Shown one piece after another: positions 1 through 64,000 of a DNA stretch of 64,000 nucleotides; position 1 is the first letter of the stretch; each line of letters opens with the position of its first letter. Source of the stretch: Mya arenaria (Eukaryota > Mollusca > Bivalvia > Myida > Myidae); NCBI RefSeq assembly GCF_026914265.1, contig NC_069135.1, positions 2,559,001 to 2,623,000 of the forward strand, written 5' to 3'. The translations under genes were made by a program, and so were the position numbers. The notes beneath the pieces are model-generated. The model was given only the letters and a program-made list of their open reading frames with translations. It was not told the DNA's origin and made no database searches.

Positions 1-180
1 AATATGTCCATAATAAATTTTGGTATACATGTAAAAGTAGCATTATGGTTTAGTTTTAAAAAACTTCCTTCCATTACATTGAATTGTCAATGAAATGCAT
101 CCAGTAAAACTGACAACATTAAAATGAACAAGTCTCTGTGAAAACCTGTAATATTAACTACAAAAGCAAATTCGACGATT
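1..180. other. AT-rich non-coding DNA
   Basis: No coding exon or recognisable repeat is visible here. The stretch probably belongs to the RPAP3 intron that runs off the left edge, because the next exons of that minus-strand gene would have lower coordinates. Confidence 0.5.
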
Positions 181-905
181 CTCCATCTCTTATTACTGAG
201 GGCTATTCAATGATTTTTCACCGCTGTCTACTGAGGGCTTTCCAATGATTTTTCACCGCTGTCTACTGAGGGCTTTTCAATGATTTTTCACTGCTGTCTA
301 CTGAGGGCTTTTCAATGATTTTTCACCGCTGTCTACTGAGGGCTTTTCAATGATTTTTCACCGCTGTCTACTGAGGGCTTTCCAATGATTTTTCACCGCT
401 GTCTACTGAGGGCTTTCCAATGATTTTTCACCGCTGTCTACTGAGGGCTTTTCAATGATTTTTCACCGCTGTCTACTGAGGGCTTTCCAATGATTTTTCA
501 CCCCTTTCTACTGAGGGCTATTCATTGACTCCCAATCTATTATTACTGAGGGATGTTCAACGATTATTCATCTCTTTCTACCTAGGGCTATTCATTGATA
601 ATCTTTTATTATTGAGGGCTATTCATCGATTCCCAATCTTTTATTACTGAGGGCTATTCATCGATTCCCAATCTTTTATTACTGACAGCCATTCATCGAT
701 TCCCTATCTTTTATTACTGAGCGCTATTCAACAATTCCTCATCTCTTATTACTGAGGGCTATTTATCGATTCCCCATCTCTTATTAACTAGAGCTATTCA
801 TCAATTCCCCATCTCTTATGACTGATGGCTATTTATTGATTCCCCATCTCTTAAAACTGAGGGCTATTAATAGATACCCCATCTCTTATTACTGAAAGCT
901 ATTCT
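181..905. repeat. 35-bp tandem repeat (minisatellite)
   Basis: A head-to-tail array of a 35-base unit built around ctactgagggctttt and caatgatttttcaccgctgt. Copies from about 220 to 510 are nearly identical. To the right the same 35-base spacing continues as a diverged subfamily (ttattactgagggctattca with gattcccaatctt), fading out near 905. About 20 units by length. The array lies in the predicted RPAP3 intron left of the exon at 1260. The gradient from uniform to diverged units suggests recent amplification at the left end. Confidence 0.9.
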
Positions 906-1259
906 TATTAAACATACAATGTAGAACTCAGCCCTGAATGGCAAATACAGAAAGTTTATAGCAGGAGGTTCCAATATATTTTTGGTACAAGATTAAACAT
1001 ACATCTCAATGGGGGCTTCCAAATTGATATCGTGGTGGGTTGCATGTTTAAAGGAATATCCCAGAAAGTTTTGTTACAAAATTAAGAAAATTGCTGTTAT
1101 AAACATGCCAAAAACAATGTCTTTGAGTTATTCTAAACACTTAATATAAATATGTTATGTAATGTCATTATTACAGGTGTTCTTAGATACCGGCTCCAAT
1201 AAATATTCATATGTTCCATGTTTCATTTAAACAATCAAGTCATTCCAACAAATCCCTAC
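906..1259. other. intronic non-coding DNA
   Basis: AT-rich intron sequence of the minus-strand RPAP3 gene between the 35-bp array and the exon ending at 1260. No exon or repeat family was recognised. Confidence 0.5.
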
Positions 1260-4200
1260 TTGTCTTGCTTGAGCATTGCCATGGCCCTGTTAGCTGGCAG
1301 CAAGGGATTTGTGGGGTCAAGGTCAGCCCCTCGTGTGTAGCACTCAATGGCTGCATCAAACTGACCCTTCTTGAAGTGCTCATTGCCCTGTAGGGACACA
1401 GTGCAATTACTTGATAATGAGATGTTGGATAAGTTTCATGAAGAAATAAAACAGAAAATGTCATTAATAAACTTATTATGCATTTTTTACAACTTAAATA
1501 AAAGTGCTGTTAACAAAATTGACCGGAAATGTGAAAAAGAAAAAAATAATACGAACATGACTTCCATTCCAGCTTTTACCAATGATATTCATTTACTAAA
1601 ATCAACACAAAAAAGCAAAATTATTCACTTTTCATAAAGTGAATTGTCTTTTGTGACAACAACACCAACCTTATCTTTCTCCAGCACTGCGGCTTGTTTC
1701 TTCCTCTCAGTTTCCCATTCCTCGTCAGTCTCATAGCTCTCCTCAGATGAGGACACACTCTCACATGCCTTGTCCTGCAATAGTAAAGTTTAATAAATCT
1801 ATCCATTACACTTTGAAGCACCACAAGCAAATGCCAGTGCGTCTTAAGTTGTACTGTTTTCTCCATTCAATTGTTCTTACTTAAAAAACACACAGAAATG
1901 CCATTAGACTCTTTTATATTATTGTCTACCCAGTATTACTTTTAAAAGTACCCATAATGCTATAGCAATACTATGAGTGAGCAAAGGAGAACCAACCACA
2001 TCAAACTTGTCCCACGATCTGTAGTCATAGCCACTGATTCTTTTCCCTCCTGCCGCTACATCATCTTTTTTCTTCTTCACTTTCTTCTTTAACTTCTTCT
2101 TATCAAGACTGTTCCTCACAGGAGGTAGTGCCTGCAACAAACATGTGATCCATATATATATATGAGCAGCATCCAATTATTCTGAGCCTTGTGGTCAAAA
2201 TTGACATGAAGGACAAATATTTGACAAAATACGAAGCATTTTGGTAATATAATACAGTATTGTTCATTTTTACCAGCTATGAAGGATGATAAACTATCCC
2301 AACTTTTCCCAAAACCTTTGAATGCAATGTAATTAATATTTTCCATTCTTGATAGGATGTGATTTTTTAAGCAATTGAAAATCGACTGATTAAGCAGATT
2401 TCAAATTAAAAACCTTTCAATCAAGTGCCTTTTATACTGTGAAATAAACCAATCAACCACACACTGTGTAGAGCTCTACTGATAGAAGATACATACAAGG
2501 ATCAACATTTTCATATTTCCTGATCCTGAACTTAAGAACTTGAGTAGTGTGGTTCACATGCATTCATACAAGTTCATAAAATTAAATGTACAAGAGTTTG
2601 AGGTCCAAGTGGCTTCTAGAAAGGAGGAATGAAGCTATACGGTTGGCACTTTGCAGTCATTTTTCTGTCATTCGCCCTCGAGGAAGTATAAAGGAGGCGC
2701 TGCGGTCAGCGTTGTGCAGTCATCTTTCTGTCTTCCGTCACAGCTGAATAACAGTTTGACTTCAAAGTTACTTTTTTGGCAAATCTCCTACCCAGTTTTA
2801 TTGGAATTTTCCCTTTACAACAACACAATTTATATCTACATGTTTAAGTCGAACAGGCAAACTGACTGGGTCAGGCCATAATTCCATAATATTACCTTAT
2901 GCAGACTGACAATGCCCACTTTAATATCCCCCGGTGAATGAAGATTCAATTTTAGATATTGAATTCAATTCCACTGTTGTTCTAGTACACCATAGTTAAC
3001 GATATTATAGCGGGTGCTAGTTTGGTTATTGTATTACCGAACATGGCCAATATTTCTAGGAATGATAATGTTTCAGCTATCTTAACTGAAGTATAAGATC
3101 CTCCTAAATGCAAGATCAACAGAAAAAGATTTCCTTTTGACGTCTCTTGTGGTTTTAAAACTTGAAAACTCATGAAAGCTTCATATTGGATCAATGTAGA
3201 GGCACATATAAGTGTATCCTTTTGAATAAATGATAAATAATCCAATTCGACGACAGCTATTCTTCTTTAATAGCAAAAAATAATTGTATAAACAAGAGCT
3301 GTCACAGAGACAGCGCGCTCGACTATTCCGCCGCTTTTCAATGTAAGGATTGAAAAGTTTTGGTGAAACATGCATGGCTCACTGTTAGATTAGATTTCAA
3401 TGCAACACATGGTGTGTTGAGATATTAACATAAATGTGGTTCCATGCAAAATTTTAACGAGAATTTGTTAGTCTAATAATAAAGGGCCATTGTTTGCAAA
3501 ATACAGTTATCTAACTTGGTTATTCAATTAAGTTGGGTGGTTGAATACCATTGTATAAAGTCTCAATGCAATACATCAAATAGTTGCTGAGATATTATCC
3601 TATGTGTGCTAAAATGCAAGACGTTAACCAGAATTTCTAAGGGGCAAAAATTATATATTATAAAAAAGATAGAGTTATCTTACTTTATTAATTAGAAGGT
3701 TAAATAGATGGGAGCCTGTGTGTAAAGTTTCAATGCAATACATGATGTATTCGCTGAGGTATTGACTTAAAAGTGGTTACATGCAAAACCTTAACCAGAA
3801 TTTCTAAGTCGAATAAAAATGGCCCATAATTTGCATTATATTCAAAAAAGTGTTATCTGGGAATACATATCTAATGTTTCAATGCAATACATGATATATT
3901 TGCTGAGATATTGACGTAAATGTGGTTACATGCAAAACCTTAACCAGAATTTCTAAGTCGAATATTAAAGGGCAATTATTTTGCATTAAATGCAAACTAG
4001 AGTTATCTTACTTGGTTAATTAAGTAGGTTGGATGGTTGACTACCATTGTATAAAGTCTCAATGCAATACCTCAAGTAGTTGCTGAGATATTAACCTATG
4101 TGTGCTTACACACAAAACCTAAACCAGAATTTCTAAGTCAAATAATAAAGGGCAATTATTTGCATAAATGCAAACTAGAGTTATCTAACTTGGTTAATTT

Positions 4201-6758
4201 AGTAGGTGGGTGGTTGAGTACCATTTATCAAGTATCAATGCAATACCTCAAGTAGTTTATGAGATATTAACCTATGTGTGCTTACACGCAAAACCTTAAC
4301 CAGAATTTCTAAGTCAAATAATAGAGGCCTATTATTTGCATTATATTCAAATAATTGTCTAACTTAATTAATTTAGTATGTAAGATAGTTGGGGAATACA
4401 CATACAAAGTTTCAATGCAATAACTGATGTATTTACTGAGATAATGACTTAAAGGTGCTTACATGCAAAACCTTAACCAAGGTGTGACGCCAACGCCGAC
4501 GCCAGGGTGAGTAGTATAGCTCTCCTTATTCTTCGAATAGTCAAGCTAAAGAACTGAAAATATTATATTTTATACATTTCATGTTTAAAACAGTGAAATA
4601 ATAAATCAAAGCAATTTTTAAGTAATATCCTCACCGAAGCCCTAGAGGTTTTTCAAATTAAATTTGGACTTTTCCTAATAATGTTCAACTTCAAATGCTT
4701 TACTTTTAATATTCTACTATGGTAAGATTTTTGAAAAGGCTCCAATATTTCAAATTTATAAAAAAAAATGGGAAAAGCTTGTCAAAATTATTTACTAAAG
4801 GAACATCTCATATGTTGTTACTATTTTAAGCAATAGTGATAACTTCCGCCATGGGAAAAGTCTTTTACAAGTTTACATTATAGGGCTAAGTTTCCACATG
4901 CTGTTTGCACAGTAATTCCCCATAACCAAGGTTATGAGAAGAAAACAATGTGCATGAGTAAGTTTCTAAGAATGATATTTCTACGATATATTTTTATATG
5001 ATCCTTTACATACATGGCAATATTATTTAATTCTTAATGTAGTTGCCGTGTACATCATCTGATGGAGTCATTGGTACCAGTCCGGCAATGTTACTGATCG
5101 TCTGAAGTATATTGGTTGTGGTGAGCTCGTCCTCCCTGTACCAGTCACAGGCGTCTAGGAGGTGTCCATGGAATGTAGCATATACTTCTTCCATTGGATG
5201 TGGGTTAGTAGATGCTGGATGACCAGGACTCGCCATTAAATTAGCACTTCAAATGGATTTCAAGGTCAGCGATGTTTGCAGCAGACTCAAAGACGCATCC
5301 CTAACAGCTTCCTTCACCTTTGTAGCTATCTTTTCGCAGCACCTTGGAAGGCCAGATGATGCAATGTGTGGAGTTAACATACATCGAACAACTGGCCAAC
5401 ACACATGCTGCCACCCTCTTCGACCTCAAATGTCACCAGTCATGGTGACAAAAACAAGATCGGACATTGCTTTTTAAGCAATCTGACTTATCGACATCCA
5501 TCATTTTGATTGCAAACTGACACAAACATACAAACACAAACCAAATACACACTGATGTCTCATATAGCATTTTCACATTAACGCCCACACACATGATGTC
5601 ACTTGTATCCAAATGTGAACTTTCTGACTAACACCCTGCAATTTTGAAATCCTGGCTGGAACACTGGATAATTATTTGGTTCATCTTAAATGTGTGAATA
5701 CCATCAGGATCATTTTAGGCGCTCATAACAGTAGTAGAATTAGTTGAATAGACCTGTGGAATTGCAAAATTTTACCGATAGTGTGTATATTTTTAATCGG
5801 ATTCCTGCTACAATTTGGATATAACCGGTAAGATGGTTGTGTCATTTCGATGTAAAAATGATTATTCTTTGTGTCAAACGCAGTGATATGCTTAGGATTG
5901 GTATATTAGCTATAAAATTAATGTCTGAACTGGACGATTACCATTTTCATGACGAAGTGTGTTTGTGAAAGTTTCTTCTCTTGTCAAAATTTTATACAAC
6001 CCTTGTGGTTTTTTAGATTTTATCAAATGTTGAAATATCGTCTGAAAATCATGATTAATAGTTGTATTGTGTCCCATGACGTGATAATGCACCAGTCAAT
6101 TGTAACAATGGTCCTTTGACTTTCGGTCCAGCCAACCCCTGGTAAAATCCCACTCTCTGGGTACAAACTGATGGTAAAATCCCCGCAAAATGCCCCCGCA
6201 TCCAAGGACCCTAGGTAAGGTCCATTCCCCGCTATATTTTGCACAAAGACAAAACCACTACATCCGCAGTAAGGTAAAAACATGGCCTATTTCCCCAGCT
6301 ATCCTTGGTGTATCCCCAGACCTGGGGCGTGTGTGTGAGTGGGGGGGGGGAGTACAATTGACTGGTGCATAAGCAGCCCATAAGTGTTGTATTTTTTCAT
6401 TTTAGGATCAAGACTTGATTTTACCCAGCTGAGGCCATAGGCAACTATTTAAACTAAGCCTGAGGCAGCTGTTGGGATCTGCATCATACTTTTAAGTCTC
6501 TGCATGTGTATAGAACTAATGTGACAAACCAACCTGTGGAAACCAACCTGTACAACATTAAACCCATAGATTAACTCTGAATTAATTACTTACACTGTCC
6601 TGAGTGTTTTTCTTCTCTTTCAGTTTTTCTTCCTTTATTTTAATTTCTGATTCCCAGCTGTCTAAGTCTTGCATGAAACTTTGAAGGTCTTGATTATTTT
6701 GTTTCATTTGATACTGGAGATTAAGCATTTTCTCCTCGCTTGCCGAAATTTTAGACAT
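1260..6758 (-). CDS. RPAP3: RNA polymerase II-associated protein 3, N-terminal part (4 exons)
   Basis: Exons on the minus strand, in order: 6594-6758, 1997-2131, 1670-1774 and 1260-1387. The first three are 165, 135 and 105 bases, all phase 0, with clean AG acceptors; two donors read GTTGGT and one GTAAGT. They encode about 177 residues starting MSKISASEEKML. Three landmarks fit human RPAP3: an N-terminal helix with NNQDLQSFMQDLDSWE; a lysine tract followed by GGKRISGYDYRSWDKFDV; and a first TPR motif with GNEHFKKGQFDAAIECYTRG and LLPANRAMAMLK. In the known family this protein is the TPR-containing, HSP90/HSP70-binding subunit of the R2TP/PAQosome, which assembles RNA polymerases, snoRNPs and PIKKs in the cytosol. 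The human protein is about 665 residues, so the second TPR block and the RPAP3_C domain lie left of the window. Intron 1 is 4.5 kb and full of repeats. Confidence 0.9.
3290..4548. mobile_element. Non-autonomous dispersed element with internal repeats
   Basis: The left end (about 3290-3335) contains gctgtcacagagacagcg then ctcgactattcc. The right end (about 4480-4548) contains gtgacgccaacgccgacgcc then cttcgaatagtcaagct. The two ends hold an imperfect inverted repeat (cgactattc against gaatagtca). Between them a segment recurs seven times, starting near 3397, 3573, 3731, 3880, 4052, 4229 and 4416. Each copy carries a core like caatgcaatacatgatgta, then gctgagatattgac, gcaaaaccttaaccagaa and tttctaagtc. 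Spacing is about 150-190 bases. No coding capacity was seen. It lies in RPAP3 intron 1. I recognise its style from bivalve genomes but cannot name the family. Confidence 0.7.
5027..5236 (-). CDS. Hypothetical small ORF nested in RPAP3 intron 1
   Basis: A 69-residue frame starts MASPGHPASTNPHPMEEV and ends at a TAA. Its composition is protein-like, unlike the surrounding AT-rich intron (for example HGHLLDACDWYREDEL and TISNIAGLVPMTPSDD). The upstream minus-strand DNA (5240-5470) is also GC-richer and holds a frame with CCEKIATKVKEAVRDASL, interrupted before the ATG. This could be a small gene, a terminal exon of an unseen gene or a decayed retrocopy. I do not recognise the family. It shares the RPAP3 strand, but nothing suggests it is an RPAP3 exon. 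Confidence 0.35.
   Translation of the reverse strand: MASPGHPASTNPHPMEEVYATFHGHLLDACDWYREDELTTTNILQTISNIAGLVPMTPSDDVHGNYIKN
6087..6370. mobile_element. MITE with ~19-bp terminal inverted repeats
   Basis: aatgcaccagtcaattgta at the left end is matched by tacaattgactggtgcat at the right end. The roughly 285-base body contains several short self-complementary blocks (ccccgc, ggtaaaatccc, cctggggc) and a run of ten G at the right. There is no ORF of its own. TAA flanks both ends, so a TA or TAA target duplication is possible. It lies inside RPAP3 intron 1. Confidence 0.75.
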
Positions 6759-7531
6759 TTTACTTCTGAGGAATATCCACGACTCATAAAATATTTAATA
6801 CAAAACTATAAATTTACAATAAAATCAATGATAAATATAACAACACTGAAAATTCAGAATTTTCTCGTCGTTTCGATGGGCGCAGACATGTTGGTTATAA
6901 AAATCGTGCCCGAATGTTTCAAATATTAGTTATTACGTCTATATAACAACCGGTTTTACAGATCCTTGAACTGAACATATCAATGGTCAGAAAATAAAGG
7001 CACCCTTTCATATGTCCCGATCAGGAAGTTTTGGTCAATTTCGATTTCTTGTCCGAAAATGAAACGAAACACACAATTTCATAAAAGAATCATACATGAG
7101 AGTTAGGACTTGAGACCTACCTTTCAAGGTTTCTATGGCACGTGTACAACCCGGCATTGCTTTAGATTGTCCGTAAACTAAATAAAGTCACCGTGATATG
7201 AAAATTGGCGCTTTTTCTCAATAAATTGACACTATAGATATACGGATACTATCTATTAGTGCATAATAACATATCATAAGATACGAAACGCCACATATTC
7301 AATGATCATGGGCTGGGATTAATTAACACTGGTCCCAAATATGGTATATATCACACTTTTCACGTGCAACAACCTCCCATTTCACCTTAATTTAGATATT
7401 ATTTAAGAATGACAATACACTGTGTGACAAGGCTTTCCTGCCCACCAATGAGCGTACACAATGATTCAATTGTATGTAAAGCTTGAGTCTGGTTTGTCCA
7501 AATCTACATCTACAGGTTATACTCATCCCAG
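6759..7531. other. RPAP3 upstream region
   Basis: DNA immediately upstream of the RPAP3 start codon on the minus strand, where the 5' UTR and promoter should lie. No TATA box at a convincing distance and no other gene was identified. The remainder is AT-rich spacer. Confidence 0.4.
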
Positions 7532-7862
7532 TCACACTTGATTATTATGCGATGGGTGGTCACTGGTCAGAGAAAGAGGAAATGAAGTAAGATTGGAAAA
7601 AAGATTGACAGTTAAAAGAAAGAAAATAAAAAATGTCTTTTCCAGCTGTGTCATCGCCCTTCTCCCCCAGGCCTCTTCCGTTACGGTAGTCAAGGCCGGC
7701 ACAGCCTCATGGATCATCGGTAGTTTACTTACAGCCGGGGCATACACTATAAAAAAAATATAGAGACCGCCGGGACACGGTACAGCTCCCGCGTCAAGTC
7801 GGAGGCCTCTGCAATGGGCACAGGCAAGTTGTTCCATATGTTACGCATACTGTCCTAGGGAA
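7532..7862 (-). repeat. Dispersed repeat with a decayed protein-like frame
   Basis: GC-richer than its surroundings. Read on the minus strand, one frame gives MRNIWNNLPVPIAEASDL and TRELYRVPAVSI, and another gives EEAWGRRAMTQLEKT. I associate such strings with a repeat family common in lophotrochozoan and cephalochordate genomes, but I cannot name it. No intact gene is supported. A homology search against mollusc repeat libraries would settle it. Confidence 0.35.
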
Positions 7863-8033
7863 CTAGGATTTTTTTGTATAATAAAGCTGTAGATGTCGAC
7901 CTATACCTCAATTAGTGTGGAGCTATGGTTTGGACTTGCATGGTGTAAAGAATCGGGCATCTACCGGCTTCAAATTCTAATCAATGTCTTAGCCTTGTTT
8001 GATGCCCTTTTCTTAATTTTGCAATATCATATT

Positions 8034-8514
8034 ATTAAAGGGACTGTGTCACAGATTTTTTCTGTAACGAATCTCAGGACAATTATTTAATGGAATGTGT
8101 TACGCTTTGATATCATTATTGTAAAAAAGTACCAAAATGTAAAAAAAAATGTGTCGGAGACCGGGTTCGAACCCGCGTCGCCAAAATTGATGTCCAACGT
8201 CTTACTCACTGAGCTACAAAGGCTTATTCTAATCTAGTGACATAATTAAGCTATACACCTACCTCGGTAATATCACGTGATAACACCGACTAGCCAATCA
8301 TGCATAAGGAATAAATTCTACCTGGTAGACATACCCAGTAATCTTTTTTAATGGAAATAACTGCTAAACTTAAATAAATTGTAAACTATGTGGTACTTCA
8401 GTTAGTAAGTTTCAATGCATTGTACACATCGATGCCAAGTTTATGTCAGTTTTCGACAAAAAAATCTCGCTGTTTTATCATACGTGAGCCAGCCCCTTTA
8501 AAGTTAACATACGT
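8034..8514 (-). mobile_element. tRNA-like element bounded by inverted ends
   Basis: The left end reads ttaaagggactgtgtcac and the right end cagcccctttaaa, so the outer 12-13 bases form an imperfect inverted repeat. Between them, on the minus strand, is a tRNA-derived block (about 8160-8222) with box A TAGCTCAGTGAG and a perfect box B GGTTCGAACCC. A T-rich tract follows, read as A on the plus strand. The right half contains gctgttttatcatacgtgag, which I associate with bivalve SINE-like repeats. It could be a SINE inserted in a MITE or a composite family. Length is about 480 bases. Confidence 0.65.
8160..8222 (-). tRNA. tRNA-like sequence, probably SINE-derived
   Basis: The minus strand carries both internal pol III promoter boxes at tRNA spacing and a good T arm (CGGG stem around TTCGAAC). 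The acceptor ends GCCTTTG and TCCGAC do not pair, so it is unlikely to be a working tRNA. It is better read as the tRNA-derived part of the surrounding element. Confidence 0.45.
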
Positions 8515-9208
8515 TTTAGTCATCGATAAACTTTTTGAATTTTGCAACGCAATTTTCAAATTATACATCTTGAAGCCTCTGTTTCAATTCAAATATAAAG
8601 GGATCAACATCTCTAGCACGCTGAAAGAACCAGGCAAGCATCTTAAAATATCTAAATATAATATCTCACTAACATTTTAGACCTTAATTTACAGTAACCC
8701 GTCTGAATTTGTAAACATTATTTTTTATGAACGTTTTAAGTATTTGATGTCATGAAACATGTTGTTGTTTTTTTATTTTATATTACACATATAACTCTTT
8801 TGGTGAGTAACGGTGTTCTGCCAAGTTCTGTTTTCGGCATTAAGTTTCTAACGTCTAGAAATTCTTAACAAAACTTCAAATGAACTCTTAATGCCATCAT
8901 GTAATTATGTGTTTATGCAAACTATGTATCTAATGTAAGTCACTGGCGGTATAACGAGCATTCATCGTATCACGGATCCCAGTTCTGGTGCTAATTAACA
9001 ACAACAGGTTGTAAAATAGAAAGAAATTGCCAAAAGTAAATGACTATGGTCTTGTTTATTTCCCTCGTGGCTATTTATCGTGCTGGTAAAACTCAATAAG
9101 GAAGAGTCCACATCATGCGGCGTTGAAGCACGCACGACAAGTAACGGTAGTTTGAAACTCTGAAAACTCGGTGCTTTTCATCGAAGACGGATATTTCAGT
9201 GAAAAAAA
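8515..9208. other. intergenic spacer upstream of the plus-strand glycoprotein gene
   Basis: AT-rich with no recognised gene. The part just before 9209 should include the 5' UTR and promoter of the downstream gene, but no convincing core promoter motif was seen. Confidence 0.4.
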
Positions 9209-12200
9209 ATGAAACTCAAAGATCTTAAATACATGTATATCACATATGTATTTTGTGTTGGTGAGTTATTCAAATTACATGTAAACTATGTAGGAATATG
9301 CATGAAAAGGAATCGTTTATAGATTTTATTTTTGCATTTTTTTGTCGCTTGGGTTCCAGCAGGGACCGGTAAGGTTAATAGGTTCCTGGTTCCAGACTGG
9401 TCTTACAGCATTTGTGAGTCTTATGAAAAAAATCAGGTTAAAGTTTAAAATTGGTAATACCTTTTGGCTTGTAAACGTAATTTCACCAAAATGTCACTCA
9501 CCATTTAAAATGCAATATGTCGATGATATGTGAAAAACACATTAACATGCATTGATCTATTTTTCATAATATTTACTATTATAGATGATCACAACTGTAA
9601 TGGTATTGTTTAGATCAATGATTTCCATACTGTCCTTATTGAGTAAGAACAGTTTGTGTATGTGATAGCGTACATGCATTTTGCTAAATGGTGTGTCTTT
9701 TACAAGTAATCGAAACTGTTCTAACTTTTTAAGCATTTTGGATTTGTAAAAGAAATGAATCACGTGTCGGTGATATCATGATTTCATTGGTTAATTTTGT
9801 ATTTAGATTAGTGTGGAAGTTATGATAGCGGGAGATTTTGATTTAAAATATGATGGAATGAAAAATAACTCTGACTTACTGACTGTTTTATGTCCAATTT
9901 CTACATGACAGAATTTGGAAAGACGAGACCAGTGATAAATTTCTCTATTTGGCCCCAAAACACACTTAGAACAGTTTGGAATTCAAGCGACATTTTGTTT
10001 TAAACTTTGTTATAATATATTTCTTTAACATACTTTTAATAGCAACTGGAAGATACTCACTTCCACAGAATTTGTAATGTTTATCATAAGCTCATACAAT
10101 TTTAAACAGCGTTTCCAACGGTTATCGGCAATATCGAATATTTCATATTGCATTTTTCAACTTCTGTTCTGAACCTCATTTAAACACGTGATGATTTTTT
10201 TTATAATTCCTACAAACATTTTGTTCACACCTCACAATAATCTCTTTATTTCTATGTCCGACTCATAAAAGTGAACGTGTCCCTGTAAGCGTGAACGAGT
10301 CACTTACGTCCCTTAGAACGTGAACGAATTCCTTAGAACGTGAACGAGTCCGTTAAACGTGAACGAGTCTCTTTAAACGTGAACGAGTCTCTTTAAACGT
10401 GAACGAGTCTATTGAATAATGAACGAGTTCCTTAAAATTTGAACGTGAACTAGTCATTTGAAATGTGAACGATTCTCTTTGGAAGGGAACGAGTCCCTTA
10501 AAATATTAATGAGTCCCTTAAAACGTAAACGAGTCCATTTGAACGTGAACGAGTCCCTTAAAATGATCGAGTCCCTCAAAACGTGAAGGAGTCCCTCAAA
10601 ACGTGAAGGAGTCCCTTAAAACGTGAAGGAGTCCCTCAAAACGTGAAGGAGTCCCTCAAGACGTGAAGGAGTCCCGTAAAACGTGAAGGAGTCCCTTAAA
10701 ACGTGAACGAGTAACATTAACCACACTTTCTAAATTGTAAAACGGCATATTGCATTGTAATACTTATGATAATTATTTATTAAAACAATTGAAGGCAAGA
10801 TAAACTTGTTCTTTTAAAACATTCGTTGCGTTAGTTGAGCTCATGTCACCGCTAGTAATGAAAGTCATTTTCTCATAAACATTCCTTTCTTATAATTAGC
10901 ATTTGATATTTTCAATGGGATTATGTGTTTACTCCCATCAAGTTGAAGTCTGCGCAGATAATATGATAGCGGATGGAAGCTATTTTCGACCGACAAGCCA
11001 CAAGTCGAGGTCACGTGTACATCACGGGGAACTTATTACGTTTACGTTCAACGTCACTTTGAATACGTCTAACATAGCCGGGATCAGCGAAACTGGAAAC
11101 GTATCCTTTGTCATTTGGGCAACGAATATGGAGGTATGAAAAATAATGCAGTTTTTAATGAATGAGTACAGATTAATTATTACATTTCATCAGTTGAAAA
11201 ACGCATTCAAGTTCTTAAAATTTATACATTTGTGATAAAGTTGATGGGTGATGAATGTGTTTAAAGTAAATTTATAAAATTGTATCCCAACGGTTGAGTT
11301 CATAAGTTTATACTATTGTCTTTTCTGTCCGATTGCGACGAACACTGCAAGTTTATTGTTTATAATAATGCAGTTTAACCAGTATTAGTGTTCATTCTGA
11401 GAGGCTATGAGGAAGTGGCCTTTGTGGGAATCGAACCAACAACATTTTGGATGAAAGGCGAACCCCTATACCACAAGACCACTCTCATCCTATATTAGTT
11501 GAGTTACATTGGTTGTATGGGTGAGAATGAAAATATGGTTGAGTGTATTAATAGTATAGGTGGGAATGAAAATATGGTTGAGTGTATTGATGGCATGGGT
11601 GGGAATGGAAATATGGTTGATTGCATTGATGGTATGGGTGAGAATGAAATTATGGTTGAGTGTATTGATGGTATGGATGAGAATGAAATTATGGTTGATT
11701 GCATTGATGCTATGGGTGGGAATGGAAATATGGTTGATTGCATTGATGGTATGGGTGGGAATGGAAATATGGTTGATTGCATTGATGGTATGGGTGGGAA
11801 TAAAATATGGTTGAGTGCATTGATGGTATGGGTGGAAATGAAAATATGGTTGAGTGCATTGATGGTATGGGTAAGAATAAAAATATGATTAAGTGCATTG
11901 ATGGTCTGGGTGGTAATGAAAATATGGTTGCTTGCAATAACCATATTTAATAATGGGAATGCAATAACGGTTGAGTAAATTGATGGTATTGATGAAATTG
12001 AATTCATGGTTGAGTACATTGATGGTATTATTGGGGATAAAAGCATGGTCGAGTACACTCGTGCCATGGCTGAGACTGAGAGCAATGTTAAAGAAGTATT
12101 TTCTTGGTAGATGATACAGAAGAGTCAGATAATTGAATACCATGAGCTACTGACATCTCCAAATGGCACCGTGCTGGAACTGGAAGGTTATGATGCCTTC

Positions 12201-15200
12201 GATGTAGAGGGGATTGATGGAGTCCAGGTAAACTATCTACCATGATTGATCTTAGTCATAACGTTGCAGAACAAGCCTTTCACTAAATTTAATTATTAAC
12301 ATGTTGATTCCTATAACGACGTAACGTGTTTTTAACTCTAACTAACACTAACACAACGTAACTTTCAAAATCATACTGCCAGTAAACATATACAATTCAC
12401 TGGGACTTAATGATACTTATCTTTGATATATTTAATGCAATACAATCATGGTCATTGCTATTGTTAGTAAGTCTAAAATTATCTATTGTCTTTCTACAGA
12501 CGAGCGTACATATTACTGTTCCCTTGTTACTGAACGATTCCCTTGTGAGAGAGCTCTGCGGTTCTATCCATATGAAAGTCGCAGGTCAGTAATACCATCG
12601 TAATACACCATGTTTATAGGTCTTTGGTAATACTATATACTAGTAGATTAACAATTGTCTATCTGAAACAAAACCTTGTTCTGTTCTTTGTTGAAATAAG
12701 TTATGCATGTCTATTCAATCTGGTCTCGTTTACTGTGTTTACTTTTATGAGCAAAGTCATCTACACAATACACACTCTGTCAACACAGCCTCGGCCCGCC
12801 TCGGATCCCTGTGCCGTCCCAGTATCAACACCACGTACACTGACGGTAACACGAACAGTTCTGACGTTTTGCTCGGGGAGTACGTTTTCCTGGAGCTACC
12901 GGAACTGGAGGTGTTTCCAGGTAACCCCAGCAACCTCGACATGAAGGAGAGGTCTAGACTGACTTCCCGTATCCATTTTCGGTCTGGAACACTGGGACCA
13001 TCTCTGTATAAAGTCTACATGCCTAACAACGTCACCATCACCCCAGATGCTGTAAATATGTATGGTATGAAGGATTTACTAGTATTCGTAAAATCCTATA
13101 ATTTCACTTTTCATCTTATGTTTTATCAGCGCCATTTTAACTTTGCAGGGGTAGAGTAAGTGATCATTTTCCAAAGCGTGATTTGATCAAATTACATGAT
13201 GAAATATTTGGAAATATTTGCCTCAAAAATTGGTCTATTGTAGAAGAGGAGCCCTTTCTGACAGCGACGGACTTCCAGCTGGTGGGTCGGGGTGGGCTGG
13301 ACGATAGCTCGGACGCGGCTATCGGAGTCGTCGAGGCGCTGTATGAATCCAACTCGCGGTCGTCGGAGAGTGACGAGATTCTTTATAATATACCTGAGCT
13401 GATTCTTGATCTTAGAGATTTCGAAAACGGTAAGATATACTTGCTCCGATATCTTATGACTATGATAAGTCTTATCCTCCGACAGCCGTAGGCTTGTTTT
13501 GTGTTTCGAACGAGTTACTACTGGTTGAATTTCTTTTTTTCCGTATCAGAATCATTATCTTTCTCAGCATATAGTCAAGTCGGCATTGTTTATTTATAAT
13601 TCTAATTCATCTAACCAGATGTAAGTCAGGTGAGTGTTCAGTCTGACACCGGAAACAACACGGCTTTTGCGGAGCTGGACTTCCTGTTAGAGGTGGAGAG
13701 CCTGGACTTCGTGGGCGCCTACGAGGAGGAAGCCATGATGGTGTGTTACGTGCTGGACACGCGGACCGGCTTCCTGTTGGTCCGGAACACCACTCTCACC
13801 GTCAATAGGACTAGAGGGTCGGGACGGTCGCTGGAGCCCAGCCTCAACTTCTCTATAGAGTTTGAGGAAGAGTTTAAAGCAACGAGAACGTGCGGGTATC
13901 TATAAGACTTTCCTCTGAATTGTGTTGTATGATTATTATTTACCTACTTGCCACTGAAACGTATATCTATAGATCTGTTTTGGCACGCTATTCATTTGTA
14001 TTGTTTTGAAAGTATTGTTATGCTGTGCTGTTGGAACTAAAGATGAAATGCATTTTCCAGCCCGAAGATGCAGTTCCTTGCTACTATCTGGCACGAGAAC
14101 GCGTCGTGGAGCTCAGCGTATGACGTCAGCCTCGTGCTTTACTTGCCGCCCCAGTTACACGACGTCTCCGTCTCCAGGCCACGTGACTTTATCAAGCGAA
14201 ATAACCGCGCTGCTGTTACACTGGACAGACAAACAGTTGTGTTGGAAGTAAGTGACTTTTAAACGGTATTATATTAAGTTTTCCAACCCTATCGTCATTA
14301 ATATACAATTTGATTATTTAACGCTGTCATGCTAACCGGCTTGCAGGCTGCTTCACTCTGCCAACCTAACGTTGTCAGACTTTCAGCGTTACGTCGCCAG
14401 GGCTAGACCGATTGTGTCACACCAGGAGGCCCCAATGCTCACGTACATTGCCCCCGGAAACACCTTTGAACGTTAATTATGGTATAATGTACATAATTTG
14501 ATTCCTCTATGGATCAGGGCAGTCGGAGGGAATGAGAGCAAGTATGCTACATATAACACAGTACATTACGTTTTATTTCGCCGTGTTTTGTGTCCCCCCA
14601 CACAGCTATTGCGGGTGTCATTCGCCCATCGTCCCCGGATCTACATCAACCTGACAGTTGACCACGACTCTCCCGCGTTCCGAGCCGGTCGTCCTTTCCC
14701 CGTGCACGCAGACCTCGTATACAACGGTTGGCGGGAGGTCCAGGACAGGGGATTCATGCAGTCTGTGGTGGTTACACATGGCAATGCTGCGGGTTTTTAA
14801 CTTTTGCTAATTACTGCAGTGTATTATAACACAACTATATCATCAAACATAATTATTTTGTTATAAAAAGTACTATTTATGCAGATTATGCTGTTATCAG
14901 GTAGTTATTTCTTTTAACTTCCATAAAAAGAACAGTTGTTCCATAGCGATTTATATTGCAGGCACTTCTTTCAATGTAAATTATTTCTGTTTGTATTGTT
15001 AAAACAATAAGACCTTGTTTACTTGTTTTGACTTAGATCAATACTATGTCAAATATATATTTAAACTGTGCTAAAGTTTTAGGCGATGTGACTTCTGACG
15101 AACTAGAACCAGCGTGCAAATGCTCCGACGATCGCACGTGCGCTCGAGATGTGACGGCAGTTTGTGCTGGTTGCACGAAGCAGTGGAAGTGTATCAAAAC

Positions 15201-18200
15201 GTTGGCAGGCACGTTTGTGACATATACGTTTTACCTTACAAAGAATACGTGAATTGCGCAAAATCATACCATACAATTAAAATGAGTTTTCCAAAATAAA
15301 GAGTTTGTATTAATGTTATATATTTCAGACTTCGGTGAACCAACAGCTTTGATTGATGCCACGAATGCTCGAATATTTTACTGCAGCAATACGACCAGGG
15401 AAAGGTGACGTTTAGAAAAGCACGCGTGTAGAAACACTGCAAACTGCAACTTTGCAACACCATAGCTTTATATAGTAAACTATTAAGTGTTAGGCCTAAA
15501 TTTGACCACTGAGTATTTAGTAGTATTCAAATGTTCCATTGCATATATTCTTATTCAAAATCATTATATTAAAAAAAAATATTACAGATACAAAGGTCAT
15601 GGTGGGAACTGTTTTGCAGAAATTCGGCTCGGTCAAAACGTCACCAGACGGGGTAAGACAAATGTAAACTTATGTTAGTATGCCATCAGGCGGAGTCAGA
15701 TGATTGTATGCTAGTACGAACATTACCAGACCGTTAGTAAGGCGATTGTATATTATACTAGTATATGTCAGGATATCACCAGACCGGGTACGGCGATTGT
15801 ACACTAGTATATGTCAGGATGTCACCAGACCAGGTGAGGCGATTATATAACAGCATATGTCAGGATGTCACCAGACCAGGTGAGGTAAGTGTATAACAGT
15901 TTATGTCAGGATATCACCAGACCAGGTGAGGCGAGTGTATAACAGTATATGTCAGGATATCACCAGACCAGGTGAGGCGAGTGTATAACAGTATATGTTA
16001 GAATGTCACCAGCCGGGGTAAGGCGATTGTATAACAGTATATGTCAGGATGTCACCAGACCAGGTGAGGCGATTGTATACTTGTATATGTTAGAATATCA
16101 CCAGACCAGGTGAGGCGAGTGTATACTTGTATATGTTAGAATATCACCAGACCAGGTGAGGCGAGTGTATACTTGTATATGTTAGAATGTCACCAGACAG
16201 GGTAAGGCGATTGTATACTAGTATATGTCAGGATGTCACCAGACCAGGTGAGGCGAGTGTATACTAGTATACATGTATGTTAGAATGTCACCAGACCAGG
16301 TGAGGCGAGTGTATAACAGTATATGTCAGGATGTCACCAGACGGGGTAAGGCGATTGTATACTAGTATATGTCAGGATATCACCAAACCAGGTGAGGTCA
16401 TTGTATAACAGTATATGTCAGGATGTCACCAGACCAGGTGAGGCGAGTATATAACAGTATATGTCAGGATGTCACCAGACCAGGTGAGGCGAGTGTATAA
16501 CAGTATATGTTAGAATGTCACCAGCCGGGGTAAGGCGATTGTATACTATTATATGTCAGGATGTCACCAGACCAGGTGAGGCGAGTGTATAACAGTATAT
16601 GCTAGAATGTCACCAGACCAGGTGAGGCCATTGTATACTAGTATATGTCAGGATGTCACCAGACCAGGTGAGGCGATTGTATAACAGTATATGTTAGAAT
16701 GTCACCAGACGGGGTAAGGCGATTGTATAACAGTATATGTCAGGATGTCACCAGACCAGGTGAGGTGATTGTATAACAGTATATGTTAGAATGTCACCAG
16801 ACGGGGTAAGGCGATTGTATAACAGTATATGTCAGGATGTCACCAGACGGGGTAAGGCGAGTGTATAACAGTATATGCTAGAATATCACCAGACGGGGTA
16901 AGGCGAGTGTATAACAGTATATGTCAGGATATCACCAGACCAGGTGAGGCGATTGTATAACAGTATATGCTAGAATATCACCAGACGGGGTAAGGCGAGT
17001 GTATAACAGTATATGTCAGGATGTCACCAGACCAGGTGAGGCAAGTGTATAACAGTATATGCTAGAATGTCACCAGACCAGGTGAGGCGATTGTATACTA
17101 GTATATGTCAGGATGTCACCAGACCAGGTGAGGCGAGTGTATAACAGTATATGTCAGGATATCACCAGACCAGGTGAGGCGATTGTATAACAGTATATGT
17201 CAGGATGTCACCAGACGGGGTAAGGCGATTGTATAACAGTATATGTCAGGATGTCACCAGACGGGGTAAGGCGATTGTATAACAGTATATGTCAGGATAT
17301 CACCAGACCAGGTGAGGCGATTGTATAACCGTATATGTTAGAATGTCACCAGACGGGGTAAGGCGATTGTATACTAATATATGTCAGGATATCACCAGAC
17401 CAGGTGAGGCGATTGTATAACCGTATATGTTAGAATGTCACCAGACGGGGTAAGGCGATTGTATACTAGTATATGTCAGGATGTCACCAAACCAGGTGAG
17501 GCGATTGTATAACAGTATATGTTAGAATGTCACCAGACCAGGTGAGGCGAGTGTATAACAGTATATGTTAGAATGTCACCAGACCAGGTGAGGCGAGTGT
17601 ATAACAGTATATGTTAGAATGTCACCAGACCAGGTGAGGCGATTGTATAACAGTATATGTTAGAATGTCACCAGACCAGGTGAGGCGATTGTATAACAGT
17701 ATATGTTAGAATGTCACCAGACCAGGTGAGGCGAGTGTATAACAGTATATGTCAGGATGTCACCAGACCAGGTGAGGCGATTGTATAACAGTATATGTTA
17801 GAATGTCACCAGACCAGGTGAGGCGAGTGTATAACAGTATATGTTAGAATGTCACCAAACCAGGTGAGGCGATTGTATAACAGTATATGTTAGAATGTCA
17901 CCAGACCAGGTGAGGCGAGTGTATAACAGTATATGTTAGAATGTCACCAAACCAGGTGAGGCGATTGTATAACAGTATATGTTAGAATGTCACCAGACCA
18001 GGTGAGGCGAGTGTATAACAGTATATGTCAGGATGTCACCAAACCAGGTGAGGCCATTGTATACTAGTATATGTCAGGATATCACCAGACCAGGTGAGGC
18101 GATTGTATAACAGTATATGTTAGAATGTCACCAGACGGGGTAAGGCGATTGTATAACAGTATATGTCAGGATGTCACCAGACCAGGTGAGGTGATTGTAT

Positions 18201-19352
18201 ACTAGTATATGTCAGGATGACACCAAACCAGGTGAGGCGATGGTATAACAGTACATGTTAGAATCTCACCAGACGGGGTAAGGCGATTGTATACTAGTAT
18301 ATGTCAGAATGTCACCAGACAGGTAAGGTGATTGTATACTAGTATGTGTCAGAATGTCACCAGACCGGGTAAGGCGATTGTATACTTGTATATATCAGAA
18401 TGACACAAGACGGGTAAGGCGATTGTATACTAGTATGTGTCAGAATGTCACAAGACGGGAAAGGCGATTGTATACTAGTATGTGTCAGGATGTCACCAGA
18501 CCGGTAAGGCGATTGTATACTACAATATACCAGTGTATATCAGAATGTCACCAGCCCGGATAAGGCGATTGTATACTAGTATGTGTCAGAATGTCACCAG
18601 TCGGGTTAAGTTGATTGTATACTTATATGTATTCAAGGTTTCCAGGTCGTTGAAGATGATTGTATACAGGTTTATATCCGAACGCTTCGCCGTCTTACGC
18701 CGTATGGATAGTTGTTTATGCCTGACGGGTTAAGGCGACGGTATACTAGTAGATATTAGAATGTGACCACACATGATAAGGCGATTGACACTAGTATTTG
18801 CCCGAGGGTTACCAGACGGGGTAAAATGATTGTAAGCTTGTTTAAGAACAGACAAAATTTTGCGTTTTCTGCGTTTGTGAAAACGACATCAGACGGAGTT
18901 TAACAACTGTTTACTTAAGTTAAAACATCACCAGACGAAGTAAGATGATTGTTCACCTGTATATTTTATGTCGTTTATTTGAAGACGAAACGTGTTATCA
19001 AACCTAAATGTTAAAGTCTGACTTACACATTCTGCGATCAAAATGTAAATTAATCTTAATTCAATATATGAAATCAGTCTATTCGTATATTGGTAAATCA
19101 GCTGCCTTTTGTTTCCATTTCCCAGCGCTATCGCCTATCCTTGGGACGCTGGTTGGGCTGCAGACCAGCACCGGTCACGTGTTCGGGATCTCCAGTAATG
19201 GGTTAGCCTATATGACGTCACGGGATTTCGGAGTCACATGGTTCAGCGTTTCACCGGGGTTCGTGACGTCAGCAATGAAGCGGAGAGACTTCATAAAGGC
19301 CGTCGTGGTTGACGTCAACCAGTTAACCGCTTATCTTTATCGCGAAACTTAA
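9209..19352 (+). CDS. Unrecognised secreted or cell-surface glycoprotein (13 exons, 683 residues)
   Basis: Exons: 9209-9260, 10943-11133, 12111-12227, 12500-12584, 12789-13064, 13244-13429, 13619-13895, 14061-14247, 14606-14792, 15083-15208, 15329-15404, 15588-15652 and 19126-19352. Their phases join without conflict to 2052 bases. Exon 1 (MKLKDLKYMYITYVFC) looks like a signal peptide; its link to exon 2 rests on phase only, and 10958 is an alternative exon 2 start. The body is rich in N-glycosylation sequons (NVT, NTS, NGT, NNT, NAS, NLT), acidic loops and alternating beta-like segments. A Cys-rich stretch follows (ACKCSDDRTC, CAGCTKQWKC). The last exon contains TGHVFGISSNGLAYMTSRDF. No transmembrane segment was seen, so it is probably secreted. 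I recall similar uncharacterised mollusc proteins but no function. The intron after 15208 needs a GC donor and the exon ending at 14792 has a weak donor (GTTTTT). A 46-bp array fills the last intron. Confidence 0.75.
10268..10722. repeat. ~20-bp tandem repeat
   Basis: An array of cttaaaacgtgaacgagtcc-type units of about 17-20 bases. The left half is diverged and variable in length; the right half (10560-10700) is nearly uniform at 20 bases with gaagga in place of gaacga. It lies in the first intron of the glycoprotein gene, ending about 220 bases before the predicted exon 2. Confidence 0.9.
11395..11492 (-). mobile_element. tRNA-derived SINE-like sequence
   Basis: The minus strand shows a 7-bp acceptor-like stem (GTGGTCT with AGGCCAC, one G-T pair), an A box near TGTGGTATAGGGG and a B box GGTTCGATTCC. 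The anticodon arm does not form a clear 5-bp stem, so it is probably a SINE head or a decayed tRNA rather than an active gene. It lies in the glycoprotein intron just left of the 39-bp array. Confidence 0.5.
11505..12060. repeat. 39-bp tandem repeat
   Basis: Units built from ggtatgggtgggaatgaaaa and tatggttgagtgcattgat, with spacing of 39 bases. The array is uniform from about 11560 to 11870, then diverges until about 12060, some 50 bases before the exon at 12111. Because 39 is a multiple of three, it produces long frames on both strands; these sit inside an intron and are not genes. Confidence 0.9.
14347..14473 (+). pseudogene. Exon-like block that does not fit the reading frame
   Basis: A good acceptor (cggcttgcag) is followed by GC-rich DNA. 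One frame gives SANLTLSDFQRYVARARP and IVSHQEAPMLTYIAPG, similar in character to the rest of the glycoprotein. That frame needs an incoming phase of 2, but the preceding exon ends in phase 0, and no donor returns it to phase 0 for the exon at 14606. Skipping it joins the neighbours in frame. It may be a lost exon, an assembly indel or an alternative exon. Confidence 0.4.
15640..18830. repeat. 46-bp minisatellite that repeats a 5' splice site
   Basis: About 69 units by length, each 46 bases. The unit core is gtcaccagacggggtaagg or gtcaccagaccaggtgagg, followed by a linker like cgattgtataacagtatatg. The first core is the real exon-intron junction of the glycoprotein exon ending at 15652: gtcaccagacggggtaag, 18 bases identical. 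Units next to the exon (15660-15790) and at the far right (18600-18830) are diverged; the middle is homogeneous. The period is not a multiple of three, so no long frame results. It occupies most of the last intron. Confidence 0.93.
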
Positions 19353-19410
19353 ACACTTCGAAATGTTTTAAAATAGTATCATCGATACACTATATATATT
19401 TATATGTTTA

Positions 19411-19416
19411 AATAAA
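19411..19416 (+). terminator. Polyadenylation signal of the glycoprotein gene
   Basis: AATAAA lies 59 bases after the stop codon at 19350-19352, a plausible short 3' UTR. The convergent EBP gene ends at 19679, so the two transcripts stop close together. Confidence 0.6.
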
Positions 19417-19678
19417 TGCATGCATAACTGATGCTATATGGGTGTATTTTTTCATTACAAGATGCGTCAAAGATCGATATAAAACAATACACCGTGTAAA
19501 ATTAAAAATTAAAAAATATGTAAACGTAAGTTAATATAATAGTGTTTTTTAAAAATATATTAAACACAAACATAAAGGAAATCGACGAGTGTTGTTGTCA
19601 GTTGTACATCAAACGAAACATGTGCACGTTAGAACTTGAATATCAGTAGTCATGTCTGCAATGTATCTTACATTAAAA

Positions 19679-21543
19679 TCAACGACGCTTCTTTGAGGGT
19701 TTCCCGGAGCTCTTGTTTGTGCTGTCTACATGTCTCTGAACAGCGACTAGTTTCCGAACAGCGTCAAATATATTAAGACTCGGCACGACGATCCATATCA
19801 TGTTGAGGAAGAAGAAATAGAACCAGAAGTGGAGGGGATGGCCGTATTCGGAGTGCCGGAAGTTCTCTAGAATCTCCGTGGAGAAGTACAGGGTGTCCCC
19901 GTACAGCTGGCAGATGGAGACGGCCAGCTGCAACACGTATCGCCAACCAGACATGCCCGGCACAAGGAAGGCGGTTGCCGTGAGGAGGCAGAGCGGGCCG
20001 TCCACCCAGGCGGTGATGGACTCCATGGCGACCATGCACGTCTCACCGCTGGAATTGGAAGCTTTGTTTAATCTATCATTGAGCATTTATAATCTGGAAA
20101 CAGACGATTATAAGTTTTTATGCCGAGTACAAAGGTGTACATCACATAAAGGTTTTGGGTGGTCTGGGGGTATTGATACCCCTATATATAGACCACAGAC
20201 CACCCAAAACCTTTATGATAGGAGTATCAATACTTCCAGACCACCCAAAACCTTTATGTGCTCTACACATTTAGTCGAGTAAGTCTCGGCGAGTACTTTG
20301 AAACTTTATTCAAAAATCGTGCAAAGTCCTGCATGCAATACAGGATACATACTCAGATAAAAAACAAAACAAATGAACAATGGATAACTATATAACTCGA
20401 ACATAAATTAACGCGAAATCTCAATTAATACGGTTCTGGGATAATCTAAGGATAATATATTATACTTACGAGACGTATCTGCTGTCACCTTGGCCGTATT
20501 CTTTCCCTGGAAACAAATATTCGTAAATTGAGCAAAGACACGTACATGCCGCCTCTTTAAGTTATATACTAAAAATGATGCAATATATTTGGTAAAAACG
20601 TGGATTCCACAGTGGCTTAAGATTAGGTGGGCGAATTAGATATTAGTGCCTTAATGGCACTCTTGCTATGAACCTTAAATCAGGTAAAGCATGATATTTG
20701 ATCTTCTTCTTCGTCTTCTTTTTCTTCTTCTCCTTTCGTTGTGAGGAACAGTCTTTTTTTCAGGGAGATTGGCAAATTTTACGAAAGAAGGTTTTATCTG
20801 ATTTGGGTTCAAAAAGCATTTATATTTTTAAATTCATTTCCTGTTTACGAAAATGCAAAAATCTTCCTTAAAATAACTGAAATCACCACAAAACCACACG
20901 AGAGTGTTGATCGGGTAGGACTGAATATCTTGACATAAAATAAAGTTATTTTGCTAAAAGACATTTCTGTTAAAATGTACATGCTTTTTGAATGAAATTT
21001 TTTATTCAAAAAGCATGTACATTTTAACGGACATGTCTTTTAGCAAAAATAACTTTATTTAATGTCAAGATATTCAGTCCTACCCGCGAAAATCTGAGAA
21101 AATCTTATTCCATAAAAGTGGCTAAACTCCTAATAACATCTACTGTAGAATGATCTTTTTAAACATAATGTTTTGGTCCTTCAAACTAATGTTTGAACTG
21201 TGGAAGGCCCTTAGTAGTTTTGAAATGTACTACATGTTAATGTACATATAATATACTCACACATCTGCGCGAGGTAGGTGTCTTCCCCGGCCAGGGTGCG
21301 GTGGTAGAGGCTAAAGTACCCCTCCAGGATGGAATGAATCAGCCCGCACGTGACGAACCAGCATACCTTCACACGCACACCTAGGCACCGGCCCCTCGTT
21401 CCCAACCATAGCAACACGTTCAACACTGCCACCAAGCCGAAAAACAGTCCTAATAATTCCTCAATACTGGTTATGTTAGGCTTATAGTGAGGAAGATGTG
21501 TGTCCCTCGGGAAATAAGGATGATTTATTGCACCGTCCGCCAT
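19679..21543 (-). CDS. EBP: Emopamil-binding protein (3-beta-hydroxysteroid delta8-delta7 isomerase)
   Basis: Three minus-strand exons: 21261-21543, 20470-20506 and 19679-20048. Phases 1 and 2 match, giving 229 residues against 230 in the human protein. The start at 21543 (MADGAINHPYFP) has A at -3 and G at +4. The family is a multi-pass ER membrane EXPERA-domain enzyme that shifts the sterol double bond from C8 to C7 in cholesterol-type synthesis. Visible hallmarks are CGLIHSILEGYFSLYH with the conserved His and Glu, WKEYGQGDSRYV across the 37-base middle exon, VAMESITAWVDGPL with the second conserved Glu, and YGDTLYFSTE plus GHPLHFWFYFFFLNMIWIV in the last helices. The basic tail ends KKRR, suiting ER retention. 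It is convergent with the glycoprotein gene. Both introns carry or adjoin hairpin-forming repeats. Confidence 0.95.
20135..20268. repeat. Inverted repeat (hairpin) in EBP intron
   Basis: cacataaaggttttgggtgg plus tctggg..gtattgatac (20143-20179) is matched in reverse complement by gtatcaatacttccagacc and acccaaaacctttatgtg (20224-20260). A third partial copy (gaccacccaaaaccttta) lies between. Weaker pairing extends the arms to 20135 and 20268. It may be a small fold-back MITE. Confidence 0.85.
20912..21086. repeat. ~175-bp near-perfect palindrome in EBP intron
   Basis: The left arm starts cgggtaggactgaatatc and ends acatgctttttgaat. The right arm is its reverse complement, ending gatattcagtcctacccg, with a loop of about 10 bases (gaaatttttt). 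Arms are about 80 bases with few mismatches. The transcript would form a long stem in EBP intron 1. Confidence 0.9.
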
Positions 21544-21675
21544 AATAATCACGAAATTTAATCACATTCACTCAACAAACATGTACACGCAGGCAAAGTG
21601 TATGCGCTGGATTTTGAACCTTAAACTTGTCATGAAATCAATACTTAACTCGTTCTATATTACACTGACGTTGTT

Positions 21676-22236
21676 AGCGCTCAGCAAACAAAGCCATATA
21701 TATCGTACAAGGGCAGTAATGTCGGCTGCGTCCAGGTTTTCTGCTTCATTGTCTGGGGTATAAAACATCCTCGATTCGATGAGTACAAACATTGTTTTCA
21801 ATATGTTTAAACGATTATAATTGAAACGACCTTGTGCACCGAATGAAGAGCAATTGCTTGTTTACGATGCTTGTTTTAGATTAAAAACATGTCTGTATAA
21901 AAATATCTCGTGAAAATAATGCAAGTTGATACTAGGCTTACCGACTCATTCAATGCACGATATTCTTTAAAAACATGACTTTATGCCGTTCTCTTACGTG
22001 TAAATCTCATCCGATACCTTGTTTTGGTCAACCAAGAGTATTACCATCGTTATCCGAGTGCAGGTCGCCATTTTTGAAGATGGATCTGCACATTTAAGAA
22101 AATGCTTACTGGTTCATTCTGTAGACTTTTAGAATCCAGGTTCATCCAAAATCTCGATATCCATGGCACACTTAAATACCAATTAAAAGCGTCGATTGTT
22201 TAACCTAATCCATGTAAGTGTACTATAACACGTATG
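21676..22236. repeat. Left arm of a ~550-bp inverted duplication
   Basis: This block matches 25222-25760 in reverse complement. Shared anchors, left form: gtgtactataacac, aaagcgtcgattg, catggcacactt, aatgcttactggttcatt, aggcttaccgactcattca, gaatgaagagcaattgctt and atcctcgattcgatgag. Matches are interrupted by small indels, so the copies are old. It lies just upstream of EBP exon 1 and may contain the EBP promoter. Confidence 0.8.
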
Positions 22237-22611
22237 AGAAGAGTCATTTTGATACTGAGAACCTCAAAACTCCCTGCTAAAACAAGAATTGTCATTTATT
22301 TAGGGAGACACGGTTTATCTTTTATTGAAATAGTAATCTTTTATTGAAATAGTGTTTACTAAAGTTGTTGTGACGAACTACATTTAAGACGTTTAATTGA
22401 AAAACTGTCTAAACTCTTCATCTGACATGCTTGATTCTGTCCATATTCGAAGTGTCTTTTTACACCATATACTTCCATTCGTCTGGAGTTCATTAGTAAT
22501 GCGTGTATTAAAGCACCCTTGACAATATGCATGAGACAAAATGTTTTTCCGCGCTTCTACCTACATATTATTGAAATTATGTGATTAAAGATAAATTGTC
22601 ATATATACTTA
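22237..22611. other. AT-rich spacer inside the inverted duplication
   Basis: No gene or repeat recognised. A short duplicated phrase (atcttttattgaaatagt) occurs near 22318-22351. Confidence 0.4.
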
Positions 22612-23260
22612 TCTAGGGAAAAAGGATAAAATGCGAGAGGGGAAAAGAGAATGGAGAGAAAGGGGGGAGAGAGATGGAGGATAAATATTGGAGAGAAAGG
22701 GGAGAAGAGAAGAGGGGAGAAAGAGAGGAGAGAAAAAGGGGGAAAGAGGAGGGGGGGGGAAGGAAAGAAGATAGGGTAAAAAAGAGGGGAGAAAGATGGG
22801 AGATAATGTGGAAGAGAGAAATAGGGGAAACGAGGTGGGGAAGAAAGAAGAGGAGAGGAGAAAAAGAGGGTGAGAAAATGAGAGGAAAAATAGGAGGAGA
22901 GAAAAAGAGGGTGAAAAAATGAGAGGAAAAAAGGGAGGAGAGAAAAAGAGGGTAGAGGAGGGGAAAAAGAGAGGAGGGTGATAAAGGGGAGAAAAATTGG
23001 GGTTAAAGAGGGGAAGAAAGAGGAGGGAGGAGGGGAGAAAGATATGGGATTGATATATGAGTTGGGAGGAAAATGAGAGAGAGTGGAGAAAGACAAGAGG
23101 GAGATAGTGTTGTAAAGATATAGTTGGGGGAATGGGAGAGATACAGGCAGATGCGGAAGTTGAGAGGTTAAAAGCACATAAGAACGTTTCTGAGATTTAA
23201 GAGGATAAGAGGGGAGGATGCGTAAAGGGAATAAAACGTGTGGGGAAGGGAGGCAAAGAT
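22612..23260 (+). repeat. Long polypurine tract (G/A-rich low complexity)
   Basis: About 640 bases in which the plus strand is almost entirely purine, built from gggagaaaaagagg-type words. The cleanest part is 22612-23045. Long frames such as a Ser/Pro/Phe/Leu-rich minus-strand reading are composition artefacts. Tracts like this can form triplex (H-DNA) and stall replication. Confidence 0.9.
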
Positions 23261-23795
23261 AAGACAGTAATCTAGATTTGATAGATCTCGAAACATGTGC
23301 GACCTCATACACATGTATGATGGTGGCTCATAGAGCTAGAAGGAAAGACAGAAGAGGGGAGATAGAACTCGTACCATGCACGATATTAACTCTTGAAATA
23401 TGAAGAGTTCTGAAACAGGCGTATACAGTGCGACATGGATGAAACCACGCCGCCGCAGTACAGTATGCACCAGACATATCACTGCATTTAGGTCATAGAA
23501 CACCATTTGGAACCCTTAAACACAGGATGAAGATGTTCGTTTATTTGTTATTGACTGTTTTGGGCAAATAATTGATACAAACATGAAGGAAATAAAATAA
23601 AATATTGAAAGAGTATTCAGTTTACGCTGTTTATGAAATGCAAGATATTATTTCGCTACTGGTAGAGTGACACCTTTTTAGTCTTTAATCTGTGAAGGTT
23701 AATTATTGTTGAACGAGAATAAAAAGACGAAAATATGTTTAAATGTTACTTATTTTATTTGTTATAATAAACCAACAATGAAGCAATATACTTAC
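23261..23795. other. Non-coding spacer, possible intron of a minus-strand gene
   Basis: If the mini-exon at 23796-23809 is real, this is its first intron. I found no convincing following exon here. Confidence 0.3.
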
Positions 23796-23809
23796 ATTTG
23801 CGACGCCAT
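23796..23809 (-). CDS. Putative 14-base first coding exon (MASQ...)
   Basis: On the minus strand ATG GCG TCG CAA AT is followed at once by a strong donor GTAAGTAT. It lies about 110 bases downstream of a TATA box with three upstream CCAAT boxes, so it looks like the first exon of a regulated gene. No partner exon was identified between here and EBP, so the gene is unknown. It may be a decapitated gene fragment. Confidence 0.35.
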
Positions 23810-23920
23810 CCGTAGTAGTCTTAAGTTGTGTAAGTTTCTGTTAGTTATGTTAGTGTAAATTTTGATGTTGTCAGGCCTAAAGAAATGCAAAAAGAGATTC
23901 CTGTTCGTCTGCGCGTTCCC

Positions 23921-24028
23921 TTTTATACCCAGCTCTTTGATACATCTTCAGCAGCCACCGTAGCAGTACTTCGTCAGCTCCCGCCAATGAAAATGCTGCA
24001 TTCGCCAATTTCCCTCTTCTCAGCCAAT
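23921..24028 (-). promoter_or_regulatory. TATA box with three evenly spaced CCAAT boxes
   Basis: The minus strand reads GGGTATAAAAGGG (TATA at 23921-23927). Upstream on that strand, CCAAT cores lie in reverse orientation at 23984-23988, 24005-24009 and 24024-24028, that is 21 and 19 bases apart. The block is much GC-richer than its surroundings. Multiple CCAAT boxes about two helical turns apart plus TATA are typical of NF-Y-driven promoters such as cell-cycle, stress or histone-type genes. Confidence 0.6.
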
Positions 24029-24831
24029 CAAAAGGACGCGGCAAAAGTCTTCTACCTTGTGCCAGTCCGCGGTCCAAGAAATAGTTATAGGCCGAACATT
24101 AAAGACATTGCTAATTTCAACATCTAATATACGAAAACTGTTCTGCTATATTAATACTTCCATATATAATAATAGTGTAAATTAACCTTGCATGATTTGC
24201 TGTGTTACTTCGCAAATCTCACGAACCAATATTTCGTAAACAGACAAGTTCAGATGGCGCCACATATACATGTGATACAAAAGTAACTTTCCAATGGAAT
24301 TATGACGTTACCAATGAGATCAATCTCATTAAAATCAGATCCCCAATACACGCTTCACGACGTTACGCTATGTATATAACGTAATGAAATGAAGTGAACG
24401 TCACGATATGATTTTAATGAGATTGCAATGAGATACGAATAGTGTAAGATATACTCTTTCACAAGTGACACTATATTTTATAGTGATATATGCATGAAAC
24501 CTTCTTCAATGGTTATTTACATGCAAATGTCATATATTTCCGCGACCTCTCAAAACTGTCAGAAACTTGGCACATAGATATCTATAGAAATCGTGGTAAA
24601 TATGTAAGTATGGTTAAAGTTATTGTTCATCGTTGTTGCCAATCCATGTCAGGAAGCAGGGCCAGTCCCTCACATTATAATATAGTGGCCGAGAAACTGA
24701 ACAATAAATTTGCTTCCTCTATTGCAGAAAAGGCAATATTTAAGGAAAACGGCAATGATATTTGAAAAGTTCATTATGATTCGAAATTGGAAGACAACAT
24801 TGCGAATTTCATTTAACTTAATATTATTAAT

Positions 24832-25206
24832 TATCGTAGGTGAATCGCGGCTTCCTCGGCTTTCTCCCTATCGTAGGTGATCCACGTCTTCCGCGCTATC
24901 TTAGGTGGTTCGCGACTTCTGCGTTATCGTAGGTGAATCACGGCTTTCTCATTATCGTACGTGAATCACGTCTTCTACGGTATCTTAGGTAAGTCACGGC
25001 TATCTCGTTACACTAGATGAATCACGGCTACCTCGTTATAGTAGGCGAATCACGGCTTCCTCGCTTTCGTAGGTTAATCACGGCTTCATCATTATCGTTG
25101 GTGAATCACGGCTTCTACGTTATCGTTGGTGAATCGCGACTTCCGCTTTATCACAGGTGAATCGCGGCTTACTTGTTAGTATATGCGCATCACGGCTTCC
25201 TCACTA
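24832..25206. repeat. ~28-bp tandem repeat
   Basis: Diverged units of the form tatcgtaggtgaatcacgg plus cttcctcgt, spaced about 28-31 bases. About 13 units by length. The array lies just inside the right arm of the inverted duplication. Confidence 0.85.
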
Positions 25207-25221
25207 GGGAGGACCCTTCTT

Positions 25222-25760
25222 CCACATGTTATAGTACACATACATGGATAAGGAAATACAATCGACGCCATTTCATCGTTCCTAAAGTGTGCCATAGATT
25301 AACCAAATTTGGGACGAACCTGGCTTCTTAAAATTAACAAAATGAACCAGTAAGCATTTTCTAAAATGTTTTGATCCATCTCCGTCGGAAAACAACAACA
25401 ATACCCTTGATTCACCAAATCAAGGTAATTCAGATGAGAATTACACGAAAGAGAACGGTATCAGATCGTTGTTTTGTAAAATAAAGTTCATTGATTGAGT
25501 CGGTAAGCCTAGTAAAAACGTGCGTTGTTTTCGCGTCTGATATTTTAATATGGCCATGCTTTTCGTCTAAAACAAGCGTCATCGTAAATAAGCAATTGCT
25601 CTTCATTCGGTGCACAAGGTCTAAAAAATATCGTTTTAACATAAAGAAAACAATATTTATAATCACCGAATCGAGGACGTTTTTCACCCCAAACAATGAA
25701 CCAGGAAACTTGGACGCACCTGACATTGCTCCCCTTGATATATAGCTGAGCAAACGCTTC
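25222..25760. repeat. Right arm of a ~550-bp inverted duplication
   Basis: Reverse-complement partner of 21676-22236. Anchors here include gttatagtacacatac, agtgtgccatag, aatgaaccagtaagcattt, gagtcggtaagcctagta, agcaattgctcttcattcgg and ccgaatcgaggac. One frame (NEPGNLDAPDIAPLDI) resembles a frame in the left arm (NEAENLDAADITALV), so an old coding remnant is possible but unproven. Confidence 0.8.
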
Positions 25761-26301
25761 AGATTTTTCGCACGTGCACCATATCTTTGTTCATTAGTAT
25801 GTAGCTGCTCATGAGAAAGGCCTTTATCAAGACAAAGTGGATGGGAAACGACCCGAAATTAAGAAGTTACACAGAATAATTTCCTGTCTGTTTTGGAACA
25901 CAATATGCACCAGTTGGCATGTCGTTGTATTGCGACAGCATGGGCGTACCTAGCCATACGCGCCAGTGCGGCCGGCCATACAAAACAGACTCTTTTCTCG
26001 AGTGTGGAAATCTCCAAATCAGATATAAAAACTGAAGGCTAACTTGAGTTGTATATGCAAGCAAATTTTACTGGTTAAAGTTTATTGTTATTCAATTAAG
26101 TTTGGAATCCAGAATGCTGAAAATGCTTCTTTCATTATTGTATTTTTTCAAAACCAATCTACGAAAGGGGTCCCCCGCTCTCAGCCCCCATATGGCATTA
26201 TGAGATCACCCTTATCTCCCGTAAGTATTTTGGCGTACAATTCCAAATAATTCAACAGCATCCCTGCGTAGAATGGATAGGTTTTTATGTCAAACATTTA
26301 C
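25761..26301. other. Spacer with repeat-like sequence
   Basis: Contains a GC-richer patch (catgggcgtacctagccata, 25939-26000) like the ends of dispersed mollusc repeats, and a second at 26160-26220. No gene recognised. Confidence 0.35.
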
Positions 26302-26377
26302 CTCGTATTTTGACTGTTGTTTTTGCCAGTCGAGCTTTCCGATTCAAGCGATTCGTTCCCTATGTTGATCTCTTGGT
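26302..26377 (-). CDS. Exon-like block on the minus strand
   Basis: Seventy-six bases between an acceptor (ATTATTCAG) and a donor (GTAAATG) on the minus strand. One frame is open: QEINIGNESLESESSTGK then NNSQNTR. The composition is that of a low-complexity linker. No neighbouring exons were identified and I do not recognise the protein. It could belong to an unseen minus-strand gene, perhaps one starting near 27 kb divergently from gelsolin, or be chance. Confidence 0.3.
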
Positions 26378-27100
26378 CTGAATAATGAAAAAAAATGTGT
26401 AACTCAAAGACGCACAAAAGAAAACAAATCATCCATTTTTTGTTCGTATATTTTTACACATTAGATTTATTTTAATAGTTAATACATATGTTAATGATTT
26501 ACAAGAGTTGTATGAAATAATAGTATGCATAAATAAAACTAAAATTAGTTCTAATTTATTCGTTATTGCAAATGTCGTTTTTAATTAAATTTCGCTCTTA
26601 AACTCTGCTTTAAACATCCATAACTTTAACAACATAGAAGCATCTATGAAAAGGGGCATCGGTATAATGCTTGTTAAAAAGACAACACACTTTACGTTTT
26701 TATTTTATTCTTTTTATTTTTATTTTTGTTTGTTTGTCCTTTTAATCAACGTATGCATATATTATAATTATATTTACCATTGTTTTAAAACAACGAAGCC
26801 CCAAGCCGGACATTGAGAAATTTAAGTAGGCTGTACTATACCATTGTTATAAGAAGTTGAACTGCTATTCAATTAATTGTCAATATAAGAAAGAATAATA
26901 GTGTTTAAGCATTTATAAATATTTTCAAAATTATCTTATTACTCGAAATGTTCTCCCTCGTGCTCCTCGATCAGTGTTCGATCATTGATTTATACTTTAC
27001 ACTGATTTATAAATAGCTCGAGAAACACGGAGGCTGATAAGCCTATTTCGAAATGTTTGTGTTAGCTGGTGCGTTAGTCATACTTTTCTTTGATGTTGCT
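26378..27100. other. AT-rich intergenic spacer
   Basis: No gene or clear repeat apart from short T-rich runs near 26690-26750. Confidence 0.4.
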
Positions 27101-27109
27101 GTACGAATC

Positions 27110-27250
27110 TTATCCGTGATTTTGATTGGCTGATGGAGGCCTTGAACTCAGGGTCACGTGCCAAACATGGTTTTCCGGAAGAGCTCTCATAGAGCAGTGC
27201 GCTGCTTGTCTTACAGTGAAACGAACGAATTCGTCCGGACAGTTAGTTGG
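27110..27250 (+). promoter_or_regulatory. Probable gelsolin promoter and non-coding first exon
   Basis: A GC-richer block with an inverted CCAAT core (gattggctga, near 27120) leads into cagtgaaacgaacgaattcg and a textbook donor (GTTGG then GTAAGTACT) at 27250/27251. That donor fits a 5' UTR exon ending at 27250, joined to the acceptor at 28183. No TATA box is obvious, so the start site is a guess. Confidence 0.5.
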
Positions 27251-28183
27251 GTAAGTACTGATATAATTTGACATTAATAATGGTATAAACACTTTTTATG
27301 GGATATGCTAGCATTATGTATGTGTTGAACGTGTCGTAAATTTGTATGATTGTTTCTACAGAAAAATGTCTTGATGTTAATCATAATTGTACGAGAAGGC
27401 ACGGAATTTCTATTGTTACAGCTATATATTTTAAGCATATAAGTCATAATTTAAATATTTCTCACAACAATAGTCTAAGAGTATTGTTACTACAATGTCT
27501 AATACATAGACAAAAAGCAGCCAACAGTTTGCGAATAAAAGTTAATTATAATTTCCACACGTTTCCACAAATTGCAACTTCTGAATCACTCTCGACTCCG
27601 ATCTGATAAGCCTGTGGCATGTCTGCTCCATACAGTCATTAAGTATCTCAAGTTCTTAATGTGAAGATTTCCAGAAACTTAACATTGATGCCTCGAGGTT
27701 TCTCAGTTTGTGCGCTCAAATTATTAATGGCGATGTTTTCTTTAACATCTAAAACCTTTTTTAACTTCAATTTTCTAAACTTAGTACGCCGTCTTAAATC
27801 AGTTTTGATTTTGAAGAGCATTGTTTGTTAGGAGATGCTAATCGCTATGTCCAACATAAATTTAATCTTTTAATGGCATGCTTCCAAAACCTCCCAATTT
27901 AATCCTTGGGATACGGAAATGTAATTAAAGGCAATGGTACGATCATTACACGGTTTTGTTGGCGTCTTATCAATGCTTTGATGGAACTCTCTCGCTCCAG
28001 GCTTGTGGTTTCCAAATATCTGGAAATACATACATTATACATTAATAACAGATGCTTGTTAGTGTAAAGTAGTTCGCACAAAATGCACTATTGCTAGTTG
28101 TTACAACAGGCATGTGTGCTGTTTAACATGTATAGGGGAAAATGAGATGACATCTTATTGCTTTTTATTTTTATTTTTTGCAG

Positions 28184-31100
28184 TTTGTTTCCTGTGCAAC
28201 AGTAAACCATTCATCATGGCAGGTAACGTGGTAACACTTATAATTCCACCATATGTAATAGCTGTATCGTTATGAGAATATGAACACTAAGCAAGTACAC
28301 TCCATTGTGGGAAAGTGCTTTCATAAGTAGTTTACCATCTTCCAGTCCAATCCTATATTTTGATATTGTATATGACCTTGCATTCTTTGTATGTTTCTTC
28401 CAAAAATAAATATATGTTTAAATCAAGTAAGCACATTATGATAATATGCTATTATAATAATTGTATATGATTCCTCTGTCAAGAACCGTCCCTGACACAT
28501 GAATCCACTTAACACCAGTCTTTGAGTTGATAACCAAATGGACTAAGAAATCATATAAGCCCTTAATTGTTGCAATCAATAGCTCTTGGTCCCTCATTTC
28601 ATTCTTACTATACCGTCGAAGGCGTGTGACTACGTAACTCTCTGTTAATTTAAACATATTGTTGCAGTAGAACTGCGTAATGTTCATTCTAACCATATCG
28701 CTGCAGTTGTAGAACTACGTAATTATATATTTGTTCTTTCTATCCATATCGTTGCAGTTTAAGGACTACATAATGTTCTTTCTAACTATATCGTTGCAGT
28801 GATATGACTACGTTATGTTCGTTCTAACCATACAGTTGTTGTTGTTGTAGGACTACGTAATGTTCATTCTAACCATATCGCGGCCGCTGTAGGACTACGT
28901 AATGTTCATTCCAACCATATCGTTGCAGTTGTAGGACTACGTAATGTTCATTCCAACCATATCGTTGCAGTTGTAGGACTACGTAATGTTCATTCCAACC
29001 ATATCGTTGCAGTTGTAGGACTACGTAATGTTCGTTCTAACCATACAGTTGTTTTCGTTGTAGGACTACGTAATGTTCATTCTAACCATATCGCGGCCGC
29101 TGTAGGACTACGTAATGTTCATTCCAACCATATCGTTGCAGTTGTAGGACTACGTAATGTTCATTCCAACCATATCGTTGCAGTTGTAGGACTACGTAAT
29201 GTTCATTCTAACCATATCGTTGCAGTTGTAGGACTACGTAATGTTCATTCCAACCATATCGTTGCAGTTGTAGGACAACGTAATGTTCAATCTAACCATA
29301 TCGTTGCTGTTGTAGGACTACGTAATGTTCATTCTAACCATATCGTTGCAGTTGTAGGATTACGTAATGTTCATTCCAACCATATAGTTGCAGTTGTAGG
29401 ACTACGTAATGTTCATTCCAACCATATCGTTGTAGTTGTAGGACTACGTAATGTTCATTCTAACCATATCGTTGCAGTTGTAGGACAACGTAATGTTCAT
29501 TCTAACCATATCGTTGCAGTTGTAGGACTACGTAATGTTCATTCTTACCATATCGTTGCAGCTGTAGGACAACGTAATGTTCATTCTAACCATATCGTTG
29601 CAGTTGTAGGACTACGTAATGTTCATTCTAACCATGTCGTTGCAGTTGTAGGACTACGTAATGTTCATTCTAACCATGTCGTTGTAGTTGTAGGACAACG
29701 TAATGTTCATTCTAACCATATCGTTTTAGTTGTAGGACTACGTAATGTTCATTCTAACCATATCGTTGCAACTGTAGGACAACGTAATATTCATTCTAAC
29801 CATGTCGTTGCAGTTGTAGGACTACGTAATGTTCATTCTAACCATGTCGTTGTAGTTGTAGGACTACGTAATGTTCATTCTAACCATGTTGTTGTAGTTG
29901 TAGGACTACGTAATGTTCATTCTAACCATACCGTTGCAGTTGTAGGACTACGTAATGTTCATTCCAACCATATCGTTGTAGTTGTAGGACTACGTAATGT
30001 TCATTCCAACCATATCGTTGTAGTTGTAGGACTACGTAATGTTCATTCCAACCATATCGCGACCGCTGTAGGACTACGTAATGTTCATTCTAACCATATC
30101 GTTGCAGTTGTAGGACTACGTAATGTTCATTCTTACCATATCGTTGTAGTTGTAGGACTACGTAATGTTCATTCTTACCATATCGTTGTAGTTGTAGGAC
30201 TACGTAATGTTCATTCTAACCATATCGCGGCCGTTGTAGGACTACGCAATGTTCTTTCTAACCATATCGTTGTAGGACTACGTAATGTTCATTCTAACCA
30301 TATCGTTGCAGTTGTTGGACTACGTAATGTTCATTCTAACCATATCGTTGCAGTTGTAGGACAACGTAATGTTAATTCTAACCATATCGTTGTAGTTGTA
30401 GGACTACGTAATGTTAATTCTAACCATATCGCGGCCGCTGTAGGACTACGTAATATTTATTCCAACCATATCGTTGTAGTTGTAGGACTACGTAATGTTC
30501 ATTCTAACCATATCGTTGCCGTTGTAGGACAACGTAATGTTAATTCTAACCATATCGTTGTAGTTGTAGGACTACGTAATGTTCATTCCAACCATATCGT
30601 TGCAGTTGTAGGACTACGTAATGTTCATTCCAACCATATCGTTGCAGTTGTAGGACTACGTTATGTTCATTCCAACCATATCGTTGCAAGTGTAGGACAA
30701 CTTAATGTTCATTCTAACCATATCGTTGTAGATGTAGGACAACGTAATGTTCATTCTAACCATATCGTTGCAGTTGTAGGACTACGTTATGTTCATTCTA
30801 ACCATATCGTTGCAGTTGTAGGACTACGTAATGTTCATTCTAACTATATCGTTGCAGTTGTAGGACTACGTAATATTTATTCCAACCATATCGTTGCAGT
30901 TGTAGGACTACGTAATGTTCATTCCAACCATATCGTTGTAGTTGTAGGACTACGTAATGTTCATTCCAACCATATCGTTGCTGTTGTAGGACTACGTAAT
31001 GTTCATTCTAACCATATCGTTGCAGTTGTAGGACTACGTAATGTTCATTCCAACCATATCGTTGCAGTTGTAGGACTACGTTATGTTCATTCTAACCATA

Positions 31101-34100
31101 TCGTTGCAAGTGTAGGACAACTTAATGTTCATTCTAACCATATCGTTGTAGTTGTAGGACAACGTAATGTTCATTCTAACCATATCGTTGTAGTTGTAGG
31201 ACAACGTAATGTTCATTCTAACCATATCGTTGCAGTTGTAGGACTACGTAATGTTCATTCTAACCATATCGTTGCAGTTGTAGGACTACGTAATGTTCAT
31301 TCTAACCATATCGTTGCAGTTGTAGGACTACGTAATGTTCATTCCAACCATATAGTTGCAGTTGTAGGACTAAGTAATGTTCATTCCAACCATATCGTTG
31401 TAGTTGTAGGACTACGTAATGTTCATTCTAACCATATCGTTGCAGTTGTAGGACTACGTAATGTTCATTCCAACCATATCGTTGCAGTTGTAGGACTACG
31501 TAATGTTCATTCCAACCATATCGTTGTAGTTGTAGGACTACGTAATGTTTATTCTAACCATATCGTTGCAGTTGTAGGACTACGTAATGTTCATTCTAAC
31601 CATATCGTTGTAGTTGTTGGACTACGTAATGTTCATTCTAACCATATCGTTGCAGTTGTAGGACTACGTAATGTTCATTCTAACAATATCGTTGCAGTTG
31701 TAGGACAACGTAATGTTCATTCTAACAATATCGTTGCAGTTGTAGGACAACGTAATGTTCATTCTAACCATATCGTTGCAGTTGTAGGACAACGTAATGT
31801 TCATTCTAACCATATCGTTGCAGTTGTAGGACAACGTAATGTTCATTCTAACCATGTCGTTGCAGTTGTAGGACTACGTAATGTTCATTCTAACCATGTC
31901 GTTGCAGTTGTAGGACTACGTAATGTTCATTCTAACCATATCGTTTTAGTTGTAGGACTACGTAATGTTCATTCTAACCATATCGTTGCAGCTGTTGGAC
32001 AACGTAATATTCATTCTAACCATGTCGTTACAGTTGTAGGACTACGTAATGTTCATTCTAACCATGTCGTTGTAGTTGTAGGACTACGTAATGTTCATTC
32101 TAACCATGTTGTTGTAGTTGTAGGACTACGTAATGTTCATTCTAACCATATCGTTCAGTTGTAGGACTACGTAATGTTCATTCCAACCATATCGTTGTAG
32201 TTGTAGGACTACGTAATGTTCATTCTAACCATATCGCGACCGCTGTAGGACTACGTAATGTTCATTCTAACCATATCGTTGCAGTTGTAGGACTACGTAA
32301 TGTTCATTCTTACCATATCGTTGTAGTTGTAGGACTACGTAATGTTCATTCTAACCATATCGTTGCAGTTTTAGGACTACGTAATGTTCATTCCAACCAT
32401 ATCGTTGTAGTTGTAGGACTACGTAATGTTCATTCTAACCATATCGCGACCGCTGTAGGACTACGTAATGTTCATTCTAACCATATCGTTGCAGTTGTAG
32501 GACTACGTAATGTTCATTCTTACCATATCGTTGTAGTTGTAGGACTACGTAATGTTCATTCTAACCATATCGCGGCCGTTGTAGGACTACGCAATGTTCT
32601 TTCTAACCATATCGTTGTAGGACTACGTAATGTTCATTCTAACCATATCGTTGTAGTTGTTGGACTACGTAATGTTCATTCTAACCATATCGTTGCCATT
32701 GTAGGACAACGTAATGTTAATTCTAACCATATCGTTGTAGTTGTAGGACTACGTAATGTTAATTCTAACCATATCGCGGCCGCTGTAGGACTACGTAATA
32801 TTAATTCCAACCATATCGTTGTAGTTGTAGGACTACGTAATGTTCATTCCAACCATATCGCGACCGCTGTAGGACTACGTAATGTTCATTCTAACCATAT
32901 CGTTGCAGTTGTAGGACTACGTAATGTTCATTCTTACCATATCGTTGTAGTTGTAGGACTACGTAATGTTCATTCTAACCATATCGTTGCAGTTTTAGGA
33001 CTACGTAATGTTCATTCCAACCATATCGTTGTAGTTGTAGGACTACGTAATGTTCATTCTAACCATATCGCGACCGCTGTAGGACTACGTAATGTTCATT
33101 CTAACCATATCGTTGCAGTTGTAGGACTACGTAATGTTCATTCTTACCATATCGTTGTAGTTGTAGGACTACGTAATGTTCATTCTAACCATATCGCGGC
33201 CGTTGTAGGACTACGCAATGTTCTTTCTAACCATATCGTTGTAGGACTACGTAATGTTCATTCTAACCATATCGTTGTAGTTGTTGGACTACGTAATGTT
33301 CATTCTAACCATATCGTTGCCATTGTAGGACAACGTAATGTTAATTCTAACCATATCGTTGTAGTTGTAGGACTACGTAATGTTAATTCTAACCATATCG
33401 CGGCCGCTGTAGGACTACGTAATATTAATTCTTACCATATCGTTGTAGTTGTAGGACTACGTAATGTTCATTCTAACCATATCGTTGCCGTTGTTGGACA
33501 ACGTAATGTTAATTCTAACCATATCGTTGTAGTTGTAGGACTACGTAATGTTCATTCTAACCATATCGCGGCCGCTGTAGGACTACGTAATGTTCATTCT
33601 AACCATATCGTTGTAGTTGTAGGACTACGTAATGTTCATTCTAACCATATCGCTGCCGCTGTAGGACTACGTAATATTAATTCTAACCATATCGTTGTAG
33701 TTGTAGGACTACGTAATGTTCATTCCAACCATATCGCGGCCGCTGTAGGACTACGTAATGTTCATTCTAACCATATCGTTGTAGCTGTAGGACTACGTAA
33801 TGTTCATTCTTACCATATCGTAGCCGTTGTAGGCCTACGTAATGTTCATTCTAACCATATCGTTGCCGTTGTAGGACTACGTAATGTTTTTTCTAACCAT
33901 ATCGCGGCCGCTGTAGGACTACGTAATGTTCATTCTAACCATAACGTTGTAGTTGTAGGACTACGTAATGTTCATTCTAACCATATCGCGGCCGCTGTAG
34001 GACTACGTAATGTTAATTCAAACCATATCGTTGTAGTTGTAGGACTACGTAATGTTCATTCTAACCATATCGCGGCCGCTGTAGGCCTACGTAATGTTCA

Positions 34101-37100
34101 TTCTAACCATATCGTTGCCGTTGTAGGACTACGTAATGTTCATTCTAACCATATCGCGGCCGCTGTAGGACTACGTAATGTTAATTCTAACCATATCGTT
34201 GTAGTTGTAGGACTACGTAATGTTCATTCTAACCATATCGTTGCTGTTGTAGGACTACGTAATGTTCATTCTAACCATATCGTTGCAGTTGTAGGACTAC
34301 GTAATGTTAATTCAAACCATATCGTTGCAGTTGTATGACTACGTTATGTTCATTCTAACCATATCGTTGCAGTTGTAGGACTACGTTATGTTCATTCTAA
34401 CCATATCGTTGCAGTTGTAGGACTACGTAATGATTATTCTAACCATATCGTTGCAGTTGTAGGACTACGTAATGTTCATTCTAACCATATCGTTGCAAAT
34501 GTAGGACTACGTTATGGTCATTCTAACCATATCGTTGCAGTTGTAGGACTACGTTATGTTCATTCTAACCATATCGTTGCAATTGTAGGACTCCGTAAAA
34601 TGAAGAAGTACAACTGGAAGGACAGTAACATGGCGCTGTTCGGCAGCGACCTCGAGAGGCAGGTCAAAAGTAAGTAATCTCGCTGACCTTCCCAATTCAC
34701 GTTGTGAGCAGGAAGTATTTCTATGGAGTCTTATATCTGCTGTTTCATATTTTCTCCTTTTTTGCAGTGAAAATGTGAAAACACGCCAAGTTGAAGGGCG
34801 AGAATGCGAAAATGAGCCAATGGCAGGGCAAAATTGTACCACTTTAATATTATTTCGCATTTTCCCCCTGCACCTTGGCGGGTTTTCGCATTTTCGCAGT
34901 GAAATGGCAGAAATCGGCAACCATACTTTTGTTTTCATATTTGTTTTAAATTTTACTTAATTGTTTTTTCTTGTTCATTCATTAGTGTATTCTCGGTTGG
35001 AAAATACTGGTTATTAATGCAGCTTACGGTGACGACAGTAGATACACATTCAAACTTTTATTATCCTTTGTTACCGTGATATCCTTTGTATATAATGTTG
35101 TTGACATGGTCTATTAACTTATGTTGTTTTTTTATATAACTCATGTATAATGTTTCGATGTTTAAACATTGCATGCAGAAATAAATGTATCTATATATAT
35201 GCGTAATCTTAAAGAGGCATCGGCTCTGGGGGAGCCCGCCTGGAAGGAAGCGGGCACCAAGCCGGGACTTCAGATCTGGAGGATTGTGGTGAGTGCATAG
35301 CAAGGATAGCCAACTATAGTCGCGTATATTATCTTCAGTGAAGCAAACATAAATAATGTTTAGAAACAAATGAAGACATGTACGAATGATTTACTTACAT
35401 TCATGTACACGTTAACAAGTTGGCAAACTTGTATACCTACGACAATCACATTAACAATGGTGTATTACCTATTGTCTGACAAACAATCACATGAATTGCC
35501 CAACAGTTGTTTCAGACTAATCATCAACACTGCCAATTTTCAAGTATCAAACGTAAGTCTTTGCCAAGCTGCCGGTCAAATGTAGCATATGTGCCTTACA
35601 ACTTTATTACATTGTCTCAACACGACGGATTGTTTTTGTATGGTAGGGCGTTAGGTAATTCCGAGTACTAGGGTCTACTTTCCAATCGGTATTTAAACCA
35701 TATTGGGCTGACTTATTTATTTCTTTTTTTGTCACCTCAGAAATTCCAAGTGACTGAGTGGCCCAAGGAGGACTACGGGAAATTCTTCAACGGCGACTCT
35801 TACATTATCCTCAACGTACGATAAGTTGTCATTTGTAATACCGACTAATATTCCATTTATTCATAAATAAAGTTATTGTTTGTTTTCCTTTGAAAAAAAA
35901 CACACACATGAATAGTACAACTGCATACAGAATATTATATATTCGTTTAAATCATGTTGAAAAAGTACTGAATGTTTACGTTCAAACTTTAAATTTTAAT
36001 ACAGACCGAATCACATGTACTTGAACGCATGAAACCATTTGATATTGCTAGATAATTACTCTAACACATAAATTCTGCGGAGGAAAAGGCCTTTACTTCC
36101 TTGCTATTCACACCCTTGATGTAAACATATCCATTTCCACAGACTTATACAGAGGGCGGGTCGGCGGACCTGAAGTACGATGTTCACTTCTGGATCGGCA
36201 GTGAAAGCTCCCAGGTAATAGCTCAGGAATGTCCGATATAAGTTTCACCTCGATCTAACTTTCTTATGCCAGAAAAAGTTCGGCGCATGTTTTATCTGTA
36301 AAAATATTCCAATGCAGCTTGTGAGATTAATACAGTACCAGGGTGTTAATAAAAACATCCCTCTGGCATTCACCAATAGTGAAGTTTAGGCTACTTGCTG
36401 TATCTATTTCAGTTTTCGTCTTTATTTTATGAAAAAAGTAATATAAAAACATATAAACTATGGTTTGCCAAGGGCTTGAGTGTTATTTGATTGAGTTCTC
36501 AACATTTTTGATAAACAAATGCACATAATTAAATATTCTACTAGAGCCAAGATTGTATGAACGTTCCGTAATATCGCCCATACTTATGATTAAAATTCCA
36601 TTGTTAACCATTGTCTTAAAAAACAAAGTGATTCTTGTTTCCCCTGTGCTCTGTGTACGTGTTTTTGTTAAAAAAATACATACGCCTTTATGACTGAACA
36701 TCATTGGTTAATGAATTGGTATCATTATCGGAGTTGCTTAAACCGACCAATGTTCCACATTAGTTCATAACAAGGACACACTCAGTGTGTGTATACCACG
36801 TGATAAATTGCGTCATAAATGCTACGTCGGAAGGCAATATTTTGATTTGAAAAAAGACTTTAAACAAAGATAACTTCACTATTTATTCACCATTTTAAAT
36901 GAAACATAGCGCAGTCTATGCTGCTTACGTAGCCCCACCTTCGGTCTTTTACCAGAATTTGATCGAGAGTTTAGTTTCTTAAGACACACTACGGCCGTCT
37001 GACGGAGCACTGTCTAAACATTATTTTGGAAACAGGTTTTTCGAAGTGTTTGATGAAACTAATGACCTCATCAAATTTTGGTAATAAAACAAATGCGGGG

Positions 37101-40100
37101 CTCTTTAAGCGGCATAAACTGCCCTTTATTTCATTTAAATTGGTGTGTAAATGAAATGTTTTGCTTTAAGTCTTCATTTTAAGCAAATTTTTGCCTTCCG
37201 ACGTAGCATGTATGACGTCATTTATCACGTGGTATACACACACGGACACTGTCTTAAGCGGGTGTGTACTATTATTCCTAACACTGTATTGTAAATACGA
37301 CACCATATTTCTCATCCGTAGGACGAGTACGGCACCGCGGCGTACAAGACCGTAGAATTGGATACTTTCCTGGACGACAAGGCCGTGCAGCACAGAGAGG
37401 TCCAGGGATTTGAGTCCGAGCTCTTCCGATCATATTTCAAGAGCCTTGTGTAAGTGTTATACCAAATTCTGTGGTTTGCTGAATTTCAATGTATACGCAG
37501 AAATTCATTTGTCTTGTCAAGCAATGTCTTATTTTTAATCTGGTTACAAGATATAATTGTCAACCTGTACGTCCATAAAATGTTTTAAGCCCAATGCACA
37601 CTATTGTACTGCATTGTGCTATGTAACCTTTTTCGTTCAATGTGAGGATAACATTTTTAACCCCTCACTCTCTGTCAGAAAAGTTTTTAAACCACAATTT
37701 ACTTGACTAAAACCGCCGACAATATGTCTTCCTGTCCCGTGTACAGGACGATGGAGGGTGGTGCGGAGACGGGTTTCCGGCACGTGGAGCCGACCAAGTA
37801 CAAGACCCGCCTCCTCCAGGTCTTCGGGAAAGGGGCTAACCTCACCATCAGGGAGGTCAGTGATGACTTGTCTTTATTTTAAGCTCTACTGGCCAAAGGC
37901 ACGATACGGTCTTCTTTGATAAAACTTGTACAGTAGTTAGATATCTATGATATGTCGGTTCCTTTCGAAAACCAGCCAAAAAAAATGCTATTTTTAGCCA
38001 AGTCTAGAATAAAAGAGAGACAACTTGTTTTTAGCTTGTGCTTTTGGATTTATGTGTTACTCTCCCTTGCCCTTGGGAATGTGTGTTCAAATTATGCCCC
38101 TGGGGTCATTACTTGCCACGCCCCGGGGTTCACAAGTGTGGTGTAATTATAAAGGGAAATGTTTGAAAATCTTTTTGTCCGAAGCGACTAAGTCCAGACC
38201 CTTGATATCTTTAATAACCGTCATTTAGTGGTCTCTACCAAGATGTATTCAAATTATGCCCCTGGTTTCAAAACTTTTTAAACTACAAGGCTCTTACCAA
38301 TGATATTTGTTGTGGAGCATCATATGATGGCCCTCTACCAATACAATTGAAAGTATGCCCCTGGCGCCAAAGCTGGCACCAACCTTACTTTCTTATTTCT
38401 AAAGCTACAACAATGAAATGGTCCATGTGTACAGTTTTGAAAACAAATATCAATGCTGTGCGTTGATGATCCCCGACTGTGACCTTTTGACCTACGTTCT
38501 TAATATTGAAGCTACAACAATGCAATTTGGACCATGTGTACAGTTTTGAAAACAAATAATTGTGTTGTGCTTGGATGACCCTGACTGTGACCCTTTGACC
38601 TCCTTTCTTATTTTTGACGCTACAGCATTGAAATTTGGACCATGTGTACAGTTTTGAAAACAAATATTTATTTTGTACTGTGATGACCTTGTTTGTGACC
38701 TTTTGACCTATTGTTTTGTTTTTGAAGTTACAGCAATGAAATTTGGACTATGTGTAGAGTTTTGAAAATAATTATCGATGTTGTCCTTGGATGAACTTGA
38801 ATGTGACCTCCTGACCTACTTTCTTATTTTTTAATGTACAGCAATAAAATTTGGACCATGTGAAAACAAATATCAATGTTGTGCATTGATGAACTCGACT
38901 GTATCCTTTTGACATACTTTCTTAATTTTGAAGCTATTGCAATGAAATTTGAACCATGTGCAACGCTTTGAAAACAAATATTAATGTTGTTGTCGGATGA
39001 CCTTGACCACAATAACCATGCCAGTAGAGCATAGGATCTCATGGGCCTCTTGTTTAAATTAAAATCTAGATTTACCTCTGACTGTGCATTGATAAAGGAC
39101 ATATTTCATGTGTGAAAGTATGAAATTGTACTGTTTGGATTTTTTCGATGACATGAATATACCCATACATCTTTTACAATATAACCTATATGTTCAGCCG
39201 GTGGTATTACAGATCATTCAATCAATTAGAACCGTAGACTTAATTAAAAATTAATACTTTCGCGGGTATTTTAAAGGTCCGCCTTCTGCCATTCATCCGA
39301 TACACATTCCCTGTGTCGTTGACAATGATCAACCAATGAGGTTGTATCCTAAGTCAGTTAGATGACATGAAGTAACATCTGAATGATTAAGAATGGTTCG
39401 TTCGCTACGCTTAATCCGCCCATTCATAATCATTACGTCTATTCTTCATTCCATCTAACTACAACGTATATGATTTGCTTTGTAGGTGTGCGCGATTTTT
39501 AACATAGACACATAACGTGCGTTTAGATGCGCACATTTCTGATGTTGGTTGTGCCTTGATAAAATGTCTGCTGTTCCGTTCTGTTTTAAACTTTTTTAAT
39601 TTCTAAATTCCTGATACGTTTAAGAAGTATCAGTATTGGTTGTTTTTGCTGTCTTATCATTGGCGTCATAATTGAGCATAAGCTTACATTATTCCGCTGC
39701 AGGTGCCGCTGAACAAGAAGAGTCTCAACAGTGACGACGTCTTTATCCTCGACGCTGGCACAACCGTCTGGCAGTTCAACGGAAACAACGCCAGTCCGTT
39801 CGAAAAGGCGCGGGTACGTCGTAGATGCAATGAGTTGCATTTAGATAGAATATATAAGCTTTGGTAACAATATTAGAAGTAAGTATGGCCATGCACTGAT
39901 TTTGTGGTATAAGCGTCTACTGCTACATGGAGTTGACTCATATACGGAATGAATTAAGACATCCATGGCATGTTATCAGATAATTTTTCGTTCATATAAA
40001 TTGTTAGGAAACAGTATGGTTCTCATTTCTAGAATAAGTTTAAATAAAATGTTAGCGTAACTTTCTTCCGTAGTCAGAATAGCCACACACGTTACACTTT

Positions 40101-43100
40101 ATTTTCAACTGTAAAGAGAATAATAGTGGATTATCACAATGCTGGTAAGTAGTCTGTGGATATTCTGAACATGTGCCAACATAAATGTTATATAACTTGT
40201 ACCTTCTTTAACAGTCTATGGAGTTCCTCCAGAACATCGAGGGTGAGCGTGCCGGCCACGCCAAGGGTGAGGTGGTGGACGAACACAGCATCAGCGAGGC
40301 GGTACGGAATTTTCCTTACATTGATAAGTCTAGCCGTTTCTTCCCGATTTAATGAAAAAAGTGCATTGAACTCATACATATTCTAAAGTTCATATAATAC
40401 AAATACATGTACTGCAAACGGGAAAGTACAAGTATGAGTTTGTGTAGTGATAGAAGTTAACCATCTGTAACAAAATCTTGCTTCACCAGGGACACATGTC
40501 CATGGGCTTCAAAATTGGACATTTAAGTGGTTTCTAGTCAAATGTGTCTCATGGTAGATAAAAAATGTCTTCACAATCATTCTTATAAAAGTACTTTGTT
40601 AATCAATACATGTGTACAACTTACAGCACCAGTTCTACAGCTATCTTGCGGATGAGGACGAAGAAGGGGCAGACGAGGTGGACATTGGAGGAGAGAAGAA
40701 ACTGTTCAGGTATGGTGGCTTTCTCGGGGGACGGAGATTACCGTAGTAGGACTTTAAAATATGTGTAGACAAAGTAACATAATTATTTTGGGTATACATG
40801 GTCTCTTATAAGCCATCCAGTAAGTTTCAAGAAATATTGCGCTATGTAGGTCGGTAAGAGTCCAAGCTCTTTGTATTCTTATCTGCCCATTGCGTTCACG
40901 GTGAGCATATGACTGATGCTCTTTGAAACTCAACAAGTTCGTGTCAGACTTCTTGACACGCTGGTTTTTTGCCGGAAGGATATTTATTTAAACTAAATAT
41001 GTAGTGCAAAAATGCAAATAACGTCTGGTTTCACTCTAAGCCATTTTAACTGCCACATGTGTGAAGTTTGGTATAGTATGACCTGTTGAATATAAATAGT
41101 TGCCAATCAGCAAATAAAAAGCTATTATTAGGATAATATTATTCAAGAATGTTATAAAGTGTTTGGAAAATATCGCAATAAAATGCATGTAACAAAAACG
41201 TTCATAACAGGAAAAAAACTTTAAATTATGTTGCATATAATATTTCACTATCACATATTACTTTTTTAATCATTGAATATTCGATGTACATGAAGTACAA
41301 TAGTTTATAAAATTGACGAAAGGAAACAATAACAACGATGTTCATTTCGCAAACCCAGACCCTAGCAAATGCGTATGTTTTTAATTCGCATTCGTAGCTC
41401 ATTTCTTTAATCTCTATTGGTTAATGCAACATATTATCTGCTGATAGATGATAATGAATGATATTTCATATTGCATTGACAGTTTCTCATGATATGTTTT
41501 ATACACTATAACAACTTTTAGCGTCAGGTGAGTATATATACACGTACATATACATGTTGTACAGCTTTCCATGTTACCTCGTCAACCCGGAAATATTGCC
41601 CATGGCTGGTTTATTTCAACATCTATGTATATATCATGTCTAGAATCAGCTGCTTTCGTTTACGGGTGGGTTTATTGCCAGACCGCCGACCATGCCCACC
41701 TTGTCTCTTATGTTGTTTCGCTTCTTGCATCGGGCGTGCTTTGTGAGTGAATGATAGGATTTGGCTGAATACTTTATTGAATAAAGTTCAATTAAATCTA
41801 ATAAAAAAGCTAGTGACAAAACTCGCAACGCCCATTGCAAAAATCATTTGCTAATTAGTTAGTATTGTTGCAATATATATATTTATGTATACTCTTGTCT
41901 CATTCAGTTGCTGGATTTTGTTACTGTAATATACATTTTTTTCATTTTTAATAAGTTATCAATGAAAGCGGATAACTACTTCATTGTGTTTTTCGTTGAA
42001 CTGTATTATCATACCGCTACAATCAAGATAATTATGATGATATATTGTCTTAAGAAAACAATTCAGAAAGTGAGACCATAGTAAGATATTGGCACAAAAA
42101 ATGGACATTTTTTTGCTGTAAACATTGAGTTTTGTTTCAGTTAAGAGTGTTCAGTAGTTTAACTACAAACAGTTTTTGAAATTGTAGAATTGTGATGAAT
42201 AAATTAAAGTTACAATCCATCAATAATGCACCACTCAATGTGTTCCCGCTCTTGGTTGTGGCGAGTGCATGGGGTACTTAAGACGGCGGATGATTACATG
42301 CGGCAATTTTACAGACCAGTTGGGGAAATAAACAGATTGTACATAACGAGATATATGATACATTGAACAAATCTTATCGCGTCAGGGACATAATTTGCAC
42401 AAAACAATAACAGATTCGCTAGTTTTTCCCCAAACTTCTCAACTGTGTACTCGTAGCACCCTGGTGTTGGTTATTCATTGACCGGTGTATAATACAAACA
42501 TGAACCGAGAATAACCTACAGTGTGTATATCCCTCATGAATATTCTTATCCTGTTGTAGCGTGTGCGACGCTTCCGGAAAGACGGAGTTCAAGGAGTTGA
42601 AAACTGGCGGCATCACCAAGGAAGACCTCGGCAGCGATGTGAGTACAACACTAAGGGCATGCGACGTCGTTAGGGGGAATGTATTTTAAACATATACCGT
42701 TCATCTGCTCTTTTTCTTATCAAATGCATAATAATTGTTTTCCTGTTAACATAATCTGATTTATTTTTCAAGAATAAAAGAAAAGTTAATAACATGCTTC
42801 TTTAATTGATCGTCCCAAATAATTATTGTTTATAATTGATATAATACTTACGATAAGTTGCCTGTTGTGCAGTAGTTTCAAGCAATGTCCTATATGCTTT
42901 TAAAAGAGATACTAGTACGTGGTCAATCAAATAATCATTACATGCGCCTGTGTGTTTTTCAGGACGTGTTCCTGTTTGACTCTTGCGAACAGATCTTTGT
43001 CTGGATCGGGAAGAACGCCTCGCCCGCCGAGAAGAGGAACGGCATGACCTACGCACACGTAATAAACATTTTTTTCTTTAATCATTGTATTTCAAGTAAA

Positions 43101-43885
43101 GGGTAAATGGATGATGCATTGAAGTGTACCTAAATGCATTTAGAAATCGACATGATTACGGACCATGGACATCTCGTTCAATAAAATCTGCTCTTTTTAA
43201 CCCCCCCCCCCCCCCCCCCCCCCCCATCTTATGCAGTTAGACTTACGAACTATAGTGTGATTAACTTTCTGAAGAACCCACATTTTTGGTTGAACCTTTT
43301 GATATTTATTCAATAGTTCTCGAAATTGGCCTTCATACATAATAATTATATATCTCCATTCAAACAGCAAAAAAGGTTTGAGTTTAAATATCTTTTGTTA
43401 ATTTAAATGGGATTTTTCTGTTGTAAATTCAGTGGTATATATGAAAGGTCTTAACTTCTTTGAAATGTGAAAACAGTTGACAATAAGTTATTCGATCTTT
43501 TAAGAAAAGAAAATATTGACTTTGCACGGAAACTTAACAAAGCCAACGTTTTCCTTAAAAAGCTAAAATTCTACAATTTGAAATTTTGACATGTATGTTA
43601 CGATCAAAACTACGTTATGAAAAATATTTCCTCCCAATTCTATTACATACTATTGGAAGAAAAGGAGAAAAAGCCTTGATTCTGTATAATATAAATACGA
43701 AAAAATAGCTTCTACTACATTTTGCCTCTCAGTATCGAACGACATCTGAGCAAAAATAAACAAAGTTGCACTGTTTTAATGCTTTGCAGAACCATTGCAT
43801 GAAGACCAACAGGCCGTTCCTACCAATCCACGTGGTGAAAGAGGGTCGAAACTACGCTTCCCTCGACATCGCCCTCTCCGCATAG
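28184..43885 (+). CDS. Gelsolin-like actin-severing protein, three gelsolin repeats (365 residues)
   Basis: Exon 1 has 32 bases of 5' UTR (28184-28215) and ATG at 28216. Coding exons: 28216-28222, 34589-34669, 35215-35288, 35741-35815, 36143-36214, 37322-37449, 37747-37855, 39703-39813, 40215-40301, 40627-40709, 42560-42638, 42963-43058 and 43790-43885. All phases agree, giving 1098 bases with stop. The protein starts [16 protein letters not shown]. Repeat G1 (about residues 45-145) shows [36 protein letters not shown] and [21 protein letters not shown]2 (about 160-245) has [18 protein letters not shown] and [21 protein letters not shown]3 (about 275-360) has [17 protein letters not shown]. 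Length and layout match the roughly 366-residue annelid and mollusc gelsolin-like proteins and severin/CapG. By family it is a cytosolic, calcium-controlled actin filament severing and capping protein; no secretion signal is present. Oddity: the first coding exon has 7 bases and intron 1 is mostly a 42-bp array that repeats the exon 2 acceptor. Confidence 0.95.
28660..34588. repeat. 42-bp minisatellite that repeats a 3' splice site
   Basis: About 140 units by length, each 42 bases. A unit runs ggactacgtaatgttcattc, then taaccatatcgttgcagtt, then gta. The last unit runs without a gap into the real acceptor and start of gelsolin exon 2 (gttgcaattgtag then GACTCCGTAAAATG). Every typical unit therefore carries CTAAC, about 22 bases of spacer, gtag and an exon-like GACTACGTAATG. 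Variants include gcggccgctgtag, gcgaccgctgtag and a unit six bases shorter. The left end (28600-28850) is degenerate. Larger blocks are themselves duplicated. Confidence 0.95.
36783..37243. mobile_element. ~460-bp MITE with ~50-bp inverted ends
   Basis: Left end gtgtgtgtataccacgtgat, continuing to gctacgtcggaaggca. The right end is tgccttccgacgtagcatg, continuing to atcacgtggtatacacacac. The ends are about 90 percent complementary by eye. The interior has no coding capacity. It sits in the gelsolin intron between exons 36143-36214 and 37322-37449, ending about 80 bases before the next exon. Confidence 0.85.
37945..39055. mobile_element. Dispersed repeat with internal ~108-bp tandem units
   Basis: The left part contains two or three diverged copies of a segment with ttcaaattatgcccctgg and ggtctctaccaagat. 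From about 38385 to 39010 a unit of about 108 bases recurs six times. It contains gctacaacaatgaaattt, ggaccatgtgtacagttttg, aaaacaaatatcaatgttgt and gactgtgaccttttgacct. The right end reads gccagtagagcataggatc and tcatgggcctcttgttt. I associate this with bivalve dispersed repeats but cannot name a family. It lies in a gelsolin intron and has no protein of its own. Confidence 0.7.
43201..43225. repeat. Poly-C run (25 bases)
   Basis: A homopolymer of 25 C in the last gelsolin intron. The exact length is prone to sequencing error. Confidence 0.9.
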
Positions 43886-44204
43886 ACACGCGCGGGGAAT
43901 CATGTCGTCAGGAAAAGTGCCAATGACGACATTTAGAAAGTTTTCTGCATTATAGTCCTTCGCTTCCTTTCATGATATTTTTTAAAGGATAGTAGTGTCA
44001 ATTAAGACTTTCTTTGTTAAATGACTTAATTATGACTATTAAACATTTTTAAATTCTAGTTAATTAACAAGCATGCCGACCTCGTAGATAACCAGTCTAC
44101 ATGATACTGGTAGAGACAATGGGAGCACCTAGGCCATTTCCCTTAAAAACAACGTCGGATGTACGGTTTACAATGTCAAGTAGCTCGCGTAGTTTAAATA
44201 TTTC

Positions 44205-44210
44205 AATAAA
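44205..44210 (+). terminator. Polyadenylation signal of gelsolin-like gene
   Basis: AATAAA (in tttcaataaagc) about 320 bases after the stop at 43885. A second candidate (ttaataaaac) lies near 44258. Confidence 0.55.
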
Positions 44211-44654
44211 GCAAGTATGCCTAGGGAATTTACTGTTATGAATCTAAATGAATCTTTTAATAAAACATTTCACTGCAATCAATTTCAACTTATTGATAAA
44301 AAATACGTTCTTAATTTTACGGAACTACTTTTACTGCGTCATATGGCGGAGATGACCGAGGTGTTTCGATTGTGGTAGAGAACATAGTATAGATGATACT
44401 GGTAGATAACCAATCTAGATCTGTGACATCTTTAGAGCTGTATTGTTTACTAGTAACATTCGCAATGATATGTTTGAAAGGACCAAGTGTGGATTTGCTT
44501 AATGATAAAATATTATAATATGACTTGAAAAAGGTGCTTACTATTTTCATGCTGTTCTTTTATACGCAGGTTTCTATGATTATTATGATATTATTTCCAT
44601 TTTAATTTATCTTTTTTATATGTTTATCTTTCATTGTTGTGTAATAAAACTTTA

Positions 44655-47600
44655 TAACCCGACCGTTAGCGTACTTTATACCCCGTCTGGCACCGTACTT
44701 TATACCCCGACCTGTACTGTAGTATATACCTCAACAGGCATCGTACCGAATAGCCTGACCGGCATTATTTGTTATACAACGACCGACACCGTAGTTTATA
44801 CCCCGACCGGTACTGTACTTTGTTCAAAGACCGCTAGTGTACTTCATGCCCTGACTGGTCCCGTACAGCGACAGATACAGTTCTGTATACCCTGACAAAT
44901 ACCGTACTGTATACCCCGACAAATACCGTACTGTATACCCCGACCGGTACCGTACTATATACCCCGACAAATACCGTACTGTATACCCCGACCGGTACCG
45001 TACTGTATACCCTGACAAATACCGTACTGTATACACTGACAAATACCGTACTGTATACACTGACAAATACCGTACTGTATACACTGACAAATACCGTAAT
45101 GTATACCCTGACACATACCGTACTGTATACCCCGACCGGTACCGTACTGTATACCCCGAAAAATACCGTACTGTTAACACTGACAAATACCGTACTGTAT
45201 ACCCCGACAAATACCGCACTGTATACACTGACAATAACCGTACTGTATACACTGACACATACCGTACTGTATACCCAGACAAATACCGTACTGTATACCC
45301 TGACAAATACCGTACTGTATACCCTGACAAATACCGAACTGTATACCCCGATCGGTACCGTACTGTATACACTGACAAATACCGTACTGTATACACCGAC
45401 CGGTACCGCACTGTATACACTGACAAATACCGTACTGTATACACTGACAAATACCGTACTGTATACCCAGACAAATACCGTACTGTATACCCTGACAAAT
45501 ACCGTACTGTATACCCTGACAAATACCGAACTGTATACCCCGACCGGTACCGTACCTTATACACTGACAAATACCGTACTGTATACACCGACCGGTACCG
45601 CACTGTATACACTGACGAATACCGTACTGTATACCCAGACAAATACCGTACTGTATACCTGACAAATACCGTACTGTATACCCTGACAAATACCGAACTG
45701 TATACCCCGACCGGTACCATACTGTATACACTGACAAATACCGTACTGTATACACCGACCGCTACCGTACTGTATACCCTGACAATTACTGTACTGTATA
45801 CACCGGCCGGTAACGTATTGTGTATACTGACAAATACCGTACTGTACACACTGACATATACCGTACTGTATACTCTGACAAATACTGTACTGTATACCCT
45901 GACACATACCGTACTGTATACCCCGACCGGTACCGTACTGTATACTCCGACAAATACCGTACTGTATACACTGACAAATACCGTACTGTATACCCCGACA
46001 AATACCGCACTGTATACACTGACAAATACCGTACAGTCTACACTGACAAATACCGTACTGTATACCCAGACAAATACCGTACTGTATACCCTGACAAATA
46101 CCGTACTGTATACATTGACACATACCGTACTGTATACCCAGACTAATACCGTACTGTATACCATGACAAATACCGTACTGTATACCCTGACAAATACCGA
46201 ACTGTATACCCCGACTGGTACCGTACTGTATACACTGACAAATACCGTACTGTATACACCGACCGGTATCGCGCTGTATACACTGACAAATACCGTACTG
46301 TTTACCCAGACAAATACCGTACTGTATACCCTGACAAATACCGTACTGTATACCCTGACAAATACCGAACTGTATACCCCGACCGGTACCGTACTGTATA
46401 CACTGACAAATACCGTACTGTATACACCGACCGCTACCGTACTGTATACCCTGACAATTACTGTACTGTATACAACGGCCGGTACCGTACTGTGTATACT
46501 GACAAATACCGTACTGTACACACTGACAAATACCGTACTGTATACCCTGACAAATACTGTACTTTATACACTGACAAATACCGTACTGTATACACCGACC
46601 GGTACCGTGCTGTATACACCGACTGGTACCGTACTGTACACAATGACAAATACCATACTGTATACACCGACCGGTACCGTACTGTATACCCTAACAAATA
46701 CTGTACTGTATACCCCGACCGGTACCGTACTGTACACCCTGACTGGAACCGTACTGTTTACTCTGACCGATACCGTACTGTATACCCTGACAAATACCGT
46801 TCTGCCTAAACCGGCCGGTACCGTACTGTATACAGCGACCGGTACCGTACTGTTTAAACCGACCGGTACCGTACTGTATACCCTGACAAACACCGTACTG
46901 TATACCCCGACCAGTTGCATACTGTATACACTGACAAATACCGTACCATTTACCCCGTTCGGTACCGTACTGTTTATTCTGACTGGTACCGTACTGTATA
47001 CCCCGACCGGTACCGTACTGTTAACTTCTACCGGTACCGTACTGTTTACTCCGACCGATACCGTTCTGTATACCCCGAACGGTACCTTACTATTTACCCT
47101 GACAGTACCTTACTGTTTACCCTGACCGGTACCGTACTGTTTACTCCGACCGATACCGTGCTGTATACCCCGACCGGTACCATACTGTTTACTCTGACCG
47201 GAACCGTACAATATACCCCGACCGGTACCGTACTGTACACCCTGATCGGTACCGTACTGTATACCCTGACAAATACCGTACTGTTTACCCCGACTGGTAC
47301 CGTACTGTACACCCCGACCGGTACAGTACTGTACACCCCGATCGGTACCGTACTGTACACCCGACCGATACCATACTGTATACCCCTACCGGTACCGTTA
47401 TGTTTACTCTGACCGATACCGTACTGTTTACTCCGACCGGTACCGTACTGTTTACCCCGACCGGTACCGTATTGTATACACCGACCGATACCTTACTGTA
47501 TACACTTCCGTAGTATATACCATGACCGTACTTCACCTTGACTTGTGTCGTACTTAAAACCTCGACTGGTACCATACGTTATACCCTGACCAGAATCGTA

Positions 47601-47720
47601 CTGTTAACATTTACCGGTACCGTACTGTATCCCCTGACCGATACCGTACTATATTCTTAAAACGGAACCGTTCTATACATCCACTTGTATCGTACTTGGA
47701 ACTTCGACCGGTGCTGTATA
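44655..47720. repeat. 24-bp minisatellite, about 125 units
   Basis: The unit is taccgtactgtataccctga plus caaa, with an alternative linker accgg giving taccggtaccg. Spacing is 24 bases over most of the array; edges at 44640-44880 and 47500-47720 are diverged. Long frames on both strands (565 residues minus, 435 residues plus) follow from a period divisible by three without stops. The array lies between gelsolin and the cyclase. Two subfamilies (caaat linker and ccggt linker) alternate at left and the ccggt form dominates at right. Confidence 0.93.
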
Positions 47721-48287
47721 AATGTGCGTGTTTATTTTACAGATTACGCTACACGGATGATTGCAATGGGGAAATTGCTAATTTCGTTTTGGACTTATTG
47801 TTTAAAAGACCGAAAGGCGAAACATAACGCTTAACTTTTTAGTGTTCAGCGGTAAATGCCCCACGAATGCCTTTATATTAGCCAGTGCGAATGCGCATGC
47901 GCGGGCTTCTAACTAACTCTTTTTAGAACACCTATTATCGGCAAAAATGGAACTTCGACGGGTTTTTTTTTGTTACTGTAGATACAAATTTAGCGGTTTT
48001 GTAACGGAGTGTTAGTTGTCAGATCTCTTCTGAATGACTAAAGGTGAATCTGTCAGGCGATCCTATTGGCATGATTATGACAATAACATTGTTATCGTTT
48101 GAAAAAAGGAATGCATGAAGTAAACTGATATTTACGTAGTTCATCACTCGTCATTAGAACGTAATCTTGATTTTCTTTATTGCTTCTGTCCAAACGCCTT
48201 AAACGAGTAAAGATATGAACTGAATACCCAGGAAAGAAGACAAATGATTGGTTAAATTTCGACAAACAAAATATTGTTGAAATGTAC
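47721..48287. other. Intergenic spacer
   Basis: No gene or repeat recognised between the 24-bp array and the fold-back element. Confidence 0.4.
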
Positions 48288-48785
48288 GTGAAGTTAGCGG
48301 CCTAGCTGCGTGAAGTTGGCGGCCTAGCGGCGTGAAAATGGCGGCCTAGCGGCGTTACGTTAGCGGCCTGGTGGCCTAGTTGCGTGAAGTTGGCGGCCTA
48401 GCGGCCTATATTTTTTTCTATATTTCAAAACAATTGTTCATGCATTTTCTTGGAAAACAAAGTTCTTGGTCGACTTTTTGTAAAAAAAAATATAATCGCT
48501 TCAGATTGATATTTTGTGCATTTAAACAATTAATTTATCATCGTTTTAGAAGAAGACGCATACAAAAAATGCTCTGAATAGAAAATAATTTAAGGCCGCT
48601 ATGTTAATGTATTAATGAAAAACATTGATTTATCATTGTTTTCCAAGAAGCTAGGCAGCAAAGCCGCCAACTTCACGCCGCTAGGCCGTCAGGCCGTTAG
48701 GCCACTTATTACAGTACACGCCGCTAGGCCGCTAGGCTGCTAAGCCGCTAGCTTCACGCCGCTAGGCAACTAACTTCAAGTACAT
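48288..48785. mobile_element. Fold-back element with GC-rich repeated arms
   Basis: The left arm (48288-48415) holds several copies of gtgaagttggcggcctagcg. The right arm (48648-48785) holds the reverse complement, ccgctaggccgct and cttcacgccgctaggc. Even the outer flanks mirror (aaatgtacgtgaagttagcg against ctaacttcaagtacat). The AT-rich loop of about 230 bases has no coding capacity. The structure resembles fold-back transposons, whose ends are inverted arrays of short direct repeats. Confidence 0.8.
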
Positions 48786-48930
48786 AATATTGAATTGGTG
48801 CGGTATGTGGCCTTTGATTGACTTGCTATTGGTTTCATTGTGAGTTTACAGCTCGGTATTATTCATAATCACACAAGCTACATTTAAACCGATGACCATC
48901 ATTTTGTTGTTATTATAATAATTTTAATCT

Positions 48931-48963
48931 ACTACTACAACAACAACGCCAACAACAACTACA

Positions 48964-49035
<72 letters not shown>

Positions 49036-49139
49036 GCTACTTCTACAACTACTTCTACTACTTCTACTACAACTACTACAAAAACTACTACAAAAACTTC
49101 TCCAAAAACAACAACTGCTATTGTTATTGCTGCTGCTGC

Positions 49140-49170
<31 letters not shown>

Positions 49171-49190
49171 GCTGTTGTTGCTGTTGCGAC
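48931..49190. repeat. Compound trinucleotide microsatellite
   Basis: (ACT)n around 48960-49030, then interrupted act/tct/aaa triplets, then (GCT)n and (GTT)n around 49125-49185. It creates a minus-strand poly-Val/Thr frame that is an artefact. Confidence 0.95.
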
Positions 49191-49702
49191 TTCAGTATTC
49201 AATATGGTCAACACATGTCAAGTATGACATTGATTTTTTTTAAACCTGACAGAAGGTCTATGTTAGCGATGATGGTAAGATGCTAATAAGTCACAACCGT
49301 GCGTTACCATGACTATTTTAGCACCAATATGGATGCGTTTGTCTTGGTCAAAATGTTCGGAAAATACAAGACTGCCTCATAATTAGTTAGATTTATTAAA
49401 TAACATTTTTGACATATATCTATTGTGAACATTGGATAAAATTTCACCCGGGATATGCAAGTAAATTATGTCATTACTTTTAAATAAAACAGTATACCGG
49501 TGTCTTACATAACGTTCCGATTTCAACCTCATTCCAGCATATTTGTAGAAGACGGCGTTATTCGACGTCCAAAAAAGGTTTAAAATCAAAGCATACCATA
49601 GCATGTTACTGTACTTTTCAGAAATCCAGATTCTGTCCTTAAATCAAAGTTGCCTCGACAAGTCACCTTTAGTTAGTTAGTGGTCATCTAAAGTAATTCA
49701 AA

Positions 49703-52700
49703 ATGCCGTGGTGGAGTAAAGGCAAGGGGACCATTCACCCTGCAAAGGTACGAGTATCTAACGAAGAAGAAGGGGAAATAATAGTTTCGCGAAAGCACTG
49801 TAGTAATTACTAACAAAAAATTTTTTAACTCCTTTTACCATTTTACAGCATAGCATGGTTGAAAATATTAAATGCTTTTTCTTTTCTTTTAAAGATTGGT
49901 TTAAAATGATTTTTTGTCAAAAATAGGAACAAAACAAAAGTGAGCAAGAAATGTACTTGAGTAATTATAACCCAATTTTATAAGTTGAACACAAATGATT
50001 TCTTTTCTTTTAGCAATGACCTTATAAAGAAATAAAAAATATATGTGCATATATATACATTCCAAGTGGTTAACATAGTGTTGTCCGTTGAGTAAGAACT
50101 GACGAATGTCCGAAAACGTGTCGGAGCACTCTTAAGTTATAATATTATTTTAAAGTACAATATAATTGTACATATATATGCCCTTCTATAACAGGTCGGA
50201 TTGCGGGAGTCCATGTCCAGCTCGTCGGCATCCCTGTCGTCTTCCCAGCTCAATGCCGCCATTATGAACATGTTGTCCCTCAACAACACCGGCAACAGAT
50301 GCCAGAACGCATGCAGAGGTACGCCCCCATTTTCAAAGTGAAAAGTCTGCTACCATATAAAAAATACCGCTTTTTATATGTAAATGTGTCGTGGTCATTT
50401 CGATATTTAACATAGTGTTGTCTCTCTCACCAGACTGCAGTTAGAACTTTTTAGATAGCATTCATATACTTACATTTGCCTATAATCAGCTTATTTGTAA
50501 ATGCAACTACTGTTTTAAGGCATGTATTCCAAAGTTATTCGCCTCAAGTTCAACTGTAAATAACACACAAATTCAATTGTATTTATTATTAAAGTACATC
50601 ACACTTCCGCAGAAACATATTTCGCTTTAATTGGCTCATAGTTCGGCATAAAATCAAATATAAGTCATACCATTATTTTCAGTATTGTGTTTAAATACAT
50701 AATTATATTTCTTAAAACTGTAGTACAACAGCGTAATAAAGCATGGTACTCTTCAAGTTAGAATTTTAATAAAGATTATGTAAATACAAGTCAAACAATG
50801 AAAACTATTTACTCTTTGATTATTATCATGATGATAATTTACTTGGACACTCTAGGAAAGAAATCCATAACTTCCGTTCTCACCCCACCCACCCTCTCTC
50901 ACAGGTGACCCGATCACGACCGCAGGTCAGCGGAACCAGATGATCAAGATGTTGGCCATCATCCTCATCCCCGTCCTCATCTTGGTCGGCCTCACCGGGA
51001 ACTCATTCGGAACCACTCTCAACAACTACCTTTACTCCAACTCCATCAGATCTACCCTACTCTTCAGGTGGGTTTATAACGCCCCCCCCCCCCCCGCCCC
51101 ATTAATGAAGAGACATATTAATTTTTGCTCGATTTGTCTGTCCCTCCGTACTTCTGTCCGTCGCGATCGTCACATATCGTGTCAGCTCCATTATCTATTG
51201 AACCGCTTTAATGATTTTACAATAACTTGCCACAGATGTTCACCCTATTGAGACGATCTGCAGAGCAATATTACAACCAGCTCGGTTCAAGGTCACACTT
51301 AGAGATCAGATGTCATATTGCTATAATATTGCTATAGTTCATGTCCGCTCCATATCTCTTGAACCGCTTTAAGAATTTTAAAATAAAACCCCACAATTGA
51401 ACACCCTATTGAGACGATATTGATATGCCCCAGCATATGTACGGTTGTGTTAGAAAATATGCACGTACCTTATTCTTTGTATAATATGTATTATTGTTGT
51501 TATCGGTCAATGGCAAATCACACAAGAAACTAGCAACGCCCCGACATTCCAGGCGCGCCAGCCTTGTTTGAATTTTGCCACCGCCGAGTGAGCAATCATT
51601 CCACAGGGATAAAAGTTATTACAAATGCTACACAAAGCTATCTACATTTATTTTATTCAGATTTCATTGCTCACAAACCTGATAAACTTGGGTAAAGACA
51701 CAGAAAATCAGACGTGAATATCCTCGTGTTCATGTAGAGAAGATTGTTTATTTACTTTTTCAATAGTTCACGATCTATGACGACGCCATCTTGGATTGGC
51801 TGTCAGCCAATATTTTTGGGTCATTTGACCCAAATATATGGGTCGTTTTCGGTCGGGTCATTTTCGGTCGGGTCATATGACCATGATTTTCGGTCATTTG
51901 ACCATGTGTGTATATAAGGCGGGGTTTTCCAGAATCGTGAGGAGACGCAACTTGGACATAGCTTGAAGCACATCCCGTACGATTCGCCCTCGGGCGTTTC
52001 GTCCATTTTGGCATTTGGTTTTGACATTTAACTGGAAATAGAAAACGATAACAAATGAAACGATTTTTATTATTTGTCTCCTTAATAAAATCCAAAAAGA
52101 ATTATATAGGAAATTCGCGGAAAATTAATGTTTAAAGGACTTATAAAATTCAACACGATGATATAGCGTTTTCCTGTGTCTACCCAGCGATTGCATTCTG
52201 TACCTTTTCTTCTTTTGATGTTTAAATGATGATTTATTCCGCTGGTGTACTGTTTTCCAACGTTTATTAAACTTGTAAACATCGATTTGAGTTGTCTTCC
52301 CGGTGAACTAGTTTTTGACACGCAATGGTTAGACTACATACAATTTAACTGCCATTGAGAGGTTTCGCTACCAGTACCTGAGGGGCAGTCACGAGGGGAA
52401 CACTTCAAATACTTGGTCACCCTAAAAGGGACAGTTGATAGCGTCGACGGACCACGGGGCTAGGTCGTAACAATATACAGAGCGTTTGTTACAACCAGCG
52501 CGGTTCAAGGTCAATACCACAATTTGAGGTCAAAGTTCATATGACTGTAAAATGATTACATTTGGTGTGCCACTTCTTATCTCTAGAACCGATTGAGGGA
52601 TTTTGAGATAACTACCCACACTTATTGATTTCGAAAATCAAATGTCGTGGAACTGAATAAAGCAACGATAGGGGGATATATCTGTTTTTGATTAAACAAC

Positions 52701-55700
52701 AACAACAACAACAACAACCGTCTGATTGTCATTGTTGTGCACTTCTAGAAGCTCTTAGTGTTTTGTTTCAGCCACATGTTAAAAAACTCTTTGCGCAATC
52801 GCACCAGCATCGTTACACACCACCGGTACCCCAAAGTGTCCTGTTCCATAACTATATTATATAAGTGCAATTTTAACAGAGCTTGGCGACTGTACTTTTG
52901 TAAATATTTTGGTAAAAATATTTTTTGGCAAAACATGTAAAAAGTCCCATTTTATCAGACTGATCATCGTAAAAGCGGCGAATGACAATCTTGTTTAGTT
53001 GATATAAAATGTCTTTATATGATAACTCTTTCCTTGGCCCTCCAGTTTGGACATGGCATACATGATCCGGGCCCTGCAGCGAGAGCGGGACGGCAGCGCC
53101 CTCTACTTGAGTTCCATCAGACCGGAGACCAAGGGATTTCTCCTTGAACGCTACCAGGTAACAACTTGATACACGTTTTCCAAATGTGTAAAAAGACAAC
53201 ATCAAAACACGGAAATATTAAAGTGATACTCTTATTCAAAATCAATACATACACATGTATAACAAAAATCAATTTTGACTGATAAACCTTTAACTACTTA
53301 CTAAATAATGCATTTATGGAAAATATTAATTACTGATAACAAGATAGTAACCGTGTATTTAATAGCAGAGAGCTCAAAAATATTAAATGATTGGTGAATG
53401 CTAAAAGATTTACTGTGGTCTACTATAGTCTCATAAGGTAGAAATATCGTGTTTTGTGCTCATTTCTTTCAAATTGAACTCGGTATTCTTCATAAGAACT
53501 ATTGTTTTAGACACTTATTCATTTTTGGAATTTTAAAACAATATTATTAATTGTGGTAAATATTATCTGGGAGTAAGTGTGCATCTTTAAAGGTTTTGGT
53601 AGTTTAATATCTTAAACAAATTTAGCAAATGCGTCTTCTTCAATGTGGGCTTCTTTAGCTATAATCATTGTCATTATTCATTGTCCTCTTTGATATTTAT
53701 AATTTGTTATATTTGACAATTATCATTGTCCTTATTGGCAATACTCATTCTCCTATTTGGCAATTATCATCTCCTATTTGGTTTAAATCTTTCCCCTATT
53801 TGGTAATAATCATTGTCCTATCTGGCAGTCATTATTTTCCTCTCTGCCATTTATCATTTTCTTGGTTGGTAATAATCATTGTTCACGTTGGTAATATTCA
53901 TTGTCCTCTTTGCGTATTTTCTGCACCCTTTCGTACCAATTAAAATAATAAAAAAACTGGTAGTTTTGATTTTTCTATCGCAGGACACGGACGAGGCTGT
54001 ACAGACGCTCCCCTACTGGCCGTCCTCCCTTAGCAGCACGCGTTCAGAGTTCGATTCCAGTGAGACCTTTCTCAAGACTCTGAACAGACACAGGTTAGCG
54101 ACGACATTCGTATGTCTGATATTCTTATGGCATTTAGGTTAGGGCAAACAACATGTGCTAAGTGCTCGACTTAAGTGAATTCTTCTTCAAGACTCTTAGC
54201 GTGCACCCAAAATTAACCATCAAGGTTTCTATGGTAATTGCTCATGGTCAATAGCGGTGCCCGAAATGACTTGAGAATGCTCTGAACAATGGATATGCGT
54301 GAATGTACAGATCAAAGCATTCAGTTTCGACCATAACTTCACTCGCATAACAGGGTAACATAAAAATGTTCTTTCTTGAGAACAAGATAGGTCTAACGGA
54401 ACTTTTTGACAAAGTCATTGTCATATTTTAAAAACTGCATTAATGGTTTAAGTTGACCTTTGGTTTCAAAACATGAGCGATTCCCTTTAAAATAGCCCAG
54501 AATGAATGTTGCAAACCGTAACACAAATACTATTGCGCTCAATCGCAGGTACGAGCTGGACACGCTGCAGGTGACGTTCCACGACGAGCTAATGACGTAC
54601 TCCGAGTGGATTGAGGTCTTCATCAAGTGGTTCTACAAGTCCATTACGGAGGCTAGGGCCGAAAAGGCGAGTATCGAGTTGTGTTTTAATATAATATGTC
54701 TCGATCAATATTGTTTTCAAAGATAATGGTGGTTAACGGTAACAGAGTCATAAAGCTTCATTTACAAATAGATACATATCACAAAATCAAAGATTAATTT
54801 TATTATTGCATGAAGTTTTCATCCGTTTGAGCGCTCTGATTTTGAAAATAAATAAAAGCAACTTCGACCAATACCGTCGTTTGGTCTTTAGGTGTTTTTC
54901 GATGTGTATTAAAATGTGCTGGGCGCTGTTATCAACGTTTAATACTGACAACTTAACAATTTGTCACCTACCATTTTTTTCTGAAAATAATTGTATTTCA
55001 TGTAATAAGTCCTGTATTTATCAGCAATTCTTGTGCAAAAAATTGCTGAACCTACAGAGTAATTAATGTTGAAGTAATAATTTGTAACTGGAAAATGGTA
55101 ACCCCTAGTGCTCTAGTGGTCTAGTTTTAACAAGTATTCGCCTCTCACTAAAATGGTTGCGGGTTGCATCCCCACCAGGAGTATTCTCGATATGCACACC
55201 AGTTCTGGTTTCTACTCAGGGAGTGATAAACTCGCAATGGAGCAATAAGAATATTTTGAACTAAAACATCTCACAGCGCATGATGCACTTTGATTAACAC
55301 ACTTACACATCCTTTATGCCAATAAAACATATTGAACGAATGGTACACGTGAAGGTTAAACATGCCTTGAAACATTTGACAAAGTGGTGCAGTTGTCTTT
55401 TAAATTGTTCTAACCTGATCTCAGTGGCATGTGTTCTAATGTTGATGGAATCTTTAGCTGTACAAAAAGAGAAAGCGCTAGATCAAAATGGTCAGCAACA
55501 GCAGTACAACATACATTCACATACACACAAGTACAGATGCTGAACTACAGAAATAGCACACATACTCAAGTACACATGTCGAATTACAGTAATAGCACAC
55601 ATACACAAGTAAACATGTCGAATTACAGTAATAGCACACATACACAAGTAAACATGTCAAATTACAGTAATAGCACACATACACAAGTAAACATGTCAAA

Positions 55701-58700
55701 TTACAGTAATAGCACACATACACAAGTAAACATGTCAAATTACAGTAATAGCACACATACACAAGTACACATGTCAAATTACAGTAATAGCACACATACA
55801 CAAGTACACATGTCAAATTACAGTAATAGCACACATACACAAGTAAACATGTCAAATTACAGTAATAGCACACATACACAAGTAAGCATGTCAAATTACA
55901 GTAATAGCACACACACACAAGTAAACATGTCAAATTACAGTAATAGCACACATACACAAGTAAACATGTCAAATTACAGTAATAGCACACATACACAAGT
56001 AAACATGTCAAATTACAGTAATAGCACACATAAACAAGTAAACATGTCAAATTACAGTAATAGCACACATACACAAGTAAACATGTCAAATTACAGTAAT
56101 AGCACACATACACAAGTAAACATGTCAAATTACAGTAATAGCACACATACACAAGTACACATGTCAAATTACAGTAATAGCACACATACACAAGTACACA
56201 TGTCAAATTACAGTAATAGCACACATACACAAGTAAGCATGTCAAATTACAGTAATAGCACACATACACAAGTAAGCATGTCAAATTACAGTAATAGCAC
56301 ACACACACAAGTAAACATGTCAAATTACAGTAATAGCACACACACACACACAAGTAAACATGTCAAATTACAGTAATAGCACACACACACACACAAGTAA
56401 ACATGTCAAATTACAGTAATAGCACACATACACAAGTAAACATGTCAAATTACAGTTATAGCACACATACACAAGTAAACATGTCAAATTACAGTAATAG
56501 CACACATACACAAGTAAACATGTCAAATTACAGTAATAGCACACATACACAAGTAAACATGTCAAATTACAGTTATAGTAAACATGTCAAATTACAGTAA
56601 TAGCACACACACACAAGTAAACATGTCAAATTACAGTAATAGCACACACACACAAGTAAACATGTCAAATTACAGTAATAGCACACACTCACAAGTAAAC
56701 ATGTCAAATTACAGTAATAGCACACATACACAAGTAAACATGTCAAATTACAGTAATAGCACACATACACAAGTACACATGCACAAGTATACATGTCAAA
56801 TTACAGTAATAGCACACATACACAAGTAAACATGTCAAATTACAGTAATAGCACACATACACAAGTAAACATGTCAAATTACAGTTATAGTAAACATGTC
56901 AAATTACAGTAATAGCACACACACACAAGTAAACATGTCAAATTACAGTAATAGCACACACACACAAGTAAACATGTCAAATTACAGTAATAGCACACAC
57001 TCACAAGTAAACATGTCAAATTACAGTAATAGCACACATACACAAGTAAACATGTCAAATTACAGTAATAGCACACATACACAAGTACACATGCACAAGT
57101 ATACATGTCAAATTACAGTAATAGCACACATACACAAGTATACATACACAAGTAAACATGTCAAATTACAGTAATAGCACACATACACAAGTATACATAC
57201 ACAAGTAAACATGTCAAATTACAGTAATAGCACACATACACAAGTATACATGTCGAATTACAGTAATAGCACACATACACAAGTAAACATGTCAAATTAC
57301 AGTAAAAGCACACATACACAAGTACACATGCACAAGTAAACATGTCAAATTACAGTAAAAGCACACATACACAAGTACACATGCACAAGTAAACATGTCA
57401 AATTACAGTAATAGCACACATACACAAGTGCACATGTCGAATTACAGTAATAGCACACATACACAAGTAAACATGTCAAATTACAGTAATAGCACACATA
57501 CACAAGTAAACATGTCAACTTACAGTAAAAGCACACATACAAATGTACACAGGCAGATTCACAGAAATAGCACACATACTCATACAAAACTCCAATCAAA
57601 ACATACGATTACACATTCAGAACTACATTAATAGCACTTATACACAAGAACACATGCAGAACTACAGTAATAAAACTCACCGACCCGCACAACTTCACAT
57701 GTAGAACTACTGTAATAAAACTCACTGACCGACACAAGTCCACATGCAGAACTACAGTAATAAAACTCAACGACCCACCCAAGTCCACATTCAGAACTAC
57801 AGTAATAAAACTCACCGACCCACACAAGTCCACATGCAGAGCTACAGTAATAAAACTCACCGACCCACACAAGTCCACATGCAGAACTACAGTAATAAAA
57901 CTCACCGACCCACACAAGTACACATGCAGAACTACAGTAATAAAACTCACCGACCCACACAAGTACACATGCAGAACTACAGTAATAAAACTCACCGACC
58001 CACACAAGTCCACATGCAGAACTACAGTAATAAAACTCACCGACCCACACAAGTACACATGCAGAACTACAGTAATAAAACTCACCGACCCACACAAGTA
58101 CACATGCAGAACTACAGTAATAAAACTCACCGACCCACACAACTACACATGCAGAACTACAGTAATAAAACTCACCGACCCACACAAGTACACATGCAGA
58201 ACTACAGTAATAAAACTCACCGACCCACACAAGTCCACATGCAGAACTACAGTAATAAAACTCACCGACCCACACAAGTCCACATGCAGAACTACAGTAA
58301 TAAAACTCACCGACCCACACAAGTACACATGCAGAACTACAGTAATAAAACTCACCGACCCACACAAGTACACATGCAGAACTACAGTACAAGCACACAT
58401 ACCAAACTGCACTGATAGCACTCAAACACAAGTACAAATACCGTTTTACAGGTTATACTATTGAGCTTTCATATAATTAGCAACTCTGTACTGCATTACC
58501 CAATATTAAACAACAAATATATATTTGCGCAGGTGTGGAAGGCGTTTGTGGCGTACCAGGAGCTGCTGGTAGCATCAGAGTACCTGGGACGGGAACGGGC
58601 CATGGGCGTCATCTTCTATACCCTCGGAGAGTTCCCCACCAGGGAGGAGTACCTCTACTTCGTGGAAAGTCAGGTACACCAGATGATACTAACTAAGTCA

Positions 58701-61271
58701 CTATGATTTTATTTGAGATGATTTTGAGGTATTCCATGCTGTTTTTGTGAATGACAATACGGTTCCATGAACCTATAAATGACCATTGTCATTAACATAA
58801 CGGCCAGTCTCTGTGCAAGGCAGTTATTCGAAACTGGAATAATTATCACGTGGAAATGAAGGTGTAACATAATGTCATTACGTAGCTATGGTTGTTTTCG
58901 GTGATCTTCAGGATACATCTAACGCCTCATTTGCGGCTGCGCGGCAATATTCCCAGATCGCCAAAGAGATATATGACGCGAAAATCAAGGACAACCCGGA
59001 GATCATGCAGACGATCAAAAACAAGCGCGCGGAGATCCGCTCGCGCAACACCGGAGCAGACGACAACACGGTCGGGTCCCTGGACGAGGCCAAGTACTGG
59101 TTTGAAAACATGACATATTTCCAGGTAAACATGACGGTAGATGTGTCGTCAAATGCTATAATTAATATGAACAGCTCAAATGGACTGAAACATATATGAC
59201 CAGTTATTAGGCTGCAAAGCCACATTGCCATACATTATTAATAGCCCCTTTGACAATTTCCTTACAACTCCCAAGAAATGTGCCGAACATAGTCAGTAGA
59301 AATAAATATTCAGCAATCCGATTTGCTACCGTACAGGATATCATCAAAGAAGCCCAGGTGTCACTAGCCCTGACTATCGATGGACTGCTGGAGGCCCGGC
59401 AGAAGACGGACCTGACCAACATCATCATCATCTGCATCATCTTCTCAGCTGTGCTCATCTTGTGTCCCATCATCATCTACGCCGTCTACAGCCTCACAGT
59501 CGAGATCCAGAGGTGTTCTATCCACATCGCTGACAGGTAGGAGGATAGGATTTAGGACTTGTTAAATTTTTCTCTTATGGCAGATCTTCAATGAAAATGT
59601 CAGATTTTTAAGTATAACACGTGTAAAAGGTGCGCATGTCCACCTGTGACCGAAATAAAATCAAACAATGTAAACATCAATAATTTAACTGTTGTGTGTA
59701 ATTGTAATTTGATAGGACTTTCTGTGACTCAGTGAATAAGAGAAGCTATAACAGATCCATTTTGTTTTGGGTAAGAGCCTTCATAGTATCTATGAACTGT
59801 GTGGTCAATGTTCAACAATACGCTATAAATATAGGTTATTTTTAAAATGAGTTGCTGAGCTTCAAACGGCGATGTTTGCTGACCTTTTACCGGCGGTAGT
59901 TGCTGAAGTGGTTGCTAAGCTAATATCGATGGTGATTGCTGAGCTAACACCGCCGGTTTTTCCTCAACTTACACTGGCTGTAGTTGCAGAGGTAATACCT
60001 TAGAGCGCTAATATTAGTTGATGCTGATATGCCTTTCCTTCTCCAGAACGAAGGCGCTATCAAAGGAGAAGAAACGGACGGACACGCTGCTGTATCAGAT
60101 GTTGCCTAAGCAGGTTGCTGAGCAGCTGAAGCAGAACCAGGAAGTGACGACAGAGGAGTTTGTACACGCCACCATCATGTTCTCCGACATCGTGGGATTC
60201 ACACAGATCTCCTCACGGAGCTCCCCACTACAGGTAGGTGGCGCGCCAACGCCAGTTAAGGGTAGTGGAAGGTGGCACGCCATCGTCAGTTACGGGTACG
60301 GGGACACGGACACGAACTTACATTTTTTTCTCTTGATTTACGAAAAAAATATTCCGAAAAGAGTACCTTTCCGATTTCGGTTTTTGCACAATATCAATTA
60401 ATCTTACCCCTTAACTTTTCCTGATTCAAAACGTGTTGTATGAAAACGCTTAACATGCCGTTAATCAAGATGTTGTTTATCTTGTTTAATTGGTCAAATT
60501 AGAAACTACTTAATTGTAGGTGTTGGGATGGCAAACCATTTTAAATATTATGGCATTATGCCATACAAAATAATAGCAATCATTTCCTGAAACTTTTCTT
60601 TAATATGACTGTCGGCGCCACAGTGTTTGTTTCTGTGCCTCCGTACGTCAAATACTTGCTTATATCTATCCTTGCAGATCGTGGAGATGTTGAACATGAT
60701 CTACTCGTGCCTAGACGACCGTATAGATTTGTACGACGTCTACAAGGTGGAGACTATCGGGGACGCCTATCTCGTTGTCTCTGGTAATTCACTTTCACGT
60801 GAAACTTGAGTGTGTTCTGCAATCAATCTAGTAAAAGAGTGGATAACCGGATAAAAACATTGAACATAGTTAGTCATGAAGCCGTGTTTAAAAGTTATGA
60901 GAAAAAATGAAAAAAAAATAAAAACAACAACAAATATGCTCTATTCATTTATGTTCTTGGTACAGAGTTGATTTAACATGTGTATTGTTGTCCCGTGTAT
61001 TTTCTGTTTCGTCTTTGTCGTATTGCGATATTTGCGGGTCTTCAATTGCACGCTCGTCAATGGCATCTTGTTTATTGGAATAAAACATTTGAAATAAACA
61101 TGGCCATACATAACAAGTCCAAGTCTTCCCCAGGTGTGCCCAACCCAAACGGGAAGCTGCATGCGTCCGAGATCGCCTCCCTGTCCATCGACATCCTGGA
61201 GCACGTGCACCGTATGGAGATTCCCCACATACCCGGAACATACGTCAAGCTTCGTATTGGATGCCACAGTG
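49703..61271 (+). CDS. Membrane guanylate cyclase with extracellular NIT domain (partial, 552 residues)
   Basis: Exons: 49703-49747, 50195-50318, 50905-51067, 53046-53157, 53984-54093, 54549-54666, 58533-58673, 58912-59124, 59337-59536, 60047-60233, 60678-60783 and 61134-61271; phases are consistent. The short N-terminus starts [16 protein letters not shown] first membrane segment ([17 protein letters not shown]) is followed by an NIT-type sensor with [18 protein letters not shown] and [14 protein letters not shown], a second membrane segment ([18 protein letters not shown]), a linker helix ([20 protein letters not shown]) and the class III cyclase domain. That domain shows [12 protein letters not shown] (metal Asp), [17 protein letters not shown] (metal Asp; Glu as expected for GTP) and KLRIGCHSG. 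The remaining catalytic half lies to the right of the window. NIT domains are nitrate/nitrite sensors in bacteria. NIT-GCs of marine invertebrates, for example in Platynereis, have been linked to nitric oxide signalling. No kinase-homology domain is present. The intron after 54666 uses a GC donor. Confidence 0.93.
51120..51440. repeat. Dispersed repeat, receptor-like GGTCA-rich family
   Basis: Two adjacent copies of a unit with ctccatatctcttgaaccgc, tttaagaattttaaaat, ttcaccctattgagacgat and gcggttcaaggtcac-type strings. A more diverged copy is at 52480-52660. I recognise the style from bivalve introns; no family name is claimed. It sits in the cyclase intron after 51067. Confidence 0.6.
51775..51985 (+). 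promoter_or_regulatory. Promoter-like block with palindromic GGTCA sites and TATA box
   Basis: In order: a CCAAT palindrome (attggctgtcagccaat), then gggtcatttgaccc, ggtcgggtcat twice, ggtcatatgacc and ggtcatttgacc, then tatataaggcgggg at about 51912. The GGTCA half-sites resemble nuclear-receptor response elements. It is followed by GC-richer DNA (51940-52030) with no proven exon. It lies inside a cyclase intron, so it may be an internal promoter or belong to a mobile element. Confidence 0.4.
52480..52720. repeat. Dispersed repeat copy ending in (CAA)n
   Basis: Shares acaaccagcgcggttcaagg, ttatctctagaaccgatt and gggattttgagataact with the copies near 51280-51440. It ends at a short (aac)n run at 52694-52717. 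Intronic. Confidence 0.55.
53655..53940. repeat. Degenerate ~27-bp tandem repeat
   Basis: Recurring tatttggcaattatcattg and ggtaataatcattgtcct words with irregular spacing. It ends about 45 bases before the exon at 53984. Confidence 0.65.
55085..55235 (+). mobile_element. tRNA-derived SINE fragment
   Basis: A box-A-like ctagtggtctag and a degraded B box (gcgggttgcatcccc) are followed by gttctggtttctactcagg, a phrase I associate with bivalve SINE bodies. It is too degraded to be a tRNA gene. It lies in the GC-AG intron of the cyclase. Confidence 0.5.
55530..57575. repeat. 39-bp minisatellite
   Basis: The unit is aattacagtaatagcacaca plus tacacaagtaaacatgtca, about 50 copies. A block of about 312 bases is duplicated almost exactly (56573-56884 and 56885-57190), showing amplification of multi-unit blocks. 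The 315-residue frame ([13 protein letters not shown] repeats) is an artefact of a period divisible by three. It lies in the cyclase intron 54667-58532. Confidence 0.93.
57640..58395. repeat. 45-bp minisatellite related to the adjacent 39-bp array
   Basis: The unit is aactacagtaataaaactca, ccgacccacacaagtacac, atgcag, about 16 copies. It aligns with the 39-bp unit at tacagtaata, cacaagta and acatg, with a different, six-base-longer middle. The two arrays abut with a short transition (57540-57640). Confidence 0.93.
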
Positions 61272-61899
61272 GTACGTAGATTTTTAATATAGAAGTATTA
61301 GAAACTGTAATTCTTTATTTAGCCTGACCAGACAGTCACCTGTCCATGCATGTGGTTTTGAAAAACATATGGGTACTGAATAACAACATTACGTACACAT
61401 TATAACATAATGGTATTTAATAAGGTGGCATTTTTTAGTTAGGTTTACTTATACATAAATAAAACTATGAATCACTTTTAAGGACAGTTAGGAGGTAATA
61501 AAAATGAGAAAATATAGCGAAATAACAAAAATTAGCAAGCAGAAAAACAAAGGATTTTGACGATGAAAACAAAACAAAACAAGAATGACTCGTTCGGACT
61601 TATAATGTAGAGGTTTGACTACAGGTAGAATTTATTCTCGTGCTGTCCCATTTCATCATTTGTCACTGAAATTTCTTATTCTATATTGTGTCTCATTCTC
61701 ACATTGTTTTATAAAGGATGAGATTCGGTACTGCTTTTTCTATATTTTGAACAGTAACTTTACCTAAAACTGCCAAATTTCTGTGTTCTCATTACTTCGC
61801 ACGGTTTTTGAAATGATTGTAGCTTTGGTAAGACATTTAGTTTTAAGTTTTTAACATATCTACGTTGCTATTCGAAACACTGTTCCTAAGGTTTCGGCG
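61272..61899. other. Cyclase intron sequence
   Basis: No exon was seen for the expected continuation of the catalytic domain. AT-rich with no repeat recognised. Confidence 0.45.
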
Positions 61900-62880
61900 T
61901 TTCCAGATGTTCAATGGAAATGAAGTCCATCGCAGTGTGTTAAAGGAGTGTTGTTAAAGTTTCCCTCTCTGAGAACAATGGATTTAGATAAAATGCGATT
62001 TCTGCTTAGAATTTTAGAAACATTCGTATGTGTTTAGACAAGATATATAATTGCTCCCATTGTCTGATAATGTACATATTTGCGTCATTTGCAAGCAGTG
62101 TTCTTTGGTTCATTTCTTTGGCATTGGTATTAAGTCACTTGATATCAGAATTACGGTCAATAGTATTGGCAAGTTTTTATTCATAAAACAAAACAAAAAA
62201 GAAGACAATGGGAAACCTTGATGTACTCCTCGTCGGATATTTTTGGCGAATCAAGGTGGCCATTGTTTTGTATTAAGCTTGATACCTCTCTTTGGAATGT
62301 TGTTACCCATCGAATAATAGTTGGACCGAAATTCCGAAGTTTCAAGAACTGGATCATGCAAGTTCATGATTAACACTATCGAAGGCTTTTTGAAATTAGC
62401 CAAATCTAGCAGACCATTTTGTTTAAGAAATAAATAACTTCCTCAATAAGTATGATAATTTCTCAAATATACCTCCTATTAAAAAATAAATAATTAGTCA
62501 ATATGATTTTAGGGAGAACATTTTTAAGTCTGATTGCAATGTTTGTTTTCATTGGCCTCCGTGGCTATGTTGTATTAAATCGACATTTGATAACCTAGTA
62601 GATCTCTAATTTGCTAGAGTTTCAACGTAATTTCGATGGTTTGGCAACAACGATATTACGCCTTGTCTGTTTACATCAGTGGGATTTCCTTTTTGAAATG
62701 AAAAGTGCATGTCTTTACATCATCTTCTTTTAATATTGGCCAAAAGCGCTTGAAGAATTCTGCTGTAAATCCATCTGAACCAAGGCTTATTTATAATTCA
62801 TACATTTAAAGCTTTCTCGCATTCAAATCCGTTTAAATTCCTTTACATGTGTGTTTTCCTTCATTCTTTAGACATTCTGT
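61900..62880 (-). mobile_element. Decayed LINE (L1/Tx1-like) reverse transcriptase remnant
   Basis: Minus-strand frames, N- to C-terminal: ECEKALNV then LGSDGFTAEFFKRFWPIL near 62860-62720; KAFDSVNHEL near 62390; FGPTIIRWVTTFQREVSSLI with QNNGHLDSPK near 62330-62250; and RRGVHQGFPL near 62235-62210. These match the order of conserved RT blocks in L1-type LINEs. The frame changes several times (for example between VNHEL and FGPTII) and contains stops, so it is a dead, 5'-truncated copy. It lies in a cyclase intron, antisense to the gene. Confidence 0.75.
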
Positions 62881-64000
62881 AATTGGAACGTTGAAAGTCA
62901 ATATTCTGGTAGTCGTTTCGCAACAAGGAAAACTTAAATAGTGATGTTGTTATTTTAAAATATCACTTGTGTAAGTAAAAAATTTAGTACCGATTTTAGT
63001 ATCTTCCAATTTTTTATTTTCTCTCATGTATTCATTTGTTAAATGTTTAATACTATAGATATCGGTGTTACTTTAAAGCTCGTTTTGAAGATGATATAAT
63101 GATACGATTTTATTCAATTTCATCCATATCCATTTCTTTTTTCCTCTTCGTTGCATATTTAATTCTTGTTTTAATTGAGTTCTTCCCAGAACGTGCCATG
63201 CAGGGTTGCAAGCGTTATTATCTGTACCAGTGAATTAAATTGTAGATAGTTATGATTCAACAAAACTGTCTCCGTTAATAATCTATCATTAAATGTAAAA
63301 TAGCCTTTGTAGATGAATACCTCATAAACTGTGTTTTTGTTGGATTAAGTTCTTGTCACATATCGTGGATGTTGAAGGTCACTAATATAGTATTTATTTT
63401 ACCTGTAGCTTTTTATGTAAATTAATGTAATCGTTTACTTTATCTAACTGTTTGTCAATAATAGGTTTGATGTCACCATTAATGATAACATTTGTATTAA
63501 TACCAGCCCAAACGTTATATCATACATAATCGTAACCTTAAAGATTCAGTAGTTTTTGTGTTATTGTTGTTGTTTTTCAGAAATACACTTGTCTAGTTTA
63601 GACATTACATACACGTTGCATTTTACAGCCTTACATAATGATACGATGGCACATAAAAAGCAATACAAAGGGGAAAAAAACAAGAAGAAAAAACATTCCA
63701 AAAACGTATTAGTGTATACAGCATTGACCGTTTATTTCATTAAGCATTTTGTTTAACGGTAAAATAAAAACAAGGGCAAATCATTATTCAATAAACAGTA
63801 AACAAAATGCCTTCTATACTATTGTAAATAATGTTAAATATACTGTCAATTGGTTTACATAGTCAACCTATATACTTCCATGATTTTAGACTTATGAAGA
63901 TAAACAGTGATCAGAAATCAGAAATTTGAAAAACAAACTATTTAAATAAAATTTGTTTTTATTTAAATAGCATTCTTATGTATAAGTATTTGTAATAATA
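62881..64000. other. Intronic AT-rich DNA to the window edge
   Basis: The first few hundred bases may be further LINE remnant. I saw no cyclase exon and no other gene. A short frame at 63556-63756 is Lys-rich at its end and looks like chance. Confidence 0.4.

Follow-up and report, generated by a model that had tools for sequence, protein, structure and literature searches.

The 42-bp tandem array in intron 1 of the Mya arenaria gelsolin gene is very probably a minisatellite that spans an intron/exon boundary, of the kind termed a 'mirage' in amphioxus, evolving neutrally and normally spliced around in the one haplotype read here. It lies in a window of 64,000 nucleotides (contig NC_069135.1, positions 2,559,001 to 2,623,000), the whole stretch of DNA that was analysed. 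The anatomy of the array, its homology across the splice site and its neutral pattern of substitution are all directly observed. Neither a coding role nor a selected splicing function has left any sign in the sequence.

By homology the host gene is gelsolin-like. The joined translation of exons 1-4 matches fragmin and gelsolin chains of the PDB, with fragmin chain 7w4z_B as the best match (E 2.1e-19). PF00626 exceeds the Pfam cut-off in a 103-residue joined piece of the gene and, farther 3', in two read-through frames out of three, the third scoring below it, and the stop codon is read at 43883-43885. A run of 25 C (43201-43225) in an apparent intron of the gene is a possible weak spot of sequencing or assembly. 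The first-pass annotation had exon 1 ending in phase 1 at 28222, as is borne out, and had the array ending flush at the exon 2 acceptor. The array does reach the acceptor, between 34588 and 34589, but resemblance to the unit continues for about 10 nt into the exon.

28216-28222, plus strand: ATGGCAG at the coding end of gelsolin exon 1, in phase 1, with GTAACG as the donor
28628-28763, plus strand: 5' margin of the 42-bp array, degenerate, within intron 1 (units 2-4 of the cyclic alignment)
28764-34588, plus strand: array core from TRF and cyclic alignment, 139 units that mostly combine a branch-point-like site and one or two AGs with about 10 bases resembling the exon
34589-34669, plus strand: gelsolin coding exon 2, 81 nt with a GTAAGT donor, sharing homology with the start of the unit over its first 10 nt

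That such an array of acceptor-like units precedes exon 2 is confirmed by two methods. TRF places it at 28667-34598 (period 42, 141.3 copies, score 9398), and cyclic alignment resolves 139 core units within a whole array of 28628-34588. Unit counts refer to the core and leave out the degenerate alignment units 1-4 (28624-28763) and unit 144, which is the exon piece. Most core units are 42 bp long (133), with three of 36 bp, two of 45 bp and one of 41 bp. Their mean identity to the consensus is 94.5% (n=139, gaps scored as differences), 15 of the 139 are exact consensus copies, and the array as a whole is far beyond chance. A higher-order duplication occupies 32249-33412, where 13 consecutive units are identical at a 15-unit lag (32249 and 32873). 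This exact duplication marks internal turnover and, together with the divergent copies at the 28628-28763 edge, is a property of mirages. A 25-base piece of the unit, searched as a pattern against viral contigs, gave 0 matches.

The unit holds both intron and exon bases of the real boundary, as mirage units do. Exon 2 opens with 10 nt of which 9 are identical to the unit (GACTACGTAA against GACTCCGTAA), and an equally good match is found elsewhere in the window at only 4 of 115,938 10-mers. When the real acceptor is taken from -30 to +10, the best unit agrees at 38 of 40 nt and 121 array sites agree at 34 or more, against a best score of 29/40 among 115,878 places outside. Across the 30 intronic positions, the other 138 core units differ from the real acceptor at one position in 29 cases, two in 31, three in 43 and four or more in 35; the comparison is ungapped, and a length other than 42 bp probably accounts for its six poorest rows (16-17 differences). 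The earlier view that the units nearly copy the real acceptor and share the phase of the exon is borne out, 103 of 138 differing at 1 to 3 positions. The statement that every unit carries CTAAC and an acceptor is true of most rather than all. CTAAC is present in 99/139 core units (108/139 match yTnAy) and the final AG in 131/139, many but not all units keeping a splice signal as in mirages. An earlier AG, six bases 5' of the final one, occurs in 99/139 (57 CAG, 42 TAG).

We infer that the direction of change was from exon to array. A 42-bp segment comprising the last ~30 nt of intron 1, with branch-point-like site and acceptor, and the first ~10-12 nt of exon 2 would have been duplicated in tandem, and slippage or unequal exchange would then have extended the array into the intron until it held about 140 copies. 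The converse, in which the array came first, acquired a splice site that was put to use and so supplied the present start of exon 2, is barely credible. It draws on the fact that the acceptor sequence is itself a copy of the unit. However, only about 10 exon nucleotides resemble the unit, and the exon 2 residues just past this array-like part align with the N terminus of fragmin (RKMKKYN against QKQKEYN), so that exon 2 looks older than the array.

The unit frame encodes 14 residues, as had been proposed and as translation of the units bears out, and continues from unit to unit and into gelsolin. The two interruptions previously seen by eye are real and end the two long frames of the array, 1118 aa (28808-32164) and 730 aa (32146-34338).

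32124-32164, plus strand: 41-bp unit, one base short, that interrupts the repeat reading frame (alignment and open reading frames)
34336-34338, plus strand: TGA in the repeat frame, where the G of a TAG acceptor is lost, bounding the stretch translatable into gelsolin
34373-34588, plus strand: the sole stretch whose AGs, nine in number, would join exon 1 to gelsolin in an open frame (exon starts 34373-34547, extensions of 42 to 216 nt)

The open frame had been offered as a sign of function, a view that the substitutions do not sustain. Only 1 of the 126 possible single changes to the unit creates a stop. The 43 distinct unit variants divide into 29 nonsynonymous, 13 synonymous and 1 stop, where 30.7 : 12.0 : 0.31 are expected without selection given the observed transition share. 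The long frame therefore needs no selection. Counted by cells, the variants are 201 nonsynonymous, 102 synonymous and 2 stop, and distinct changes fall at codon positions 1, 2 and 3 in numbers of 16, 14 and 13. No synonymous excess, as looked for in a protein-coding repeat, was found in the repeat frame of the 139 core units. Core indels have sizes of +3, -6 and -1, two of three keeping the frame, which are too few to judge. As a control, the 24-bp array at 44870-47503, which lies 3' of the gelsolin stop where no exon is seen, has frames of 756 aa on the plus strand and 579 aa on the minus strand. An open frame of this kind is not evidence of coding, as neutral drift would give it, and a coding repeat is rejected on the substitution spectrum. 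The repeat reads in frame only because its unit holds exon bases in their own phase, has a length that is a multiple of three and rarely has its frame closed by substitution. Pfam matches to the two array frames (DUF6231, Membrane_bind, MFS_MOT1) include no single passing stretch and are read as sums over repeats.

Gelsolin had been expected from any acceptor lying between the breaks and the exon. This does not hold: of the 260 intronic AGs in 28240-34588, 162 lie outside the frame of exon 2 and 89 keep that frame but run into a stop, so that the TGA at 34336 leaves only nine open. Leaky splicing to the nearest acceptors, at a low level, is plausible, since the units near-copy the real acceptor and share the exon phase. 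Each unit included through occasional use of these acceptors would insert 14 residues, and leaky retention of one unit, adding 14 residues, is possible on this basis. From acceptors upstream of the TGA, the resulting mRNA would be frame-shifted or contain a stop. That the last acceptors are used at a meaningful level, to give gelsolin with N-terminal 14-residue repeats in a number set by the acceptor chosen, is quite improbable. The nine open AGs and the 103 close units speak for such an isoform source, as does the human ABCA7 boundary VNTR, one unit of which can be retained through an internal splice site, a cryptic donor (PMC5954066). However, the last six units hold 10 changed cells, nine of them in the translatable stretch, and all nine are nonsynonymous; amphioxus mirages are suggested not to disturb regular splicing (PMC3087553, PMC3902484).

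The conservation of splice signals bears on a second functional proposal, in which 5' acceptors divert splicing towards transcript decay and array length tunes the level of gelsolin. Such a decoy or dosage device would be served by the 251 of 260 intronic AGs that yield out-of-frame or stop-containing mRNA, and the length of the ABCA7 VNTR is described as altering splicing (PMC5954066). Against this, the signals as a group are kept no better than other positions of the unit: the five splice-critical positions vary in 0, 31, 0, 6 and 2 units (mean 7.8), and the other 37 have a mean of 7.2 and a median of 3. No special protection is seen, and the device is very improbable. Thirteen unit positions are invariant, including the first C and the branch A of CTAAC (two of the five splice-critical positions) and 11 others. 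The AG kept in 131 of 139 units, together with the invariant C and branch A, would also fit weak selection. The sequence offers no positive evidence for decoy, buffer or isoform roles of the array.

Under the preferred reading of a neutral array that is spliced around, use of 34589 is probably set by exon definition, through the 81-nt exon and its GTAAGT donor. The last unit reads CAA where the earlier AG would stand, making the TAG the first AG past its branch-point-like site, and this change from CAG to CAA perhaps helps the choice of 34589. Exon 2 has a pyrimidine fraction of 0.625 at -20 to -5; exon 4 and an exon predicted at 19126 in an upstream gene each have 0.875. The array is a natural test case for the way in which a single acceptor is chosen from over 100 near-identical ones.

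The human CBS gene carries a 31-bp VNTR that is placed by exon 13/intron 13 numbering, and studies of its splicing exist. Its name, c.1444_1467+7, has the unit span coding bases to intron +7, much as the gelsolin unit spans its boundary, and several alleles are described (PMC2630376). It differs from the gelsolin array in lying on the donor side and in having 16-21 copies. Together with the amphioxus mirages and the ABCA7 VNTR, which likewise include or span a splice site, it sets aside the earlier belief that no comparable case had been described. The ABCA7 repeat is a 25-bp VNTR in intron 18 that opens with the two bases of the exon 18 donor and has about 427 units in its largest allele (PMC5954066). 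Both it and the gelsolin array are flush with an exon and include the splice site, and hundreds of units are possible in ABCA7. The ABCA7 VNTR, by contrast, is on the donor side and starts at the GT, the available description making no mention of exon bases, and its 25 bp are not a multiple of three. Both its polymorphism and an effect on splicing have been shown.

A close likeness is with the amphioxus mirages, minisatellite-like tandem duplications of an intron/exon boundary in Adh3 and the globins BflGb6 and BflGb9 (PMC3087553, PMC3902484), to which PGBD5 and TnC have been added (PMC3902484). Shared features are duplication of the boundary, splice signals in many units and edge copies outside homogenisation; mirages come as 3' and 5' types. 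Their units are of 10 to 160 bp, with BflGb6 haplotypes of 6 and 3 units, whereas the gelsolin array has about 140 copies of 42 bp, is in frame with its exon and belongs to another phylum. Mirage-type repeats have been proposed to feed the birth of introns (PMC3087553), a proposal for which the gelsolin array offers a natural test. The formation of new introns from tandem repeats at exon-intron boundaries has also been discussed for human genes (PMC2812944). A 27-bp intronic minisatellite is described in abalone, where the available text states no boundary overlap (PMC6905558), and a literature search that had most subscription journals outside its reach found no boundary-spanning minisatellite in a mollusc. 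The gelsolin array would extend such minisatellites from lancelets and human genes to a mollusc, with about 140 copies here and a second case nearby.

This second array appears to be of the boundary type as well, on the donor side of an exon in the neighbouring predicted gene.

15588-15652, plus strand: predicted exon of the upstream gene, ending GTCACCAGACGGG and followed by the donor GTAAGA, its frame continuing into the predicted exon at 19126
15653-18640, plus strand: second array of 46-bp units, each the end of the predicted exon plus donor (TRF core 15760-18600), the first units, to about 15787, degenerate

The 46-bp unit reads GTCACCAGACGGG followed by GTAAGG, or ends in CCAG followed by GTGAGG. 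Counting the real donor, the GT is kept in 62 of 65 units, and CAG followed by GTGAGG occurs 39 times. The 24 nt around the donor at 15652 agree with array copies at up to 21 positions, with 32 array sites at 18 or more and none at 18 or more among 121,210 places outside. A stop codon closes the exon predicted at 19126. No Pfam family scores above its cut-off for the upstream gene, the exons of which are a prediction. Ten Pfam matches inside the array contain no single passing stretch and are read as sums over repeats. By eye, relic-like copies of the 46-bp unit seem to run on to about 18960.

A broader proposal takes the two arrays as signs of a genome that repeatedly makes splice boundaries into large minisatellites, which would be tolerated as changes in copy number leave the boundary intact, the gelsolin array leaking in-frame acceptors to give a length-variable N terminus. 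As a whole this proposal is rather unlikely. Further large arrays of the window were inspected by eye without any contact with an exon being seen: the 24-bp array at 44870-47503, the 39-bp and 45-bp arrays at 55518-58389 and a 39-bp array at 11498-11930. The first of these has about 110 copies, lies 3' of the gelsolin gene and has degenerate copies on both sides. The 39-bp and 45-bp arrays stand upstream of an exon near 58534, where exons of a guanylate-cyclase-like gene (58534-60234) give NIT, HNOBA-end and cyclase matches. On the minus strand, an exon of an EXPERA/EBP-family gene is found at 19682-20083 (PF05241, E 1.2e-21).
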